Of a stretch of 64,000 nt of DNA, positions 1-64,000 are shown one piece after another. The translations under genes were made by a program, and so were the position numbers. Numbering within the stretch: the stretch's first letter is position 1; every line of letters starts with the position of its first letter. The notes below the pieces were generated by a model that saw only the letters and a program-made list of their open reading frames with translations, was not told the origin of the DNA and did no database searches. The stretch is from a bacterium SCSIO 12844. GTDB taxonomy: Bacteria; Pseudomonadota; Gammaproteobacteria; Francisellales; Francisellaceae. The DNA is taken from positions 2,666,001 through 2,730,000 of the forward strand of contig CP073743.1 of assembly GCA_024397935.1 (NCBI GenBank). Direction: 5' to 3'.

Positions 1-357
1 ACGGCTTGCTCTATCAACAACAGCTCCTAAGTATAATTCCTTAGCAATATCAGTACAGGCTTCAATTAATATTTTACTAACTGGCTGACCATTTGCATCT
101 GTTTGATAAGTTACTAGTCTTGAACCCATCATTTTCTTAACAAATGCTGCTATGTCATCTTTAGAAGAAACTAGCTTTACACCACCAGCCTTACCACGAC
201 CTCCTGCATGTACTTGGGCTTTTACAACCCACATATTGCCACCAATTTTATCTGCAGCAACTAAAGCCTCTTCTACACTATCAACAGCATAGCCTTTTGA
301 TACAGGCAAACCATACTCAGCAAATAGTTGCTTGCCTTGATACTCATGTAAATTCAT
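1..357 (-). CDS. sucC: Succinyl-CoA ligase (ADP-forming) beta subunit, N-terminal 119 residues (runs off the left edge)
   Basis: The beta subunit of succinyl-CoA synthetase couples succinyl-CoA cleavage to ATP formation in the TCA cycle. Reading leftwards from an ATG at 357, the protein opens [16 protein letters not shown], the hallmark start of SucC. It continues with the ATP-grasp segment [16 protein letters not shown], which lines the nucleotide site in the family. A GAGAAG ribosome site precedes the start. The frame stays open to base 1, so about two thirds of the roughly 388-residue protein lies outside. sucD normally follows and would be off the left edge. Confidence 0.95.
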
Positions 358-423
358 GACATCTTCTCACTTATCTTTGTTTTACTTTAATTGATTTATT
401 GAAAAACGTAAGCAAGTATAAAG

Positions 424-438
424 GATATTATCAATATC
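424..438. promoter_or_regulatory. Inverted repeat upstream of sucC (weak Fur-box-like)
   Basis: GATATT and AATATC form a perfect 6-bp inverted repeat with a 3-bp spacer, 67 bp upstream of sucC. Read on the minus strand it is GATATTGATAATATC, one mismatch from two successive GATAAT hexamers, the unit of the classical Fur box. Fur is encoded in this window. In an AT-rich intergenic region such matches also arise by chance. Confidence 0.2.
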
Positions 439-574
439 TGTCACCCTTTTTTGTATAAAAGTAACTCAAATGATCGAAAATATACTTAAATACAGCATTG
501 TCTTAATCTATGATCTAATCAATATTAAAGATGTTCTTTTCTATTAATAAGCTCTATACTCATAGGTTTAATTG

Positions 575-603
575 TTGAAATATTTAAATTTAACGGCTTA
601 AAT
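575..603 (+). promoter_or_regulatory. Candidate sigma-70 promoter for the coiled-coil membrane protein gene
   Basis: TTGAAA at 575-580 and TTAAAT at 598-603 are separated by 17 bp. The -35 box is near consensus and the -10 box is weaker. The predicted transcript would start near 610, leaving a short leader with an AAGGTG ribosome site before the ATG at 640. Confidence 0.4.
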
Positions 604-639
604 TATTAATGATAAGTAAAATAAAGGTGCTTTTAAGAA

Positions 640-1350
640 ATGAATAATCAAGTAGTAGACCCGGAACTAAAACTTAAGAAAAAATTTTTAAAAAAGTTTA
701 AACTTTCTAATCCTACTATGATTTTACTTGCTTTAATTATTCTGTTATTAGTCATCATATTAGTACAACAGTTCTCTGACTCTTCCAAAACTAAAGAGCT
801 CCATAATCAAATTAATAAAATTGCTTCATCAATAAAAACCAACCATCAAACACAAAATCAAATCTTATCTAATATAAATAAACAAACAAAAGCCATTACT
901 TCAATTGATAACAATTATAACCAAGTTAATCAAATGATTAATAGTGCAGTCAAAAATCAAAGCCTAATACAAAGTAAACTCAGTCAACAATTTGAACAAA
1001 CAAATAAAGCCATTAGTAACAATGCTCAATCTTTAGCACAAATTCTTAAATTGTTAAACATGAAACTAGGTCAGTTAAGTGATCAAAATTCATCACTTCA
1101 TTCTATTTTAAATACTCCTCAAGGCTTTAAACGAACAGATCAATACACCATCAGTAGCATTGCCCCTTACGGTGTAATTATCCAGGACAAACAAGGAAAT
1201 TTTTTAATTGCTAGATTAAATAAGCAACTATCAGTTGGTGTTATCACTGCCATTACTGAACATTATATTATTGCAGGCAATTATGTAATTACCAATGAAA
1301 GCTCTAAAATGCATAATAGTGTCTCTATTATAAAAAAAATGACCCCCTAA
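640..1350 (+). CDS. Inner-membrane coiled-coil protein, IcmG/DotF-like layout, function unknown
   Basis: This 236-residue protein has a basic cytoplasmic head, one strongly hydrophobic segment at about residues 27-45, a long Gln/Asn/Lys-rich coiled coil at about 50-150, and a small beta-rich C-terminal domain from about 165. That order (head, single TM, coiled coil, terminal beta domain) matches the type IVB secretion protein IcmG/DotF. The last domain also has a similar rhythm (Y-I-x-x-I-A-P, then G-V-I-T, then Y-V-I-T). The similarity is by eye only, and no other Dot/Icm gene is in the window. AAGGTG precedes the ATG with suitable spacing. The gene stands alone, convergent with murG. A generic envelope-spanning coiled-coil protein is the main alternative. 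Confidence 0.55.
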   Translation: MNNQVVDPELKLKKKFLKKFKLSNPTMILLALIILLLVIILVQQFSDSSKTKELHNQINKIASSIKTNHQTQNQILSNINKQTKAITSIDNNYNQVNQMINSAVKNQSLIQSKLSQQFEQTNKAISNNAQSLAQILKLLNMKLGQLSDQNSSLHSILNTPQGFKRTDQYTISSIAPYGVIIQDKQGNFLIARLNKQLSVGVITAITEHYIIAGNYVITNESSKMHNSVSIIKKMTP

Positions 1351-1363
1351 CTAATCTTTAAGC

Positions 1364-2458
1364 TTAATGAGATAATACCTGATAAACCGTTTTAATAACT
1401 TGCTCTGTGGCATCGATTTTTGCTTGAGCTTTAGCTTGATATGACTTGATACTTAGTACTTCTTTTTGTTTAAGCCAAACTGTTAGAATAGATACTAACT
1501 TTTCAGCTGATAACTCAGACTGACGAATACAAATAGCGGCATCTGCATTCACTAACATTTGTGCATTATAATATTGATGATCATCAACTGCATAAGGATA
1601 GGGAATAAAGATTGCAGGTAAGCCACAGGCTGCTACTTCAGAAACCGTTAAAGCACCTGCCCTACAAATAATCATATCAGCCCATTGGTAAGCATCGTTC
1701 ATTCGATCAATAAAAGGCATCACTTGTGCGTTAATTTGATATTTTTGATAATGAGCAGTCGTTTTTTCAAACTCAGCTAAACCACTTTGATGATGCACTA
1801 AAATAGAGTGATTTTTTGTAACTTCTTTAAACACTTCAGGTAATAGCTGATTAAATACTTGCGCACCTTGGCTACCACCTGTTACTAGAATACGGCAAGG
1901 GCGTTCTATATTGCATTGTTTATCTTTTTTATAAAGATCAATGATATCTGTGCGCAAAGGATTACCTATCACTTGAAGTTTTTTTGATAGATTAGGAACT
2001 TCAAAGGCACTTAACACCGCATTAGCAAACTTAGATAATACTCGATTGGTAAGTCCACTTCGAGCATTTTGTTCATGTATGATTAATGGCTTAACTAAAA
2101 GTTTTGCAGCTAAACCGCCGGGTGCTGCAACATAACCACCAAACCCCAAAACAAGCTCAATTTTATGCTTTCTAAAAATTTTGACACAAGCTAATATGGA
2201 CTTTAACAATGTAATTGGCATAAGCATATAGCGTATTAAGCCTTTATTTCTTAAACCTTTCATTTGAATATAATCAATCTGAAAACGACTTTCGATTAAT
2301 TTTTTCTCTAAGCCTTTCTCTGTACCAAGCCAGAAGATTTTACAACCTAATTGTTCTAATCGTTCAGCGACTGTCTTAGCTGGAAAAATATGCCCGCCAG
2401 TACCACCAGCTAAAATCATGATACGTTTATTCTTTAAATATTCCAGTTCATTTTTCAT
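1364..2458 (-). CDS. murG: UDP-N-acetylglucosamine--N-acetylmuramyl-(pentapeptide) pyrophosphoryl-undecaprenol GlcNAc transferase
   Basis: MurG adds GlcNAc to lipid I to make lipid II at the inner face of the cytoplasmic membrane, the last cytoplasmic step of peptidoglycan synthesis. The N-terminal glycine loop GGTGGHIFPA, the second loop GFGGYVAAPGG, HEQNA, and the UDP-GlcNAc-binding GGSQGAQVFN of the second Rossmann half are all present. At 364 residues it is close to the E. coli length of about 355. It is not inside a dcw cluster here; its neighbours are the coiled-coil protein (convergent) and purD (divergent). Start is the ATG at 2458. Confidence 0.97.
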   Translation of the reverse strand: MKNELEYLKNKRIMILAGGTGGHIFPAKTVAERLEQLGCKIFWLGTEKGLEKKLIESRFQIDYIQMKGLRNKGLIRYMLMPITLLKSILACVKIFRKHKIELVLGFGGYVAAPGGLAAKLLVKPLIIHEQNARSGLTNRVLSKFANAVLSAFEVPNLSKKLQVIGNPLRTDIIDLYKKDKQCNIERPCRILVTGGSQGAQVFNQLLPEVFKEVTKNHSILVHHQSGLAEFEKTTAHYQKYQINAQVMPFIDRMNDAYQWADMIICRAGALTVSEVAACGLPAIFIPYPYAVDDHQYYNAQMLVNADAAICIRQSELSAEKLVSILTVWLKQKEVLSIKSYQAKAQAKIDATEQVIKTVYQVLSH

Positions 2459-2515
2459 CTAAGTTTAATCTTATCTCTTTGAAAATTTACCAATTTAGCC
2501 TAACATATCCATTAA

Positions 2516-2542
2516 TTGACAACGAGTAAAACAAATTAAAAT
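2516..2542 (+). promoter_or_regulatory. Candidate promoter of purD
   Basis: A perfect TTGACA at 2516-2521 is followed by TAAAAT at 2537-2542. The 15-bp spacer is shorter than optimal. The element sits 28 bp upstream of the purD start, in the divergent murG/purD gap. Confidence 0.4.
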
Positions 2543-2569
2543 TTTTAACGATCAATAAGTGAGAGTCAA

Positions 2570-3865
2570 ATGAAAATCCTGATTGTTGGTGGAGGTGGAC
2601 GTGAACATGCATTAGCTTGGAAATGTACACAGTCCAAACACGCAAAAGAAATATTTGTCGCACCTGGTAATGCAGGCACCGCTAAGGAAGATAAAGTAAC
2701 CAATATTGATATTAAGGCAACTGATATTGACGCATTAGCTCAATTTGCTAAAAGCCACCATATTGATTTGACCATTGTAGGACCTGAACAACCTTTAAGC
2801 CTTGGCATAGTTGATTACTTTCAAAGCCAAGGTTTAAGAATATTTGGCCCTAGCCAAAAAGCGGCACAATTAGAGTCATCAAAATCTTTTTCAAAAGATT
2901 TTATGAGTGAGTGTCTTATTCCAACTGCGATCTATCAAAAATTTGATGATGCAAATCTTGCAAAAGCTTATGTTTCTAATCAAACATTTCCACTCGTTAT
3001 TAAGGCCAGTGGCCTTGCATCTGGCAAAGGTGTGATCATTGCGCATACGTTAGATCAGGCACGCCAGGCTATTGATGAAATGTTATCTGGTAATCGCTTT
3101 GGTGATGCTGGTAAAGAAATCATCATTGAAGATTTTCTTCAAGGTGAAGAAGCAAGTTTTATTGTAATCTGTGATGGTAAAAATGCTTTACCAATGGCAA
3201 GTTCACAAGATCATAAAGCATTAAACGATGGTGATCAAGGACCAAATACAGGCGGTATGGGTGCCTATTCTCCTGCACCCGTTATTACTAGTTATATTCA
3301 TGAAAAAGTGATGCAAACAGTCATTCAACCTGTACTTGATGGTATGGCTAAACATGGTACACCATTTGTTGGCTTTCTCTATGCGGGGCTTATGATTGCA
3401 CCCGATGGTAGTATTAAAGTATTAGAGTTTAATACACGCATGGGCGACCCTGAAACACAGCCGATTATGATGCGCTTAGAATCTGATTTAATTGAGCTAA
3501 TCTCAACGGCTTTAGATGGAAACATAAACCAAGCTAAACCATCATGGAGTAACCAAACGGCACTAGGTGTTGTACTTGCTTCTAAAGGCTATCCTGATAC
3601 CTTTCTTAAAGGTGAGCCTATTTTAGGTGTAACTAGTGATAATGGTACTACCAATAAAATATTTCATGCCGGCACATCTATGCAACATCATGTAGTCATT
3701 ACTAACGGCGGTCGAGTATTATGTGCTACAGCTTTAGGTGACAATATTCAACAGGCCTTTGATAATGCTTATCACTTAGCTGAGCGTATTCATTGGGATA
3801 CCATTTATTATCGCAAAGATATTGGCATGAAAGCCATTAATAGAAAAAAGATGTCTAATTTATAA
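2570..3865 (+). CDS. purD: Phosphoribosylamine--glycine ligase (GAR synthetase)
   Basis: PurD joins glycine to phosphoribosylamine using ATP, the second step of de novo purine synthesis. The protein has the N-terminal signature ILIVGGGGREHALAWK, the ATP-grasp core (IKASGLASGKGV, GPNTGGMGAYSPAP, LEFNTRMGDPETQ) and a C-terminal GAR domain. It is 431 residues against about 429 in E. coli. purH, its usual partner, is not adjacent. The ATG at 2570 follows a GTGAGAG ribosome site. Confidence 0.97.
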   Translation: MKILIVGGGGREHALAWKCTQSKHAKEIFVAPGNAGTAKEDKVTNIDIKATDIDALAQFAKSHHIDLTIVGPEQPLSLGIVDYFQSQGLRIFGPSQKAAQLESSKSFSKDFMSECLIPTAIYQKFDDANLAKAYVSNQTFPLVIKASGLASGKGVIIAHTLDQARQAIDEMLSGNRFGDAGKEIIIEDFLQGEEASFIVICDGKNALPMASSQDHKALNDGDQGPNTGGMGAYSPAPVITSYIHEKVMQTVIQPVLDGMAKHGTPFVGFLYAGLMIAPDGSIKVLEFNTRMGDPETQPIMMRLESDLIELISTALDGNINQAKPSWSNQTALGVVLASKGYPDTFLKGEPILGVTSDNGTTNKIFHAGTSMQHHVVITNGGRVLCATALGDNIQQAFDNAYHLAERIHWDTIYYRKDIGMKAINRKKMSNL

Positions 3866-3898
3866 AGTACATCATTTATTATAACGCGGTACTTTTTT
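3864..3898 (+). terminator. Possible terminator after purD
   Basis: AAAGTAC at 3864-3870 can pair with GTACTTT at 3889-3895, followed by three further Ts. The 18-nt loop is long, and the right arm overlaps the 3' end of the convergent phosphatase gene, so efficiency is doubtful. Confidence 0.35.
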
Positions 3899-4550
3899 CT
3901 AAAATTAATTTTTCAAGCGCTTTAGCTGAACTTATACTTTTATCAGCTAGTGATATCACTTGATCTCTTTGGACATGCTCTGTATAGCAAATAAAATAAT
4001 CTGCTATGCTTGCTTCTTTTAACTGATAATCTGTATAACCATCGCCAACGATAATCACTGGATTTAGCCATTTTGCTTGATAGTCTTTAGCAGCATCTAC
4101 TTTTGATAATAAAGCAGGTGTTTTTATGATTTCAACAAAATTACCTTCACTATCCCAGCACCCTTCTAAAGCAATGACTTTTTCGTTTTTAATTCCCAAG
4201 TAATTTGCAAATGGTTGAATAACCCTACCCAAGCCACCACTAATAATCCAGATATCAATATTTGATGCCTTAAGCATTGTAAATAGCGTTTTAAACCCAT
4301 CGCTAATAATACTTGGCAGTGCATTATCAACAAATCTCTCTATATCAGCTAGTGAAGGGGCTGCTAGATCAAATCGCTTTTTAACTGATTCTGAAAATAT
4401 AATTTCTCCTGCCATGCCCATTGCAGTAATTTGTTCAATTTTTGCTAATACTTTAGGTATATGTTTCAATTTAGGCATAAGCATTAGTTCAAATGACTCA
4501 CCTTGAATAATGGTTGAGTCAAAATCAAATAAAACCGTTGCTTGATACAT
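3879..4550 (-). CDS. HAD-superfamily phosphatase, phosphoserine phosphatase-like
   Basis: The 223-residue cytoplasmic protein carries the four haloacid dehalogenase motifs: the nucleophile motif DFDST (D9, D11), the motif II serine in IISGG, a motif III lysine, and the Mg-binding GDGYTD near residue 170. DxDST followed by a helical cap is the SerB/MtnX subclass pattern, so hydrolysis of a phosphoserine-type substrate is likely but not established. It is encoded 26 bp downstream of the BioC-like gene on the same strand and may be co-transcribed with it. Confidence 0.75.
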   Translation of the reverse strand: MYQATVLFDFDSTIIQGESFELMLMPKLKHIPKVLAKIEQITAMGMAGEIIFSESVKKRFDLAAPSLADIERFVDNALPSIISDGFKTLFTMLKASNIDIWIISGGLGRVIQPFANYLGIKNEKVIALEGCWDSEGNFVEIIKTPALLSKVDAAKDYQAKWLNPVIIVGDGYTDYQLKEASIADYFICYTEHVQRDQVISLADKSISSAKALEKLILEKSTAL

Positions 4551-4576
4551 GAGTACTAATTCCCTTTGATTTAAGC

Positions 4577-5362
4577 TTAAGGCTTATTTTTAGTTAGTTT
4601 TAATTGATCTAAGCTAATATAAACTTCATTATCTGACTGTACTTGTTTTAACGGTTGTTGCCAAGCATGCCCATAAATAATTTCAACTGGCATTGTTGTT
4701 TGGTTTTTTAATTCTAATTCCATATAGAGCACTTTTTTATGCTCTTTATCTAGTCGATTAATCGCTAAAATATCACATAGCATATCTAAATCTTGACTAA
4801 ATTGTTGTTGGCTTTGATAGCTTATTTTTAATACCTCTGCATCCATCACGGGATCTTTAAATAATAATTTTCTTAAACTATCCCCAAAATCATGCATATC
4901 TACCCAATTATTAGGGCGCTGTATTTTACTGGTTTGTGGAAATAATGTAACTGGTCCAATCGTTGTAAAAAACAAGCAGCCATCTTGTGATAAAAGATGC
5001 ATAAATTGAGTCAGTGGTGATTCAATTGTTTGAAAGTGATGTAAGTACAGATTTGATAAAATCAAATCAAATTTAATATCTGATTGTGCTTGTGTATCGA
5101 TTAATGTCATTTCGTCAAATTCAGAAGACAAACTAAAATCTTTAGGCACTTGATAAAAAATCTTACTATTTGAAAAGCGTTTAATTAAGGCTTGAATAGC
5201 ACTTTCACTCCAAAAGCCATCGATAAGAATCGATTGATATGAATGATTAACAAAGTCTAGCTTTTCAAGCAACCTAGATGCAATTTCATCAATTAAATAA
5301 TAACTTAATTGATTTTGATCATGCTTTTGTGTATCAAAGATAAAATAATTCATTAATGGCAT
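4577..5362 (-). CDS. SAM-dependent methyltransferase, BioC/NDUFAF5-like
   Basis: A class I methyltransferase fold is recognisable from FDLILSNLYLHHF (the post-motif region that is DLxxSNLxLxW in BioC), GCLFFTTIGPVTLF, and VDMHDFGDSL. These place it in the BioC/NDUFAF5 branch. BioC methylates malonyl-ACP to start pimelate synthesis for biotin. No other bio gene is near, so the biotin role is an inference. The frame is open from a TTG at 5383, but that would overlap comF on the other strand, so I chose the ATG at 5362 (MPLMNYF); the ATG at 5353 is equally possible. The glycine-rich motif I is degenerate. Confidence 0.6.
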   Translation of the reverse strand: MPLMNYFIFDTQKHDQNQLSYYLIDEIASRLLEKLDFVNHSYQSILIDGFWSESAIQALIKRFSNSKIFYQVPKDFSLSSEFDEMTLIDTQAQSDIKFDLILSNLYLHHFQTIESPLTQFMHLLSQDGCLFFTTIGPVTLFPQTSKIQRPNNWVDMHDFGDSLRKLLFKDPVMDAEVLKISYQSQQQFSQDLDMLCDILAINRLDKEHKKVLYMELELKNQTTMPVEIIYGHAWQQPLKQVQSDNEVYISLDQLKLTKNKP

Positions 5363-5374
5363 AAAAGGTAACCC

Positions 5375-6094
5375 ATGTTTCAATTTAATGATATTCTAAA
5401 AAAGTCTTTTCAACTTGTAAAACCTATTTTTTTAGAGTCTTTATGCCTTAGTTGTGGGCAAAACAGCGATCAATTATTATGTCGCTATTGTTATAAGCTT
5501 ATTAAAAAACTGACTTACCCAAACAATGCTTGTCAAACTTGTGGCAACTTAACTATAAAAAATAGGCAATGTGATCAATGCCTTTTAAAACCGCCCCCTT
5601 GGCAAAGCCTATCAATTGCTTTTTACTATGACAGCTTAATCCAGAACCTATTTCAGTCGTTTAAGTTTAATCATAATTTTAAAGCCGCAGCTTTTTTATG
5701 TGAGCAATTTAGTCAAGCAATCATAAAAAAGTCACACTTAGAAGCTGATATTATCATCCCTGTACCCATTCACAGACAAAGAAATATCACAAGAGGATAT
5801 AATCAAAGCATTATCTTAGCAAATGCTTTAAGTAAGGCATTAAACATTCCTTTGAATACAAAATACATCAAACGCAGCAAATATACAAAGGCGCAAACTT
5901 TGCTTGAAGGCAAAGTAAGAAAAGATAATGTAAAAGAAGCATTTTCTATTCGATCAAAAAAAACTTATCAACATATCATCGTTGTCGATGATATTATCAC
6001 AACAGGTAGTACTTTAACCTCATTTTGTAATACTTTATCTCAAGCTGATAATCCTAAAATACAAACTGTTACTTTTGCAAAGCCTTTAAAATAA
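5375..6094 (+). CDS. comF: ComF family protein (phosphoribosyltransferase-like, competence-associated)
   Basis: The N-terminus has a zinc-ribbon-like cysteine set (CLSCGQ, CRYCYK, CQTCGN, CDQC). The C-terminus has the PRPP-binding loop IIVVDDIITTGST of type I phosphoribosyltransferases, and RGYNQS typical of ComF. ComF proteins are needed for DNA uptake in naturally competent bacteria; their exact reaction is unsettled. The length of 239 residues is typical. It is head-to-head with the methyltransferase, and an AAAGGT ribosome site lies just before the ATG. Confidence 0.9.
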   Translation: MFQFNDILKKSFQLVKPIFLESLCLSCGQNSDQLLCRYCYKLIKKLTYPNNACQTCGNLTIKNRQCDQCLLKPPPWQSLSIAFYYDSLIQNLFQSFKFNHNFKAAAFLCEQFSQAIIKKSHLEADIIIPVPIHRQRNITRGYNQSIILANALSKALNIPLNTKYIKRSKYTKAQTLLEGKVRKDNVKEAFSIRSKKTYQHIIVVDDIITTGSTLTSFCNTLSQADNPKIQTVTFAKPLK

Positions 6095-6151
6095 GTAAAT
6101 TTAGCATATTTAAGCTTTAATTAACTCCGTGTTCTATTTGAAATATTTTAA

Positions 6152-6963
6152 ATAGGAGAAAAACCTCAACAGCGCAAAATATTTAGTGATACTACAGGCA
6201 CACCAAAGTATAAAACTATAGAAAACGCTGCTTACTTATCAAGTAATTTATCAGAGCTATTTGAGTTTTACCAGCAATCACCAGATGGTATTGTTGCAAA
6301 AGCAAGTGGTACACTTGGCATAGGTAATCACTTTATCCAACCAAATTTAGCATATGATAAATTTGTTGAAACAGTAAGTTCAACAAAGCCTCCTTTTACA
6401 CTCGAGTATTTACAAATGGCCTATTCTGAAGAACATAAAAAAAATATTAAACAACGTGCTTTATTTTTTTATGACACTGAAACTGGTAAACAAGTTATTA
6501 TTCCCATTCATGCAAAATTACTTGGTAACGGAAATTATGACTGTCATAAAATTAGACCTAATTCTAAAGACTATATTGGTTACTTACCTAAGATTACTCA
6601 ACTTCAAAATCCACTACTACAAAAATGGGCAAAGCAAGTTAGTGAAAAAGTTGTTCAACATTATAAAGAGCATTATAACTCGATTAGTCAAGAAAGTAGT
6701 GAAATTATAATAAAATATAAGAGGATATTGGTGGACGCAAATACTTAGGCAGACATTCTCCAAAAGAAGAAAACTGTGATTTCTTTCATTCAGCAAACCC
6801 AGGATTACTTACGACACATGACCAATTTGATTACTGTACAGCATTTTCTAATATACAAAGTAAATTTTACTCAAACTTTAACCAACCAACAACACCATTT
6901 ATACAATATAGTACTCAACCAGCCAAGAGAAGTTTTATACCACCTGAACGTTCGCCGCCTTAA
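6152..6963 (+). pseudogene. Degenerate gene remnant: no start and one frameshift, unrecognised product
   Basis: A frame with no usable start codon runs from just after a stop at 6149-6151. It reads GEKPQQRKIFSDTTG and on through the ATG at 6416 to a stop at 6748. Coding character then resumes one frame over, directly after a stop at 6718-6720, as EDIGGRKYLGRHSPKE and ends ERSPP at 6963. The two pieces read as one protein of about 270 residues broken by a one-base shift near 6720-6730 and lacking its 5' end. The composition is soluble and Gln/Asn/Ser-rich, with no membrane segment. I do not recognise the family. The 3' end overlaps the neighbouring MFS gene by 29 bp on the other strand. Confidence 0.65.
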
Positions 6964-8206
6964 TTGGGCTAACTAAAATTTCAGGCTTAATTAAATAAAT
7001 CATATACATACCAATTACACCAATAACCAATAAAACAAGAATAAAAATACTCATTCCATAAAGTGGATCATAATGGGACAGTATTTCTGCGATTAATGGT
7101 GCAGCACCTGCAATACCATTACCGATACTATAAGAAAAAGCACAGCCAGTTGTACGCCAATCCTTATTAAAAACTGAGGCAAATAAAGGTGAAATTGCAC
7201 CTTGGGTTGCAGCCATTAATAACGTAAAAGCATACAGTGCAATTAAAGCATTAATCATGACCTTTGTCTGAATTAACCACATTAGTGGCATTGTTAAGAT
7301 TAACAATAAACTCATTGCGATAACAAAAAGTTTTAAATAACCCACTCGATCTGCAACCATACCAAAGATTGGATAGACTAAACAAGCTAATACTAAAGCA
7401 AATGTATTAACTAAATAAGCAGACTCAGAACTCACTGATAGATACTCAATCTGATAATTAACAATATAAGTAAAAACAAGAAAATATAATGATGCTGCCA
7501 TTGTCGTTAAAGCAACAACTGCAACAATTGAACGCCATTGTAACATGAGGGATCGAAGCACATTTTTTTTCTTTTTTACTTCAACTGACTGAGCGCCTGC
7601 TTTTATTTGATAACGATTCATATAAAGGAAAATAACAAATAAAATACCACTTAATGCAAAAGGAATACGCCAAATGAGTTGCGATTGTGTTTGAAATACC
7701 AATGAAGCTAAAAAGCTTACCAATGATGCGCAAAGAAAGCCTAATGATGAAATACTATAAACCATACCAATGGTAAAGCCTTTGGTTTTTTTATAATCAT
7801 CAACTGATAAACTTAATAATCCTGGGAATTGCCCACCAACTGAAATACCTTGTGCAATTCTAAAGGCGACAAGTAAAGCTGGCGCTAATATACCAATTTG
7901 CTCATATGTTGGTATAAAGGCAACTAGAAATGTTGTAATACCCATTAAAATAACACACAAATTAACAGAGTATTTTCTGCCATAACGATCACCAACCCAG
8001 CCCATTAATAAACCACCTAATGGACGTGCAACAAACCCAAGAAAAAAAGTAAAAAAAGCTAATAACATACCAATATAATGATTTTGTGATGGGAAAAATG
8101 TTAGCGCAATACTACTGGCAAAATAGATATATAAAGAAAAGTCATACCATTCAAGAATATTACCAAATGAAAGTTTCAAAAATGGTGCAATTTTTTTGTT
8201 TTTCAT
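6935..8206 (-). CDS. MFS transporter, metabolite:H+ symporter (ProP/MHS-like) family
   Basis: This 423-residue protein has 12 predicted membrane helices. The opening GNILEWYDFSLYIYFA is the MHS-family signature seen in ProP and KgtP. The loop 2-3 motif GWVGDRYGRKYS and the RIAQGISVGGQFPG motif support this. Such carriers import osmolytes, dicarboxylates or amino acids with protons; the substrate cannot be told from sequence. The C-terminal codons extend into the degenerate gene on the other strand, suggesting the pseudogene's decay or an earlier rearrangement left the two abutting. Confidence 0.9.
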   Translation of the reverse strand: MKNKKIAPFLKLSFGNILEWYDFSLYIYFASSIALTFFPSQNHYIGMLLAFFTFFLGFVARPLGGLLMGWVGDRYGRKYSVNLCVILMGITTFLVAFIPTYEQIGILAPALLVAFRIAQGISVGGQFPGLLSLSVDDYKKTKGFTIGMVYSISSLGFLCASLVSFLASLVFQTQSQLIWRIPFALSGILFVIFLYMNRYQIKAGAQSVEVKKKKNVLRSLMLQWRSIVAVVALTTMAASLYFLVFTYIVNYQIEYLSVSSESAYLVNTFALVLACLVYPIFGMVADRVGYLKLFVIAMSLLLILTMPLMWLIQTKVMINALIALYAFTLLMAATQGAISPLFASVFNKDWRTTGCAFSYSIGNGIAGAAPLIAEILSHYDPLYGMSIFILVLLVIGVIGMYMIYLIKPEILVSPIKAANVQVV

Positions 8207-8343
8207 TAAAACTTTAACTTATTTTAATCAAATTGCAGCCTAGTATAACAGATTAATAACCTAAAATAAAATAATACCCTAAAAACAAAACCATCATATA
8301 AAATTACCATATAACAATTATTTTAAATTTTAGCTAGAAGTAT

Positions 8344-9198
8344 TTAGGTTTGGTAGTTAAATACAGAGGCATATTGATTGTGTAAATGCCTATTAAGAAC
8401 CCAAGGACATTTACCATCATTACCCATAGTTTCCTGACATAAAAAATAAACCTTATCATTTAAATAAGCATACCCTATGTTATCTTGGCTACACTGAATA
8501 TTTGTTATGTCATCACTATTATTTTTTGTATTTATCTCAATTTTACAATAACCTAACATTTTAGTGAATCTAGCATCAATAATTACTGAGTTGCTATAAT
8601 GGCACATCAAATAAAGCGTACCATCAGGTGCAGGGTATAGATTTCGCCCACAGGCTGTTAAATTGACTTGCCCAATTCCTATGGCATTTATTTTTCCTTT
8701 TGCAAAAGGATATCCATTTGGATGAATAACAACATTAACTATTTGAGTAGCGTTATAACCTTTTTTACAGCTGTCACTTCCTGAGACAGCAATATTAGAA
8801 ATATTCTGGTAGTTCCAACTAAAATCACATGAGTTATAACCACTTTCATATAAAGATACCCCAACATCTCCTGATTCAGCAGATAGAGCTTTTAAATATA
8901 ACCAAATACTAGATCTGACAAAATGATTACCATCATAAATGATTGTAAATGTCATACTTTTCCCTGGTAATAGTTTTTTTCTTTGATTAAATATCTTAAC
9001 TAATTGACTCATTTCCCAATATTTACTTGGTGTTACCCAACTAAAGGGCTCACCCCCATTATTATAGCCATTTGGAACTTTTTTAAATGCGCCTGCCATA
9101 TAGACTGTATTTGTATCATTTGTTATCGTTAGCTTCCATATATGTGCATAGACACAATTAGACATTAGTAAAGTTATTGTGAACAATATTATTTTCAT
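8344..9198 (-). CDS. Secreted cysteine-rich protein of unknown function
   Basis: A 284-residue protein with a clear Sec signal peptide (about residues 1-18, cleavage after VYA). The mature part contains eight cysteines spread over its second half (DFSW, KKGY, GRN, HYS, KIE, SQD, QET and PWV contexts), an even number compatible with four disulfides. It is beta-rich with many aromatic and Asn residues and no membrane segment. I recognise no family. It is divergent from the LysR regulator, a common arrangement for regulator and target. A disulfide oxidoreductase of DsbG type is encoded elsewhere in the window. Confidence 0.7.
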   Translation of the reverse strand: MKIILFTITLLMSNCVYAHIWKLTITNDTNTVYMAGAFKKVPNGYNNGGEPFSWVTPSKYWEMSQLVKIFNQRKKLLPGKSMTFTIIYDGNHFVRSSIWLYLKALSAESGDVGVSLYESGYNSCDFSWNYQNISNIAVSGSDSCKKGYNATQIVNVVIHPNGYPFAKGKINAIGIGQVNLTACGRNLYPAPDGTLYLMCHYSNSVIIDARFTKMLGYCKIEINTKNNSDDITNIQCSQDNIGYAYLNDKVYFLCQETMGNDGKCPWVLNRHLHNQYASVFNYQT

Positions 9199-9311
9199 AC
9201 ATATCTTATTAATCTCTTTAGTTAGTTTAAATAAAACTTTTTGCAGTCTACTAATTAATCAACCATAATAAAATTAGAAATAACTTAAGAAATTTGGTTA
9301 ACTAAAAGTTT

Positions 9312-10196
9312 ATGAAATATACAATCAAACAAATCGAAGTATTTTTAAGTGTTGCTGAAACACTTAGCCTAACTCATTCTGCTGAAAAGCTTTTTATGAG
9401 TGTTCCTGCCGTATCAAAGCAATTAAGAAACTTTGAGCAGCTTTGCTCTGAAAAACTATTTACAGTAAAAGGAAAGCAGTTACATATGAGTGCATATGCA
9501 ACCCAACTTGTTACACCCGCTAAAAACCTACTCGAACAAGCACAAATTGTTCAAGCTTATATGAATCAAAAATCTGCCTCTGAAAAAATTATTAAACTAA
9601 ATATTGATAGCGCCTATCAACAACTTATTTATCCAATCTTACGTAAATTTAACCAACTTCACCCTGATGTGGTCTTTCGACTTGAAGTTGCTGCTTGGAT
9701 TCAACAGCATGCGGCTCTTTCTAAAGAAAATGATGTCCTTTTTATTACCCGCGAAAAAGATGTTTATGGTAGAGATTTACACACAGAGACTTTTTCTTTG
9801 ATGCCATTTGTCTTTATAACAAGTGTCGATCATCCGCTAACTAAAATTGGTGGTTTAACAATCAATCATTTAGTCTCTCAAGTTTGGTGTCTTGCAAAAG
9901 AAGTTACCAATACTCAGATTGAACTCAGAAATTGGTTAGATCAATTAAAATTAGAAAAACCGATTCTTTTTGTTAATTCATTAAATTCTATTCCTTATGT
10001 TGTCGAATCAGGGCTTGCTGTGGCATATTTACCAGAGAACATCGTTGAAAGTCAACTTAAAGCTAATCAAGTAATTAAATTACATATTCCTAATCTACCT
10101 AACCTTTCATTCCCATTGGCATTACTTTATCATCATGATATGCCATTAAATGAAATTACCATTCAATTTATTAAGTTTTTACACCAACATTTATAA
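9312..10196 (+). CDS. LysR-type transcriptional regulator
   Basis: 294 residues with an N-terminal winged helix-turn-helix (KQIEVFLSVAETLSLTHSAEKLFMSVPAVSKQLRNFE) of the LysR family, followed by the two-lobed substrate-binding domain. Family members bind an inducer and usually control a divergent neighbour. The divergent neighbour is the secreted cysteine-rich gene, 113 bp away; the convergent neighbour is the DHA2 exporter, which ends one base after it. The effector is unknown. CbbR/CysB-like branches share the SVPAVSKQL helix, but no closer assignment is justified. Confidence 0.9.
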   Translation: MKYTIKQIEVFLSVAETLSLTHSAEKLFMSVPAVSKQLRNFEQLCSEKLFTVKGKQLHMSAYATQLVTPAKNLLEQAQIVQAYMNQKSASEKIIKLNIDSAYQQLIYPILRKFNQLHPDVVFRLEVAAWIQQHAALSKENDVLFITREKDVYGRDLHTETFSLMPFVFITSVDHPLTKIGGLTINHLVSQVWCLAKEVTNTQIELRNWLDQLKLEKPILFVNSLNSIPYVVESGLAVAYLPENIVESQLKANQVIKLHIPNLPNLSFPLALLYHHDMPLNEITIQFIKFLHQHL

Positions 10197-10197
10197 A

Positions 10198-11706
10198 TCA
10201 TTTAAGCACTTTATAAATAACAAATGCTAAAACTGTGATGCATAATAAAATAAATGCAATTGATATATAACCTGACAAAAATGATTGTTGGTAAATTTTA
10301 GCTAATTCTGTTGATGGTAATGAAGCTATTTGATCTAAAATTTGCTGTTTCTTTTGAGGGTCATTAACTAATTGATTAATCAAGCTTACTTTTTCTTCAG
10401 TTAATTGAACTTCTTTCAGTTTAAATGAACTAATTAAAACTGACTTTTGGATATGATAGAAAATGATACCTGCTAGCGTTAAGAAAATGACGCCTAAGGT
10501 ATTAAAAACGGTTAATACTGCACCACTGACCACACCAACATCATCATTACTCTCTAATTTCGATAATGATACTGGCATACCAATACCATTACCAGCACCC
10601 CAAGCAACACCAAATAAAGCAAAAGCAAAGATTAATACCCACAAATTTGTTGTATAATACAATGCTATAAATAATATATAAGACAGTATCAAAGGGATAA
10701 ATACTAATCGAACTGCTACATGCAGCCCTTTCTTATCATAAAGCCCTCCTGCAAATGCAGGTATAATTGCCGTAAATACAGTCATTACCAGCATCATTAA
10801 ACCTATTTCTCCAGGGTTAAATTTAAATACTGTTGCTAAATATAATGGCGAATAAAATGAAATTACCCAGGCAGAACTAACGCAAATCGTATAAATAATA
10901 CAACCAATTAAAACATAATGATTTTTAAATAAACTTAAAGGTAGTAAAGGAGATTTAGTTTTATATTCAGTGATAATAAAAAAAATAAAAGCGAGTAATG
11001 ACAGGGTAAATATACTGATGGTCGTTAATGATGACCAGCCATATAAATCACCTTCAGTTAAAATATAAATTATACTTGATATAAAAATCGTTAACCAAAA
11101 CATGCCCCACCAGTCGATTTTAGGTTTAACGGCCAATTTAGATTCTCTCGCTGTTAAACTAATAATAATAAAGCTTGCAATCATTAATGGTACACTGATA
11201 TAAAATACCCAACGCCAAGAGGCAACTTCAGTAATTAAACCACCAAGTAATGGGCCAAATGCTAAACCAATACCCATAATGGAACCATAAATACCTAATG
11301 CTCTGCCTTCTTCCTCTTTTGGAAATGCATCGACTGTAATTGCCATCCCTGCAGGAAAAATTAAAGCGCCAGCAATTCCCTGTATTAATCGACAAATAAT
11401 CAGTTGTATTGATACATCAGATACACCTGCACCAATTGAGGCAATCGTAAAAACAAACATACCAACATATAATAATTTTTTACGCCCTAGCATATCAGCT
11501 AGCTTACCCATAGTTGTCATAAAGCTACAAAAGGTGATGCCAAAACCTGCAATAAACCATTGAAGTTCATGCATTGATGCACTCAAATCATATTGCATAT
11601 CACTTAATACTGTATTAACAATTGTAAAATCAAGTGCAACAACTAAACCTGCAATGCAAGTACCTACTAAGACCCACCATTTATGTTTTGTTTGATGATG
11701 TGACAT
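10198..11706 (-). CDS. MFS multidrug exporter, DHA2 (14-helix, EmrB/QacA) family
   Basis: The 502-residue protein has about 14 hydrophobic segments and the DHA2 signatures: helix 1 VVALDFTIVNT, motif A GKLADMLGRKKLL, the RLIQG motif B arginine, and motif C GIGLAFGPLLGG. It carries an extended hydrophilic loop of about 60 residues before the last helix (residues about 425-480), typical of the family. It likely exports toxic compounds using the proton gradient. No EmrA-like adaptor gene is nearby, so it may act as a single inner-membrane pump. Confidence 0.88.
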   Translation of the reverse strand: MSHHQTKHKWWVLVGTCIAGLVVALDFTIVNTVLSDMQYDLSASMHELQWFIAGFGITFCSFMTTMGKLADMLGRKKLLYVGMFVFTIASIGAGVSDVSIQLIICRLIQGIAGALIFPAGMAITVDAFPKEEEGRALGIYGSIMGIGLAFGPLLGGLITEVASWRWVFYISVPLMIASFIIISLTARESKLAVKPKIDWWGMFWLTIFISSIIYILTEGDLYGWSSLTTISIFTLSLLAFIFFIITEYKTKSPLLPLSLFKNHYVLIGCIIYTICVSSAWVISFYSPLYLATVFKFNPGEIGLMMLVMTVFTAIIPAFAGGLYDKKGLHVAVRLVFIPLILSYILFIALYYTTNLWVLIFAFALFGVAWGAGNGIGMPVSLSKLESNDDVGVVSGAVLTVFNTLGVIFLTLAGIIFYHIQKSVLISSFKLKEVQLTEEKVSLINQLVNDPQKKQQILDQIASLPSTELAKIYQQSFLSGYISIAFILLCITVLAFVIYKVLK

Positions 11707-11777
11707 AACAACCCCTAACTTTAAAATATTCTTACTAAGTGTAGCAAAGATTCAAATAAATATATTAATGAGCAATT

Positions 11778-12815
11778 TTAGAAATTATAAACAAATGACA
11801 GTTGTGTCGTTGTATCAAGCTTTTTCAATTGACTACCATCAGAATTAACAGGTGGATTTGAATCATAGTTTAATGTAAATGAAGGCTGTAAACCAAAGCT
11901 ATTATATAATGAAGTCGTTAATGACATGGTTAAACCAACGGTATAATGGCGTGGTGTTTTAATCCATTGTATTGTTTGACTATAACTTGTCTTATCATTC
12001 ATTTGCCATTTGTATTGTGTTTTTACTTGAACAGATGGTTCATTATGGAAAGTACCACCTGTCTCTTGTGTTTGACGTGTCTGTTGCATACCTGGGCCAA
12101 AGAATAAATCTAATGTCATGCCATTATTTTTATATAATCGGCGCTTATACCCTACGTTTTCATTAATTTGATAAACATAACCACTTAATTGGTCATTTAA
12201 GTATTGGATATTAAGATATACACCATTATATTGACTAAAATCATATTCGCTTTGACCAGTTGCAAAGAATTTATTTGCCGTTGTCGCATCTTTATTATAA
12301 TCAAATGCATTTTGATAATTCATAGAAAGCGTATGCAACCAATGCTTATCTGCTTTATAACTAACATTAGTTGACGCTGATAGATTTCGTTGAAACGTAT
12401 TACCTGTATTATATTGAAAACCTAATGTTGCATTTGTGCCATTCCATGGACTTTGTTTCGGTTTTTTACTTGCATCTGCAGGCTTAGTTTCTGCCTTTTT
12501 ATCTGCTTTATTTGATTTAGCGTCTGCCTTCTTAAGCGTTTGATCGTCTTGCTTAGCTTTGTCAGACTGGGCATTACTTTGAACCAAAACACCTGCTGTC
12601 GCTTGAAATTGAGCTTCATTTTGATGTAATTGGGCTGCCTTAGCTTGGTAGTATTTTGCTAACGCCGTATAAGTGGCAGCTAATTGGCTTGCATCTTCTG
12701 CTGTCATCTGGTTATTACTATTTTTAGTATCCGTTGTTTGTGCAAACAGCGGTTGATTAACCAGACAAATCCCAGCTAATATATTTACTGACAATAACTT
12801 ACGCTTAAAAGTCAC
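11778..12815 (-). CDS. DUF481 (YdiY-like) outer-membrane beta-barrel protein
   Basis: 345 residues: a signal peptide ending LFAQ, an Ala/Gln-rich stretch and a Lys/Ala/Asp-rich low-complexity linker (about residues 85-120), then a beta-barrel of alternating strands ending in the terminal phenylalanine VYNF, recognised by the BAM complex. The barrel resembles the DUF481/YdiY 'salt-induced outer membrane protein' family. It starts with a GTG at 12815. Its AAGGAG ribosome site lies inside the 3' end of lptM, whose stop is 2 bp upstream, so the two genes should be translationally coupled. The lysine-rich linker is unusual for a porin and probably periplasmic. Confidence 0.75.
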   Translation of the reverse strand: MTFKRKLLSVNILAGICLVNQPLFAQTTDTKNSNNQMTAEDASQLAATYTALAKYYQAKAAQLHQNEAQFQATAGVLVQSNAQSDKAKQDDQTLKKADAKSNKADKKAETKPADASKKPKQSPWNGTNATLGFQYNTGNTFQRNLSASTNVSYKADKHWLHTLSMNYQNAFDYNKDATTANKFFATGQSEYDFSQYNGVYLNIQYLNDQLSGYVYQINENVGYKRRLYKNNGMTLDLFFGPGMQQTRQTQETGGTFHNEPSVQVKTQYKWQMNDKTSYSQTIQWIKTPRHYTVGLTMSLTTSLYNSFGLQPSFTLNYDSNPPVNSDGSQLKKLDTTTQLSFVYNF

Positions 12816-12817
12816 AC

Positions 12818-13015
12818 TTAAGACTCCTTAGATTGATTGATATGATCAGAGCTACTAGTAGCATTTGAGACACTGTTTGAGGTTACATTTGAAGTAGATT
12901 TGCTCGATTGATTTGTTTGATCATCTTTTGGCAAGTATAGTGGTCCCATTTGCCCACACCCGTTCAAATAAGTAATTAAGCTTAATAAGCTAAGAATTTT
13001 TAAAAACTGACTCAT
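12818..13015 (-). CDS. lptM: LPS-assembly lipoprotein LptM (formerly YifL)
   Basis: A 65-residue lipoprotein with signal peptide and lipobox LNGC (C20), followed at once by GQMGPLYLP, the conserved G-x-x-GPLY-P motif of LptM, then a low-complexity Ser/Asn/Thr tail. LptM stabilises the LptD/E translocon and aids LptD disulfide maturation. In many bacteria it precedes lysA/dapF; here it is coupled to a DUF481 porin gene instead. Confidence 0.88.
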   Translation of the reverse strand: MSQFLKILSLLSLITYLNGCGQMGPLYLPKDDQTNQSSKSTSNVTSNSVSNATSSSDHINQSKES

Positions 13016-13056
13016 TTTTTTAGTTCAATTTGTTTATAATAAGTTCCAATTATTCA

Positions 13057-13097
13057 TTGCATTGTAACGAAAGCCCGTGGCGGATTCAATAATGCAA
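13057..13097. other. GC-richer stem-loop element in the lptM/asmA intergenic gap
   Basis: TTGCATT (13057-13063) pairs perfectly with AATGCAA (13091-13097), extendable by one wobble and one T-A pair. Inside it, GAA pairs with TTC, and GCC-CGT-GGC makes a small apical hairpin. The core stands out from flanks that are almost pure A/T. Neither side has a U-tract, so it does not look like a simple terminator. It could be a structured leader, an operator or an intergenic repeat. Confidence 0.4.
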
Positions 13098-13163
13098 GAG
13101 AAAAGAAAAAATATAGTACTTAAACATTAACGATATAAACGTATAAAAAGGAGCCTAATTACG

Positions 13164-15059
13164 ATGCGTTTGATTCGCTGGATTATTTATACACTGGCAG
13201 CATTAATTGTTCTAATACTTATTGGCGTAAGTATTATCTGGTTTAGTGTTGATATTAACCAATATAAACCACAAATTGAAAAACTAGTTAAACAAACAAC
13301 AGGTAGAACCTTAACACTACAAGGTGATATTCATTGGAGTTTTTCTGGTTTAGATCTTGATATTGATATCGGCAAAGGTAAATTATCTAACCCACAAGGC
13401 CTTAGTGGCACATTTGCTCAATGGGATGCTGCTGATATTCATATCAACCCTTGGCCTACGATTGGTTACTATTTAGGACTAACTGATAAAAAAATCATTA
13501 AAATAAATCAAATCATCATTGATCGTGCTCAAGCTTATCTTAATATTTATACTGATGGCAAAAATAATTTAAGCTTTAGCCCAGCTCAAACACCTAATGT
13601 GCAATCAAAGCAAATTATAAAAAACCAAGACAGCGCTTCTACAGACACATTAAAAATACAAACACCTAATAGAGCGTTATTTTCAAAAACTCAGTGGTTG
13701 CCAATATTAACTGGTACTGTGAACATACAACATGCAACGATTCAATATCATGATCAAAGAAACAATCAAAAATTTCGCATTTATAATACTGATTTATTAC
13801 TTGATTCAGATCAAAACACACCTTCATTGAATCTAATTAACTTAACATTAAAAACAAAGTTACTCCTAAATCAAAAAACCTTTAATATTCATTTAAAATC
13901 AGTACTTGCTATTTATCCTCAAAGCATTAACTTTAATAATGTCAATGCAACAATCACCTCACCTAGTAATCAGCAACAACAAAGCCTTTTAGTTTCAACT
14001 AAAAAAATTACGCTAAGTTCATCTACCATTTCAACTGAATCTTTAAAATTTGTGGTTAATAACTTACTGTATATCACACTAACAGATCTAAACTTTTTAT
14101 TTAAAGATTATTCTTATTATGGACATCTAGCACTTAAAGGTGAGAACTTAGAAGATATTTTAAAGTCACTTAATATTAACCTAATGACTTTAGTTAATCC
14201 AAAAGCACTAGATGACCCTAGCTTAAATGCTGATTTTTTTGGTGATAAGCAATCTCTACTTTTAAAAAATATTCGAGGAGCTATTGGCCCTAGTAATATC
14301 AGTGGTAGTATTAAACTTGCATCATTTAACCCGATAGATTTAAAATATAGCATTGATATTAACCCATTTGTCTTATCTGATTACCTAGATCTTAAAGGTG
14401 CATTACTTACATTTAATCTATTACACTCAACTGGCAAGCTTACAATTTCTAAAGATCAAAAGCAAAACTACCTAATCAACGGTGAAAATCAAATTACCTC
14501 ACCAAAAGCTTTATTAAAAGGTATTGATCTTAATCGTATTGCAACCGATGTTCAAAACTTATTAAAATCACTTAAAACGATGAGTGGTTTTAAGGATTCA
14601 TTAAATAAAATCAAAGATGAGTTACAAACACTTAATATTAAAGACAAACGCATTAATCCAAATGATGGCCTTACAACTGAAATTGAAAAAATTAATATCA
14701 TCAATCAGTTTAAAGGTTCTGAAGTTGACACAACTACAATCTCATTAGAAGGCAATAACTTTTATTTAAATGGTAATGGCGAATATAATTTAATAGATAA
14801 AGGACTAAATTACAAATTAAAAGCGTTTGTTTATAATCCTAAAAGCCCTAATTTAGAAGATTATCAAAAAGTCTATATCCCCTATCATATCTGGCGTAAA
14901 AATACTGATGATGCTATTCACTCAACTGTGAATTACAATGAATTATTTAAACAAGTACAGCCAATTGCACTTCAAGGCTTAGGTAAGCAATTATCTGAGC
15001 AGCTTAAAAACAACAAACAATTAAATGATAAAATTAATCAGTTTTTAAATAACCTATAG
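13164..15059 (+). CDS. AsmA family envelope protein
   Basis: 631 residues with one N-terminal membrane helix (about 5-27) and then the AsmA signature: VDINQYKPQIEKLVKQTTGRTLTLQGDIHWSF. The rest is a long repetitive beta-rich periplasmic region that in AsmA/TamB/VPS13-like proteins forms a lipid-conducting groove, ending in a C-terminal amphipathic helical tail. Family members support phospholipid transport and outer-membrane homeostasis. A strong AAGGAG site (13148-13153) precedes the ATG. recG follows 22 bp downstream on the same strand, so the two are probably co-transcribed. Confidence 0.85.
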   Translation: MRLIRWIIYTLAALIVLILIGVSIIWFSVDINQYKPQIEKLVKQTTGRTLTLQGDIHWSFSGLDLDIDIGKGKLSNPQGLSGTFAQWDAADIHINPWPTIGYYLGLTDKKIIKINQIIIDRAQAYLNIYTDGKNNLSFSPAQTPNVQSKQIIKNQDSASTDTLKIQTPNRALFSKTQWLPILTGTVNIQHATIQYHDQRNNQKFRIYNTDLLLDSDQNTPSLNLINLTLKTKLLLNQKTFNIHLKSVLAIYPQSINFNNVNATITSPSNQQQQSLLVSTKKITLSSSTISTESLKFVVNNLLYITLTDLNFLFKDYSYYGHLALKGENLEDILKSLNINLMTLVNPKALDDPSLNADFFGDKQSLLLKNIRGAIGPSNISGSIKLASFNPIDLKYSIDINPFVLSDYLDLKGALLTFNLLHSTGKLTISKDQKQNYLINGENQITSPKALLKGIDLNRIATDVQNLLKSLKTMSGFKDSLNKIKDELQTLNIKDKRINPNDGLTTEIEKINIINQFKGSEVDTTTISLEGNNFYLNGNGEYNLIDKGLNYKLKAFVYNPKSPNLEDYQKVYIPYHIWRKNTDDAIHSTVNYNELFKQVQPIALQGLGKQLSEQLKNNKQLNDKINQFLNNL

Positions 15060-15081
15060 AAACTAAAAGAGACTAAGTAAA

Positions 15082-17142
15082 ATGCAGTTAGATCAAATTA
15101 AAGGTATCGGAACTCATTTAATCAATAAATTTTCAAAGTTAAATATTTATACAGTCAGTGATTTATTATTTCACTTACCAAGAGATTATCAAGATCGAAC
15201 TAAGCTTAATTCAATCAAAACGTTATATTATGACCAAATGGCTCAGCTTGAAGGTGTAATTACTCATACTCAAGTTGTTAAAACGCGTAGAAAAACGCTT
15301 AAGCTTCTGATTACAGATAATGATCAGCAATCATTAGAAGTCATTTTTTTTCATTTTTTTCCAAATCAAATTAGTCAACTTAGAGAAGGACAAAAAATTC
15401 GCTTATTTGGTCAAATTAAGCGACAATCACAAAGCTGGCAAATGATTCATCCAGAATACAAAATACTATACCCAAATAAAACCTATGCATTACCTGATCG
15501 CCTAACATCTGTTTATCCTGCAACTGATGGCTTAAGCTCACAAGTTATTGCCAAATATATACAGCTTGCTTTAGATAATATTGAGTATCGTTTAAATGAA
15601 ACATTACCCCAATGGCTAACCAAAAAATACCAATTAACCGAGCTATATGAAGCACTTAAATTTATCCATCACCCACCAAAACAGACAAATCTCAACCAAT
15701 TAAAAGCATTTCAATATGAATCACAAAAACGCTTAATTATTGAAGAGCTAATTGCGCATCGCTTAAGCATTCAACTAGCTCGCAGTAATAATGAACAATC
15801 TCACGCACATACAATAACCAATATCCAATTACTTGGAGAATTTATTCAAAGCTTACCCTTTCAACCAACACAAGCACAACTAAGGGTCATCGATGATATC
15901 CAAGCTGATCTAAAGAAATCAAAGCCTATGGCTCGACTAGTTCAAGGCGATGTTGGCTCTGGTAAAACAATAGTTGCCGCTGCTGCTGCTTTATTAATAG
16001 CAGAAAATCACTATCAAGCGGCCATCATGGCACCGACTGAAATTTTAGCTGAACAACATTACCATAATTTTAGTCAATGGTTTGAACCACTCTCTATAAA
16101 AAGTGCGTTAATCACTAATAAAACCACGCAAAAACAACGTAAATCAATCTTAACTGCATTAACCAGTGGTGAAATTGATATTCTAATTGGTACACATGCA
16201 CTCTTTCAAGCGCATATTGAATTTAATAGTTTAGCTTTAGTCATTATTGATGAGCAACATCGTTTTGGTGTTCAACAACGTTATGATCTATTAAATAAAG
16301 GCAAAAAAGATAATTTTACTCCACACCAATTAATTATGAGTGCAACACCAATTCCGAGAACTTTAACAATGACAATCTATGGTGATTTAAATACCTCAAT
16401 CATTGATGAATTACCTAAAGGTAGAGCTGGCATTCAAACAGCTGTATTATCAGATCAAAAGCGCAATGACTTAATTAAAAAATTACAAGCTGAATTTAAA
16501 AATGGTATACAAGCCTATTGGGTTTGTCCCTTAATTGAAGAATCAGAAGCTTTAAGTGAGTTACAAGCTGCTGAAAATACGCTTGCAATGCTACAAAAAG
16601 CTTTTAATGAAGTTGCAATCGCTTTAATTCATGGCAAGATGAAAGCCAAAGAAAAATTAGATATTATGCAGCGCTTTAAACAAAATGAGATTCAGTTATT
16701 AGTTGCAACAACTGTCATTGAAGTTGGTGTTGATGTACCAAATGCATCCGTTATGGTGATTGAAAACCCTGAACGGCTTGGCTTATCACAACTACATCAA
16801 CTAAGGGGTCGTGTTGGTCGCGGCAAACTTAAAGGTACTTGTATTTTATTATATCACCCACCATTAAGCCAAACTGCAAAGGCACGCCTTGATGTTATGA
16901 GAAAGCATCATGATGGTTTTATCATCGCTGAAAAAGACTTATCTATTCGTGGCCCTGGGGAATTACTTGGTACACGCCAAACAGGTAATATCACCTTCAA
17001 AGTGGCTGATCTAATCCGTGACCGTGATGAATTAAGCTTAGTTGAAACAATCTCCGATCAGTTAATTGAAAAAGAACCAAACATCGTACCGCAATTAATC
17101 CAACGTTGGTTAGGTGATGGTGTTAGGTTTAAGGAGATTTAG
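15082..17142 (+). CDS. recG: ATP-dependent DNA helicase RecG
   Basis: RecG remodels stalled replication forks and branch-migrates Holliday junctions. The N-terminal wedge domain has the family start (IKGIGTHLINKFSKLNIYTVSDLLFHLPRDYQD). The SF2 motor follows with Walker A GDVGSGKT, the DEQH box (VIIDEQHRFGVQQR), SATPIPRT, and QLRGRVGRG of motif VI. The length of 686 residues matches E. coli (693). It lies just downstream of the asmA-like gene. Confidence 0.97.
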   Translation: MQLDQIKGIGTHLINKFSKLNIYTVSDLLFHLPRDYQDRTKLNSIKTLYYDQMAQLEGVITHTQVVKTRRKTLKLLITDNDQQSLEVIFFHFFPNQISQLREGQKIRLFGQIKRQSQSWQMIHPEYKILYPNKTYALPDRLTSVYPATDGLSSQVIAKYIQLALDNIEYRLNETLPQWLTKKYQLTELYEALKFIHHPPKQTNLNQLKAFQYESQKRLIIEELIAHRLSIQLARSNNEQSHAHTITNIQLLGEFIQSLPFQPTQAQLRVIDDIQADLKKSKPMARLVQGDVGSGKTIVAAAAALLIAENHYQAAIMAPTEILAEQHYHNFSQWFEPLSIKSALITNKTTQKQRKSILTALTSGEIDILIGTHALFQAHIEFNSLALVIIDEQHRFGVQQRYDLLNKGKKDNFTPHQLIMSATPIPRTLTMTIYGDLNTSIIDELPKGRAGIQTAVLSDQKRNDLIKKLQAEFKNGIQAYWVCPLIEESEALSELQAAENTLAMLQKAFNEVAIALIHGKMKAKEKLDIMQRFKQNEIQLLVATTVIEVGVDVPNASVMVIENPERLGLSQLHQLRGRVGRGKLKGTCILLYHPPLSQTAKARLDVMRKHHDGFIIAEKDLSIRGPGELLGTRQTGNITFKVADLIRDRDELSLVETISDQLIEKEPNIVPQLIQRWLGDGVRFKEI

Positions 17143-17173
17143 ACTATTTTAAACCTTTATATTGGTTTTTTCT

Positions 17174-17202
17174 TTGTCTAAAAAGACGCAATCGGCTAAA
17201 AT
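17174..17202 (+). promoter_or_regulatory. Candidate promoter of glpX with overlapping inverted repeat
   Basis: TTGTCT (17174-17179) and TAAAAT (17197-17202) are 17 bp apart. The -10 box lies inside the short inverted repeat GGCTA-AAA-TAGCC (17194-17206), which could be an operator or chance. The predicted start of transcription is about 40 bp before the glpX ATG. Confidence 0.45.
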
Positions 17203-17249
17203 AGCCTCCAATTAACCTAGTTTAATAACTTTATGGAGTGATCATACTT

Positions 17250-18227
17250 ATGGATCGTAATCTTGCACTTGAATCTGTTCGTGTTACTGAAGCAGCCGCC
17301 CTTTCCGCTTGGAGATTAATGGGTAAAGGTGATGAAAAAGCAGCTGATCAAGCAGCTGTTGATGCCATGCGCCGCGCCTTAAATGGCTTATCGATTGATG
17401 GAACGGTTGTGATTGGTGAAGGTGAACGAGATGAAGCACCAATGCTATATATCGGTGAGAAAGTTGGTAATAATCCAACAGGTCCTGAATTAGATATTGC
17501 TTTAGATCCATTAGAAGGAACAACCATTACAGCAACAGGTAGACCGAATGCATTAGCGGTGATCGCTATGGCAGAAAAAGGCGGTTTTTTAAATGCACCT
17601 GATGTTTATATGGAAAAAATCGCCATTGGTGGTAAGGACGTTCCAGAAGATCTTGTTGATCTTGACTTTACCCCTGAAGAAAATGTTAAACGCTTAGCTG
17701 AATATAAAGGTGTGCCAGTTGAAGCATTAGTTGTCTGTATTCTTGATCGTCCTAGACACCAAGAACTTATTCAAGCAATTAGAAAAATTGGTGCTCGCAT
17801 CGTTTTAATCGATGATGGTGATGTTTCTGCTGTGATTGCTACGGCTCAGTCTGATAGCGGCATTGATCTTTATATGGGTACAGGTGGTGCACCTGAAGGT
17901 GTCCTAGGTGCTGCAGCCTTAAGATGTTTAGGTGGCCAAATGCAAGGTAGACTTTTATTTAGAAATGAAGATGAAATTGCTCGCGCACATAAATGGGGTA
18001 TTTCAGATCTTAATCAAAAGTATAACTTACACGAATTAGCAGGTGGTGATGTCTTATTTGCTGCAACTGGTGTTACTGATGGGCAGTTTTTAGATGGCGT
18101 TAGAAGAGATGGCAAACTAGCCAAAACCCATAGCATTGTCATGCGCTCTAAAACCGGTACTGTCCGTCATATTGAAGCACAACATAATTTTAATTTTAAA
18201 CGTGGATTTGAGTATTTAGAAAACTAA
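17250..18227 (+). CDS. glpX: Class II fructose-1,6-bisphosphatase
   Basis: GlpX dephosphorylates fructose-1,6-bisphosphate in gluconeogenesis. The alignment by eye to E. coli GlpX is clear: MDRNLALESVRVTEAAALSAW at the start, IDGTVVIGEGERDEAPMLYIGEKVG, the metal-binding DIALDPLEGT, DVYMEKIAIG and YMGTGGAPEGVLGAAALR. It is 325 residues. A GTG at 17238 is in frame, but the ATG at 17250 fits the family start and has GGAG 11 bp before it. The lithium-sensitive class I enzyme (Fbp) is not in the window, so this may be the main FBPase. Confidence 0.96.
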   Translation: MDRNLALESVRVTEAAALSAWRLMGKGDEKAADQAAVDAMRRALNGLSIDGTVVIGEGERDEAPMLYIGEKVGNNPTGPELDIALDPLEGTTITATGRPNALAVIAMAEKGGFLNAPDVYMEKIAIGGKDVPEDLVDLDFTPEENVKRLAEYKGVPVEALVVCILDRPRHQELIQAIRKIGARIVLIDDGDVSAVIATAQSDSGIDLYMGTGGAPEGVLGAAALRCLGGQMQGRLLFRNEDEIARAHKWGISDLNQKYNLHELAGGDVLFAATGVTDGQFLDGVRRDGKLAKTHSIVMRSKTGTVRHIEAQHNFNFKRGFEYLEN

Positions 18228-18233
18228 AAAAGA

Positions 18234-19448
18234 CTAAAAAACATATTCAAGTTTTAATTCAATAATATTATCATTTTTTACTTCTGATGCTGCTAATAAG
18301 GCATAATCTATACCAACTTTTACACCATAGAATTTAGATTTCACACCAATTAAATATTGGTTATAATGGCCTGTTAATGCATTTAAAGCACTATAATTTA
18401 AAAATAATTGATAGCTTTTAGATAGAATACTCGTTTTATAAATCCCTGCAACTAACCAAGCACTTGAATTTCTATCATTGTCTGTCTGTATTGTTTGGGT
18501 ATATTCGCCACTATACTGTAAAGAATTTTTCGCATTAATTTTAATGATACCACCTGCAAAAATATCCATAGCTGGCGTACGATTATGATCCGTTAATTCA
18601 ACTGATGTTGAATTTTCAAGTTTTGCTGTTCTTCTAATTGCATTAATATAAGCACCGCCCAAGTGAAATGTCATTTGTGTTGTAGGCTTAAATTGATAGT
18701 AAACCGTCTCAGCATGATTAGAAATTTGATCCGTATTGGTGTTGGTTTTACTACTACCATTAAAAACTGTCGCTTGTGCATTTAAGTTTGAACTATAATA
18801 GCCACCTTCGATTTGACTAACATCATCTGATATCCAAAAGACGCGATTTAGTGGCTTAATGCTAACACTAAAGCGTTGAAAATTACCAAAATCTACGTAT
18901 TTTGATCCCGCAATAACATAAAATGAACTCTCACCATTATTAAATAATAAATAATTTTCTTTGGCTGAAACTGATGTACCTCCATCTGTCGCCTGCAAGC
19001 TAAAAAACCCACTAAGCCATGGTGATATCCGCGTTAAAAAACCTAATTTTATTTTGGGGCTGAATTGAGTGCTTGAATTATAACTACCATCACTATTTGG
19101 CAAATCTGAATTATAGGTTGTCACATGCTCAAGCTTACCACCTAGATAAAGGTGATGATTTTTAACATTATCTGCTGCAATTGCATCAAGTAATAATTGC
19201 TCACGCGCATAAGCTGCACCACCTGCTGATAATAACTTTGCAATTACTGGATTAGCCTTAACAAATGACTGTGAATCATTTTCTATAGGCTTGATAGATT
19301 TTTGTTGTGCAACTTGTGATTTTAATTGTTCTATTTGATGCTGAATTGCTTTTAATTTAAATTCAGTTTGATCTGAAGCCATCAGTTGATTCGTATAAAA
19401 AATACTTAAACAAACAATCATTAATTGAGTTTGTTTTATCATCTTCAT
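18234..19448 (-). CDS. Coiled-coil outer-membrane porin, LbtU/DUF3573-like
   Basis: After a signal peptide (MKMIKQ to LMAS) comes a short coiled coil (KLKAIQHQIEQLKSQVAQQ), then a beta-barrel ending in VF. The segments AREQLLLDAIAAD, HLYLGGKLEH and GSKYVDFGNFQRF parallel those of the second porin in this window, so the two are paralogs. The layout matches LbtU-type siderophore porins of Legionella and DUF3573 proteins of Francisella, which take part in iron uptake. The substrate here is unknown. The frame opens at a TTG at 19496, but the ATG at 19448 has an AAGGAT ribosome site and yields a proper signal peptide. Convergent with glpX, 6 bp apart. Confidence 0.75.
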   Translation of the reverse strand: MKMIKQTQLMIVCLSIFYTNQLMASDQTEFKLKAIQHQIEQLKSQVAQQKSIKPIENDSQSFVKANPVIAKLLSAGGAAYAREQLLLDAIAADNVKNHHLYLGGKLEHVTTYNSDLPNSDGSYNSSTQFSPKIKLGFLTRISPWLSGFFSLQATDGGTSVSAKENYLLFNNGESSFYVIAGSKYVDFGNFQRFSVSIKPLNRVFWISDDVSQIEGGYYSSNLNAQATVFNGSSKTNTNTDQISNHAETVYYQFKPTTQMTFHLGGAYINAIRRTAKLENSTSVELTDHNRTPAMDIFAGGIIKINAKNSLQYSGEYTQTIQTDNDRNSSAWLVAGIYKTSILSKSYQLFLNYSALNALTGHYNQYLIGVKSKFYGVKVGIDYALLAASEVKNDNIIELKLEYVF

Positions 19449-19587
19449 CTTTATATCCTTATCCTGCCTAAACTCTTTTATTCTTAATGACAACACTAAT
19501 GAATTAATTCCCTTGAATATCAGCTAAACTATACGCTATGCTTACAATCAATAACATTATTTATAACTTGATGAAACAGGATCATAT

Positions 19588-20409
19588 ATGAAAAAAAAAT
19601 TCTCCATCAAACAAGGTTTATTGATCGGGCTATTAGCAAGTACTTTAACACTAGCTGGATGTTTTTCATCGAATACAGCAAACCCTAAAAAGGCTGAAAA
19701 ACTAGTTAATAAAGTGACTTATGGACAAGCTAAAATTATACGCAGTTTTGATGCTAATGATCAATTATATGGCTATGTTATCCAGTCAAAAGGCGGTCAA
19801 GAAGGCATTTTATACGTGGCAAAAGATGGTAGTTTCTTATTTAGTGGCTCTTACTATAATCAAGATGGTGTCAATCAACAACGAATTGACTATGAAAAGT
19901 ATATTCAACCTAAAACTGCGATTGCAGCGTTTAAAGAAGCTAAAAATACACATTATATTGAACAAGGTAAGCAAAATGCTCCACATAAAGCTTATATTAT
20001 AGCAGATCCAAATTGTCATTTTTGTCACTTACTCTATCAGTCTCTACAACCAGAAATTCAAAGTGGTAATTTGGCTGTTCGTTGGATTTTAATTGGTGCA
20101 GTTAAACCAGATAGTGCTGCAAAGACAATGGCTATTTTTGATAGTGCCAATCCATTAAAAGCCTTAGAAGAAAATGAACATAATTTTAATGAAAGTAGAG
20201 AAGAAGGTGGCATTGCACCTGATGCAAAGCCATCCGCCCAAGCGAAAGCACAATTAGACAAAAACATGCAATTTATGATGAATAATAAAATGTATGTCAC
20301 ACCAATCATTTTATATAAAACTGTCAACGGCCTTGTTAAAATGGATCAAGGCATGCCACAACAAAATACACAAGCATTAGTTAATAATTTGAGCAATAAG
20401 TGGGAATAG
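19588..20409 (+). CDS. DsbG/DsbC-like thiol:disulfide interchange lipoprotein
   Basis: 273 residues with a lipoprotein signal (lipobox LAGC, C25), an N-terminal dimerisation-like domain, and a thioredoxin fold carrying C143-H-F-C146 in the context IADPNCHFCHLL. The following LAVRWILIGAVKPDSAAKTMAIF parallels DsbG closely. DsbC/DsbG reduce or isomerise wrong disulfides in the periplasm. E. coli DsbG is soluble with CPYC, whereas this one appears lipid-anchored with CHFC. It leads a three-gene run with a small membrane protein and anmK. Confidence 0.85.
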   Translation: MKKKFSIKQGLLIGLLASTLTLAGCFSSNTANPKKAEKLVNKVTYGQAKIIRSFDANDQLYGYVIQSKGGQEGILYVAKDGSFLFSGSYYNQDGVNQQRIDYEKYIQPKTAIAAFKEAKNTHYIEQGKQNAPHKAYIIADPNCHFCHLLYQSLQPEIQSGNLAVRWILIGAVKPDSAAKTMAIFDSANPLKALEENEHNFNESREEGGIAPDAKPSAQAKAQLDKNMQFMMNNKMYVTPIILYKTVNGLVKMDQGMPQQNTQALVNNLSNKWE

Positions 20410-20415
20410 GTAAAA

Positions 20416-20778
20416 ATGCTATTTCTACTTTGTTATGCAGTTATTACATTTATCGCTTGGATATTAGCACTGAATATTCGACCAGATCGTTACCTAAATG
20501 CATCAACTGAAGCTGTATTTGAATGGAAATACCGCCGTATTAGAAGCTGCAAAATCTACTCTGCTTTAACGCTTATTTTTTTAATTGCATTAATTGCTGT
20601 TAATTTTATCGCAAGCTATGTGATTACACCTGAAAATCTTCATGGTACACAAAGCATCCCGCTTTATTTGAGTATTTTTGTTTTTACCATTTATATTTAT
20701 ATGGCATACATGGTGTTTATTTTATGCTATCGCGCATATAAAAATTACCAACTTGGAAAAGATTTAGGCATATTATGA
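20416..20778 (+). CDS. Small inner-membrane protein of unknown function
   Basis: 120 residues with three predicted membrane helices (about 1-19, 49-71, 85-107). A basic, arginine-rich loop (EWKYRRIRSCK) separates the first two, probably on the cytoplasmic side. No family is recognised. It starts 6 bp after the DsbG-like gene, and its stop overlaps the anmK start by four bases (ATGA), so it is part of that operon and translationally coupled to anmK. Confidence 0.7.
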   Translation: MLFLLCYAVITFIAWILALNIRPDRYLNASTEAVFEWKYRRIRSCKIYSALTLIFLIALIAVNFIASYVITPENLHGTQSIPLYLSIFVFTIYIYMAYMVFILCYRAYKNYQLGKDLGIL

Positions 20779-21893
20779 CTTATTATATAGGGATTATGAG
20801 TGGTACAAGCTTAGATGCCATCGATAGTGTAATTATTTCTTTTAATGATGCACACCCTCAATTATTGGCAACTAACTCGATTGCTTTTCCACAAGAATTA
20901 AAAAAAAATTTGACACAGTTGATTACCTCAACTGAAGGGAGTTTAAAAGAGATTGGTACTTTAGATACCCAGTTAGGTGAAATTTATGCTTATGCAGCCA
21001 CTCAAATTATCCATCAATCAAATCTATCAAGGCATGAAATCACAGCCATTGGCTGTCATGGGCAAACCGTATACCATCAACCAAACCAGCCCTACCCATT
21101 CACCTGGCAATTAGGGAACATGCATCTAATTGCTAAAACTACTCAAATTACGACAGTTGGTGACTTTAGAAAACTAGATATGGCTTATGGTGGTCAAGGC
21201 GCACCACTTGCCCCTGCTTTTCACAAAGCAGTTTTTAGTGATGATACTGAAAAAAGAATGATTGTTAATTTAGGTGGTATTGCGAATATCTCATGTTTAA
21301 ATCCTAATAATAAGCATGTTATTGGCTTTGATACTGGCCCAAGTAATGCGCTTTTAGATATCTGGTATCAAAAAAATCATCCAAATCACAATCAGCTATA
21401 TGATGATCAAGGCTCGTGGGCATCGACAGGTTTAGTCAATGAAAACTTACTTACTTTACTGTTAGCTGACCCATATTTTAAAGCGCCTTTCCCCAAAAGT
21501 ACTGGCAAAGAGTACTTTAACCTACATTGGTTAGAATACTATTTAGATTTAATAGATCAACCGTTAAAACCTGAAGATATCCAAGCAACTTTAAGTCAGT
21601 TAAGTGCTAAAAGTATTGCTGATGCAATTTTTAAAGCACAAGCTGATACAAAAACAATTTATCTTGCTGGTGGTGGCGTATTTAATATTGACTTAGTTAA
21701 TCGAATTAAAACAGAACTTCACACAATAGCTATCCATACAACTGCAAAGCTTGGTATTGACCCACTGTGGGTTGAAGCATCTCTTATTGCTTGGCTCAGT
21801 ATGATGCGTCTTGAGCACAGAAGATCAAATATTATTTCTGTTACCGGTGCAAGTGAACAATTAAGCTTAGGCACGATTTATCTTCCAACCTAA
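20775..21893 (+). CDS. anmK: Anhydro-N-acetylmuramic acid kinase
   Basis: AnmK cleaves and phosphorylates 1,6-anhydro-MurNAc released during cell-wall turnover, giving MurNAc-6-phosphate for recycling. Diagnostic stretches are YIGIMSGTSLDAID, GCHGQTVYHQP, GDFRKLDMAYGGQGAPLAPAFH and VNLGGIANIS. 372 residues is normal. It overlaps the upstream small membrane gene by ATGA. murQ, the next enzyme, is not next to it. Confidence 0.96.
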   Translation: MTYYIGIMSGTSLDAIDSVIISFNDAHPQLLATNSIAFPQELKKNLTQLITSTEGSLKEIGTLDTQLGEIYAYAATQIIHQSNLSRHEITAIGCHGQTVYHQPNQPYPFTWQLGNMHLIAKTTQITTVGDFRKLDMAYGGQGAPLAPAFHKAVFSDDTEKRMIVNLGGIANISCLNPNNKHVIGFDTGPSNALLDIWYQKNHPNHNQLYDDQGSWASTGLVNENLLTLLLADPYFKAPFPKSTGKEYFNLHWLEYYLDLIDQPLKPEDIQATLSQLSAKSIADAIFKAQADTKTIYLAGGGVFNIDLVNRIKTELHTIAIHTTAKLGIDPLWVEASLIAWLSMMRLEHRRSNIISVTGASEQLSLGTIYLPT

Positions 21894-21950
21894 CTCAGGT
21901 AAAATATCCCTTACTAGGTAACTATCAATGGACTTGAAAAGATAAGCATC

Positions 21951-23975
21951 ATGACTGAGAAGATCAATTACTTAAACCAACCACTTGACCTTGGCTTTAC
22001 ACAGTTAAAAAATCGTATCATCATGGGTTCAATGCACACAGGGCTTGAAGAAGATAAAAAAAGCTTACATCGATTAGCTAAATTTTACGAAGCTCGAGCT
22101 AAAGGTGGCGTTGGCTTAATTGTTACAGGAGGTATCTCTCCATCTAGGCGAGGTTGGTTAATTCCATTTGGTGCAAAATTAACTACAAAAAAAGAAGCAA
22201 AAAAACACAAACTCATTACTGAGAGCGTTCATCAATATGATAGTAAAATCTTACTACAGATTCTACATGCTGGACGCTATGGCTATCATCCACTTATTGT
22301 TGCACCTTCAAAAATTAAAGCACCAATTTCACCATTTACACCAAGGGCACTTAATCGTTTTGGCATAAAACGTATTATCAAACAATTTGCTCATAGCGCA
22401 TCTTTAGCACAACTTGCAGGCTATGATGGTGTTGAAGTAATGGGCTCTGAAGGCTATTTAATCAACCAATTTTTAGTTAAAAGAACCAATCTTCGTGATG
22501 ATACTTATGGTGGTGATTTTAATAACAGAATGCGTTTTGCCGTTGAAACTGTCAAAGCAATACGTAAAGTGTGTGGTAATGAATTTATTATTATGTTTCG
22601 ATTATCAATGCTTGATTTAGTTGAAAATGGTTCAAGTTGGGATGAAGTTGTCTTATTAGCAGAAGCATTAGAAGATGCAGGTGTTAGTATTATTAATACA
22701 GGCATTGGCTGGCATGAAGCACGTATTCCAACGATTGCAACTATGGTACCACGCGCAGCCTTTAGCCCGATTACAAAAAAACTTAAGCCCTTCGTCTCTG
22801 TACCTTTAGTTGCAACTAACCGCATCAATCACCCTGATGTAATTGAGCGAGTATTAAAAGAAGAGCATTGTGATTTAGTTTCTATGGCAAGACCTTTTCT
22901 TGCAGATGCTGAATTTGTTAATAAAGCTGTCAGTCATCAAAAAGATGATATCAATACGTGTATTGGTTGTAATCAAGCCTGCCTTGATCATGTATTTTTA
23001 AAAAAAGAAGCATCCTGCCTTGTTAACCCACTGGCTTGTCGTGAAACTGAGCTAAGCATAACAGAAGTACAGACACCTAAAAAGATTGCAGTTATTGGTG
23101 CGGGGCCTGCAGGTTGTGCATTTGCAATTACAGCCCAGCAACGAGGGCATCATGTAACCTTATATGAAAAAAGTCAATCGATTGGTGGTCAGTTTAATTT
23201 AGCCAGTGAAATTCCAGGAAAAGAAGAGTTTAAAGAAACACTACGTTATTTTAAACATAAAATTAATCAATTAAATATTGATTTAAAGCTTAATACTGAA
23301 GTTGATTTATCGACATTAAGTAATGGTAGCTTTGATCATGTGATACTCTCTAGTGGTGTTAAACCACGCATTCCAGATATTGATGGTGTTGATCATCCTA
23401 AAGTTGCAACTTATATGGAAATTTTAACTAGAAAGAAAGAACCTGGTAAGAAAGTTGCCATAATGGGTGCTGGTGGTATTGGTATTGATGTAGCAGATTA
23501 TCTTGCTCACGGCACCAAAACCAATGGTTTTGATTGCGGTCATTTTTACAGTGAATGGGGTATCGATATTAATGCTCAATCCAGAGGTGGTCTAACAACG
23601 CCAAATATTACCCCATCCCCTTATGAAATTCATTTATTACAACGTAAAAAGGAAAAAATTGGTAAACGCTTAGGCAAAACAACTGGCTGGATTCACCGTA
23701 TGACATTAAAGCATAAAAATGTCCAATTACATTCAGGCGTTAGTTATCAAAAAATTGATGATGCAGGCTTACATATTACAGTTGATGAAAAACCGCAATG
23801 CCTTGAGGTTGATACTGTTATTTTATGTACTGGTCAGCTATCTGTTAACGAATTATATCAACCACTGAAAGATAATAATATAGATACGCATATCATAGGT
23901 GGTGCAGATCTTGCTGCTGAATTAGATGCTAAGCGCGCCATAGATCAAGCAACTCGCCTAGCTTTGAGTATTTAA
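21951..23975 (+). CDS. fadH: 2,4-dienoyl-CoA reductase (NADPH), FadH-type
   Basis: FadH is an FMN/FAD/4Fe-4S enzyme that reduces 2,4-dienoyl-CoA during oxidation of unsaturated fatty acids. The N-terminal half is an Old Yellow Enzyme TIM barrel (LKNRIIMGSMHTGLEE, LLQILHAGRYGYH). The cysteine cluster CIGCNQACLDHVFLKKEASC binds the Fe-S centre and matches E. coli FadH nearly residue for residue. The C-terminal half has two dinucleotide folds (IAVIGAGPAGCAFA; VAIMGAGGIGIDVADYLAHG). 674 residues against about 672 in E. coli. It is a single gene between anmK and mnmA. Confidence 0.93.
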   Translation: MTEKINYLNQPLDLGFTQLKNRIIMGSMHTGLEEDKKSLHRLAKFYEARAKGGVGLIVTGGISPSRRGWLIPFGAKLTTKKEAKKHKLITESVHQYDSKILLQILHAGRYGYHPLIVAPSKIKAPISPFTPRALNRFGIKRIIKQFAHSASLAQLAGYDGVEVMGSEGYLINQFLVKRTNLRDDTYGGDFNNRMRFAVETVKAIRKVCGNEFIIMFRLSMLDLVENGSSWDEVVLLAEALEDAGVSIINTGIGWHEARIPTIATMVPRAAFSPITKKLKPFVSVPLVATNRINHPDVIERVLKEEHCDLVSMARPFLADAEFVNKAVSHQKDDINTCIGCNQACLDHVFLKKEASCLVNPLACRETELSITEVQTPKKIAVIGAGPAGCAFAITAQQRGHHVTLYEKSQSIGGQFNLASEIPGKEEFKETLRYFKHKINQLNIDLKLNTEVDLSTLSNGSFDHVILSSGVKPRIPDIDGVDHPKVATYMEILTRKKEPGKKVAIMGAGGIGIDVADYLAHGTKTNGFDCGHFYSEWGIDINAQSRGGLTTPNITPSPYEIHLLQRKKEKIGKRLGKTTGWIHRMTLKHKNVQLHSGVSYQKIDDAGLHITVDEKPQCLEVDTVILCTGQLSVNELYQPLKDNNIDTHIIGGADLAAELDAKRAIDQATRLALSI

Positions 23976-23981
23976 GATATT

Positions 23982-24010
23982 TTACCCTTTCATTAAAACT
24001 ATGTTAGAAT
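23982..24010 (+). promoter_or_regulatory. Candidate extended -10 promoter of mnmA
   Basis: TGTTAGAAT (24002-24010) is an extended -10 element. TTACCC at 23982-23987 sits 17 bp before the hexamer as a weak -35. It leaves a leader of about 60 nt before the mnmA ATG. Confidence 0.4.
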
Positions 24011-24076
24011 TGCCTTCGAATAATTCATTTCTATTCATTATTAGATAAGAACAAATAAAAACCAATAAGTAAAATT

Positions 24077-25150
24077 ATGAGTAAAAAAGTTATTTTAGGA
24101 CTATCCGGTGGTGTTGATTCTTCTGTCTCTGCCCTACGCCTATTAGAAGCAGGTTATGATGTTACAGCTGTGTTCATGAAAAACTGGGAAGAAGATGATA
24201 ATGATGAATATTGTAGCGCATCAGAAGATATCAGTGATGCCGAAGCGATTTGTCAAAAACTTAATATTCCATTTAAAAAAATTAATTTTGCCAGTGAGTA
24301 TTGGGATTATGTTTTTGAATATTTTTTAAAAGAGTATAAGGCTGGACGTACACCAAACCCTGATATCTTATGTAATAAAGAAATCAAGTTTAAAGCTTTT
24401 TTAGAGTATGCCTATATGCTAGGTGGTCAATATATTGCAACAGGTCATTATGTAAGAAAAGATTTTTATAATGGCAAGTATCGCTTACTTAAGGGGCTAG
24501 ACCCTCAAAAAGATCAAAGCTACTTTTTATGCGCACTCAATCAACAGCAATTAGAGCCTGCCATTTTTCCAATTGGTGAAATTGAAAAATCTCAAGTTAG
24601 AGCAATCGCTGAAAAAGCAGGCCTTATCACACACAATAAAAAAGACTCAACTGGTATTTGTTTTATTGGCGAGCGTAAATTTAAGGATTTTTTAAATCGC
24701 TATATTCCAGCACAACCAGGTAATATTGAAGATGAATTTGGTAATGTTATTGGTAAGCATGATGGTTTAATGTATTACACGCTAGGACAACGCCAGGGCT
24801 TAGGTATTGGTGGTGTTAAAAATCGTCCTGAAGCACCATGGTTTTCAGCAAAAAAAGATTTAGAGCGAAATGTATTAGTTGCTGTACAAGGTACAGATCA
24901 CCCACTCCTTTTCTCACAAAACTTAAAAGCCAACCAATTTAATTGGATTTTAGATGCACCCCCTAAATCAGAATTTCAGTGTCAAGCTAAAGTCCGTTAT
25001 CGTCAAGGTGATCAAAATTGTACAGTTAAAGTACTAGATTCAGGTGATATAGAAGTTTCTTTTGAACAACCTCAACGAGCCATCACCCCCGGACAGTCGG
25101 TTGTTTTATATGATGGTGATATCTGTCTTGGCGGTGGGGTGATTATTTAA
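24077..25150 (+). CDS. mnmA: tRNA-specific 2-thiouridylase
   Basis: MnmA activates U34 of tRNA(Lys/Glu/Gln) with ATP and inserts sulfur received from the Tus relay. The PP-loop [13 protein letters not shown] is at residues 8-20. The two catalytic cysteines are in [10 protein letters not shown] and [11 protein letters not shown], and [14 protein letters not shown] is also conserved. 357 residues, normal length. The 3' end overlaps the convergent acidic protein gene by 8 bp. Confidence 0.97.
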
Positions 25151-26033
25151 AGGCTTCCCAATGATTTAAGTTTGATGTGACTGCAGACTTATCATCATGA
25201 TTATTACAAAATGGACTTGGCACATTTATTTTTTTTGCTGTTGCATTATTTTTTAACTTAAGCTCAGTTAAACTATCAATAATCGCGCTTTCTAGATTTT
25301 CTACACTATCTTTTTTGTTGGAATCATATGCTAAATTAACTAAGCGATCTCCTAATAAATATCCTGCTTTTCCACCTGCTGTCTCTAATTTTTGAATAGT
25401 TCTAATATTCTTCATTAAATTATTATACTTATCTAAATCAATATTTGGAGCTGCTAATAATCCGCATTCTTTTTTAAATAAGCAACTTACTCTAAAATCA
25501 AGTGCACCATCACTTTCTTTATAATATTTACTATAAAAGCTTATAATATTATCAAAATGTGATTTTTGATCTGCCAATAATGTAACATCTTCTGACTTTG
25601 CAAAACTTGCAACTCTTCTATTATACTCAATAGAAGAAAGTTTTTGATCAAAATCATCACTTTCAACAGATAGCGCCATTTTTTGTGCTGCTAAATAGCC
25701 AGAAACACCATCTTTTATTGCATGTAATCGCTCTAATTGTAGTTGCTGCTCATCTGTTAAGTTTTCATACTCATCTTGCGTAATTCTATTACGCTCATCC
25801 CAACCTGAGAATTGATCTTTTTGAATCAATTGTTGTACTTTAATATAAGCCATATTAAGTCGTTGCCAAGTTAAATTATTATGATCAGTATTGGCTGCTG
25901 ATAAATACCTATCTCCTTCAAGCCTATTATAATATCTTTGACCTGGTTTTTCACCGATAGTGGCTTCTTGTACTGAGCCAATAGTATGCTCAATAGCATA
26001 TGTTCTAGGAATTTTAATTTTTGTTTTTGGCAT
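25143..26033 (-). CDS. Hypothetical protein, predominantly helical and charged
   Basis: 296 residues from an ATG at 26033. A TTG 15 bp upstream is in frame, but GGGGAG lies 7 bp before this ATG, which also opens a natural basic N-terminus ([12 protein letters not shown]). The protein has no signal peptide or membrane helix, is rich in Asp, Glu, Lys, Asn and Gln, and looks mostly helical ([22 protein letters not shown] and the C-terminal half). It has a few cysteines (LFKKECG, FCNNHDD) with no metal-site spacing. No family is recognised. It is a single gene with its own palindrome-overlapped promoter. In a Francisella-like organism such orphans can be secreted effectors, but nothing in the sequence proves that. 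Confidence 0.65.
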
Positions 26034-26053
26034 TTTACAACTCCCCAATTTTC

Positions 26054-26095
26054 AAATTAAACCATACTGTTCATATTTCAATCTATCAAAATATG
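26054..26095 (-). promoter_or_regulatory. Promoter with overlapping palindrome upstream of the hypothetical gene
   Basis: On the minus strand TTGAAA (plus coordinates 26076-26081) and TAATTT (26054-26059) are 16 bp apart. A perfect 7-bp inverted repeat, CATATTT (26072-26078) and AAATATG (26089-26095) with 10 bp between, overlaps the -35 box. This is the geometry of an operator for a dimeric repressor. A further perfect palindrome ATTGCGCAAT lies at 26100-26109. Confidence 0.45.
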
Positions 26096-26226
26096 AAGCA
26101 TTGCGCAATATATTTTTAATGTCTTTGCACCTTTTTTTGTTTTTTCAAGTATCGCAAAAGAATAAATTAATGATATAAAATATATTTTTTATTTATGAAA
26201 GAGTATGCTCAATAAAACCTTTTTTG

Positions 26227-26697
26227 TTAAATATTCTTTAATAATTGATCAATTGTCTCTTCTGAGTAGACTTTGATTCCATGTTTTTTTAATAATCTTG
26301 CAGTAATTCCATCACCTTCGATCACCTTACCTTGAAAGCTACCATCATAAATAAAATTAGAACCACAACTAGGACTACGCTCTTTTAATAGAGCATATTT
26401 AATTTTATGTTTTTGACATAAAGCTAAAGCTTTTTGAGCACCTTTTTGAAAATAGCCTGTGACATCTTTCCCTTGATTATCTTTAATAACAGGTATTTGA
26501 TCTTTTAAATCTAAGATGATTTCAGCAGCGGCTCTTGGCGTAAACATACCGCCTGCAACTTCTGGACAAATAACAATTAATTTGAAATGCTCTTTTAATG
26601 TCTCTATTTGATCAATTAATTGGCCACTTCCATCATATCTAACTTTATTGCCCATTAAACAAGATGAAATTAATAATTTTTCTTTTACTTTAGCCAT
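26227..26697 (-). CDS. DUF523 domain-containing protein
   Basis: 156 residues with the DUF523 pattern: an N-terminal CLMGNKVRYDGSGQ, CPEVAGG, and SPSCGSNFIYDG with conserved cysteines. The family is widespread in bacteria and its role is uncertain; the conserved cysteines suggest metal or cluster binding. The start codon overlaps the stop of the DUF6356 gene (TAATG), so the two are translationally coupled. Confidence 0.85.
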   Translation of the reverse strand: MAKVKEKLLISSCLMGNKVRYDGSGQLIDQIETLKEHFKLIVICPEVAGGMFTPRAAAEIILDLKDQIPVIKDNQGKDVTGYFQKGAQKALALCQKHKIKYALLKERSPSCGSNFIYDGSFQGKVIEGDGITARLLKKHGIKVYSEETIDQLLKNI

Positions 26698-26945
26698 TAT
26701 GCTGACTTTCTACATCGCGCTAATTTACTGTTAAAGCTATCACCTCTTTTGCCATCACTTAACTTATTTACTAATGTTGCAAGCTTATTAGTTGCTGTAT
26801 CTTTAAATAAAAATGGTAATAAGGCATGAATGAAACATGCAAGACTCGCACAAAAAAGACAAAAACCAAATGATAATGCGTTTTGCATATGTTTAAAATA
26901 ACTCTCGCCAATGCTATGTGGATGTTCTGTGAATGGATTTTTCAT
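26697..26945 (-). CDS. DUF6356 family small membrane protein
   Basis: 82 residues opening MKNPFTEHPHSIGESYFKH, the recognisable DUF6356 start, followed by a Cys/Phe-rich hydrophobic segment (about 25-48) and a basic tail. Function unknown. AAGGATAATAA gives a good ribosome site. It heads a two-gene unit with the DUF523 gene. Confidence 0.75.
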   Translation of the reverse strand: MKNPFTEHPHSIGESYFKHMQNALSFGFCLFCASLACFIHALLPFLFKDTATNKLATLVNKLSDGKRGDSFNSKLARCRKSA

Positions 26946-27079
26946 TTATTATCCTTAAGTGTTTATTAAAACCTATACGTTAATTTTGATTTATTCCAGT
27001 AATCTTAACTATCTTATATTAAACTGATCAAATGATGATATTCAAATAATTAACTTTTTATTTAAAAAAAATGAATTGC

Positions 27080-27088
27080 TGTTATAAT
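27080..27088 (+). promoter_or_regulatory. Extended -10 promoter of the DEAD-box helicase gene
   Basis: TGTTATAAT (27080-27088) is a perfect extended -10 element (TGn plus consensus TATAAT). No strong -35 is needed or seen. The transcript would start near 27095, giving a leader of about 135 nt, long for this compact genome. Confidence 0.6.
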
Positions 27089-27151
27089 GCGAGTGCGAAA
27101 GAGCCAAAATAGAATAAATTTTAACCATAAAAAGTTACTATTCCGTTTTAA

Positions 27152-27194
27152 AATGGTATTTCTATATCTTTCAAAAGAAATAAAGAAAACCATT
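27152..27194 (+). promoter_or_regulatory. Imperfect hairpin in the 5' leader of the DEAD-box helicase mRNA
   Basis: AATGGT (27152-27157) pairs with ACCATT (27189-27194). TTTC (27159-27162) pairs with GAAA (27185-27188), and TTTC (27169-27172) pairs with GAAA (27177-27180) across an AAAA loop. Long structured leaders are known on cold-shock and DEAD-box helicase mRNAs, where they support autoregulation; that role here is inferred. Confidence 0.4.
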
Positions 27195-27229
27195 ATTTAA
27201 TATAAACAAATATAAATGAAGATACAATT

Positions 27230-28720
27230 ATGACAGAGAAAACATTCCAAGAATTAAACCTACCTAAGTTTTTACTTAAACCTTTAAATGAACTAGGTTA
27301 TGAAACACCAACACCAATTCAAGCTGCTTCCATCCCAACCTTATTAGAAGGCAATGACCTATTAGCACAAGCACAAACAGGCACAGGTAAAACAGCTGCA
27401 TTTGCCCTACCTACCTTATCTAATATTGATTTAACACTTAAAGCACCTCAAGTACTTGTTGTTACACCGACAAGAGAGTTAGCTATCCAAGTAGCTGAAG
27501 CTTTCCAACGCTATGCACAAGAACTAAAAGGCTTTCATGTGACTGCTATCTATGGCGGTCAAGATTACTCAAGCCAACTTCGTAGCCTTAAACGTGGTGT
27601 ACATGTTATTGTTGGCACACCTGGTCGTCTAATTGATCACTTAAAACGTGGTACATTAGTTACTGATGAATTAAAAACCGTTGTCTTAGATGAAGCTGAT
27701 GAAATGTTAAAAATGGGCTTTATTGATGATGTCCAATGGATTTTTGAACAAATTGAACATCCACACCAACGCGCTTTATTCTCAGCAACCATGCCACCAT
27801 CGATAAAAGCAATTGCAAAAAAATACCTTAATGCGCCAGAAGAGATTTATATTAAACCAACGCATAACTCAGTTGATTTAATTGATCAAAACTTCATTCG
27901 TGTTAATGGCCATCAAAAAATGGATTTATTAACGCGTATTCTTGAGGTTGAACCAGTAACAGCAGCAATTATTTTTGCTCGTACTAAAAATGCATCCGTT
28001 GAAGTAGCTGAAAAATTACAAGCACGTGGTTATGCAGCTACGGCGCTTCATGGTGATATGAATCAATCACTGCGCGAGAAAACCATTCAACGCTTAAAGG
28101 ATGGTTCATCTGATATTATTGTTGCAACTGATGTTGCTGCCCGTGGTATTGATGTTGAGCGTATTAGCCATGTTATTAATTATGATATTCCTTATGACAC
28201 AGAATCTTATGTACACCGTATTGGTAGAACAGGGCGTGCAGGAAGAACAGGTAAAGCATTATTATTTGTCACACCTAGAGAGTTTCATCTACTACGTACC
28301 ATTGAGCGCATAACAAAAAAGACTATTAAACGCATTCAACCGCCAACGGCTAAAGAGATAAAATCTTCAAGAAACCGTCGTGTTATTGAAAATATACTGC
28401 CAATTTTGCAAGATGATAATGCACTTAATCAATACCGTCATGTAATTGAAGATGTTCAAGCTCAAACAGATGCTCAAATAGAAGATATCGCTGCAGCTTT
28501 AATCTACCAATTACAAGGCCCTGAAGCAGAAATTAAAGATCTTGTTGTTGATGAACCAAAGAAAAAGCGTACTAATACTAATAAAAGATATTCTGATCGC
28601 AAACATGGCAGCAAACCTTATCACAAATCATCTTCTAGTCGTAATAAGTATTCTAAAGATAAAAGTCCTCGCAAACATCATGCATCAAAATCGCGTACAT
28701 CTAGTACAAAACAGAAATAA
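27230..28720 (+). CDS. deaD: DEAD-box ATP-dependent RNA helicase, DeaD/CsdA-like
   Basis: 496 residues. Helicase core in order: Q motif TPIQAASIP, motif I AQTGTGKT, PTRELA, GTPGRL, DEAD (VVLDEADEML), SAT, and HRIGRTGRAGRTG. After the core comes the DeaD-type segment (LNQYRHVIEDVQ then IAAALIYQLQG), followed by a Lys/Arg/Ser-rich tail that probably binds RNA. The full RNA-binding domain of E. coli DeaD (629 residues) is shortened. DeaD acts in ribosome assembly and mRNA decay, notably in the cold. The long structured leader fits cold or self regulation. Confidence 0.88.
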   Translation: MTEKTFQELNLPKFLLKPLNELGYETPTPIQAASIPTLLEGNDLLAQAQTGTGKTAAFALPTLSNIDLTLKAPQVLVVTPTRELAIQVAEAFQRYAQELKGFHVTAIYGGQDYSSQLRSLKRGVHVIVGTPGRLIDHLKRGTLVTDELKTVVLDEADEMLKMGFIDDVQWIFEQIEHPHQRALFSATMPPSIKAIAKKYLNAPEEIYIKPTHNSVDLIDQNFIRVNGHQKMDLLTRILEVEPVTAAIIFARTKNASVEVAEKLQARGYAATALHGDMNQSLREKTIQRLKDGSSDIIVATDVAARGIDVERISHVINYDIPYDTESYVHRIGRTGRAGRTGKALLFVTPREFHLLRTIERITKKTIKRIQPPTAKEIKSSRNRRVIENILPILQDDNALNQYRHVIEDVQAQTDAQIEDIAAALIYQLQGPEAEIKDLVVDEPKKKRTNTNKRYSDRKHGSKPYHKSSSSRNKYSKDKSPRKHHASKSRTSSTKQK

Positions 28721-28762
28721 CAATCATATCCATCTAGGATACTTTATATCAACAAGCATATA

Positions 28763-28792
28763 AGGCGCGATAATAAATATCAATCGACGCCT
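28763..28792. terminator. Possible bidirectional terminator between deaD and kdpE
   Basis: AGGCGCGAT (28763-28771) pairs with ATCGACGCCT (28783-28792) with one bulged base and an 11-nt loop, exactly in the gap between the convergent genes. U-tracts are poor on both sides, so this is tentative. Confidence 0.35.
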
Positions 28793-29485
28793 CTATTCTC
28801 TATGATCATATTTAGCAAAGCGATAGCCTATACCGCTTTCTGTTTCAATTAATGGCTCAATATTACAATTAGATAGCTTTTTGCGTAATTGACCAACATA
28901 AACTCTTAAATACTGTGGCTCATCTGAAAACACACTACCCCAAATTTTTGTTAGAATTTGCTGTTGAGTAACTAACTTACCTGCATATTTAATTAATAAG
29001 CTTAAGACCTGAAATTCTTTTTTTGATAATGAGATAATTTCATCATCAATCATAATGCGGTGTTCAGGAATATTCACTGTCATATTAGCAAACTGATAGA
29101 CTGTATACTCTTGCGTCTCTTGTGTCTGACTTCTTAATACCGCTCGAATACGTGCCATTAATACAGGCATTTCAAATGGTTTTGTTACATAGTCATTTGC
29201 ACCTAAGTCAAGCGCTTTAACAATTTGACTTTCTTCATCCCGAGCAGATAATACAATAACTGGTACATCTGACCATTGCCGCATTTCATCTAACCATTGA
29301 ATACCATCTTGATCAGGCAGCCCCAAATCTAAAATGACTAGTTCAGGTTTTTCATTAACAAGTAGTCGAGTCGCATTGGTTGCATCAATCGCTTCAAGAA
29401 TATCGTAATCATGTGCATTAAGCGTCATTTTTACAAATTTTCTAATTTGTGCTTCATCATCAACAATTAATACTTTCGTTTTCAT
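28793..29485 (-). CDS. kdpE: Response regulator, KdpE-like (OmpR family)
   Basis: 230 residues: receiver domain with D9/D10, phospho-acceptor D53 (VILDLGLPDQDG) and K102 (VTKPFE), then a winged-helix DNA-binding domain of the OmpR class. The sequence follows KdpE closely (VLIVDDEAQIRKFVK, LVILDLGLPDQDGI, SAREES-like SARDEESQIVKALDLGANDYVTKPF). KdpE normally activates the K+ ATPase operon kdpFABC, which is absent from the window. kdpD lies upstream with a 65-bp gap. The AAGGGG ribosome site is inside a small inverted repeat, TATCC-AAGG-GGATA. Confidence 0.88.
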   Translation of the reverse strand: MKTKVLIVDDEAQIRKFVKMTLNAHDYDILEAIDATNATRLLVNEKPELVILDLGLPDQDGIQWLDEMRQWSDVPVIVLSARDEESQIVKALDLGANDYVTKPFEMPVLMARIRAVLRSQTQETQEYTVYQFANMTVNIPEHRIMIDDEIISLSKKEFQVLSLLIKYAGKLVTQQQILTKIWGSVFSDEPQYLRVYVGQLRKKLSNCNIEPLIETESGIGYRFAKYDHRE

Positions 29486-29550
29486 TCTATCCCCTTGGAT
29501 AATACATACGCCCTTAACAATAACTTTATACTAATTTGATTGATTCCTCA

Positions 29551-31074
29551 CTATTTTATGTTAACTAATGGTAAGATAATTTCAAAACAACAGCCTTTAT
29601 TCTTTCCTTCGCTATAAGCATGAATTTCACCTTGATGTGCTTTAACTACTGCTTTACAGATAGCAAGTCCTAAACCTTGACCACCTGTAGGACTATAATC
29701 GCGTTTTTCAAATCGATAAAATAAATTAAATACTCGAGATAGTTCAGATTCCGGTAAACCTGGTCCTTGATCAATAACACGTAAGACCGCATTATCATCT
29801 TTATGTTCTAGTTTAATCATCACAAGTTTGTCTTTAGGTGAATATTTAACTGCATTTTCAACCAAGTTAACCAAAACTTGTTTAAATAACAAATCATCTA
29901 CCTTAACAAATAGCTCATGTTCAAAATTAAATTCAAATGGCTGATTTGGATAATATATTTTAAACTGACTAATCACATCTTGAATAATTTCGTTTAATGA
30001 TGCTAATTCTAATTCTGGGTTGATTTGCTCATGTTCAACACGTACTAATTGCAATACTTTATTAATATACTGCTTTAACCTTTTTGCTTCATTTTGAGCC
30101 ACATCTAATAATTCATCTCGTTCTTGGGCACTAAACATTTCTCCATATGCTTGTAAACTAGAAATAGCACCCATGATTGATGCAAGTGGTGTTTTAAAGT
30201 CATGGGAAACTGAAGATAATAATAGTTTTTGCAAATGTTGCTGTTCTTTTAACATTTCTTGGTGTTTTTCGCGTGCTTCAATTTGATGTTTTAATATTCT
30301 ATACGCTACCTGTGTTAACATCGTTTTAAATAAATACTGTTGCTCTGGCATTAAGAACTCTTTATGCTTAGCAACTTTTGCAGCCATGATACCTACATAT
30401 TCATTTGATGCTTTCATTGGCATAAAATACCAATCGATAAAAGGATAAGCTTCCGTGCTAATACCACAAGGTTTTTTATGTTTCCAAGACCATAACATCG
30501 CATTATGAACCTTACCCTCTATAGAAAGTTCATCGTTAGTCTCAGGATAAATATCGGTTAATTTTTCTCCTTGGCGATCAGCTGTAATCATAGCAAATGG
30601 TATACTAAAATAATAATTCAATAATTGAATCACTATTTGATAAAAATCTTCAATTCGATGTGTTTTTGATAATGATGCTGAAAAGTCATACAGCGTTGAT
30701 AATTCCGACTCACGAGCTTTCAATTGTTTTAAAGATGATTTTAAGCGTGCGGTTAACTGACCAACTGTCACAGAAACAATGATAAAAGCAACCAATGTAA
30801 CAACTTCTGACGCTGTATCAATATTAAATGTAAACTGCGGACTGGTAAAAATAAAGACATAGCTTAAAAAAGATAAGAAATTTGCAATTATACTAACAAC
30901 AAAGCTATATCTAATGGCACACCATACAACTGTTAGTAATAATATCATCACTTGCGTTGTTAAGCTGATATGTTTGGTCAACAATGCAGCAACAATCGTT
31001 GCAATTCCGATTAAAACAACCGTTTTAATTATCTCAATTAATAGTAAATGATCAAACTGTATTTTTAATTTCAA
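29551..31074 (-). CDS. kdpD: KdpD-like sensor histidine kinase lacking the N-terminal KdpD/Usp domains
   Basis: 507 residues: a cluster of about four membrane helices (residues 10-110), a GAF-like domain (about 125-260), HisKA with H291 in SSVSHDFKTPLASI, and HATPase with NLVENAVKY, DQGPGLP and GQGLGLAICKAV. This is the C-terminal half of KdpD; canonical KdpD is about 890 residues with a 400-residue cytoplasmic ATP/UspA-like sensor in front of the helices. The frame upstream of the TTG start meets a stop 12 codons away, so the missing part is not simply mis-called. An AAGG site precedes the TTG. Stimulus perception must differ from classical KdpD. Confidence 0.85.
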   Translation of the reverse strand: MKLKIQFDHLLLIEIIKTVVLIGIATIVAALLTKHISLTTQVMILLLTVVWCAIRYSFVVSIIANFLSFLSYVFIFTSPQFTFNIDTASEVVTLVAFIIVSVTVGQLTARLKSSLKQLKARESELSTLYDFSASLSKTHRIEDFYQIVIQLLNYYFSIPFAMITADRQGEKLTDIYPETNDELSIEGKVHNAMLWSWKHKKPCGISTEAYPFIDWYFMPMKASNEYVGIMAAKVAKHKEFLMPEQQYLFKTMLTQVAYRILKHQIEAREKHQEMLKEQQHLQKLLLSSVSHDFKTPLASIMGAISSLQAYGEMFSAQERDELLDVAQNEAKRLKQYINKVLQLVRVEHEQINPELELASLNEIIQDVISQFKIYYPNQPFEFNFEHELFVKVDDLLFKQVLVNLVENAVKYSPKDKLVMIKLEHKDDNAVLRVIDQGPGLPESELSRVFNLFYRFEKRDYSPTGGQGLGLAICKAVVKAHQGEIHAYSEGKNKGCCFEIILPLVNIK

Positions 31075-31422
31075 TCGATTAAACCTTACTAAGTCTTTGT
31101 TAATGGTTTAGCATAAAAAAATAAAATATACATAATCATATTTTATCACATAATATAATTATTTTTAGTTATCTTATTCCAAAATAGTATATTAATACTT
31201 ATAACTTAAAATCACCACTATCAATCGCATTTTTATTCACTTTTAAAATATATATCATAACTTTAACCAAAATTCACAATTAATTACTTGTAAAAAAAAT
31301 AACATATAAATTAAAAATAATTATTGCCAAAAGAATAAAAACAAGATAAAACTGATTGGATGTGTATTTTATATTTAATTTATAGTAAAACCTAAATTAA
31401 TGAATATTGGAGGACGGAGCCT
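31075..31422. other. AT-rich divergent promoter region between kdpD and the first POT gene
   Basis: This 348-bp gap holds no ORF of note and no RNA gene that I can see. It is nearly all A/T, with many possible -10-like TATAAT/TATAAA hexamers in both directions, so individual promoters cannot be assigned. A strong GGAGGACGGAG stretch just before 31423 serves as the ribosome site of the POT gene. It must carry the promoters of both kdpDE and the transporter. Confidence 0.5.
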
Positions 31423-32931
31423 ATGACAGTAACGGGAGAACAAAACACAATGAAACAAACAAAAAGTGGTTATCCACTACCGTTTTGGGTTGCATGGGCA
31501 ATTGAGCTATGGGAGCGCTTTGGCTTTTATGGAATGCAAGCAATCATTGCACTTTACTTTGTTCGTTCTCTAGGTTATTCATCACAAGAAAGCTTTTATA
31601 TTTTTGGTTCATTCTCCGCTTTTTGTTATGGGTTTATATGGGTCGGTGGCTGGGTTGGTGATAAATACTTAGGCGCTAAACGTAGTATTGTTATTGGCTC
31701 TGTAATTTTAATGTTATCCTATGCAGCGATGGCACTTGCAACCAAGGAAACTATCTTTTTTGCACTTGCTGGTGTTATTGTTGGTAATGCATTATTTAAA
31801 GCTAACCCCTCCTCATTAATTTCTAAAATCTATGGTCAAGGTAACCCTCAACTTGATGGCGCAATGACAATGTATTATGTTGCTGTCAATGTTGGTAGCT
31901 TATTGTCGATGTCTATCACCCCAATTATTGCTGAAATCTGGGGTTGGCACTACGCATTTTGGGTCTGTTCATTTGGTCTATTATTAGGTATTATTAATTT
32001 CTGTATTTTCTTACCTAAGATGCAGGATTTATCGACTGAAGCTGGTAAGCGCCCTTTTAGTATTGCACGCATCTTAATCGTTATTATTGCATCGATCATA
32101 GCAACAATCGTAATTGGTAATATTCTTGAATTGACTGCACTTATTACAACTGCTACGTTCATTATTAGTGGCTTATGCTTTATTTATTTTCTATACTGTG
32201 CTTTTAAGCAACCTAGTGAAATTCGAAATCGCATGATTATTTCACTTGTGTTAATGTTTCAAGCAATTGTCTTTTTTACACTTTATCAGCAAATGCCAAC
32301 AAGTCTTAATTTCTTTGCTGCACATAATATCGACCGTGCTGTTGGCTCCTGGATGATTCCAGCTGCTGAGTTTCAACTACTAAACCCATTAGTTATTGTA
32401 CTAATGGCGCCCGTATTAGCCTTTTTCTATCGTAAAACACCTGGCACACATGCAACTAAATTCTGCTTTGGGATGACTTTATGTGCTTTCGCATTTCTAG
32501 TACTATACATCCCTCAATTTACAGCAGGTAGTGATGGATTAGCCTCCCCATGGTGGTTAGTTTTATCCTATTGGTTACAATCAACAGGTGAGCTTTTAGT
32601 CTCTGCATTAGGCCTTGCAATGGTAGCTGAGCTATGCCCTGCTAGTATGAGTGGTTTTGTTATGGGTATCTGGTTTTTAACTTCTATGCTATCTGGTCCT
32701 ATTGGTGCTTGGGTAGGTAATATGACACAACCTGTTGGCAGTGAAACTTTAACTGCCGTTGAAAGTATTAGTATTTATAGTAATGCATTTGGTGAAATTG
32801 GCCTTGCTACTGCCATTGTTGCAGTCATTATGTGGGCAATGCGCCCACTACTTAATCGCTATACAAATCCTGAAATTGAGCAACAAAAAGCCGCTGAAAA
32901 AATCTTTGAAGCAAAACCTGCTACCGTTTGA
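31423..32931 (+). CDS. POT/PTR2 family proton-coupled oligopeptide transporter (copy 1)
   Basis: 502 residues with 12-14 hydrophobic helices. The first helix has the POT proton motif as ELWERFGFY (ExxERFxYY in most members). NALFKANPSSLISKIYG and the DGAMTMYYVAVNVGSLLS helix are PTR2 signatures. These symporters import di- and tripeptides, an amino-acid source important for intracellular Francisella relatives. GGAGG precedes the ATG. The downstream copy 2 is a close paralog, so the pair arose by tandem duplication. Confidence 0.93.
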   Translation: MTVTGEQNTMKQTKSGYPLPFWVAWAIELWERFGFYGMQAIIALYFVRSLGYSSQESFYIFGSFSAFCYGFIWVGGWVGDKYLGAKRSIVIGSVILMLSYAAMALATKETIFFALAGVIVGNALFKANPSSLISKIYGQGNPQLDGAMTMYYVAVNVGSLLSMSITPIIAEIWGWHYAFWVCSFGLLLGIINFCIFLPKMQDLSTEAGKRPFSIARILIVIIASIIATIVIGNILELTALITTATFIISGLCFIYFLYCAFKQPSEIRNRMIISLVLMFQAIVFFTLYQQMPTSLNFFAAHNIDRAVGSWMIPAAEFQLLNPLVIVLMAPVLAFFYRKTPGTHATKFCFGMTLCAFAFLVLYIPQFTAGSDGLASPWWLVLSYWLQSTGELLVSALGLAMVAELCPASMSGFVMGIWFLTSMLSGPIGAWVGNMTQPVGSETLTAVESISIYSNAFGEIGLATAIVAVIMWAMRPLLNRYTNPEIEQQKAAEKIFEAKPATV

Positions 32932-33065
32932 TTTTATAAAATAATACTCTTTTCATATCCAAATCATAATTTAACAATATAAACTTAATTTCAAGTTATC
33001 TTTATATATTATTTTTCTTTTTATATTGCATTTTTACCTTAAATAGGATAAAAATAGTAATCTTA

Positions 33066-33083
33066 TGCTGTATGGTTACAGCA
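33066..33083. other. Short perfect hairpin between the two POT genes
   Basis: TGCTGTA-TGGT-TACAGCA is a 7-bp perfect stem with a 4-nt loop in an otherwise featureless 201-bp AT-rich gap, 50 bp upstream of the second POT gene. No U-tract follows in either direction, so it may be an operator or leader structure instead of a terminator. Confidence 0.35.
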
Positions 33084-33132
33084 ATGCAGAATATTTAATA
33101 AAATAAAAAATAAAATAGCCTAAGGTGATATT

Positions 33133-34578
33133 TTGACAACTACACTATCAAACCATCTTCATTCAAATACTTTAAGCCAAGAAAAATCAAAAGCATTTCC
33201 ACTACCTTTTTGGATTGTTTGGTCAATTGAGTTTTGGGAACGTTTTGGTTTTTACGGTGTTCAAGCAATATTAGCCTTATATATGTCAAACCATCTAGGC
33301 TATTCGTCAACGCAAAGTATGATCATATTTGGTTCATTTTCTGCCTTTTGTTATGGTTTTGTCTGGGTTGGTGGCTTAATCGGTGATCAATATTTAGGTG
33401 CCAAAAGAACCATTTTAATTGGTGGTATTATCTTAATGCTCTCTTATGTGCTATTGGCGCTTGGTGATAAAGCCACTTTCTTTTATAGCCTAAGTGGTAT
33501 TATTATTGGTAATGCATTATTTAAAGCGAATCCATCTTCATTAATCTCTAAATTATATCAGCCTAGCGATACTCGATTAGATGGTGCAATGACATTATAT
33601 TATTTTGCCATTAATATTGGTGGCTTTATTTCAGTATTATTTACACCAACACTACCCTATATGGATGCATTTTTACTCTGTGGAATCGGGCTTTTAGTTG
33701 GTATTAGCATTTTTAGTATCATGTTTAACAAACTCAATACAGTCTATACTAAAGCAGATCAAAAAAGCTTTCACTTAACTAGATTCATTCATGTTATTGG
33801 TGCAGCTATCATTGCTATTATTGTCGTTGCACAGCTACTTAATCACTCTAATTTCGTTACTAGTTGTGCTTTTATTATCAGTAGCCTATGCTTTATTTAC
33901 TTTATTATAAAATCATTTAATTTTACGACTACTGAACGAAACCGTATGCTCATTGCCTTGATATTAATTATTCAAGCTATTTTATTTTTTGCGCTTTATC
34001 AACAAATGCCAACAAGCTTAACCTTCTTTGCTCAACATAATGTCATGCGCGAAGTTGGCAGCTATACGATTCCTAGCGCTTATTTTTTTAATCTTAATCC
34101 TTTCTTTATTATGCTAATGTCACCTCTATTAGCTTACTTTTACAAGAAATCACCATCAACTCATGTAACTAAGTTTGCACTCGGTATGACATTATGTGCA
34201 TTTGGGTTTTTAATCTTATGGGTTAGCCAATTTTATGCAACTGACGGCATTGTTTCACCGTGGTTTTTAGTACTAAGCTACTGGCTACAGTCAACTGGTG
34301 AATTATTTATTTCAGCGCTTGGTCTTGCTATGGTTGCAGCCCTTTGCCCTAAAGAAATGAGTGGCTTTGTTATGGGGCTATGGTTCGTCTCAGTAATGTT
34401 AGCGGGACCTGTCGGTGCATGGCTTGGAGAATTAACCCAGCCACCACAACATAGTCATTTATCTACCATTGAAGCTCTTTCTCTTTATACGCATGCTTTT
34501 GGAGAGATTGGTCTTATTACACTAATTGTTTCATTAGCGATGTGGTTATTTAGACCTTTACTGAATCGCTATATATAA
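33133..34578 (+). CDS. POT/PTR2 family proton-coupled oligopeptide transporter (copy 2)
   Basis: 481 residues, clearly paralogous to copy 1 along its whole length (EFWERFGFYGVQAILALYM, SFSAFCYGFVWVGG, NALFKANPSSLISKLY, FALYQQMPTSLTFFAQHN). It keeps the motif glutamates and arginine of the proton-coupling helix. Translation must start at TTG 33133: there is no other Met before helix 1, and AAGGTGATAT sits just upstream. The start codon and leader differ from copy 1, suggesting separate expression. Peptide range is unknown. Confidence 0.92.
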   Translation: MTTTLSNHLHSNTLSQEKSKAFPLPFWIVWSIEFWERFGFYGVQAILALYMSNHLGYSSTQSMIIFGSFSAFCYGFVWVGGLIGDQYLGAKRTILIGGIILMLSYVLLALGDKATFFYSLSGIIIGNALFKANPSSLISKLYQPSDTRLDGAMTLYYFAINIGGFISVLFTPTLPYMDAFLLCGIGLLVGISIFSIMFNKLNTVYTKADQKSFHLTRFIHVIGAAIIAIIVVAQLLNHSNFVTSCAFIISSLCFIYFIIKSFNFTTTERNRMLIALILIIQAILFFALYQQMPTSLTFFAQHNVMREVGSYTIPSAYFFNLNPFFIMLMSPLLAYFYKKSPSTHVTKFALGMTLCAFGFLILWVSQFYATDGIVSPWFLVLSYWLQSTGELFISALGLAMVAALCPKEMSGFVMGLWFVSVMLAGPVGAWLGELTQPPQHSHLSTIEALSLYTHAFGEIGLITLIVSLAMWLFRPLLNRYI

Positions 34579-34676
34579 GGTGATTACTTGTTAAATTAAT
34601 TTCTAGCATCCATTAACAGCCCACGCTATACTTTGACAATCATTTACTTAACTTAAGCCATTAAAATTTATTAAAT

Positions 34677-36872
34677 ATGACTAAAATTGCCGAAGTAATC
34701 GTCATTGGGCCATTTAAAGAAGGATTAGATTATCTAATAGCTGACAATCAAGCTATAACAATTGGCACTCGAGTACTTGTTCCACTAAGAAATAAAAAAG
34801 TTATTGGCTTTATTATCAATATTAAAAATGAAAGTCAGTTTGATACTAAACGATTAAAATCAATTTTAAAAATAATTGATCAACAACCCATTTTAGATAC
34901 ATTACTTATAGATTTAGCCCAATGGTTACGACGCTATTATCATAGTAATTACTATGAAGTATTACAAAGCATGTTACCTAATTTGATTTTAAAAGGTGAG
35001 GCATTAACAAGCTTTGAAGCCTATTGGCAAGTGATTAACACACAACTAAATATAAATGAGTGCTTTAGTAAAAATGCTAAAAAACAAATTACAGCCTATC
35101 AACTACTTAGGCAGTATCCTAAAGGCATAGCCTATACTCAATTAAAAGAAGAAGGCATTGATCAGCAAATATTAAATAAACTAAAAGCTAAAAACCTTAT
35201 TGATTCATTTTCTCAAATTAAACCACCAACATTGCCTAAGAATTTAACCAAACAAGTCATACCTAATTTCACCCCCAACGAAGCACAACTAACAACAATA
35301 GATAAAATAAAAAATAAACTCGGCCAATATCATACATTTTTACTCGATGGTGTTACAGGCAGTGGCAAAACTGAAGTCTACCTACAGGTTATTGATACGA
35401 TACTTAAAGCTGAACAACAAGTTTTAATTCTTGTTCCTGAAATTGGCCTAACAAATCAACTAGTCAAACGCTTTGAGAGTCGATTTGACTTACCTGTCAT
35501 TACTTATCACTCTTATTTATCTGATAAAATACGCTTAAACAACTGGGTTTTAGTTAAAGAAAATCAAGCAAAAATTATAATTGGCACTCGTTCTGCTGTA
35601 TTTCTTCCATTCGCTAATATAGGGGCAATTGTTGTTGATGAAGAGCATGACCCTTCTTATAAACAACAGAGCCAATTGCGCTATCATGGCCGTGATATTG
35701 CAATTCTACGGGCAAAATTTCTAAATATCCCAATTGTATTGGGCAGTGCGACACCTTCATTAGAATCCTTACATAATGCTAATGAGAAAAAATTTACTAA
35801 ACTTACTTTATCTAAGCGCGCAGGCGATGCACAAGCAATTACACCATTTGTCATTGATATGCGTCATAACGCGGTACGTTGCGGCTTATCCCAACAACTA
35901 ATTGATCAAATTAAAAGTCATCTTAATGCTAGCAACCAAGTACTATTATTTTTAAACAGGCGTGGCTATGCACCGATTCTAATGTGTCAAAGTTGTGGTC
36001 ATATTAGTCAGTGTCCAAACTGTGACAACCCGTATACTTATCATATCAACCCTCAACGTTTGTGCTGTCATTTTTGTGAATCAACTAAACCGATTATTAC
36101 CCATTGCGATCACTGCAAATCAAATGAATTACATTTAGTTGGCCAAGGCACAGAACGAATCGAAGAGTATTTAACTGAAACTTTTACAGAATATCAAATT
36201 ATTCGTATCGATCGTAATACAACCACAACTGAAAAAGCATTGAACCAATCATTTGAACAAATTAACTCAAATAAAGCTCAGATTATTATTGGTACACAAA
36301 TGATGGCTAAAGGACACCACTTTCCAAATGTAACTCTAGTTGGCATTATCAATATCGACTCTGGTCTTTATAGCCATGATTTTCGTGCACTTGAACGTAC
36401 TGGACAATTAATTACCCAAGTTGCAGGCAGAGCTGGTAGAGCCGATAAAAAGGGCCAGGTTTATATACAAACGCATACACCTGATCACCCTTTACTTAAA
36501 ACATTATTAAATCATGGTTATGCTGAATTTGCTAAAGTGTTAATTGCTGAGCGAAAACTTGCGCAATGGCCTCCCTATACTAACTTAAGCTTAATCAAAG
36601 GAGAATCAACATCAGAAGAGTTCTTAGAAAATCAAATGCAGGAAATTAAATATAAAGCACAAGCATTATGTAATGATGAGCAACTAATTATCGGCCCTTT
36701 CCCAGCAATTCGTTATAAACAGCAAAGCCGTTATCGTATGATACTATTACTACAAAGCAATACAAAACTGCTGATGCAGCATGCCTTAGCTAATATTGAA
36801 ACTGTATTATCTAGTTATAATAACCATAAAGTTAGGCTGACACTTGATATTGACCCAAATGATTTAATGTAA
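34677..36872 (+). CDS. priA: Primosomal protein N' (replication restart helicase)
   Basis: PriA recognises stalled forks and loads the replisome. The helicase core shows DGVTGSGKTEVYLQ (Walker A), VVDEEHDPSYKQQ (DEEH box), GSATPSLES and QVAGRAGRADKKG. Between the helicase lobes is the zinc module with paired cysteines CQSCGHISQCPNC, CCHFC and CDHC. 731 residues equals the usual length (E. coli 732). No strong ribosome site is seen before the ATG, consistent with low expression. Confidence 0.97.
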   Translation: MTKIAEVIVIGPFKEGLDYLIADNQAITIGTRVLVPLRNKKVIGFIINIKNESQFDTKRLKSILKIIDQQPILDTLLIDLAQWLRRYYHSNYYEVLQSMLPNLILKGEALTSFEAYWQVINTQLNINECFSKNAKKQITAYQLLRQYPKGIAYTQLKEEGIDQQILNKLKAKNLIDSFSQIKPPTLPKNLTKQVIPNFTPNEAQLTTIDKIKNKLGQYHTFLLDGVTGSGKTEVYLQVIDTILKAEQQVLILVPEIGLTNQLVKRFESRFDLPVITYHSYLSDKIRLNNWVLVKENQAKIIIGTRSAVFLPFANIGAIVVDEEHDPSYKQQSQLRYHGRDIAILRAKFLNIPIVLGSATPSLESLHNANEKKFTKLTLSKRAGDAQAITPFVIDMRHNAVRCGLSQQLIDQIKSHLNASNQVLLFLNRRGYAPILMCQSCGHISQCPNCDNPYTYHINPQRLCCHFCESTKPIITHCDHCKSNELHLVGQGTERIEEYLTETFTEYQIIRIDRNTTTTEKALNQSFEQINSNKAQIIIGTQMMAKGHHFPNVTLVGIINIDSGLYSHDFRALERTGQLITQVAGRAGRADKKGQVYIQTHTPDHPLLKTLLNHGYAEFAKVLIAERKLAQWPPYTNLSLIKGESTSEEFLENQMQEIKYKAQALCNDEQLIIGPFPAIRYKQQSRYRMILLLQSNTKLLMQHALANIETVLSSYNNHKVRLTLDIDPNDLM

Positions 36873-36875
36873 TGC

Positions 36876-38045
36876 TCAGTGCCTTTTAGCCACAAAAACA
36901 AACCATAAATACACAATAATTGTTACAATAAAATAGCATAATGCTAAAGGCAGAAGTGAGTGTACTTTTAACCAAGTACCAATTAATGAAAATAAACTAA
37001 ATACAATCCATATTAAAGCAAATAACAAACCATTAGCTGATGCTGCCTGGGCTCTAAAAATAGATAAACATTCCCCCACATAAATTGGAAATAAAAAGCC
37101 ACCACAAAATATCATAACAAATACTGGAACGATTAATTTGAAAATATTAAGTTCCCCATAGCTTAGTATTAACATGGCAATTGCTGCAATGAGCATAATA
37201 ATTAGCATAATATTTGTTTTAGCATAGCGAGAATATTTAAAAAATATTCGACTTGTCATATTACCTGAAAACCAAGCAGCGCCCATAACTAGAGCCATAT
37301 AACCATAAAAAATTGCACTTTTATCTAAAACTTCTTGAATAATAAATGGCCCAACAACATTAAAAATTGCAACATAGCCTAAAAAGAAGCTAACTAAAAT
37401 ACCGCCAGTTAAGAAGAGCTTATTCTCCAAAACTGTCATATAACTTGAAGTGATATGCATAAGCGAAAATGGTTTTTTTTGCTCAATAGACTCATCAATA
37501 AATAAGACCATAAAAATAAGCAGAACGATTAAATAAATCAAAACAAAAATAAAATTTGCTTGCCAGTTAAAATAATGTTCAAGATAGCCACCAATAAAAG
37601 GTGCAATAATTGGCCCAAGAGCAAATGCTGCGGTAATGTAGGTATATTGTTTTTTTAGTGCATCCCCTTCAAATGTATCATTTAAAATAGCTCGAGCCGG
37701 CACCATCATAAATGCTGAACCAAAGCCTTGAAATAATCTTGCAATAATCAATGCATTGACAGAGTGTGTTGTTAAAATAAATATAACGGCAATAATCTGC
37801 AATAAAAGCCCAAACAAAAAAGGACGCTTTCTACCTAAAGCATCAGATATGGGACCCGCAACCGCTTGTCCAATGCCTAGACCTAATGCAAATAATGTTA
37901 CGGTTAATTGGACCATCATTTTTGACACATCAAAATAATGCGCCATTGATGGTAGTGAAGGTAAATAAATATCTGTACTCACTCCACCTAAAGGAATGGT
38001 GAAATTAACAAATAATGCAATAATTATCGGATGTTTAATTTTCAT
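36876..38045 (-). CDS. MFS drug exporter, Bcr/CflA family
   Basis: 389 residues with 12 hydrophobic helices. The start PLGGVSTDIYLPSLPSMAHYFDVS and the QLTVTLFALGLGIGQAVAGPISDALGRKRP motif A define the Bcr/CflA branch of DHA1. Members export drugs such as bicyclomycin or, in some cases, amino acids. It is convergent with priA (3 bp apart) and lies 9 bp downstream of secA on the same strand, so it may be read from the secA transcript. Confidence 0.9.
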   Translation of the reverse strand: MKIKHPIIIALFVNFTIPLGGVSTDIYLPSLPSMAHYFDVSKMMVQLTVTLFALGLGIGQAVAGPISDALGRKRPFLFGLLLQIIAVIFILTTHSVNALIIARLFQGFGSAFMMVPARAILNDTFEGDALKKQYTYITAAFALGPIIAPFIGGYLEHYFNWQANFIFVLIYLIVLLIFMVLFIDESIEQKKPFSLMHITSSYMTVLENKLFLTGGILVSFFLGYVAIFNVVGPFIIQEVLDKSAIFYGYMALVMGAAWFSGNMTSRIFFKYSRYAKTNIMLIIMLIAAIAMLILSYGELNIFKLIVPVFVMIFCGGFLFPIYVGECLSIFRAQAASANGLLFALIWIVFSLFSLIGTWLKVHSLLPLALCYFIVTIIVYLWFVFVAKRH

Positions 38046-38054
38046 TGTCTTTTA

Positions 38055-40811
38055 CTATTGAAGTGCACCATGGCAGTGTTTATATTTTTTACCAGAGCCA
38101 CATGGACAAGGCTCATTTCGACTGACTTTACGTTCAGGTCGAACAAATGGTTGTGGCTTTTCTTGTGGTTCTTGAGGCCCTTCATCAGAAGGCATATTAA
38201 CAACATTAGATGCTTGATTTTCTTGCGATTGTTCAAGTGTTGCCACTTCTTCATGATTAAATGCTAAATTACCGACTGAGTGACGCCATTGATCTTCAAC
38301 TACATGCACCTCTTCTTCAGGGCGTTCAATATGAATTTTAGTCAGTGTCGAGACAACTTCGTATTTAAAGTTATCTAACATACTGGAAAATAGTTCAAAT
38401 GCTTCACGTTTGTATTCTTGTTTTGGATCTTTTTGTGCATAACCTCTAAGATGGATACTATTTCTTAAATGATCTAAACTACTTAAATGTTCACGCCAGT
38501 GTGTATCTAAACTTTGTAATAAAACGACCTTCTCAAATTGATGGACGGCCTTTTGATCCAGTGACTCAATCTTTTGATCATATTCATCCATTAAGGTATT
38601 AATAACACGCTCTTTTAATGTTTCTTCATGTAAAGATTCATCATCTTCTAACCATTGATTGATTGAAAGCTTTAATCCAAAGTCACTATCTAGGGTATGC
38701 GTTAAACCAGTGACATCCCACTGCTCTTCAATACTCTGCTTAGGTATATGATTATGAAATGTAGCATCAGCAACATCATAACGCATTGATTTTAATACTT
38801 CTGAGACATCGATTGATGAGAGTAATTCATCCCGTTGACCATAAATCACTTTACGTTGTTCATTGGCCACATTATCGTACTCTAACACATTTTTACGCAT
38901 ATCAAAGTGATATGATTCAACCTTTGCTTGCGCTTTAGCAATTGCTTTAGTAATCATCTTACCATCAATCACTTCACCTTGTTTTTTCATCATGCCACGC
39001 AACATACCAATCATTCTTGGTGGCATAAAGATGCGTAATAAGTGATCATCTAATGATAGATAAAATGAACTTTCTCCTGGATCACCTTGACGAGCTGCAC
39101 GGCCTCTTAACTGATTATCGATTCGACGTGAATCGTGGCGTTCAGAACCTAAAATACATAATCCACCTGCATCAATTACCTGCTGATTGCGCTTTTGCCA
39201 ATCACTTTTAATGCGTGCAATTTCAATCTCGGATGGCTCTTCTAACTCATTAATTTCTTCCTGCCAACTACCCCCTAAAATGATATCAGTTCCACGTCCT
39301 GCCATGTTGGTTGCAATGGTAACATTACCCGGCTTTCCAGCTTGGGCAATAATTTTTGCTTCTTTCTCATGCTGTTTTGCATTTAACACATTATGTGGAA
39401 TTTTTCTTTTTCGCATCATGGTTGAAAGTATTTCGGATGTTTCAATGGATGCTGTACCCACTAATATAGGCTGCCCTGTAGCAATACGCGTTTTAATATC
39501 ATCAATTAATGCTTGAAATTTTTCTTTTTGAGTTGAATAAATCAAGTCAGAATGATCAATTCGTTTCGGTGGCTTATTCGTTGGAATTACAATCACTTCA
39601 AGGCTGTATATTTCATGAAATTCTGATGCTTCTGTATCGGCAGTTCCAGTCATTCCTGAAATCTTATCATACAGCCTGAAAAAATTCTGAAAAGTAATGG
39701 ATGCTAATGTTTGGTTTTCACCTTGTATTTTAACACCTTCTTTTGCTTCAATTGCTTGATGTAAGCCATCTGACCAACGTCTTCCTGGCATTGCACGTCC
39801 AGTATGTTCATCGACAATAACAATTTCATTATTTGCCACCATATAATCAACGTTTTGTTGATATAGTGTAGTAGCTCTTAAAGCTGCATTTAAATAGTAC
39901 ATTTTTGTAACATGTTGTGGGCTGTAGAGATTTTCACCCTCCGCTAAAATACCTTCATCAATTAACCAAGACTCAATCTTACTATGGCCTGCCTCTGTCA
40001 AATGCGCTTGCTTTGATTTCTCATCTAAGTAATAATCACCTTCGCCTTCACCATCTTTATCTTCACAAATTTCTAATTTTTGAACTAAACGGGTAAATAA
40101 TAAGTAAAACTGCGAAGAATCTTCTGCTGCACCTGAAATAATTAACGGTGTTCTAGCCTCATCAATTAAGATTGAATCGACCTCATCAATGACAACAAAA
40201 TTGCGACTTCGCTGTACTTGTTCATCTTTAGAAAAAGCCATATTATCGCGCAAGTAATCGAAACCAAATTCATTATTAGTACCATAGGTAATATCACAAG
40301 CATAAGCTTCTTTTCTTTCTTCTGGTGTCAAACCGGAAACAATAACCCCTGTACTTAAACCAAGAAACCCATATAACTTACCCATTAACTGAGCATCACG
40401 AGAAGCCAAGTAATCATTGACTGTGACAACATGAACCCCTTTGCCAGATAATGCATTTAAGTAAACAGCTAAGGTTGCAACTAAAGTTTTACCTTCCCCT
40501 GTACGCATTTCAGCAATTTTACCCATATGAAGCACCATGCCACCAATCAGCTGTACATCATAATGGCGCATTTCTAATACACGTTTAGATGCTTCTCTAA
40601 CAACTGCAAATGCCTCAATTAATATATCATCTAACTTAGAAGTTTCTAATTGTGCTTTTAAAGTCTCAGTCTCAGCTTTTAATTCATCATCGGTTAACTT
40701 TTCGAACTCTGCTTCTAAGGCATTAATTTTTTCAACTTTTTTTCTTAACCTCTTTAAAATGCGGTCATTACGACTACCAATAACTTTGGTTAATAATGTT
40801 TTTGTTAGCAT
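38055..40811 (-). CDS. secA: Protein translocase ATPase SecA
   Basis: SecA drives preproteins through SecYEG. Recognisable parts: Walker [35 protein letters not shown], the preprotein cross-linking region, [30 protein letters not shown], and the C-terminal zinc finger [17 protein letters not shown] that binds SecB and ribosomes. 918 residues against 901 in E. coli. No SecM-type arrest gene is upstream; dciA is divergent instead. All exported proteins in this window would use it. Confidence 0.98.
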
Positions 40812-40918
40812 TGATAAATTATCCCATTAATTTCTTTTTAATGCATAAATTTGCATACTATTTTTAGACTGCCTCAAGTATAATCTAAGTTGAAGCATAA
40901 CTGAATGACCTTTGCACC

Positions 40919-41413
40919 ATGAACACCAAAAAAGATACAAAAAAACGCTTACAATCGATCAATACTCTGATTGATAAAACTTCATTTTTGCATCAAATTG
41001 CGAAAAGGTCTGAAAATATCAATAAAGCACAACAATTACTTGATAACGTTAATTTTGCATTATTATCAAATACTAGAGTTTTGAATTATGAAGATTCCAA
41101 ATTATTACTTGGCACGGAAAGCCAAAGTATTATCGCGAGATTCTATATGCAACGCAGTGAAATTTTAAAACTATTAAGACAAAAACGTGAATTTTGTGAT
41201 CTTTTAAGTATTGAGCTTAAGTTATTTATTGAACCTATGGCAAAAGTAGAAAAATTAATTCCACCCAAAAGAGATGATATTCCAGATAACATCTCATATA
41301 AAGCAAGTAAAACGCTATCTCAGCTATGCAAACAAACTAAAACACCCAAAATCCAAGAGTCATTAACTAAGTTTTTAGCTAAACATGGAAAATTTAAGAC
41401 TGACAACGATTAA
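40919..41413 (+). CDS. dciA: DciA/DUF721 family protein (replicative helicase loader type)
   Basis: 164 residues. The N-terminal half fits the DUF721 KH-like domain (LLDNVNFALLSNTRVLNYEDSKLLLGTESQSIIARFYMQRSEILKLLRQ), with a helical tail. DciA is the ancestral loader of the DnaB helicase in bacteria without DnaC. DUF721 genes commonly sit next to secA/lpxC in gammaproteobacteria, which supports the call. A TATAAT (40879-40884) lies upstream, and an ATGCA-taaatt-TGCAT inverted repeat at 40841-40856 lies in the shared gap. The 3' end overlaps the convergent glycosyltransferase by 20 bp. Confidence 0.75.
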   Translation: MNTKKDTKKRLQSINTLIDKTSFLHQIAKRSENINKAQQLLDNVNFALLSNTRVLNYEDSKLLLGTESQSIIARFYMQRSEILKLLRQKREFCDLLSIELKLFIEPMAKVEKLIPPKRDDIPDNISYKASKTLSQLCKQTKTPKIQESLTKFLAKHGKFKTDND

Positions 41414-42161
41414 GCTTCTGATTTAATTCTGCTAGCTTAACATATTTCAAATAGGTACCGAGCGCAATAGAGCCTGCCAAAATAAAACCATATTTACCAT
41501 CTAAAAAGCCACGTTTTATGACATAGCTTCTTATAAAAGACCAAGTGCCTTTAATAACAGCTAAAATTAAAGAAGATTTTTTACCTTTTTTATACAACTT
41601 CTGGGCACTTAAACTACTATATTCATTAGCCTTAGCTATCGCATCAGCTATTGTATTATACGTATAATGAAATAAAAATGCTTTTAGCTTTTCTACTTGG
41701 CCATCAACGATGATACTCTCATGTACAATCTCATCAGAAAAATGACCTTTAACTCGCTTTAATAGTCGAATAGGTGCATCATCTTTCCAGTCACCATAAC
41801 GAATCATCTTTAAACCAAAAAAAGATTTTCGAGTAATTTTATAGGCATCTATCTGAGTATCACTTAAGCAAATTGATTGAATTTCTTTAGCTAATGCAGC
41901 TGGAACTTCTTCATCAGCATCTAAGGATAATACCCACTTTTTTGTTGCCTTTGATAATGCAAACTGCTTTTGCTTACCATAACCTAACCAATCTTGGTGA
42001 TAAATAGTATCCGTATATTCTTTTGTAATAGATAGTGTTTGATCGCTACTGCCTGAATCAACCACAATAATTTCACCAGCCCAACTTACTGACTCAAGTG
42101 CACGTCTAATATTTTTTTGTTCATTTTTAACAATAATAATTACACTTAAATCAAATGCCAT
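41394..42161 (-). CDS. Family 2 glycosyltransferase, WaaE/KdtX-like LPS core enzyme
   Basis: 255 residues with the GT-A fold start LSVIIIVKNEQKNIRRALESVSWAGEIIVVDSGSSDQT, the metal/nucleotide motif LSLDADEEVP, and YGDWKDDAPIRLLKRVKGHFSDEIVHESI, typical of WaaE/KdtX. These transfer glucose to heptose I of the LPS inner core. A hydrophobic C-terminal stretch probably associates with the membrane. It lies 23 bp downstream of gyrB on the same strand. Confidence 0.85.
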   Translation of the reverse strand: MAFDLSVIIIVKNEQKNIRRALESVSWAGEIIVVDSGSSDQTLSITKEYTDTIYHQDWLGYGKQKQFALSKATKKWVLSLDADEEVPAALAKEIQSICLSDTQIDAYKITRKSFFGLKMIRYGDWKDDAPIRLLKRVKGHFSDEIVHESIIVDGQVEKLKAFLFHYTYNTIADAIAKANEYSSLSAQKLYKKGKKSSLILAVIKGTWSFIRSYVIKRGFLDGKYGFILAGSIALGTYLKYVKLAELNQKLNRCQS

Positions 42162-42184
42162 AACTAATCAACTTTTCTATTAAG

Positions 42185-44662
<2,478 letters not shown>

Positions 44663-44782
44663 TTAAATTTGTCAGTTATTTTATCAGAAATTAGCCACAG
44701 ATACTCTTATAAAATACCAATGTTATAGATTAAATCAGCATAAATGATTATTATTGTCACCAAAGTGTCAGAAACGGTTAAA

Positions 44783-45226
44783 TTAACCTACTTCTTTTAA
44801 TGATCGCTCCTTTAATGGTGGCATAACCAATGCATTACCTTCAACGACTAGTTCACCATCTTGGTTATAGCAGAAAGTATCCAATTTTACTCGGTTTTTA
44901 TCAACATCAACTGATGTAATTTCAACAACCGCCTTAATCGTATCACCAATATAAACTGGCGCTTTAAAGCGAATAGATTGTTCCAAATAAATCGTACCAG
45001 GACCAGGTAATTGCATTCCTATGACTGTTGAGATAAAACTAGCTGTTAACATACCATGAGCAATTCGCTTCTTAAAACGTGTATCTTTAGCTTTTTCTTC
45101 ATTAATATGCGCAGGATTTAAATCACCGCTAACACCTGCAAACAAATAAATATCCGTCTCTGTAATTGTTTTACTAAACGATGCTTTTTGACCGACTTCA
45201 ATTTCAGTGACATTTTGCCCAATCAT
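44783..45226 (-). CDS. MaoC-like (R)-specific enoyl-CoA hydratase (PhaJ type)
   Basis: 147 residues forming a single hot-dog domain with the hydratase 2 motif FAGVSGDLNPAHINEEKAK, containing the catalytic Asp and His. LPGPGTIYLEQSIRFKAPVYIGDT is also typical. PhaJ-like enzymes hydrate trans-2-enoyl-CoA to (R)-3-hydroxyacyl-CoA. No PHA synthase is nearby, so the pathway is open. A near-perfect AAGGAGG site precedes the ATG, suggesting strong translation. It lies 40 bp downstream of dnaQ. Confidence 0.87.
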   Translation of the reverse strand: MIGQNVTEIEVGQKASFSKTITETDIYLFAGVSGDLNPAHINEEKAKDTRFKKRIAHGMLTASFISTVIGMQLPGPGTIYLEQSIRFKAPVYIGDTIKAVVEITSVDVDKNRVKLDTFCYNQDGELVVEGNALVMPPLKERSLKEVG

Positions 45227-45266
45227 ACAATCCTCCTTAAATAATAATCCACTGACTTAAGGATTT

Positions 45267-45980
45267 TTATTTTTTAATTAATCGCCATACTGCCCCGTTT
45301 TTTGATTTTTTATCTAATAAATCTATATAAGCTTGATGTGCTTTTTCACTATCTTCTGACAAATTAGCTAGCTTAAAATTAAGCTGGCTAAAATCAAGCG
45401 ATTTTGATTGATCATTACCTCGCTTAACTTCTGAAGCTTCATTTAAAGCTAGTTGCGTTTGCCCACCTGTCATTGCAAAATAAACTTTTGCAAGTAACTG
45501 AGCATCTAATAAAGCTCCATGCAAACTACGATGTGCATTACTAATCATATAGCGTTTACATAACGCATCTAATGAGTTTCTCTGCCCTGGGTGCATCTTA
45601 CGTGCCATTACCAAGGTGTCAACAATACCACAATGCTCTTTTAGCATACCCCAAGTATTATTTGACATTCGGCTTAGTTCATAATCTAGAAAAGGCACAT
45701 CAAATCCAGCATTATGAATGACAAGTTCCGCTCCTTTTAAATAATTCATAATCTCATCAGCTTTATCTTCGAACACTGGCTCATTTTCTAGCCGCTGATT
45801 TGAAATACCATGAACTTCAAAGGCACCCGCTTCAATCTCAATATCTGGCTTAAAATACAAATGTAAGTCGTTACCAGTTAATTTACGGTTAATTGCTTCA
45901 ACACCACCAAATTCAATGATTCGATGACCATTTTTAAATTCAAAACCACTGGTTTCTGTATCTACAAATATCTGACGCAT
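45267..45980 (-). CDS. dnaQ: DNA polymerase III epsilon subunit (3'-5' proofreading exonuclease)
   Basis: DnaQ proofreads for the replicative polymerase. Exonuclease motifs: ExoI VDTETSGF (D7, E9), ExoII HNAGFDVPFLDYEL, and ExoIII epsilon HRSLHGALLDAQLLAKVY with the catalytic His and Asp. The C-terminal part is the linker and polymerase-alpha-binding tail. I chose the ATG at 45980 (MRQIFVDTE), matching the family start; a GTG two codons earlier (45986) is also open. No rnhA is adjacent, unlike E. coli. Confidence 0.95.
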   Translation of the reverse strand: MRQIFVDTETSGFEFKNGHRIIEFGGVEAINRKLTGNDLHLYFKPDIEIEAGAFEVHGISNQRLENEPVFEDKADEIMNYLKGAELVIHNAGFDVPFLDYELSRMSNNTWGMLKEHCGIVDTLVMARKMHPGQRNSLDALCKRYMISNAHRSLHGALLDAQLLAKVYFAMTGGQTQLALNEASEVKRGNDQSKSLDFSQLNFKLANLSEDSEKAHQAYIDLLDKKSKNGAVWRLIKK

Positions 45981-46065
45981 ACGCACAAAAAATTACATAT
46001 TCCTTTTTGTATTGTAGGGAAATTATAGGATTTGTAAAGTCGTGACTTAATGATTTTAGTTTTAA

Positions 46066-46896
46066 TTAAGTTGTTAACTGCAATGCTAAACGCTCAATAC
46101 CAAGCCCAACAAGCTTAATTAATTTTTCACTGGCTTTATTGGCATAGACTAAAACATCTTCATGCGCAATTGGTTCATCAGTAATCCCTGATGCCATATT
46201 AGTAACTGCAGCAAAGCCTGTTACTTTCAAACCACAGTGTTTAGCAATGATAACTTCAGGTACCACAGACATCGCCACCACATCAGCGCCCATAAGCTTA
46301 AATGCTCGAATCTCTGCTGGTGTTTCAAAAGAAGGTCCTAAAACTGCTAGATAGACACCTTCAGGCAAATCAAACTCCATTTCTTGAGCAATCTCTTTAA
46401 ATAAAACCCGCGCGCTTTTATCATAAGCTTCTTCCATTGGCACAAATCTTGGTCCAATTAAGTCATCATTCGGACCGACTAATGGATTACCTGGTTGTAA
46501 GTTAATATGATCTTTTATCAATACAACATCACCAGGTTTATTCTCTGGATTTAATGAGCCTGCTGCACCTGTTACAATTAAATGCTCTATTCCCAAGCCT
46601 TTCATTATACGAATGGGCAAAGCAACTTCTTGAAATTGAGCCCCTTCGTATAAATGTACGCGTCCACTCATACAAATGACTTCAACGCCCTTATAAAACC
46701 CAACAATATACTCTCCAGCATGTCCTTCTACACTGGAAGTAAAAAATCCTGGTAGCTCTTCATAAGGCACTTTTGCAACAACATCAACTTCATCCGCTAA
46801 AGGTCCTAAACCAGAGCCCAAAACCAAACCAAATTTAGGTCTAAAGTCACCAATTTTTTGCTTTAAAATAGATAAGGCATCATTATAAAAAGTCAT
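46066..46896 (-). CDS. Purine nucleoside phosphorylase (trimeric, inosine/guanosine type)
   Basis: The 276-residue enzyme splits purine nucleosides with phosphate. Motifs of the trimeric PNP family: LVLGSGLGPLADEV, EGHAGEYIVG, MSGRVHLYEGAQFQEV, TGAAGSLNPENKPGDVVLI, GPSFETPAEIRAFK and MSVVPEVIIAKHCGL. The closest named relatives are PunA/XapA. The frame opens at a TTG (46902), but the ATG two codons later is preferred. It sits upstream of dnaQ on the same strand with an 85-bp gap. Confidence 0.93.
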   Translation of the reverse strand: MTFYNDALSILKQKIGDFRPKFGLVLGSGLGPLADEVDVVAKVPYEELPGFFTSSVEGHAGEYIVGFYKGVEVICMSGRVHLYEGAQFQEVALPIRIMKGLGIEHLIVTGAAGSLNPENKPGDVVLIKDHINLQPGNPLVGPNDDLIGPRFVPMEEAYDKSARVLFKEIAQEMEFDLPEGVYLAVLGPSFETPAEIRAFKLMGADVVAMSVVPEVIIAKHCGLKVTGFAAVTNMASGITDEPIAHEDVLVYANKASEKLIKLVGLGIERLALQLTT

Positions 46897-46980
46897 TTTC
46901 AAATCTCATATAAAGTTATTTTAATAGCAAAGATTATATATTAAATCACTTTATTAATCTAAAAATTTGTTAATAACATT

Positions 46981-47011
46981 TAAAACGAAAAAAGTCGCCA
47001 AAAGGCGACTT
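46981..47011 (-). terminator. Rho-independent terminator of the porin gene
   Basis: AAGTCGCC (46992-46999) and GGCGACTT (47004-47011) make a perfect 8-bp stem with a 4-nt loop. In the minus-strand transcript the stem is followed by a run of Us (TTTTTTCGTTTTA). It lies about 40 bp after the porin stop codon. This is the clearest terminator in the window. Confidence 0.85.
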
Positions 47012-47051
47012 AATAATAGATAGTCTATATTGATATAAGCAAAAGCTACAA

Positions 47052-48482
47052 TTAGAAGTAAACTGTAACGTCTGCTTGAACAATATTTGATGCTTGAAGT
47101 GAGTTTGTATTAAGCTTACCACCAGCAAAGTTATAAGCAAGACCAAACCACAATGTATCAATAACGTTAGTACGAGCACCAGCTGTAAATTGATAAATAT
47201 TGTTGTCAGTATCTTGAAATAACTGGCTATAGCTGAAGAAGAACACAGAGTCATGTCCCATCAACGGCATAGAGTAAGATGAATTCACATCCCAAGCTTT
47301 TAGAATAGCACCACCACTGAAAGCATTGGTCATTTGGCCTGTATAACCAACAATCCAAGTCCAGTTAAATAAGTTAGTATTCTGCCATGGGCTACCAGAA
47401 GAGTTAGTTTGATCAACTGGATTCAACGCACTATTATTTGCTAGACCATAAACACTTTGAGTTGTCATTACAAAGTCAGTTGATAATGCAAAACCTGCAA
47501 CATCAAAACCAGCATTCGCAGTCCAAGCACCAACACGATCACCATGACCAGTTGCTGTATTATAATTGTCACCACGGAAGCCAGTACCATTAATATAGCC
47601 TGTACCAACATGATAAGTAAACTTACCATTTAATGTTTGCTGATACATAACATTAGCAGCAAAGTTATTAAGTTGGCTTTGATCGCCTGGATTAGAAGCA
47701 TTTAAGCTTCCATTTGCATTACCATTCATTAATGTCACAGTTGCTGTCACACCATAATTATGGAAACCAACACCAAACTGACCACCTGAAGCTAAGAAAG
47801 CTGCACGAGTAATTCCAGGGATATAGGTGTTATCCATAGAGAAATCACCGAAGTCAACAGTTTTCACACCACCCCAAGCATAGACAGGTGCTTTATCTAG
47901 ATTACCGACAACAAAGTAAGCATCCGGCATAACCACATCATTAGTTACAGGGTTAAGTACCGCCATATTAGCATAACCTGTTACCCAGTCACCAATTGTT
48001 GATGTAAAGATCACATTGGCATAAGGTAATTCAATTGCAGTTGAATTATCAGCACCAATTTCTGTACCTGTTGTGCCTACAGCAGATCCTGCAGCCACAT
48101 TATTACCTTGATTGACACTATTCATGCGACGGAATTGAGCTTGAAGCTCACCTTTTCCACCAAGATAGATTGAATTAGATGATAACTGACCACTTTCACG
48201 TGAGTGTAAAATAGCTAATTCACGGTTAACACCTGAATCTTGGTTATTTAACATCTTTTGAGTATAGTCAGCATCGTATTTAACAAATGAAACACCACCT
48301 GTGTTGCCACTTGATTTGCTCATAGAAGAACTGCTAGATCCGCTGTTCACCTGAGCCTGAAGCTGTTGAATTTGTTGTTGTAGGTTTGCAATTTTAGCGT
48401 CGACATCCGAAGAAGCCGCCATTGCTGAACCTGAAACAATCATACCGGCAGTCAATGCAGTAACAATTGTTTTTACTCTCAC
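47052..48482 (-). CDS. Major outer-membrane porin with N-terminal coiled coil, DUF3573/LbtU-like
   Basis: Signal peptide (VKTIVTALTAGMIVSGSAMA, cleaved before AS), a heptad coiled coil (KIANLQQQIQQLQAQVN), a Ser/Gly linker, then a beta-barrel rich in Asn and aromatic girdles, ending DVTVYF with the terminal phenylalanine. The segments NSIYLGGKGELQ and GVKTVDFGDFS are shared with the other porin in this window. DUF3573 barrels are typical of Francisella, some acting in iron or siderophore uptake. I chose the GTG at 48482, which has AGGAG 7 bp upstream; an ATG at 48497 is in frame. A near-consensus promoter and strong terminator suggest abundant expression as a monocistron. Confidence 0.8.
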   Translation of the reverse strand: MRVKTIVTALTAGMIVSGSAMAASSDVDAKIANLQQQIQQLQAQVNSGSSSSSMSKSSGNTGGVSFVKYDADYTQKMLNNQDSGVNRELAILHSRESGQLSSNSIYLGGKGELQAQFRRMNSVNQGNNVAAGSAVGTTGTEIGADNSTAIELPYANVIFTSTIGDWVTGYANMAVLNPVTNDVVMPDAYFVVGNLDKAPVYAWGGVKTVDFGDFSMDNTYIPGITRAAFLASGGQFGVGFHNYGVTATVTLMNGNANGSLNASNPGDQSQLNNFAANVMYQQTLNGKFTYHVGTGYINGTGFRGDNYNTATGHGDRVGAWTANAGFDVAGFALSTDFVMTTQSVYGLANNSALNPVDQTNSSGSPWQNTNLFNWTWIVGYTGQMTNAFSGGAILKAWDVNSSYSMPLMGHDSVFFFSYSQLFQDTDNNIYQFTAGARTNVIDTLWFGLAYNFAGGKLNTNSLQASNIVQADVTVYF

Positions 48483-48548
48483 GTCCTTTCTCCTCATTTT
48501 TGTTATGATAAATGTTAACCAAAAGCGTCCTTTTGATTCGGCAACTGA

Positions 48549-48577
48549 ATTTTATGCGCCACTTTCTTCAATTTCAA
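48549..48577 (-). promoter_or_regulatory. Near-consensus promoter of the porin gene
   Basis: On the minus strand TTGAAA (48572-48577) and TAAAAT (48549-48554) are separated by exactly 17 bp. The predicted leader is about 60 nt up to the GTG at 48482. Confidence 0.6.
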
Positions 48578-48740
48578 GCAAAAAATCCAAAACTAGCACT
48601 TTATTACCACCTAAGTTAGTCAGTATCAAAATAAAATGCAAGCCTGATTACATAAATTATTTACTTTTTTGCAGCACAAAGATAATTATTACCAAACCCT
48701 TAATCTTTAAGTTTCCTAAATTTGTCAAATTTTACTCTAT

Positions 48741-49346
48741 CTATAGCTCTTCAGCATTGCTTTTTAAGTAAGCTGCTACACCTTCAGGTGAGGCAGTCAT
48801 ACCTGTATCACCTTTATTCCATCCAGCTGGACAAACTTCACCATGCTCTTCATGAAATTGTAATGCTTCTACCATACGCACAAGCTCATCCATATTACGA
48901 CCAAGTGGTAAATCATTAACGATTTGATGGCGAACAATTCCGCCTTGATCAATTAAAAACGTACCCCTAAATGCAACACCAACTTGTGGATGTTCTACAC
49001 CATAAGCTTTTGTAATCGTATGATCAATATCTGCAATCATCGTATATTTTACAGGGCCAATACCACCTTGGTCAATTGGTGTATTTCTCCACGCATTGTG
49101 CGTAAAGTGCGAATCGATTGAAACGGCAAACACTTCAACGCCAAGTGATTGTAGAGCATCAACACGCCTATCCAATGCAATTAACTCTGATGGGCAAACA
49201 AAAGTAAAATCAAGTGGGTAAAAAACAATCGCTGCATATTTACCACTACGTGCTTGATTAAAGTTTAATGCTTCAACAATCTCGCCTGTTGCTGAGACAG
49301 CCGGAGCAGTAAAGTCAGGTGCTTGACGCCCAACTAATACTGTCAT
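48741..49346 (-). CDS. Typical 2-Cys peroxiredoxin (AhpC/TSA family)
   Basis: 201 residues with peroxidatic C51 in DFTFVCPSEL and resolving C172 in GEVCPAGWNKG. The enzyme reduces peroxides in the cytosol using thioredoxin or AhpF. No ahpF or oxyR is adjacent. AAGGAGAATTAAA before the ATG is a strong ribosome site, consistent with an abundant antioxidant protein. The C-terminal YF-type tail of sensitive peroxiredoxins is present only in reduced form (YLKSNAEEL). Confidence 0.93.
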   Translation of the reverse strand: MTVLVGRQAPDFTAPAVSATGEIVEALNFNQARSGKYAAIVFYPLDFTFVCPSELIALDRRVDALQSLGVEVFAVSIDSHFTHNAWRNTPIDQGGIGPVKYTMIADIDHTITKAYGVEHPQVGVAFRGTFLIDQGGIVRHQIVNDLPLGRNMDELVRMVEALQFHEEHGEVCPAGWNKGDTGMTASPEGVAAYLKSNAEEL

Positions 49347-49563
49347 TTTAATTCTCCTTATAAATTAATCCAAATATTGTAATTTTCTAAAAACCAGTCA
49401 AATGGTAATTATGGATGCTAGTTTCCCTTAGGCTTAAGAATTTGTCAACTCATTGCAAACAAAAAGCAATACTTTTTCTTCATTTTAGTTGGAAGGTGAA
49501 ATTATAAGAAAATATGGCTTTTTTTTGATATATTAATTTATTTTATTATTTGTAAAACTATTG

Positions 49564-50379
49564 TTAATTTAAATTGCTATTTTGAACCTTCAAATTATAG
49601 CGTCTAGCTTTTAATGCATAGTATAAAGCTAACTTTAAAATAGCAACCAATGGCCAAACAAATGCAGAAAGAAAAATAGTAACAACTTCATCAATCCCAA
49701 ATATCAAGGAATTATCCGTACCTGTTGCACTTTGTATTAACCACTCTCCAATTGATGGAATATTAAGTAAAATATAACAGATAAACGCTATACCCAATGA
49801 CTTAGTATATGCACCAATTGTTAGTTTAAAGCTTTCACTAATTGAACTAAACGCACTTTTTTGATCATATAGTATCAGTGGTATATAAATGATTAAAGCA
49901 GCATAAACAAGAATACCTAATATGCCAAAAATCATGCTTGATACCATTACTGAGAGCATTAATAGTAAATAGACAAATAATGTCGCTATTGCAATAACAA
50001 TAAGACGAGATAAAACAAATTGAACATGTTTAGTTATTGGCTGAGAACGTCCTTGCCAACTCTCATCAACAACGTTTTGAAAAAGTGCTGTTGCAAAAGG
50101 AAGAATTACTAAATAAAAAACAATACCAGTAGCAATAACCAAATGCATTGTTGAGGTGACTTTATCTGCAAATGCGGATAAATCTTGACCCTTAGCATTT
50201 TCTTGCATCATTTGATAGATCAAATCGATCATACCTGAACGCTGCATAAATATAATAAACAATTGATATAACACTGACACAATCAAGGCAATAATAAACA
50301 GCCGTTTAATGTTCTGTCGGTACAATTCCCATGTTCTTTGAATGATTTCACTAAAACTTGGCTCATTCAATAATTTCAT
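49564..50379 (-). CDS. Multi-pass inner-membrane protein, YciC/UPF0259-like
   Basis: 271 residues with about six hydrophobic segments (near 25-45, 75-100, 120-150, 150-170, 195-215, 235-255). The opening FSEIIQRTWELYRQNIKRLFIIALIVSVLY is a pattern common to YciC/UPF0259 and related membrane proteins. No catalytic motif is visible and the function is unknown. It is divergent from the SIS-domain gene, with 81 bp between the starts. Confidence 0.6.
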   Translation of the reverse strand: MKLLNEPSFSEIIQRTWELYRQNIKRLFIIALIVSVLYQLFIIFMQRSGMIDLIYQMMQENAKGQDLSAFADKVTSTMHLVIATGIVFYLVILPFATALFQNVVDESWQGRSQPITKHVQFVLSRLIVIAIATLFVYLLLMLSVMVSSMIFGILGILVYAALIIYIPLILYDQKSAFSSISESFKLTIGAYTKSLGIAFICYILLNIPSIGEWLIQSATGTDNSLIFGIDEVVTIFLSAFVWPLVAILKLALYYALKARRYNLKVQNSNLN

Positions 50380-50460
50380 CAGATTCCTCGTTTGACCTTT
50401 AACCCATATTGTGGCAGAGTACCGAAAGTTTTATCATTTATCAATAACAAAGGGAAAATT

Positions 50461-51057
50461 ATGCTACTGAGCGAACGGGTAAAAGAACATTTCTCAAATA
50501 GCATTCAAATGATGATCTCATCAGCTGATACCTTAAGTGAGCCAATTGCTCAAGCTGGTGATTTAATTGTACAAACCTTACTAAATGGTGGTAAAATTTT
50601 TACTTGTGGAAATGATGGCGCAGCTGCAAATGCACAACACTTAGCGGCTCAATTATTAAATCGTTATGAGATGGAACGCCCATCATTACCTGCAATTGCA
50701 TTAACTTCAAACGTCTCAACATTAACTGCTATAGGTAGTGGTGATCATTATCGTGAGATTTTCTCAAAACAAATTTATGCACTCGCTTCTGAAGTTGACA
50801 TTTTAATTGCAATATCTACTGATAACTTTGCTGAAAATATTATTCAAGCAATCCACGTTGCTCATGAAAAAGGCAGTAAAGTAATTGCCATTACGGGCGG
50901 CAAATCAGGCGGCATTGACAATTTATTAGAAAATAATGACATCAATATTTTAGCTCCTTCAGAAAAAATACCACATATTCAAGAGTGCCATACATTAATC
51001 ATCCATATACTCTGTGACTTAATAGATCAAAAGTTATTTGGCTCAGAAAGCTTTTAA
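50461..51057 (+). CDS. SIS-domain protein, DiaA/GmhA-like
   Basis: 198 residues from the ATG at 50461, which has an AAGGG site upstream. An in-frame ATG at 50392 would add 23 residues with no family match. It contains one SIS sugar-isomerase fold: GGKIFTCGNDGAAANAQHLAAQLLNRYEMERPSLPAIAL, GSGDHYREIF, IAISTDNFAENIIQAI and IPHIQECHTLIIHILCDLID. GmhA (phosphoheptose isomerase, LPS heptose) and DiaA (DnaA-binding initiation factor) share this pattern. The GmhA zinc-site residues cannot be judged by eye. Context gives no decision. Confidence 0.8.
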   Translation: MLLSERVKEHFSNSIQMMISSADTLSEPIAQAGDLIVQTLLNGGKIFTCGNDGAAANAQHLAAQLLNRYEMERPSLPAIALTSNVSTLTAIGSGDHYREIFSKQIYALASEVDILIAISTDNFAENIIQAIHVAHEKGSKVIAITGGKSGGIDNLLENNDINILAPSEKIPHIQECHTLIIHILCDLIDQKLFGSESF

Positions 51058-51087
51058 AGCGCTAATATTTTAATAGAACTACAAAAA

Positions 51088-51516
51088 TTATTTTCGTTCT
51101 CTTTTCTGACAATCCTTACAAATCACATAAAGACATAAACTATGATCTACCAAATCATAGCCTTTTTGATCAGCAATAATATGCTGACGTTGCTCTATCA
51201 GCTCATCATAAAACTCTTCTACCTTACGACAAGAAACACAAATCATATGATCATGATGATGATCAGGTACTAACTCATACACTGCTTGATCATCTCCCAA
51301 ATTCAATCGATTGACTAACCCTGCACTTTCAAACTGGCCTAATACACGATAAACCGTTGCTAAAGCAACTTGCTCCCCTTGCTTTTGTAATTCATAGTGA
51401 ACCTCTTCAGCAGAAAAATGACGATCACCTTTAGATGCTTCTAATAATTGCAATATTTTCACCCTTGGCTGAGTTACTCTAAGGCCTGCCTCTTTCAATT
51501 CTTGTTGTTTTGACAT
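51088..51516 (-). CDS. fur: Ferric uptake regulator
   Basis: 142 residues: winged-helix domain (AGLRVTQPRVKILQLLE, SAEEVHYELQKQGEQVALATVYRVLGQFESAGLV), metal-binding HHHDHMICVSCRKVEEF, and a C-terminal CKDCQ pair for structural zinc. Fur represses iron-uptake genes when loaded with Fe2+. It is divergent from bamE, an arrangement also known in Pseudomonas (fur-omlA). The two coiled-coil porins in the window are plausible targets, although no convincing Fur box was found before either. Confidence 0.97.
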   Translation of the reverse strand: MSKQQELKEAGLRVTQPRVKILQLLEASKGDRHFSAEEVHYELQKQGEQVALATVYRVLGQFESAGLVNRLNLGDDQAVYELVPDHHHDHMICVSCRKVEEFYDELIEQRQHIIADQKGYDLVDHSLCLYVICKDCQKRERK

Positions 51517-51559
51517 ATTGCTAAACTCGCTTTAATTAATGTAATGTTTTTACTAGTTA

Positions 51560-51588
51560 TTGAGTCATGCGCGTGATTCGATTATCAT
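51560..51588 (+). promoter_or_regulatory. Candidate promoter of bamE in the fur/bamE gap
   Basis: TTGAGT (51560-51565) and TATCAT (51583-51588) are 17 bp apart. The sequence GATTCGATTATCAT around the -10 box has partial similarity to Fur hexamers, too weak to call a Fur site. Confidence 0.35.
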
Positions 51589-51628
51589 GTCATAACTTTA
51601 TAAAATAAAATTAAGTGCGTATTATACT

Positions 51629-52090
51629 ATGATCAGTCAAAAAGCGTTAGCCCCATTATTAGTCGCCATCACTTTAAGCTTAAATGCTTGTAGCTTATTT
51701 ACACCTTATACCGCTCCCGTACAACAAGGTAAAATTATTACTCAAAAAGATATTAAACAATTAAAACCAGGAATGAGCCAATCACAAGTTCAATTTATTC
51801 TTGGCTCACCTGATATTGTCGATCCATTCCATAAAAATACTTGGTATTATGTTTATACCATTAAACACTACAATACAACAATGGAAGAAAAACAGTTACA
51901 CGTTAATTTTAGTGATGGGAAACTTGTTAGTATCTCTGGTGATTATCCACCACCACAAGTTATTGAGTATACAAAAAAAGACAATGATGAAACTAAAACA
52001 GATACGCCACAGAACACTAAAGATAACAAAACCCAATCCTCATCTAAATCTTCATCACCTTCTAATGCTAATACAGCAAAAAATAAATAA
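51629..52090 (+). CDS. bamE: Outer-membrane assembly lipoprotein BamE
   Basis: 153 residues with lipobox LNAC (C21) and the SmpA/OmlA domain: QGKIITQKDIKQLKPGMSQSQVQFILGSPDIVDPFHKNTWYYVY. BamE is part of the BAM complex that inserts beta-barrels. It has a longer low-complexity Ser/Asn/Thr/Lys tail (residues about 120-153) than E. coli BamE (113 residues). It is divergent from fur and converges with the giant repeat gene, 21 bp apart. Confidence 0.95.
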   Translation: MISQKALAPLLVAITLSLNACSLFTPYTAPVQQGKIITQKDIKQLKPGMSQSQVQFILGSPDIVDPFHKNTWYYVYTIKHYNTTMEEKQLHVNFSDGKLVSISGDYPPPQVIEYTKKDNDETKTDTPQNTKDNKTQSSSKSSSPSNANTAKNK

Positions 52091-52111
52091 CTTTACTTTA
52101 ATCACCTAAGC

Positions 52112-55100
52112 TTACTTTTTACCAAACAGTTTTAATAAGTAATGTTTGGTTTGCTCTATCTGATAACGATAGCCTAACTCACGCTCTTTATCCCGCTCAG
52201 CAATCAACTGCTCAATATCAATTGATTGGTCATTTAAAAGCTTATCTTTAATGCTTTCTAATAAGCCAGGTGTTAAGAAAGTAGTAACATTATCTTGCGT
52301 AACTTTATCTAGCAGCTCAGCAATCATTGCTTTAACTTCACCTTGACTACTTTCCACACTAATGTTTTCTAGCTTAGCAATAGCTTCTTCTAAATTAGCG
52401 TCATTAAATAACTGATAAACTTCATTAACCTGAGCTTGTTCAATCACTGCACCATTACCATTTGCATGCCCATTACCATTTAGTGCAGCTTGCTCAATTT
52501 GCTCTACTTTATCAGAGCTTAATGAGAAATGAAGCTCATGATACATAACATTATCTTTATAAATTCTAGCAATAAAGTTTGTATCTCCATCATAATCAGA
52601 GTTACCAACATACTTCACGTTAACCTCATTTGCATTTGTTGATATTTCAAAACTTCCCTGATGAGGCTCAACGCCTTCGATTGACATTGTAACACCAGGC
52701 TGATTATAAACTGTAAATAAGTTTATACCATCTGTTTTTGGCACTAACGCTTTGAATGGATCAGATATAGTTCCTTGAGCAGTTAAAGCTGTTTCTATTT
52801 CAATTGAAATTGTAATTGATATCGTTGCATCAAGACCTGTAATATCATCACCAATACCTTCAGATGAAACCACTCCTTCATCTGGTGATGTTATGCCAAC
52901 AAATAATGGTGGCCTATAATCTATAATATCAATTCTACTCAAGCCATCACGAGGTAAGAATACTTGACGATGCACATCAGATATAAAGGTATCACCACGA
53001 TCAAAGCCATTTAACTGAATTAATCCACTATCTATAACGTGTGTACCATCTGTTACATGAAAGCGGAAGCTTGGTGCATTAAATGAATCATCGTGAAGGA
53101 AGCCAACTGTACCATTTAAAATTTCTTGGAAAGTAAATGCAGTGACTGGCGCACCTGTCGCTATATTAACAAATGATGCACTATTAATCTCAGTTAATGT
53201 AATAATTAAATTAACTGGAATTGTATCAAGATCAATAATATCAACAATGCTATTATCAAATACAACTAATACACCTCTATCTATCGTAAATGGTGTAACT
53301 GTTAATTGTGGTACATCTGCAATGTCAATAACATTAATCGCTACCGTATCAACATCTAAAAGACTTGTTGCATCGGTTGATGTAACAACCAATAAATCTG
53401 AACCAAAGTAATTTAAATCACCTAAATACTGTAAGCTTGCTAAGGTCGCATTAATATCTGCTTCACTACCTGTGATAGTTAAATCACCACTGCCATTACT
53501 ACCGGCACTTATTGTCGCACTGCCTGATAAACTAACCGTTAAGCTACCATTACTTACTTGTAGACGTGTTGATGATAAATTACCATCTGGATCGGTAACA
53601 CTGATACCGGCTATGGCTGTTAGTGTATCCTCTGGAATACTTTGAGCACCTGGCACTGTATTAATTGGTGCATCATCGGCCGGATTAACCGTAATTGTCA
53701 CTGTATCTACATCTGTTAAGCTTGTTGGCAAGGTTGCATCGCTTGAAGTTACTGTTAAAGTATCTAAACCATTAAAGTCTTGGCTACCTTGATAAGTTAA
53801 ACTTGCTAAGGTCGCATTAATATCAGCCTCACTACCTGTGATGGTTAAATCACCACTGCCATTACTACCTGCACTGATCGTTGCACTACCTGATAAGATA
53901 ACTGTTAAGCTACCATCATTAACTTGTAATTGCGTACTTACTAAATCACCATCAACATCCGTTACACTGATTAAATTACCATTACCCACATTAAAGGCTA
54001 AGATTTCATCTTCATTAACACTTTGAGCACCTGGGACACTATTAACTGGAGCATCTGCTGTATTGGTTACTATAATCTCAACCGTATCAACATCACTTAA
54101 GCTTGTTGCATCGGTTGAGGTAACCGTTAATATATCTGAACCAATAAAGTCTGTATTACCTTGATAGGTTAAGCTTAATAACGTTGCATTAATGTCAGCT
54201 TCACTTCCTGAAATCGTTAAATCACCACTACCATTACTACCACCACTGATCGTTGCACTACCTGATAAAATTACCGTTAATATACCATTATTAACCGCTA
54301 ATTGAGTGGATGATAAGTTGCCATTTGGATCGGTAACACTAATACTACCAATACCTAATATTGCTTCTTCGGCTACTGCTTGAGCACCTGGAACAGTATT
54401 AACTGGCGCATCCGATGGATTCGCTGAATTAACGGTTATACCTAATACATCAACATCTGATAATGCTGGCGCTGCACTGTCAAATGATGTAACTGTTAAG
54501 ACATCTGCACCAGTAAAGCCTAAACTACCTTGATAAATTAAACTTGATAAGCTTGCATTAATATCTGCTTCACTGCCTGAAATCGTTAAATCACCACTGC
54601 CATTAGAACCCGCACTGATCGTTGCACCACCTACTAATATAACAGTCAAGCTACCATTATTTACTTGTAAGCGAGTCGTTGCTAAATTGCCATCAACATC
54701 CGTTACACTAATACCTGCAATGGCTAATGGTAATTCCTGATTGGCTGTTTGATTACCTGGTAAACTATTCACTGGTGGATCATTTAATGGATTAACATTA
54801 ATCGCAACGGTATCTACATCTGATAATGGCGTTGCACTTGAATCTAATGATGTGACCGTTAAGACATCTGAACCATTATAATGTAAGTTAGCTTGATAGA
54901 TTAAAGTTGCTAACGTTGCATTGATATCAGCCTCACTACCTGAGATGGTTAAATCACCACTGCCATTACTACCTGCACTTATCGTTGCACTACCTGATAA
55001 ACTAATGGTTAATGTACCATTATTAACCTGTAATTGAGTCGATGATAAATTACCATCTGGATCTGTCACTGTAATGGCATTACCACCACCTAAGTTAAAG

Positions 55101-58100
55101 GCTAAGGCTGTATCTTCATCTACACTTTGAGCGCCTGGGACACTGTTAATTGGTGGATCATTATCTAATGAAGTAACATTAATCGCAACGGTATCTACAT
55201 CACTTAAGCTTGTTGCATCGGTTGAAGTAACCGTTAATAAATCTGGACCAAAGTAGTCTTGATTACCCTGATATGTCAATGTCGCTAAGGTGTTATTAAT
55301 ATCAACTTCACTACCTGAAATCGTTAAGTCACCACTACCGTTACTACCGGCACTGATCGTTGCACTACCTGATAAGGTAACGGTTAAGAAACCATTATGC
55401 ACTTCTAGGCGTGTTGTTGATAAGTTGCCATTTGGATCGGTAACACTGATACCGCCTAATGCTAAAACTGTATCTTCATTAATACTTTGAGCGCCAGGGA
55501 AAGTATTAACTGGGGCATCTGATGGATTCGCTGCATTAACTGTAATTGCAACAGTATCTACATCACTTAAGCCTGTTGGTAAGGTTGCATCAACTGAAGT
55601 CATCGTTAAGGTATCTGAACCAACAAAGGCTGCATTTCCTTCATAAATTAAGGTTGCTAAGGTATTGTTAATATCAGCTTCACTACCTGTGATGGTTAAA
55701 TCACCGCTACCATTACTACCACTACTAATTGTCGCACTACCTGCTAAAGTAACCGTTAAGAAACCATTATTAACCTGTAATTGCGTACTTACTAAATTAC
55801 CATCTGGGTCTGTAACACTTAAGCCTGTAATTGCATGTGGTAATTCTTGATCGGCTGTTTGAGCACCTGGCACTGTATTAATCGGTGCATCATTATCATT
55901 CGCTGTAACATTAATCGCCACTGTATCAACATCTAATAAACTCGTTGCATCTAATGAAAGTACCGTTAAGACATCTGGACCAAAGTAATCTTGATTGCCT
56001 TGATATTGTACGCTTGCTAATGTCGCATTGATATCCGCTTCACTACCTGAAATGGTTAAATCACCGCTGCCATTACTACCGGCACTTATTGTTGCACTGC
56101 CTGATAAGATAACAGTCAAGCTACCATTACTTACCGTTAATTGAGTCGATGATAAATTACCATCTGGATCGGTAACACTGATACCAGCTATGGCTGTTAA
56201 TGTATCCTCTGGAATACTTTGAGCTCCTGGCACTGTATTAATCGGTGCATCATTATCTACTGCTGTGACAGTAATATTAATCGTATCTACATCAGTTAAA
56301 CCAGTTGGTAAAGTTGCATCGGTTGACGTCATCGTTAAGGTATCTAAACCAAAGAAGTTAAAGTTACCTAAATAGGTTAATGAGGCTAAAGTTGCATTAA
56401 TATCTGCTTCACTACCTGTGATGGTTAAATCACCACTGCCATTACTACCGCTACTTATCGTTGCACTGCCAACTAAGATCACTTCTAAAGTACCATTATT
56501 AACCTGTAACTGAGTTGAGACTAAGTTGCCATCTGGGTCGGTGACACTTAAGCCATTAATACCACTAGTAAAGGCTAAGGTTTCATCTTCATTGACTACT
56601 TGTGGGCCTGGCACTGTATTAATTGGTGCGTCATTATCTACTGCTGTGACATTAATCGCTACCGTATCAACATCTAAAAGACTTGTTGCATCGGTTGATG
56701 TAACAACCAATAAATCTGAACCAAAGTAATTTAAATCACCTAAATACTGTAAGCTTGCTAAGGTCGCATTAATATCTGCTTCACTACCTGAAATGGTTAA
56801 ATCACCACTGCCATTACTACCGGCACTTATTGTCGCACTGCCTGATAAACTAACCGTTAAGCTACCATTACTTACTTGTAGACGTGTTGATGATAAATTA
56901 CCATCTGGATCGGTAACACTGATACCGGCTATGGCTGTTAGTGTATCCTCTGGAATACTTTGAGCACCTGGCACTGTATTAATTGGTGCATCATCGGCCG
57001 GATTAACCGTAATTGTCACTGTATCTACATCTGTTAAGCTTGTTGGCAAGGTTGCATCGCTTGAAGTTACTGTTAAAGTATCTGAACCATTAAAGTCTTG
57101 GCTACCTTGATAAGTTAAACTTGCTAAGGTGGCATTAATATCAGCCTCACTACCTGTGATGGTTAAATCACCACTGCCATTACTACCACCACTGATCGTT
57201 GCACTACCTGATAAGATAACTGTTAAGCTACCATCATTAACTTGTAATTGCGTACTTACTAAATCACCATCAACATCCGTTACACTGATTAAATTACCAT
57301 TACCCACATTAAAGGCTAAGATTTCATCTTCATTAACACTTTGAGCACCTGGAACACTATTAACCGGAGCATCTGCTGTATTGGTTACTATAATCTCAAC
57401 CGTATCAACATCACTTAAGCTTGTTGCATCGGTTGAGGTAACCGTTAATATATCTGAACCAATAAAGTCTGTATTACCTTGATAGGTTAAGCTTAATAAC
57501 GTTGCATTAATGTCAGCTTCACTACCTGAAATGGTTAAATCACCACTACCATTACTACCACCACTGATCGTTGCACTACCTGATAAAGTTACCGTTAATA
57601 TACCATTATTAACCGCTAATTGAGTGGATGATAAGTTGCCATTTGGATCGGTAACACTAATACTACCAATACCTAATATTGCTTCTTCTGCTACTGCTTG
57701 AGCACCTGGAACAGTATTAACTGGCGCATCCGATGGATTCGCTGAATTAACTGTTATACCTAATACATCAACATCTGATAATGCTGGCGCTGCACTGTCA
57801 AATGATGTAACTGTTAAGACATCTGCACCAGTAAAGCCTAAACTACCTTGATAAATTAAACTTGATAAGCTTGCATTAATATCTGCTTCACTGCCTGAAA
57901 TCGTTAAATCACCACTGCCATTAGAACCCGCACTGATCGTTGCACCACCTACTAATATAACAGTCAAGCTACCATTATTTACTTGTAAGCGAGTCGTTGC
58001 TAAATTGCCATCAACATCCGTTACACTAATACCTGAAATGGCTAATGGTAATTCCTGATTGGCTGTTTGATTACCTGGTAAACTATTCACTGGTGGATCA

Positions 58101-61100
58101 TTTAATGGATTAACATTAATCGCAACGGTATCTACATCTGATAATGGCGTTGCACTTGAATCTAATGATGTGACCGTTAAGACATCTGAACCATTATAAT
58201 GTAAGTTAGCTTGATAGATTAAAGTTGCTAACGTTGCATTGATATCAGCCTCACTACCTGAGATGGTTAAATCACCACTGCCATTACTACCACTACTAAT
58301 TGTCGCACTACCTGCTAAAGTAACCGTTAAGAAACCATTATTAACCTGTAATTGAGTCGATGCTAAATTACCATCTGGATCAGTTACTGTAATAGCATTA
58401 CCACCACCTAAGTTAAAGGCTAAGGCTGTATCTTCATCTACACTTTGAGCGCCTGGGACACTGTTAATTGGTGGATCATTATCTAATGAAGTAACATTAA
58501 TCGCAACGGTATCTACATCACTTAAGCTTGTTGCATCGGTTGAAGTAACCGTTAATAAATCTGGACCAAAGTAGTCTTGATTACCCTGATATGTCAATGT
58601 CGCTAAGGTGTTATTAATATCAACTTCACTACCTGAAATCGTTAAGTCACCACTACCGTTACTACCGGCACTGATCGTTGCACTACCTGATAAGGTAACG
58701 GTTAAGAAACCATTATGCACTTCTAGGCGTGTTGTTGATAAGTTACCATTTGGATCGGTAACACTGATACCGCTTAATGCTAAAACTGTATCTTCATTAA
58801 CACTTTGAGCGCCAGGGAAAGTATTAACTGGGGCATCTGATGGATTCGCTGCATTAACTGTAATTGCAACAGTATCTACATCACTTAAGCCTGTTGGTAA
58901 GGTTGCATCAACTGAAGTCATCGTTAAGGTATCTGAACCAACAAAGGCTGCATTTCCTTCATAAATTAAGGTTGCTAAGGTATTGTTAATATCAGCTTCA
59001 CTACCTGTGATGGTTAAATCACCGCTACCATTACTACCACTACTAATTGTCGCACTACCTGCTAAAGTAACCGTTAAGAAACCATTATTAACCTGTAATT
59101 GCGTACTTACTAAATTACCATCTGGGTCTGTAACACTTAAGCCTGTAATTGCATGTGGTAATTCTTGATCGGCTGTTTGAGCACCTGGCACTGTATTAAT
59201 CGGTGCATCATTATCATTCGCTGTAACATTAATCGCCACTGTATCAACATCTAATAAACTCGTTGCATCTAATGAAAGTACCGTTAAGACATCTGGACCA
59301 AAGTAATCTTGATTGCCTTGATATTGTACGCTTGCTAATGTCGCATTGATATCCGCTTCACTACCTGAAATGGTTAAATCACCGCTGCCATTACTACCGG
59401 CACTTATTGTTGCACTGCCTGATAAGATAACAGTCAAGCTACCATTACTTACCGTTAATTGAGTCGATGATAAATTACCATCTGGATCGGTAACACTGAT
59501 ACCAGCTATGGCTGTTAATGTATCCTCTGGAATACTTTGAGCTCCTGGCACTGTATTAATCGGTGCATCATTATCTACTGCTGTGACAGTAATATTAATC
59601 GTATCTACATCAGTTAAACCAGTTGGTAAAGTTGCATCGGTTGACGTCATCGTTAAGGTATCTAAACCAAAGAAGTTAAAGTTACCTAAATAGGTTAATG
59701 AGGCTAAAGTTGCATTAATATCTGCTTCACTACCTGTGATGGTTAAATCACCACTGCCATTACTACCGCTACTTATCGTTGCACTGCCAACTAAGATCAC
59801 TTCTAAAGTACCATTATTAACCTGTAACTGAGTTGAGACTAAGTTGCCATCTGGGTCGGTGACACTTAAGCCATTAATACCACTAGTAAAGGCTAAGGTT
59901 TCATCTTCATTGACTACTTGTGGGCCTGGCACTGTATTAATTGGTGCGTCATTATCTACTGCTGTGACATTAATCGCTACCGTATCAACATCTAAAAGAC
60001 TTGTTGCATCGGTTGATGTAACAACCAATAAATCTGAACCAAAGTAATTTAAATCACCTAAATACTGTAAGCTTGCTAAGGTCGCATTAATATCTGCTTC
60101 ACTACCTGAAATGGTTAAATCACCACTGCCATTACTACCGGCACTTATTGTCGCACTGCCTGATAAACTAACCGTTAAGCTACCATTACTTACTTGTAGA
60201 CGTGTTGATGATAAATTACCATCTGGATCGGTAACACTGATACCGGCTATGGCTGTTAGTGTATCCTCTGGAATACTTTGAGCACCTGGCACTGTATTAA
60301 TTGGTGCATCATCGGCCGGATTAACCGTAATTGTCACTGTATCTACATCTGTTAAGCTTGTTGGCAAGGTTGCATCGCTTGAAGTTACTGTTAAAGTATC
60401 TGAACCATTAAAGTCTTGGCTACCTTGATAAGTTAAACTTGCTAAGGTGGCATTAATATCAGCCTCACTACCTGTGATGGTTAAATCACCACTGCCATTA
60501 CTACCACCACTGATCGTTGCACTACCTGATAAGATAACTGTTAAGCTACCATCATTAACTTGTAATTGCGTACTTACTAAATCACCATCAACATCCGTTA
60601 CACTGATTAAATTACCATTACCCACATTAAAGGCTAAGATTTCATCTTCATTAACACTTTGAGCACCTGGAACACTATTAACCGGAGCATCTGCTGTATT
60701 GGTTACTATAATCTCAACCGTATCAACATCACTTAAGCTTGTTGCATCGGTTGAGGTAACCGTTAATATATCTGAACCAATAAAGTCTGTATTACCTTGA
60801 TAGGTTAAGCTTAATAACGTTGCATTAATGTCAGCTTCACTACCTGAAATGGTTAAATCACCACTACCATTACTACCACCACTGATCGTTGCACTACCTG
60901 ATAAAGTTACCGTTAATATACCATTATTAACCGCTAATTGAGTGGATGATAAGTTGCCATTTGGATCGGTAACACTAATACTACCAATACCTAATATTGC
61001 TTCTTCTGCTACTGCTTGAGCACCTGGAACAGTATTAACTGGCGCATCCGATGGATTCGCTGAATTAACTGTTATACCTAATACATCAACATCTGATAAT

Positions 61101-64000
61101 GCTGGCGCTGCACTGTCAAATGATGTAACTGTTAAGACATCTGCACCAGTAAAGCCTAAACTACCTTGATAAATTAAACTTGATAAGCTTGCATTAATAT
61201 CTGCTTCACTGCCTGAAATCGTTAAATCACCACTGCCATTAGAACCCGCACTGATCGTTGCACCACCTACTAATATAACAGTCAAGCTACCATTATTTAC
61301 TTGTAAGCGAGTCGTTGCTAAATTGCCATCAACATCCGTTACACTAATACCTGAAATGGCTAATGGTAATTCCTGATTGGCTGTTTGATTACCTGGTAAA
61401 CTATTCACTGGTGGATCATTTAATGGATTAACATTAATCGCAACGGTATCTACATCTGATAATGGCGTTGCACTTGAATCTAATGATGTGACCGTTAAGA
61501 CATCTGAACCATTATAATGTAAGTTAGCTTGATAGATTAAAGTTGCTAACGTTGCATTGATATCAGCCTCACTACCTGAGATGGTTAAATCACCACTGCC
61601 ATTACTACCACTACTAATTGTCGCACTACCTGCTAAAGTAACCGTTAAGAAACCATTATTAACCTGTAATTGAGTCGATGCTAAATTACCATCTGGATCA
61701 GTTACTGTAATAGCATTACCACCACCTAAGTTAAAGGCTAAGGCTGTATCTTCATCTACACTTTGAGCGCCTGGGACACTGTTAATTGGTGGATCATTAT
61801 CTAATGAGGTCACATTAATCGCAACGGTATCTACATCACTTAAGCTTGTTGCATCGGTTGAAGTAACCGTTAATAAATCTGGACCAAAGTAGTCTTGATT
61901 ACCCTGATATGTCAATGTCGCTAAGGTGTTATTAATATCAACTTCACTACCTGAAATCGTTAAGTCACCACTACCGTTACTACCGGCACTGATCGTTGCA
62001 CTACCTGATAAGGTAACGGTTAAGAAACCATTATGCACTTCTAGGCGTGTTGTTGATAAGTTACCATTTGGATCGGTAACACTGATACCGCTTAATGCTA
62101 AAACTGCATCTTCATTAACACTTTGAGCGCCAGGGACAGTATTAACTGGAGCATCTGATGGATTCGCTGCATTAACTGTAATTGCAACAGTATCTACATC
62201 ACTTAAGCCTGTTGGTAAGGTTGCATCAACTGAAGTCATCGTTAAGGTATCTGAACCAACAAAGGCTGCATTTCCTTCATAAATTAAGGTTGCTAAAGTA
62301 TTGTTAATATCAGCTTCACTACCAGTAATGGTTAAATCACCGCTACCATTACTACCACTACTAATTGTCGCACTACCTGCTAAAGTAACCGTTAAGAAAC
62401 CATTATTAACCTGTAATTGCGTACTTACTAAATTACCATCTGGGTCTGTAACACTTAAGCCTGTAATTGCATGTGGTAATTCTTGATCGGCTGTTTGAGC
62501 ACCTGGCACTGTATTAATCGGTGCATCATTATCATTCGCTGTAACATTAATCGCCACTGTATCAACATCTAATAAACTCGTTGCATCTAATGAAAGTACC
62601 GTTAAGACATCTGGACCAAAGTAATCTTGATTGCCTTGATATTGTACGCTTGCTAATGTCGCATTGATATCCGCTTCACTACCTGAAATGGTTAAATCAC
62701 CGCTGCCATTACTACCGGCACTTATTGTTGCACTGCCTGATAAGATAACAGTCAAGCTACCATTACTTACCGTTAATTGAGTCGATGATAAATTACCATC
62801 TGGATCGGTAACACTGATACCAGCTATGGCTGTTAATGTATCCTCTGGAATACTTTGAGCTCCTGGCACTGTATTAATCGGTGCATCATTATCTACTGCT
62901 GTGACAGTAATATTAATCGTATCTACATCAGTTAAACCAGTTGGTAAAGTTGCATCGATTGACGTCATCGTTAAGGTATCTAAACCAAAGAAGTTAAAGT
63001 TACCTAAATAGGTTAATGAGGCTAAAGTTGCATTAATATCTGCTTCACTACCTGTGATGGTTAAATCACCACTGCCATTACTACCGCTACTTATCGTTGC
63101 ACTGCCAACTAAGATCACTTCTAAAGTACCATTATTAACCTGTAACTGAGTTGAGACTAAGTTGCCATCTGGATCGGTGACACTTAAGCCATTAATACCA
63201 CTAGTAAAGGCTAAGGTTTCATCTTCATTAACTACTTGCGGACCTGGCACTGTATTAATTGGTGCATCATTATCTACTGCTGTGACATTAATCGCTACCG
63301 TATCAACATCTAAAAGGCTTGTTGCATCGGTTGATGTAACAACCAATAAATCTGAACCAAAGTAATTTAAATCACCTAAATACTGTAAGCTTGCTAAGGT
63401 CGCATTAATATCTGCTTCACTACCTGAAATGGTTAAATCACCACTGCCATTACTACCGGCACTTATTGTCGCACTGCCTGATAAACTAACCGTTAAGCTA
63501 CCATTACTTACTTGTAGACGTGTTGATGATAAATTACCATCTGGATCGGTAACACTGATACCGGCTATGGCTGTTAGTGTATCCTCTGGAATACTTTGAG
63601 CACCTGGCACTGTATTAATTGGTGCATCATCGGCCGGATTAACCGTAATTGTCACTGTATCTACATCTGTTAAGCTTGTTGGCAAGGTTGCATCGCTTGA
63701 AGTTACTGTTAAAGTATCTGAACCATTAAAGTCTTGGCTACCTTGATAAGTTAAACTTGCTAAGGTGGCATTAATATCAGCCTCACTACCTGTGATGGTT
63801 AAATCACCACTGCCATTACTACCACCACTGATCGTTGCACTACCTGATAAGATAACTGTTAAGCTACCATCATTAACTTGTAATTGCGTACTTACTAAAT
63901 CACCATCAACATCCGTTACACTGATTAAATTACCATTACCCACATTAAAGGCTAAGATTTCATCTTCATTAACACTTTGAGCACCTGGAACACTATTAAC
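52112..64000 (-). CDS. Giant tandem-repeat surface protein (C-terminal 3,962 residues; N-terminus outside the window)
   Basis: One uninterrupted frame runs from the right edge to a TAA at 52112. It encodes 29 visible copies of a beta-sandwich domain of about 119-127 residues with consensus NDAPINTVPGAQ, ED, ISVTDPDGNL, NGSLTVxLSGSATIS, GSNGSGDLTISGSEADIN, TLxYQG and DVDTVAINV. Such domains occur in very large cell-surface adhesins with Ig/cadherin-like folds; the D-P-D-G loops could bind calcium. The domains form a nine-domain cassette repeated in frame (see repeats). After the array (from about 53330 down) comes a CSPG/cadherin-like module (IDLDTIP, GFLHDDSFNAPSFRFHVTDGTH), more beta-rich sequence, an Asn/Gly spacer (NGNGHANGNG) and a charged helical tail ending LKLFGKK. 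I see no RTX repeats, LPXTG or terminal barrel. Adhesin function is inferred. The true start and signal sequence are off the right edge. Confidence 0.85.
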   Translation of the reverse strand, partial: VNSVPGAQSVNEDEILAFNVGNGNLISVTDVDGDLVSTQLQVNDGSLTVILSGSATISGGSNGSGDLTITGSEADINATLASLTYQGSQDFNGSDTLTVTSSDATLPTSLTDVDTVTITVNPADDAPINTVPGAQSIPEDTLTAIAGISVTDPDGNLSSTRLQVSNGSLTVSLSGSATISAGSNGSGDLTISGSEADINATLASLQYLGDLNYFGSDLLVVTSTDATSLLDVDTVAINVTAVDNDAPINTVPGPQVVNEDETLAFTSGINGLSVTDPDGNLVSTQLQVNNGTLEVILVGSATISSGSNGSGDLTITGSEADINATLASLTYLGNFNFFGLDTLTMTSIDATLPTGLTDVDTINITVTAVDNDAPINTVPGAQSIPEDTLTAIAGISVTDPDGNLSSTQLTVSNGSLTVILSGSATISAGSNGSGDLTISGSEADINATLASVQYQGNQDYFGPDVLTVLSLDATSLLDVDTVAINVTANDNDAPINTVPGAQTADQELPHAITGLSVTDPDGNLVSTQLQVNNGFLTVTLAGSATISSGSNGSGDLTITGSEADINNTLATLIYEGNAAFVGSDTLTMTSVDATLPTGLSDVDTVAITVNAANPSDAPVNTVPGAQSVNEDAVLALSGISVTDPNGNLSTTRLEVHNGFLTVTLSGSATISAGSNGSGDLTISGSEVDINNTLATLTYQGNQDYFGPDLLTVTSTDATSLSDVDTVAINVTSLDNDPPINSVPGAQSVDEDTALAFNLGGGNAITVTDPDGNLASTQLQVNNGFLTVTLAGSATISSGSNGSGDLTISGSEADINATLATLIYQANLHYNGSDVLTVTSLDSSATPLSDVDTVAINVNPLNDPPVNSLPGNQTANQELPLAISGISVTDVDGNLATTRLQVNNGSLTVILVGGATISAGSNGSGDLTISGSEADINASLSSLIYQGSLGFTGADVLTVTSFDSAAPALSDVDVLGITVNSANPSDAPVNTVPGAQAVAEEAILGIGSISVTDPNGNLSSTQLAVNNGILTVTLSGSATISGGSNGSGDLTISGSEADINATLLSLTYQGNTDFIGSDILTVTSTDATSLSDVDTVEIIVTNTADAPVNSVPGAQSVNEDEILAFNVGNGNLISVTDVDGDLVSTQLQVNDGSLTVILSGSATISGGSNGSGDLTITGSEADINATLASLTYQGSQDFNGSDTLTVTSSDATLPTSLTDVDTVTITVNPADDAPINTVPGAQSIPEDTLTAIAGISVTDPDGNLSSTRLQVSNGSLTVSLSGSATISAGSNGSGDLTISGSEADINATLASLQYLGDLNYFGSDLLVVTSTDATSLLDVDTVAINVTAVDNDAPINTVPGPQVVNEDETLAFTSGINGLSVTDPDGNLVSTQLQVNNGTLEVILVGSATISSGSNGSGDLTITGSEADINATLASLTYLGNFNFFGLDTLTMTSTDATLPTGLTDVDTINITVTAVDNDAPINTVPGAQSIPEDTLTAIAGISVTDPDGNLSSTQLTVSNGSLTVILSGSATISAGSNGSGDLTISGSEADINATLASVQYQGNQDYFGPDVLTVLSLDATSLLDVDTVAINVTANDNDAPINTVPGAQTADQELPHAITGLSVTDPDGNLVSTQLQVNNGFLTVTLAGSATISSGSNGSGDLTITGSEADINNTLATLIYEGNAAFVGSDTLTMTSVDATLPTGLSDVDTVAITVNAANPSDAPVNTFPGAQSVNEDTVLALSGISVTDPNGNLSTTRLEVHNGFLTVTLSGSATISAGSNGSGDLTISGSEVDINNTLATLTYQGNQDYFGPDLLTVTSTDATSLSDVDTVAINVTSLDNDPPINSVPGAQSVDEDTALAFNLGGGNAITVTDPDGNLASTQLQVNNGFLTVTLAGSATISSGSNGSGDLTISGSEADINATLATLIYQANLHYNGSDVLTVTSLDSSATPLSDVDTVAINVNPLNDPPVNSLPGNQTANQELPLAISGISVTDVDGNLATTRLQVNNGSLTVILVGGATISAGSNGSGDLTISGSEADINASLSSLIYQGSLGFTGADVLTVTSFDSAAPALSDVDVLGITVNSANPSDAPVNTVPGAQAVAEEAILGIGSISVTDPNGNLSSTQLAVNNGILTVTLSGSATISGGSNGSGDLTISGSEADINATLLSLTYQGNTDFIGSDILTVTSTDATSLSDVDTVEIIVTNTADAPVNSVPGAQSVNEDEILAFNVGNGNLISVTDVDGDLVSTQLQVNDGSLTVILSGSATISGGSNGSGDLTITGSEADINATLASLTYQGSQDFNGSDTLTVTSSDATLPTSLTDVDTVTITVNPADDAPINTVPGAQSIPEDTLTAIAGISVTDPDGNLSSTRLQVSNGSLTVSLSGSATISAGSNGSGDLTISGSEADINATLASLQYLGDLNYFGSDLLVVTSTDATSLLDVDTVAINVTAVDNDAPINTVPGPQVVNEDETLAFTSGINGLSVTDPDGNLVSTQLQVNNGTLEVILVGSATISSGSNGSGDLTITGSEADINATLASLTYLGNFNFFGLDTLTMTSTDATLPTGLTDVDTINITVTAVDNDAPINTVPGAQSIPEDTLTAIAGISVTDPDGNLSSTQLTVSNGSLTVILSGSATISAGSNGSGDLTISGSEADINATLASVQYQGNQDYFGPDVLTVLSLDATSLLDVDTVAINVTANDNDAPINTVPGAQTADQELPHAITGLSVTDPDGNLVSTQLQVNNGFLTVTLAGSATISSGSNGSGDLTITGSEADINNTLATLIYEGNAAFVGSDTLTMTSVDATLPTGLSDVDTVAITVNAANPSDAPVNTFPGAQSINEDTVLALGGISVTDPNGNLSTTRLEVHNGFLTVTLSGSATISAGSNGSGDLTISGSEVDINNTLATLTYQGNQDYFGPDLLTVTSTDATSLSDVDTVAINVTSLDNDPPINSVPGAQSVDEDTALAFNLGGGNAITVTDPDGNLSSTQLQVNNGTLTISLSGSATISAGSNGSGDLTISGSEADINATLATLIYQANLHYNGSDVLTVTSLDSSATPLSDVDTVAINVNPLNDPPVNSLPGNQTANQELPLAIAGISVTDVDGNLATTRLQVNNGSLTVILVGGATISAGSNGSGDLTISGSEADINASLSSLIYQGSLGFTGADVLTVTSFDSAAPALSDVDVLGITVNSANPSDAPVNTVPGAQAVAEEAILGIGSISVTDPNGNLSSTQLAVNNGILTVILSGSATISGGSNGSGDLTISGSEADINATLLSLTYQGNTDFIGSDILTVTSTDATSLSDVDTVEIIVTNTADAPVNSVPGAQSVNEDEILAFNVGNGNLISVTDVDGDLVSTQLQVNDGSLTVILSGSATISAGSNGSGDLTITGSEADINATLASLTYQGSQDFNGLDTLTVTSSDATLPTSLTDVDTVTITVNPADDAPINTVPGAQSIPEDTLTAIAGISVTDPDGNLSSTRLQVSNGSLTVSLSGSATISAGSNGSGDLTITGSEADINATLASLQYLGDLNYFGSDLLVVTSTDATSLLDVDTVAINVIDIADVPQLTVTPFTIDRGVLVVFDNSIVDIIDLDTIPVNLIITLTEINSASFVNIATGAPVTAFTFQEILNGTVGFLHDDSFNAPSFRFHVTDGTHVIDSGLIQLNGFDRGDTFISDVHRQVFLPRDGLSRIDIIDYRPPLFVGITSPDEGVVSSEGIGDDITGLDATISITISIEIETALTAQGTISDPFKALVPKTDGINLFTVYNQPGVTMSIEGVEPHQGSFEISTNANEVNVKYVGNSDYDGDTNFIARIYKDNVMYHELHFSLSSDKVEQIEQAALNGNGHANGNGAVIEQAQVNEVYQLFNDANLEEAIAKLENISVESSQGEVKAMIAELLDKVTQDNVTTFLTPGLLESIKDKLLNDQSIDIEQLIAERDKERELGYRYQIEQTKHYLLKLFGKK
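53331..56648 (-). repeat. Superrepeat copy 1 (closest to the C-terminus, most divergent)
   Basis: Nine domains. It differs from copies 2 and 3 at scattered sites. The terminal B domain reads TITGSEAD where the others read TISGSEAD. The A domain reads FNGLDTL and ISAGS where the others have FNGSDTL and ISGGS. One domain (about 54960-55100) has STQLQVNNGTLTISLSG in place of NNGFLTVTLAG. Divergence at the edge of an array is expected when inner copies are homogenised by recombination. Confidence 0.9.
56649..59966 (-). repeat. Superrepeat copy 2
   Basis: Same nine-domain order as copy 1. Along most of its length it appears base-for-base like copy 3; for example, the segment around 56585-56610 equals 59903-59928 but differs from 63221-63246. 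The small frame beginning at 57129 on the other strand recurs at 60447 and 63765, confirming the register. Confidence 0.9.
58282..58354 (-). repeat. 73-bp tract identical to a different domain type (gene-conversion footprint)
   Basis: These 73 bases are identical to 55711-55783, which lies in a different domain of the nine-domain cassette. The position equivalent to 58282 in copy 1 (54964-55036) has a clearly different sequence. The tract is also present in copy 3 (61600-61672). So a stretch moved from one domain type to another, then spread with the cassette. Confidence 0.75.
59967..63284 (-). repeat. Superrepeat copy 3
   Basis: Same order. Near its right end it departs from copy 2: ACTGCATCTTCATTAAC at about 62103 (copy 2: ACTGTATC), and CATCGATTGACG at about 62952 changes a Thr to Ile. 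These changes give this copy its own fingerprint. Confidence 0.9.
63285..64000 (-). repeat. Superrepeat copy 4 (partial, continues beyond the window)
   Basis: Begins in register at 63285 and covers one complete domain and most of a second before the right edge. The last codons read NSVPGAQSVNEDEILAFN, as at the same phase of the other copies, so the array carries on for an unknown length. Confidence 0.9.

What the first reader, a model, noticed from the sequence alone, without database searches (positions are those of the whole stretch)
28793..34578. Kdp two-component pair without sensor domain or kdpFABC, facing two peptide transporters
The kinase retains only the membrane, GAF and catalytic parts of KdpD and has lost the 400-residue Usp-containing sensor. 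A stop 12 codons upstream rules out a mis-called start. No potassium ATPase gene is adjacent; across a shared 348-bp promoter region lie two POT permeases. The pair may have been rewired, possibly to nutrient or peptide uptake.
Basis: partly seen in the sequence, partly recalled or inferred. Interest (0 to 1): 0.5.

Follow-up and report, generated by a model that had tools for sequence, protein, structure and literature searches.

The report
Kdp sensor without its pump-braking half
A potassium-sensing gene switch lacks both the potassium pump it normally controls and the half of the sensor that shuts that pump off, and it sits back to back with two peptide importers; most of the similar cut-down sensors examined elsewhere sit beside other potassium importers, so the switch is probably intact but re-targeted.

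Summary
28793-31074(-) encodes KdpE (230 aa) and a 507-aa KdpD with DUF4118 membrane, GAF-like and histidine-kinase parts but no N-terminal KdpD (PF02702) or Usp domain. The single-contig genome (99% complete) has no KdpA or PF02702 match and no other DUF4118 match. Divergent POT1 and POT2 are DtpA-like permeases.

'Lost its sensor' is inaccurate. Published work puts E. coli K+ sensing in the membrane and GAF parts, kept here; the missing domain is a serine kinase that phosphorylates pump subunit KdpB. A sister genome has the same arrangement, with KdpDE under purifying selection.

The short form recurs. Of 38 short KdpD loci, 0 adjoin kdpA and 26 adjoin Kup, Trk, Ktr or KimA; of 20 hand-picked full-length controls, 20 adjoin kdpABC and 0 adjoin the others. 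Peptide permeases adjoin only this genus's two.

Best reading: an intact K+/turgor-responsive pair, probably re-targeted to POT1. That step is inferred: KdpE-box-like sites flank POT1 but are weak, and a third genus member has POT1 and its core promoter without KdpDE. A KtrAB operon elsewhere is the main rival target.

The parts
28793..29485 (-). KdpE-type OmpR-family response regulator, 230 aa
   Evidence: Pfam Response_reg + Trans_reg_C; best NCBIfam hit KdpE at 213 bits, below its 325 cut-off; top PDB hits 6lgq_D (regulator in an entry with a KdpD kinase) and KdpE 4kny, 4kfc; recognition-helix region YLRVYVGQLRKKL nearly unchanged in the nine KdpEs aligned (its role is recalled)
29551..31074 (-). 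short KdpD: DUF4118 membrane domain, GAF-like, HisKA, HATPase_c; no PF02702, no Usp; TTG start
31075..31422 (.). divergent intergenic region kdpD / POT1
31324..31352 (+). putative POT1 core promoter TTGCCA-N17-TAAAAC, same hexamers and spacing in G000, G031 and KdpDE-less G032
   Evidence: read by eye; place checked
31334..31351 (-). KdpE-box-like site TTTTATCTTGTTTTTATT, 12/14, over the POT1 -10; identical in G031, 10/14 in G032
   Evidence: not significant alone (66 of 300 shuffles of the G031 region reach 12)
31367..31384 (+). KdpE-box-like site TTTTATATTTAATTTATA, 13/14, just downstream of the POT1 core promoter; 10/14 in G031
   Evidence: (10 of 300 shuffles reach 13)
31423..32931 (+). 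POT1, DtpA-like di/tripeptide permease, 502 aa
   Evidence: PF00854; TIGR00924 353 bits, cut-off 130
33019..33036 (+). KdpE-box-like site 12/14 before POT2; poorly conserved in G031
33133..34578 (+). POT2, DtpA-like permease, 481 aa
   Evidence: PF00854; TIGR00924 330 bits

Best explanation
[quoted passage not shown] The kinase kept the membrane and GAF-like parts to which K+ (turgor) sensing is assigned and the histidine-kinase core, so it should still pass phosphate to KdpE. It lacks the N-terminal serine-kinase/Usp part, probably shed because its one known substrate, KdpB, went with kdpFABC. Shown here: domain content, absence of KdpA, conservation and purifying selection in two species, recurrence of the short form, and its association with non-Kdp transporters. 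Inferred: KdpE~P now acts on the divergent POT1 promoter (and perhaps POT2), so that peptide import follows K+/osmotic state, as OmpR does for dtpA/tppB in enterobacteria.
For: No KdpA, no PF02702 in a single-contig genome. H, N and G boxes intact by eye. dN/dS against G031: KdpE 0.045 (8th lowest dN of 40 orthologs), POT1 0.050 (9th), KdpD 0.078 (18th). Same arrangement in G031. The 80 best named relatives returned are full length: 79 of 80 carry the KdpD domain in frame and the other is cut by a contig end, so a loss is likely. 38 of 38 short KdpDs have DUF4118 + kinase, 0 of 38 PF02702; 26 of 38 adjoin Kup/Trk/Ktr/KimA, 0 of 38 kdpA; 20 of 20 full-length controls adjoin kdpABC, 0 of 20 the others (Fisher 1.3e-7). 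The N-domain phosphorylates KdpB (PMC11018627). KdpE-box-like sites: 3 of the 4 intergenic ones in the window flank POT1 (binomial 0.007, post hoc). OmpR control of dtpA/tppB (passages).
Against: The POT step is weak: the best box (13/14) is not conserved in G031; the conserved one is 12/14 and within chance; both lie at or downstream of the -10, not where an activator would be expected. Three other gaps in the window are as well conserved. G032 lacks KdpDE and POT2 but has POT1 with the same core promoter. POT adjoins KdpDE only in this genus (2 of 38, one inheritance). The 'no pump, no N-domain' reason is not general at genome level: 9 of the 29 genomes with a listed short frame also list a full-length KdpD, and G349 has both. 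On the tree the short G349, G000/G031 and G004 branch in turn below the full-length Francisellaceae forms, so a regain is not excluded.
Confidence: 0.45

Rival explanations
1. The pair is intact but its main target is a K+ transporter in trans, above all the KtrA-KtrB operon elsewhere in the genome; the POT neighbours are incidental.
For: The second, KtrB-type TrkH match is present in the two genus members that have KdpDE and absent from the one that lacks it and from genera g2-g5 (TrkA_N/TrkH). 26 of 38 short KdpDs adjoin K+ transporters, two of them KtrB.
Against: No KdpE-box-like site in the 150 bp upstream of ktrA: 10/14 and 9/14, below the shuffle means. Not adjacent. Three genomes are few, and G032 is a smaller genome.
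Confidence: 0.3
2. A relic: after kdpFABC was lost the regulators persist with little function and are decaying.
For: No N-terminal domain and no pump; G032 has no KdpDE at all; long branch below the G000/G031 pair.
Against: Open frames, TTG start and Shine-Dalgarno in both species, catalytic boxes, low dN/dS.
Confidence: 0.08
3. The short kinase is biased to the kinase state (it cannot repress at high K+) and KdpE serves as a general regulator with many targets, not tied to either neighbour.
For: PMC2714519 (passages) says that truncated E. coli KdpDs respond to K+ limitation but, in all examples known to its authors, do not repress at high K+. Short KdpDs also adjoin a phosphate transporter with PhoU and a TonB-ExbBD cluster.
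Against: No regulon data; 26 of 38 short forms adjoin a K+ transporter.
Confidence: 0.17

Closest known systems
KdpD/KdpE of E. coli and Francisella with kdpFABC
   Same: TM (DUF4118), GAF-like and HK parts; KdpE with near-identical recognition helix; 57% identity to Fangia KdpE
   Different: No serine-kinase (PF02702) or Usp domain, no KdpA, different place in the chromosome
Split KdpD versions (KdpD/Usp chain plus TM/GAF/HK chain) in PMC11018627, section 8
   Same: A TM/GAF/HK chain without the N-domain
   Different: There the N-domain is on another chain and the pump is present (the survey took species with an annotated pump); here neither was found
N-domain-only KdpD (Deinococcus geothermalis type), PMC11018627
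   Same: One half of the tandem kinase is missing
   Different: The opposite half: that form keeps the serine kinase and lacks the HK
KdpD1/KdpE1 co-transcribed with KupA in Azotobacter (PMC4465626, one passage, annotation)
   Same: KdpDE beside a non-Kdp transporter
   Different: Neighbour is Kup, not a peptide permease; domain content not stated in the passage
OmpR/EnvZ control of tripeptide permease tppB/dtpA (passages in PMC3945435, PMC5438342)
   Same: OmpR-family regulator and DtpA-like POT permease
   Different: EnvZ has another sensor (recalled); control shown by experiment there, only inferred here

Membership tests
KdpD (full, tandem Ser/His kinase) | N-terminal KdpD domain PF02702 | tested here: not met
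   NCBIfam KdpD 257.9 bits against cut-off 1123
KdpD (full, tandem Ser/His kinase) | Usp domain | tested here: not met
KdpD (full, tandem Ser/His kinase) | four-helix DUF4118 membrane domain | tested here: met
   (74.6 bits, cut-off 28.4); 2ksf match; helices themselves not predicted
KdpD (full, tandem Ser/His kinase) | GAF-like domain | tested here: inconclusive
   no Pfam GAF hit; match to the KdpD structure 4qpr at E 7e-5 over 194-260
KdpD (full, tandem Ser/His kinase) | HisKA/HATPase_c with H, N, G boxes | tested here: met
KdpE | receiver plus winged helix closest to KdpE | tested here: met
   KdpE is the best NCBIfam hit and among the top three in PDB, though below the NCBIfam cut-off
Kdp system | kdpFABC in the genome | tested here: not met
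   KdpA 0 matches; 5 of 14 control genomes ring; KdpB, KdpC and KdpF were not searched genome-wide
Kdp system | kinase, phosphatase and K+ response | not testable with these tools
   needs biochemistry
POT / DtpA-like permease | PF00854 and TIGR00924 above cut-off | tested here: met
   both below the DtpA equivalog cut-off
KdpE-regulated promoter | TTTTATA-N4-TTTTATA direct repeat (derived here from kdpF promoters of 14 relatives) | tested here: inconclusive

The most novel reading that the evidence does not exclude
KdpD is modular and its architecture tracks its transporter: the serine-kinase half is kept beside the Kdp pump, while a half-size KdpD, arisen several times, pairs with whatever uptake system stands next to it (Kup, Trk, Ktr, KimA); in this genus it has left K+ uptake and couples di/tripeptide import to K+/turgor.
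Probability: 0.35. Interest if true: 0.65.

Novelty: new variant of a known kind. Interest (0 to 1): 0.5.

Why it matters
In 2024 KdpD's N-terminal half was shown to be a serine kinase that brakes the Kdp pump. A natural set of KdpDs without that half, most of those examined beside other K+ transporters, makes the two functions separable and testable: what the histidine-kinase half senses and controls on its own. If this genus couples peptide uptake to K+ state, it is a clear case of a regulator changing its target after its transporter was lost. The architecture-to-transporter rule, if it holds in a full survey, would also sharpen the annotation of genes now called 'KdpD'.

Tried and rejected
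Mis-called start: rejected (stop 12 codons upstream; TTG and Shine-Dalgarno in both species). N-domain on a separate chain: rejected for this genome (0 PF02702). Kdp pump elsewhere: rejected on KdpA. Kup as the substitute transporter here: no K_trans match in G000. KdpE box in the 150 bp before ktrA: not found. A conserved block in the kdpD-POT1 gap as evidence of KdpE control: dropped, because 3 other gaps of the 16 compared reach the same 69/70. A single origin of the short form: not supported, the label needs 6 changes on the tree (9 short rows of 43); but long branches make the placing of G000/G031, G004 and G349 unsure, and G012 fell out of the tree as a fragment.

Rows dropped or chosen before counts. 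Class survey (369 genomes; 34 KdpD matches at E <= 1e-45): G205 and G060 are full-length KdpDs split by a frame break, and G332 is cut by a contig end. Left: 24 full-length, all 24 with KdpA; 7 short (G000, G155, G117, G191, G302, G290, G349), of which only G349 has KdpA, in broken frames, with a separate broken full-length KdpD (Fisher). G332 has KdpA and no PF02702 match; counted as short it would make 2 of 8. Phylum survey: its match list was truncated; I fetched every listed frame under 760 aa (32, three already in hand), and the query was a Trk-adjacent short KdpD, which may favour such forms. In the 38, G455 is cut by a contig end, so its N-domain is not excluded. In one search I used 34 rows (22 with a K+ neighbour), leaving out four that aligned by BLAST over the kinase core only; Pfam later found DUF4118 in all 38, so the final count is 38. 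The 38 are related (14 from one family): by family, 10 of 17 against 0 of 13 (p 0.001). The 20 controls were picked by hand from the full-length rows. A second control, the 80 named loci, gave kdpABC within 5 kb in 72 and another K+ transporter within 3 kb in 6, all 6 also beside kdpABC. Weak kdpB-like hits (72-154 bits) in 4 of 38 were read as other P-type ATPases, since the controls score 649-819. For the KdpE box, 15 kdpF promoters were printed and 14 used; G003, of another family, was left out, and several of the 14 are near-copies. A script of mine first lost 15 of the 80 loci to antisense frames and was replaced; one search counted 80 of 80 with a probe that included Usp, corrected to 79 of 80 with the KdpD domain alone.

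Literature searches for prior reports: (mostly listings seen). One genome paper (PMC4465626, passage) notes KdpDE with KupA; PMC2700814 (passage) notes a kup gene 3' of a kdp cluster in Geobacter sulfurreducens; PMC9062700 passages and the Francisella review PMC6584805 passages (full-length KdpD with kdpABC in environmental strains) gave no short form. No paper was found that links absence of the N-domain to non-Kdp transporters, but subscription papers and preprints are mostly not held.
Full report
What is there. Searches confirm the four genes, the 348-bp gap and the upstream stop. The kinase holds DUF4118, HisKA and HATPase_c and matches solved pieces of KdpD along its length: TM domain (2ksf), GAF domain (4qpr, weakly) and HK (6lgq, among many other HKs). 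KdpE is the best NCBIfam hit of the regulator and among its top three PDB hits. Neither protein reaches NCBIfam's equivalog cut-off. The permeases are POT family, DtpA-like.

Genome context. The window lies in a single-contig genome of 3.19 Mb (99% complete) with no match to KdpA, PF02702 or Kup and no other DUF4118 match. It has TrkH and a second TrkH-family gene that forms a KtrA-KtrB operon. Relatives searched were the 33 genomes of its order. In Fangia, in G030 (the genus of G025) and in G007 (genus g3), full-length KdpD-KdpE follow kdpABC directly.

Sister genomes. G031 has the same block deaD-kdpE-kdpD-POT1-POT2-priA-secA, with KdpD 83% and KdpE 90% identical. G032 has no KdpDE, POT2 or second TrkH gene but has POT1 between deaD and priA. 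G004 of another genus (57% complete) has a short KdpD with a convergent KdpE and no POT or K+ transporter hit within 3 kb. POT1 also lies about 4 kb from priA in g3 genome G009, without KdpDE there, so the Kdp pair seems to have come to POT1, not the reverse (inference).

Function. Over 40 orthologs of the window and G031, KdpE and POT1 have the 8th and 9th lowest dN, KdpD the 18th; dN/dS is 0.045-0.078 (dS is above 1, so ratios are rough). Catalytic motifs are intact by eye. This speaks against decay.

Why the N-terminus may have gone. PMC11018627 (abstract, section 8 and passages read; [quoted passage not shown] PMC2714519 (abstract and passages) reports that a KdpD derivative lacking the N-terminal region still responds to K+ limitation, and that truncated forms cannot repress at high K+. 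With no KdpB, the domain has no known substrate. The 80 best named relatives are full length (79 of 80 with the KdpD domain in frame, the other cut by a contig end), so the short form is most simply a loss.

A recurrent form. In a class survey of 369 genomes, 24 of 24 genomes with full-length KdpD have KdpA, against 1 of 7 with short KdpD (exclusions under Tried and rejected). In a phylum survey of 398 genomes (list truncated) I fetched the 29 listed short-frame loci not already in hand; with 9 earlier ones this gave 38. Pfam: 38 of 38 DUF4118, HisKA and HATPase_c, 0 of 38 PF02702, 5 of 38 Usp. Neighbours within 3 kb: Kup, TrkH/TrkA, KtrB or KimA in 26 of 38; kdpA or kdpC within 5 kb in 0 of 38. 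KimA was identified by PDB match (6s3k, E 1e-58). Of 20 full-length controls picked from the same survey, 20 have kdpA, B and C and 0 have the others; of the 80 named loci, 72 have kdpABC and 6 also another K+ transporter. In one search, 9 of the 29 genomes with a listed short frame (G433, G455, G459, G463, G470, G474, G526, G537, G733) also list a full-length KdpD, so the link is to the operon rather than the genome. The tree needs 6 changes of the short label. Peptide permeases occur beside the short form only in G000 and G031 (2 of 38); one other has a Pit phosphate transporter with PhoU and one a TonB-ExbB-ExbD cluster.

Is POT1 the target? From kdpF promoters of 14 relatives I derived a box TTTTATA-N4-TTTTATA. 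The whole 64-kb window has 11 sites of 12/14 or better; 4 are intergenic and 3 of those flank POT1. This is post hoc. The 13/14 site is not conserved in G031. The 12/14 site identical in G031 overlaps the -10 and falls within chance by shuffling; it is 10/14 in G032, which has no KdpE. Positions at or after the -10 would suit repression better than activation. Precedent: OmpR binds and regulates tppB/dtpA (passages in PMC3945435 and PMC5438342).

Verdict. A sound observation with a partly right interpretation. It is a new variant of a known system: a KdpDE without the pump-braking half, part of a recurrent class, with an unusual neighbour. Control of the POT genes is plausible and untested.

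Noticed in passing
window 52112-63943 (-): 3943-aa open frame with bacterial cadherin-like repeats (PF17803); the highest dN of 40 orthologs compared with G031, perhaps a giant surface adhesin.
   Followed up: partly
L080 7317-9346 (-) and L081 7373-9402 (+): KtrA-KtrB operon in the two genus members with KdpDE; the third has a single TrkH-family match.
   Followed up: partly
window 33067-33082: Dyad GCTGTATGGTTACAGC just after the putative POT2 promoter, largely kept in G031; perhaps an operator of another regulator.
   Followed up: no
L051 (G032): The genus member with the smaller genome lacks kdpDE, POT2 and the second TrkH gene but has POT1.
   Followed up: partly
L187 8366-10475 (+) (G487): Short KdpD divergent from PhoU_div and PHO4 (Pit) genes: another non-K+ transporter beside a short KdpDE.
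   Followed up: partly
L204 3539-5497 (-) (G670): KimA-like K+ importer directly downstream of a short KdpDE.
   Followed up: yes
G022, G023 (same family, genus g6): Decaying Kdp loci: broken KdpA and KdpD frames in G022; a 313-aa frame with the N-terminal KdpD domain and no KdpA match in G023.
   Followed up: no
window 25143-26048 (-): 301-aa open frame with a TTG start and no Pfam or NCBIfam match; the syntenic place in G031 holds a 400-aa frame without a BLAST match to window proteins.
   Followed up: no
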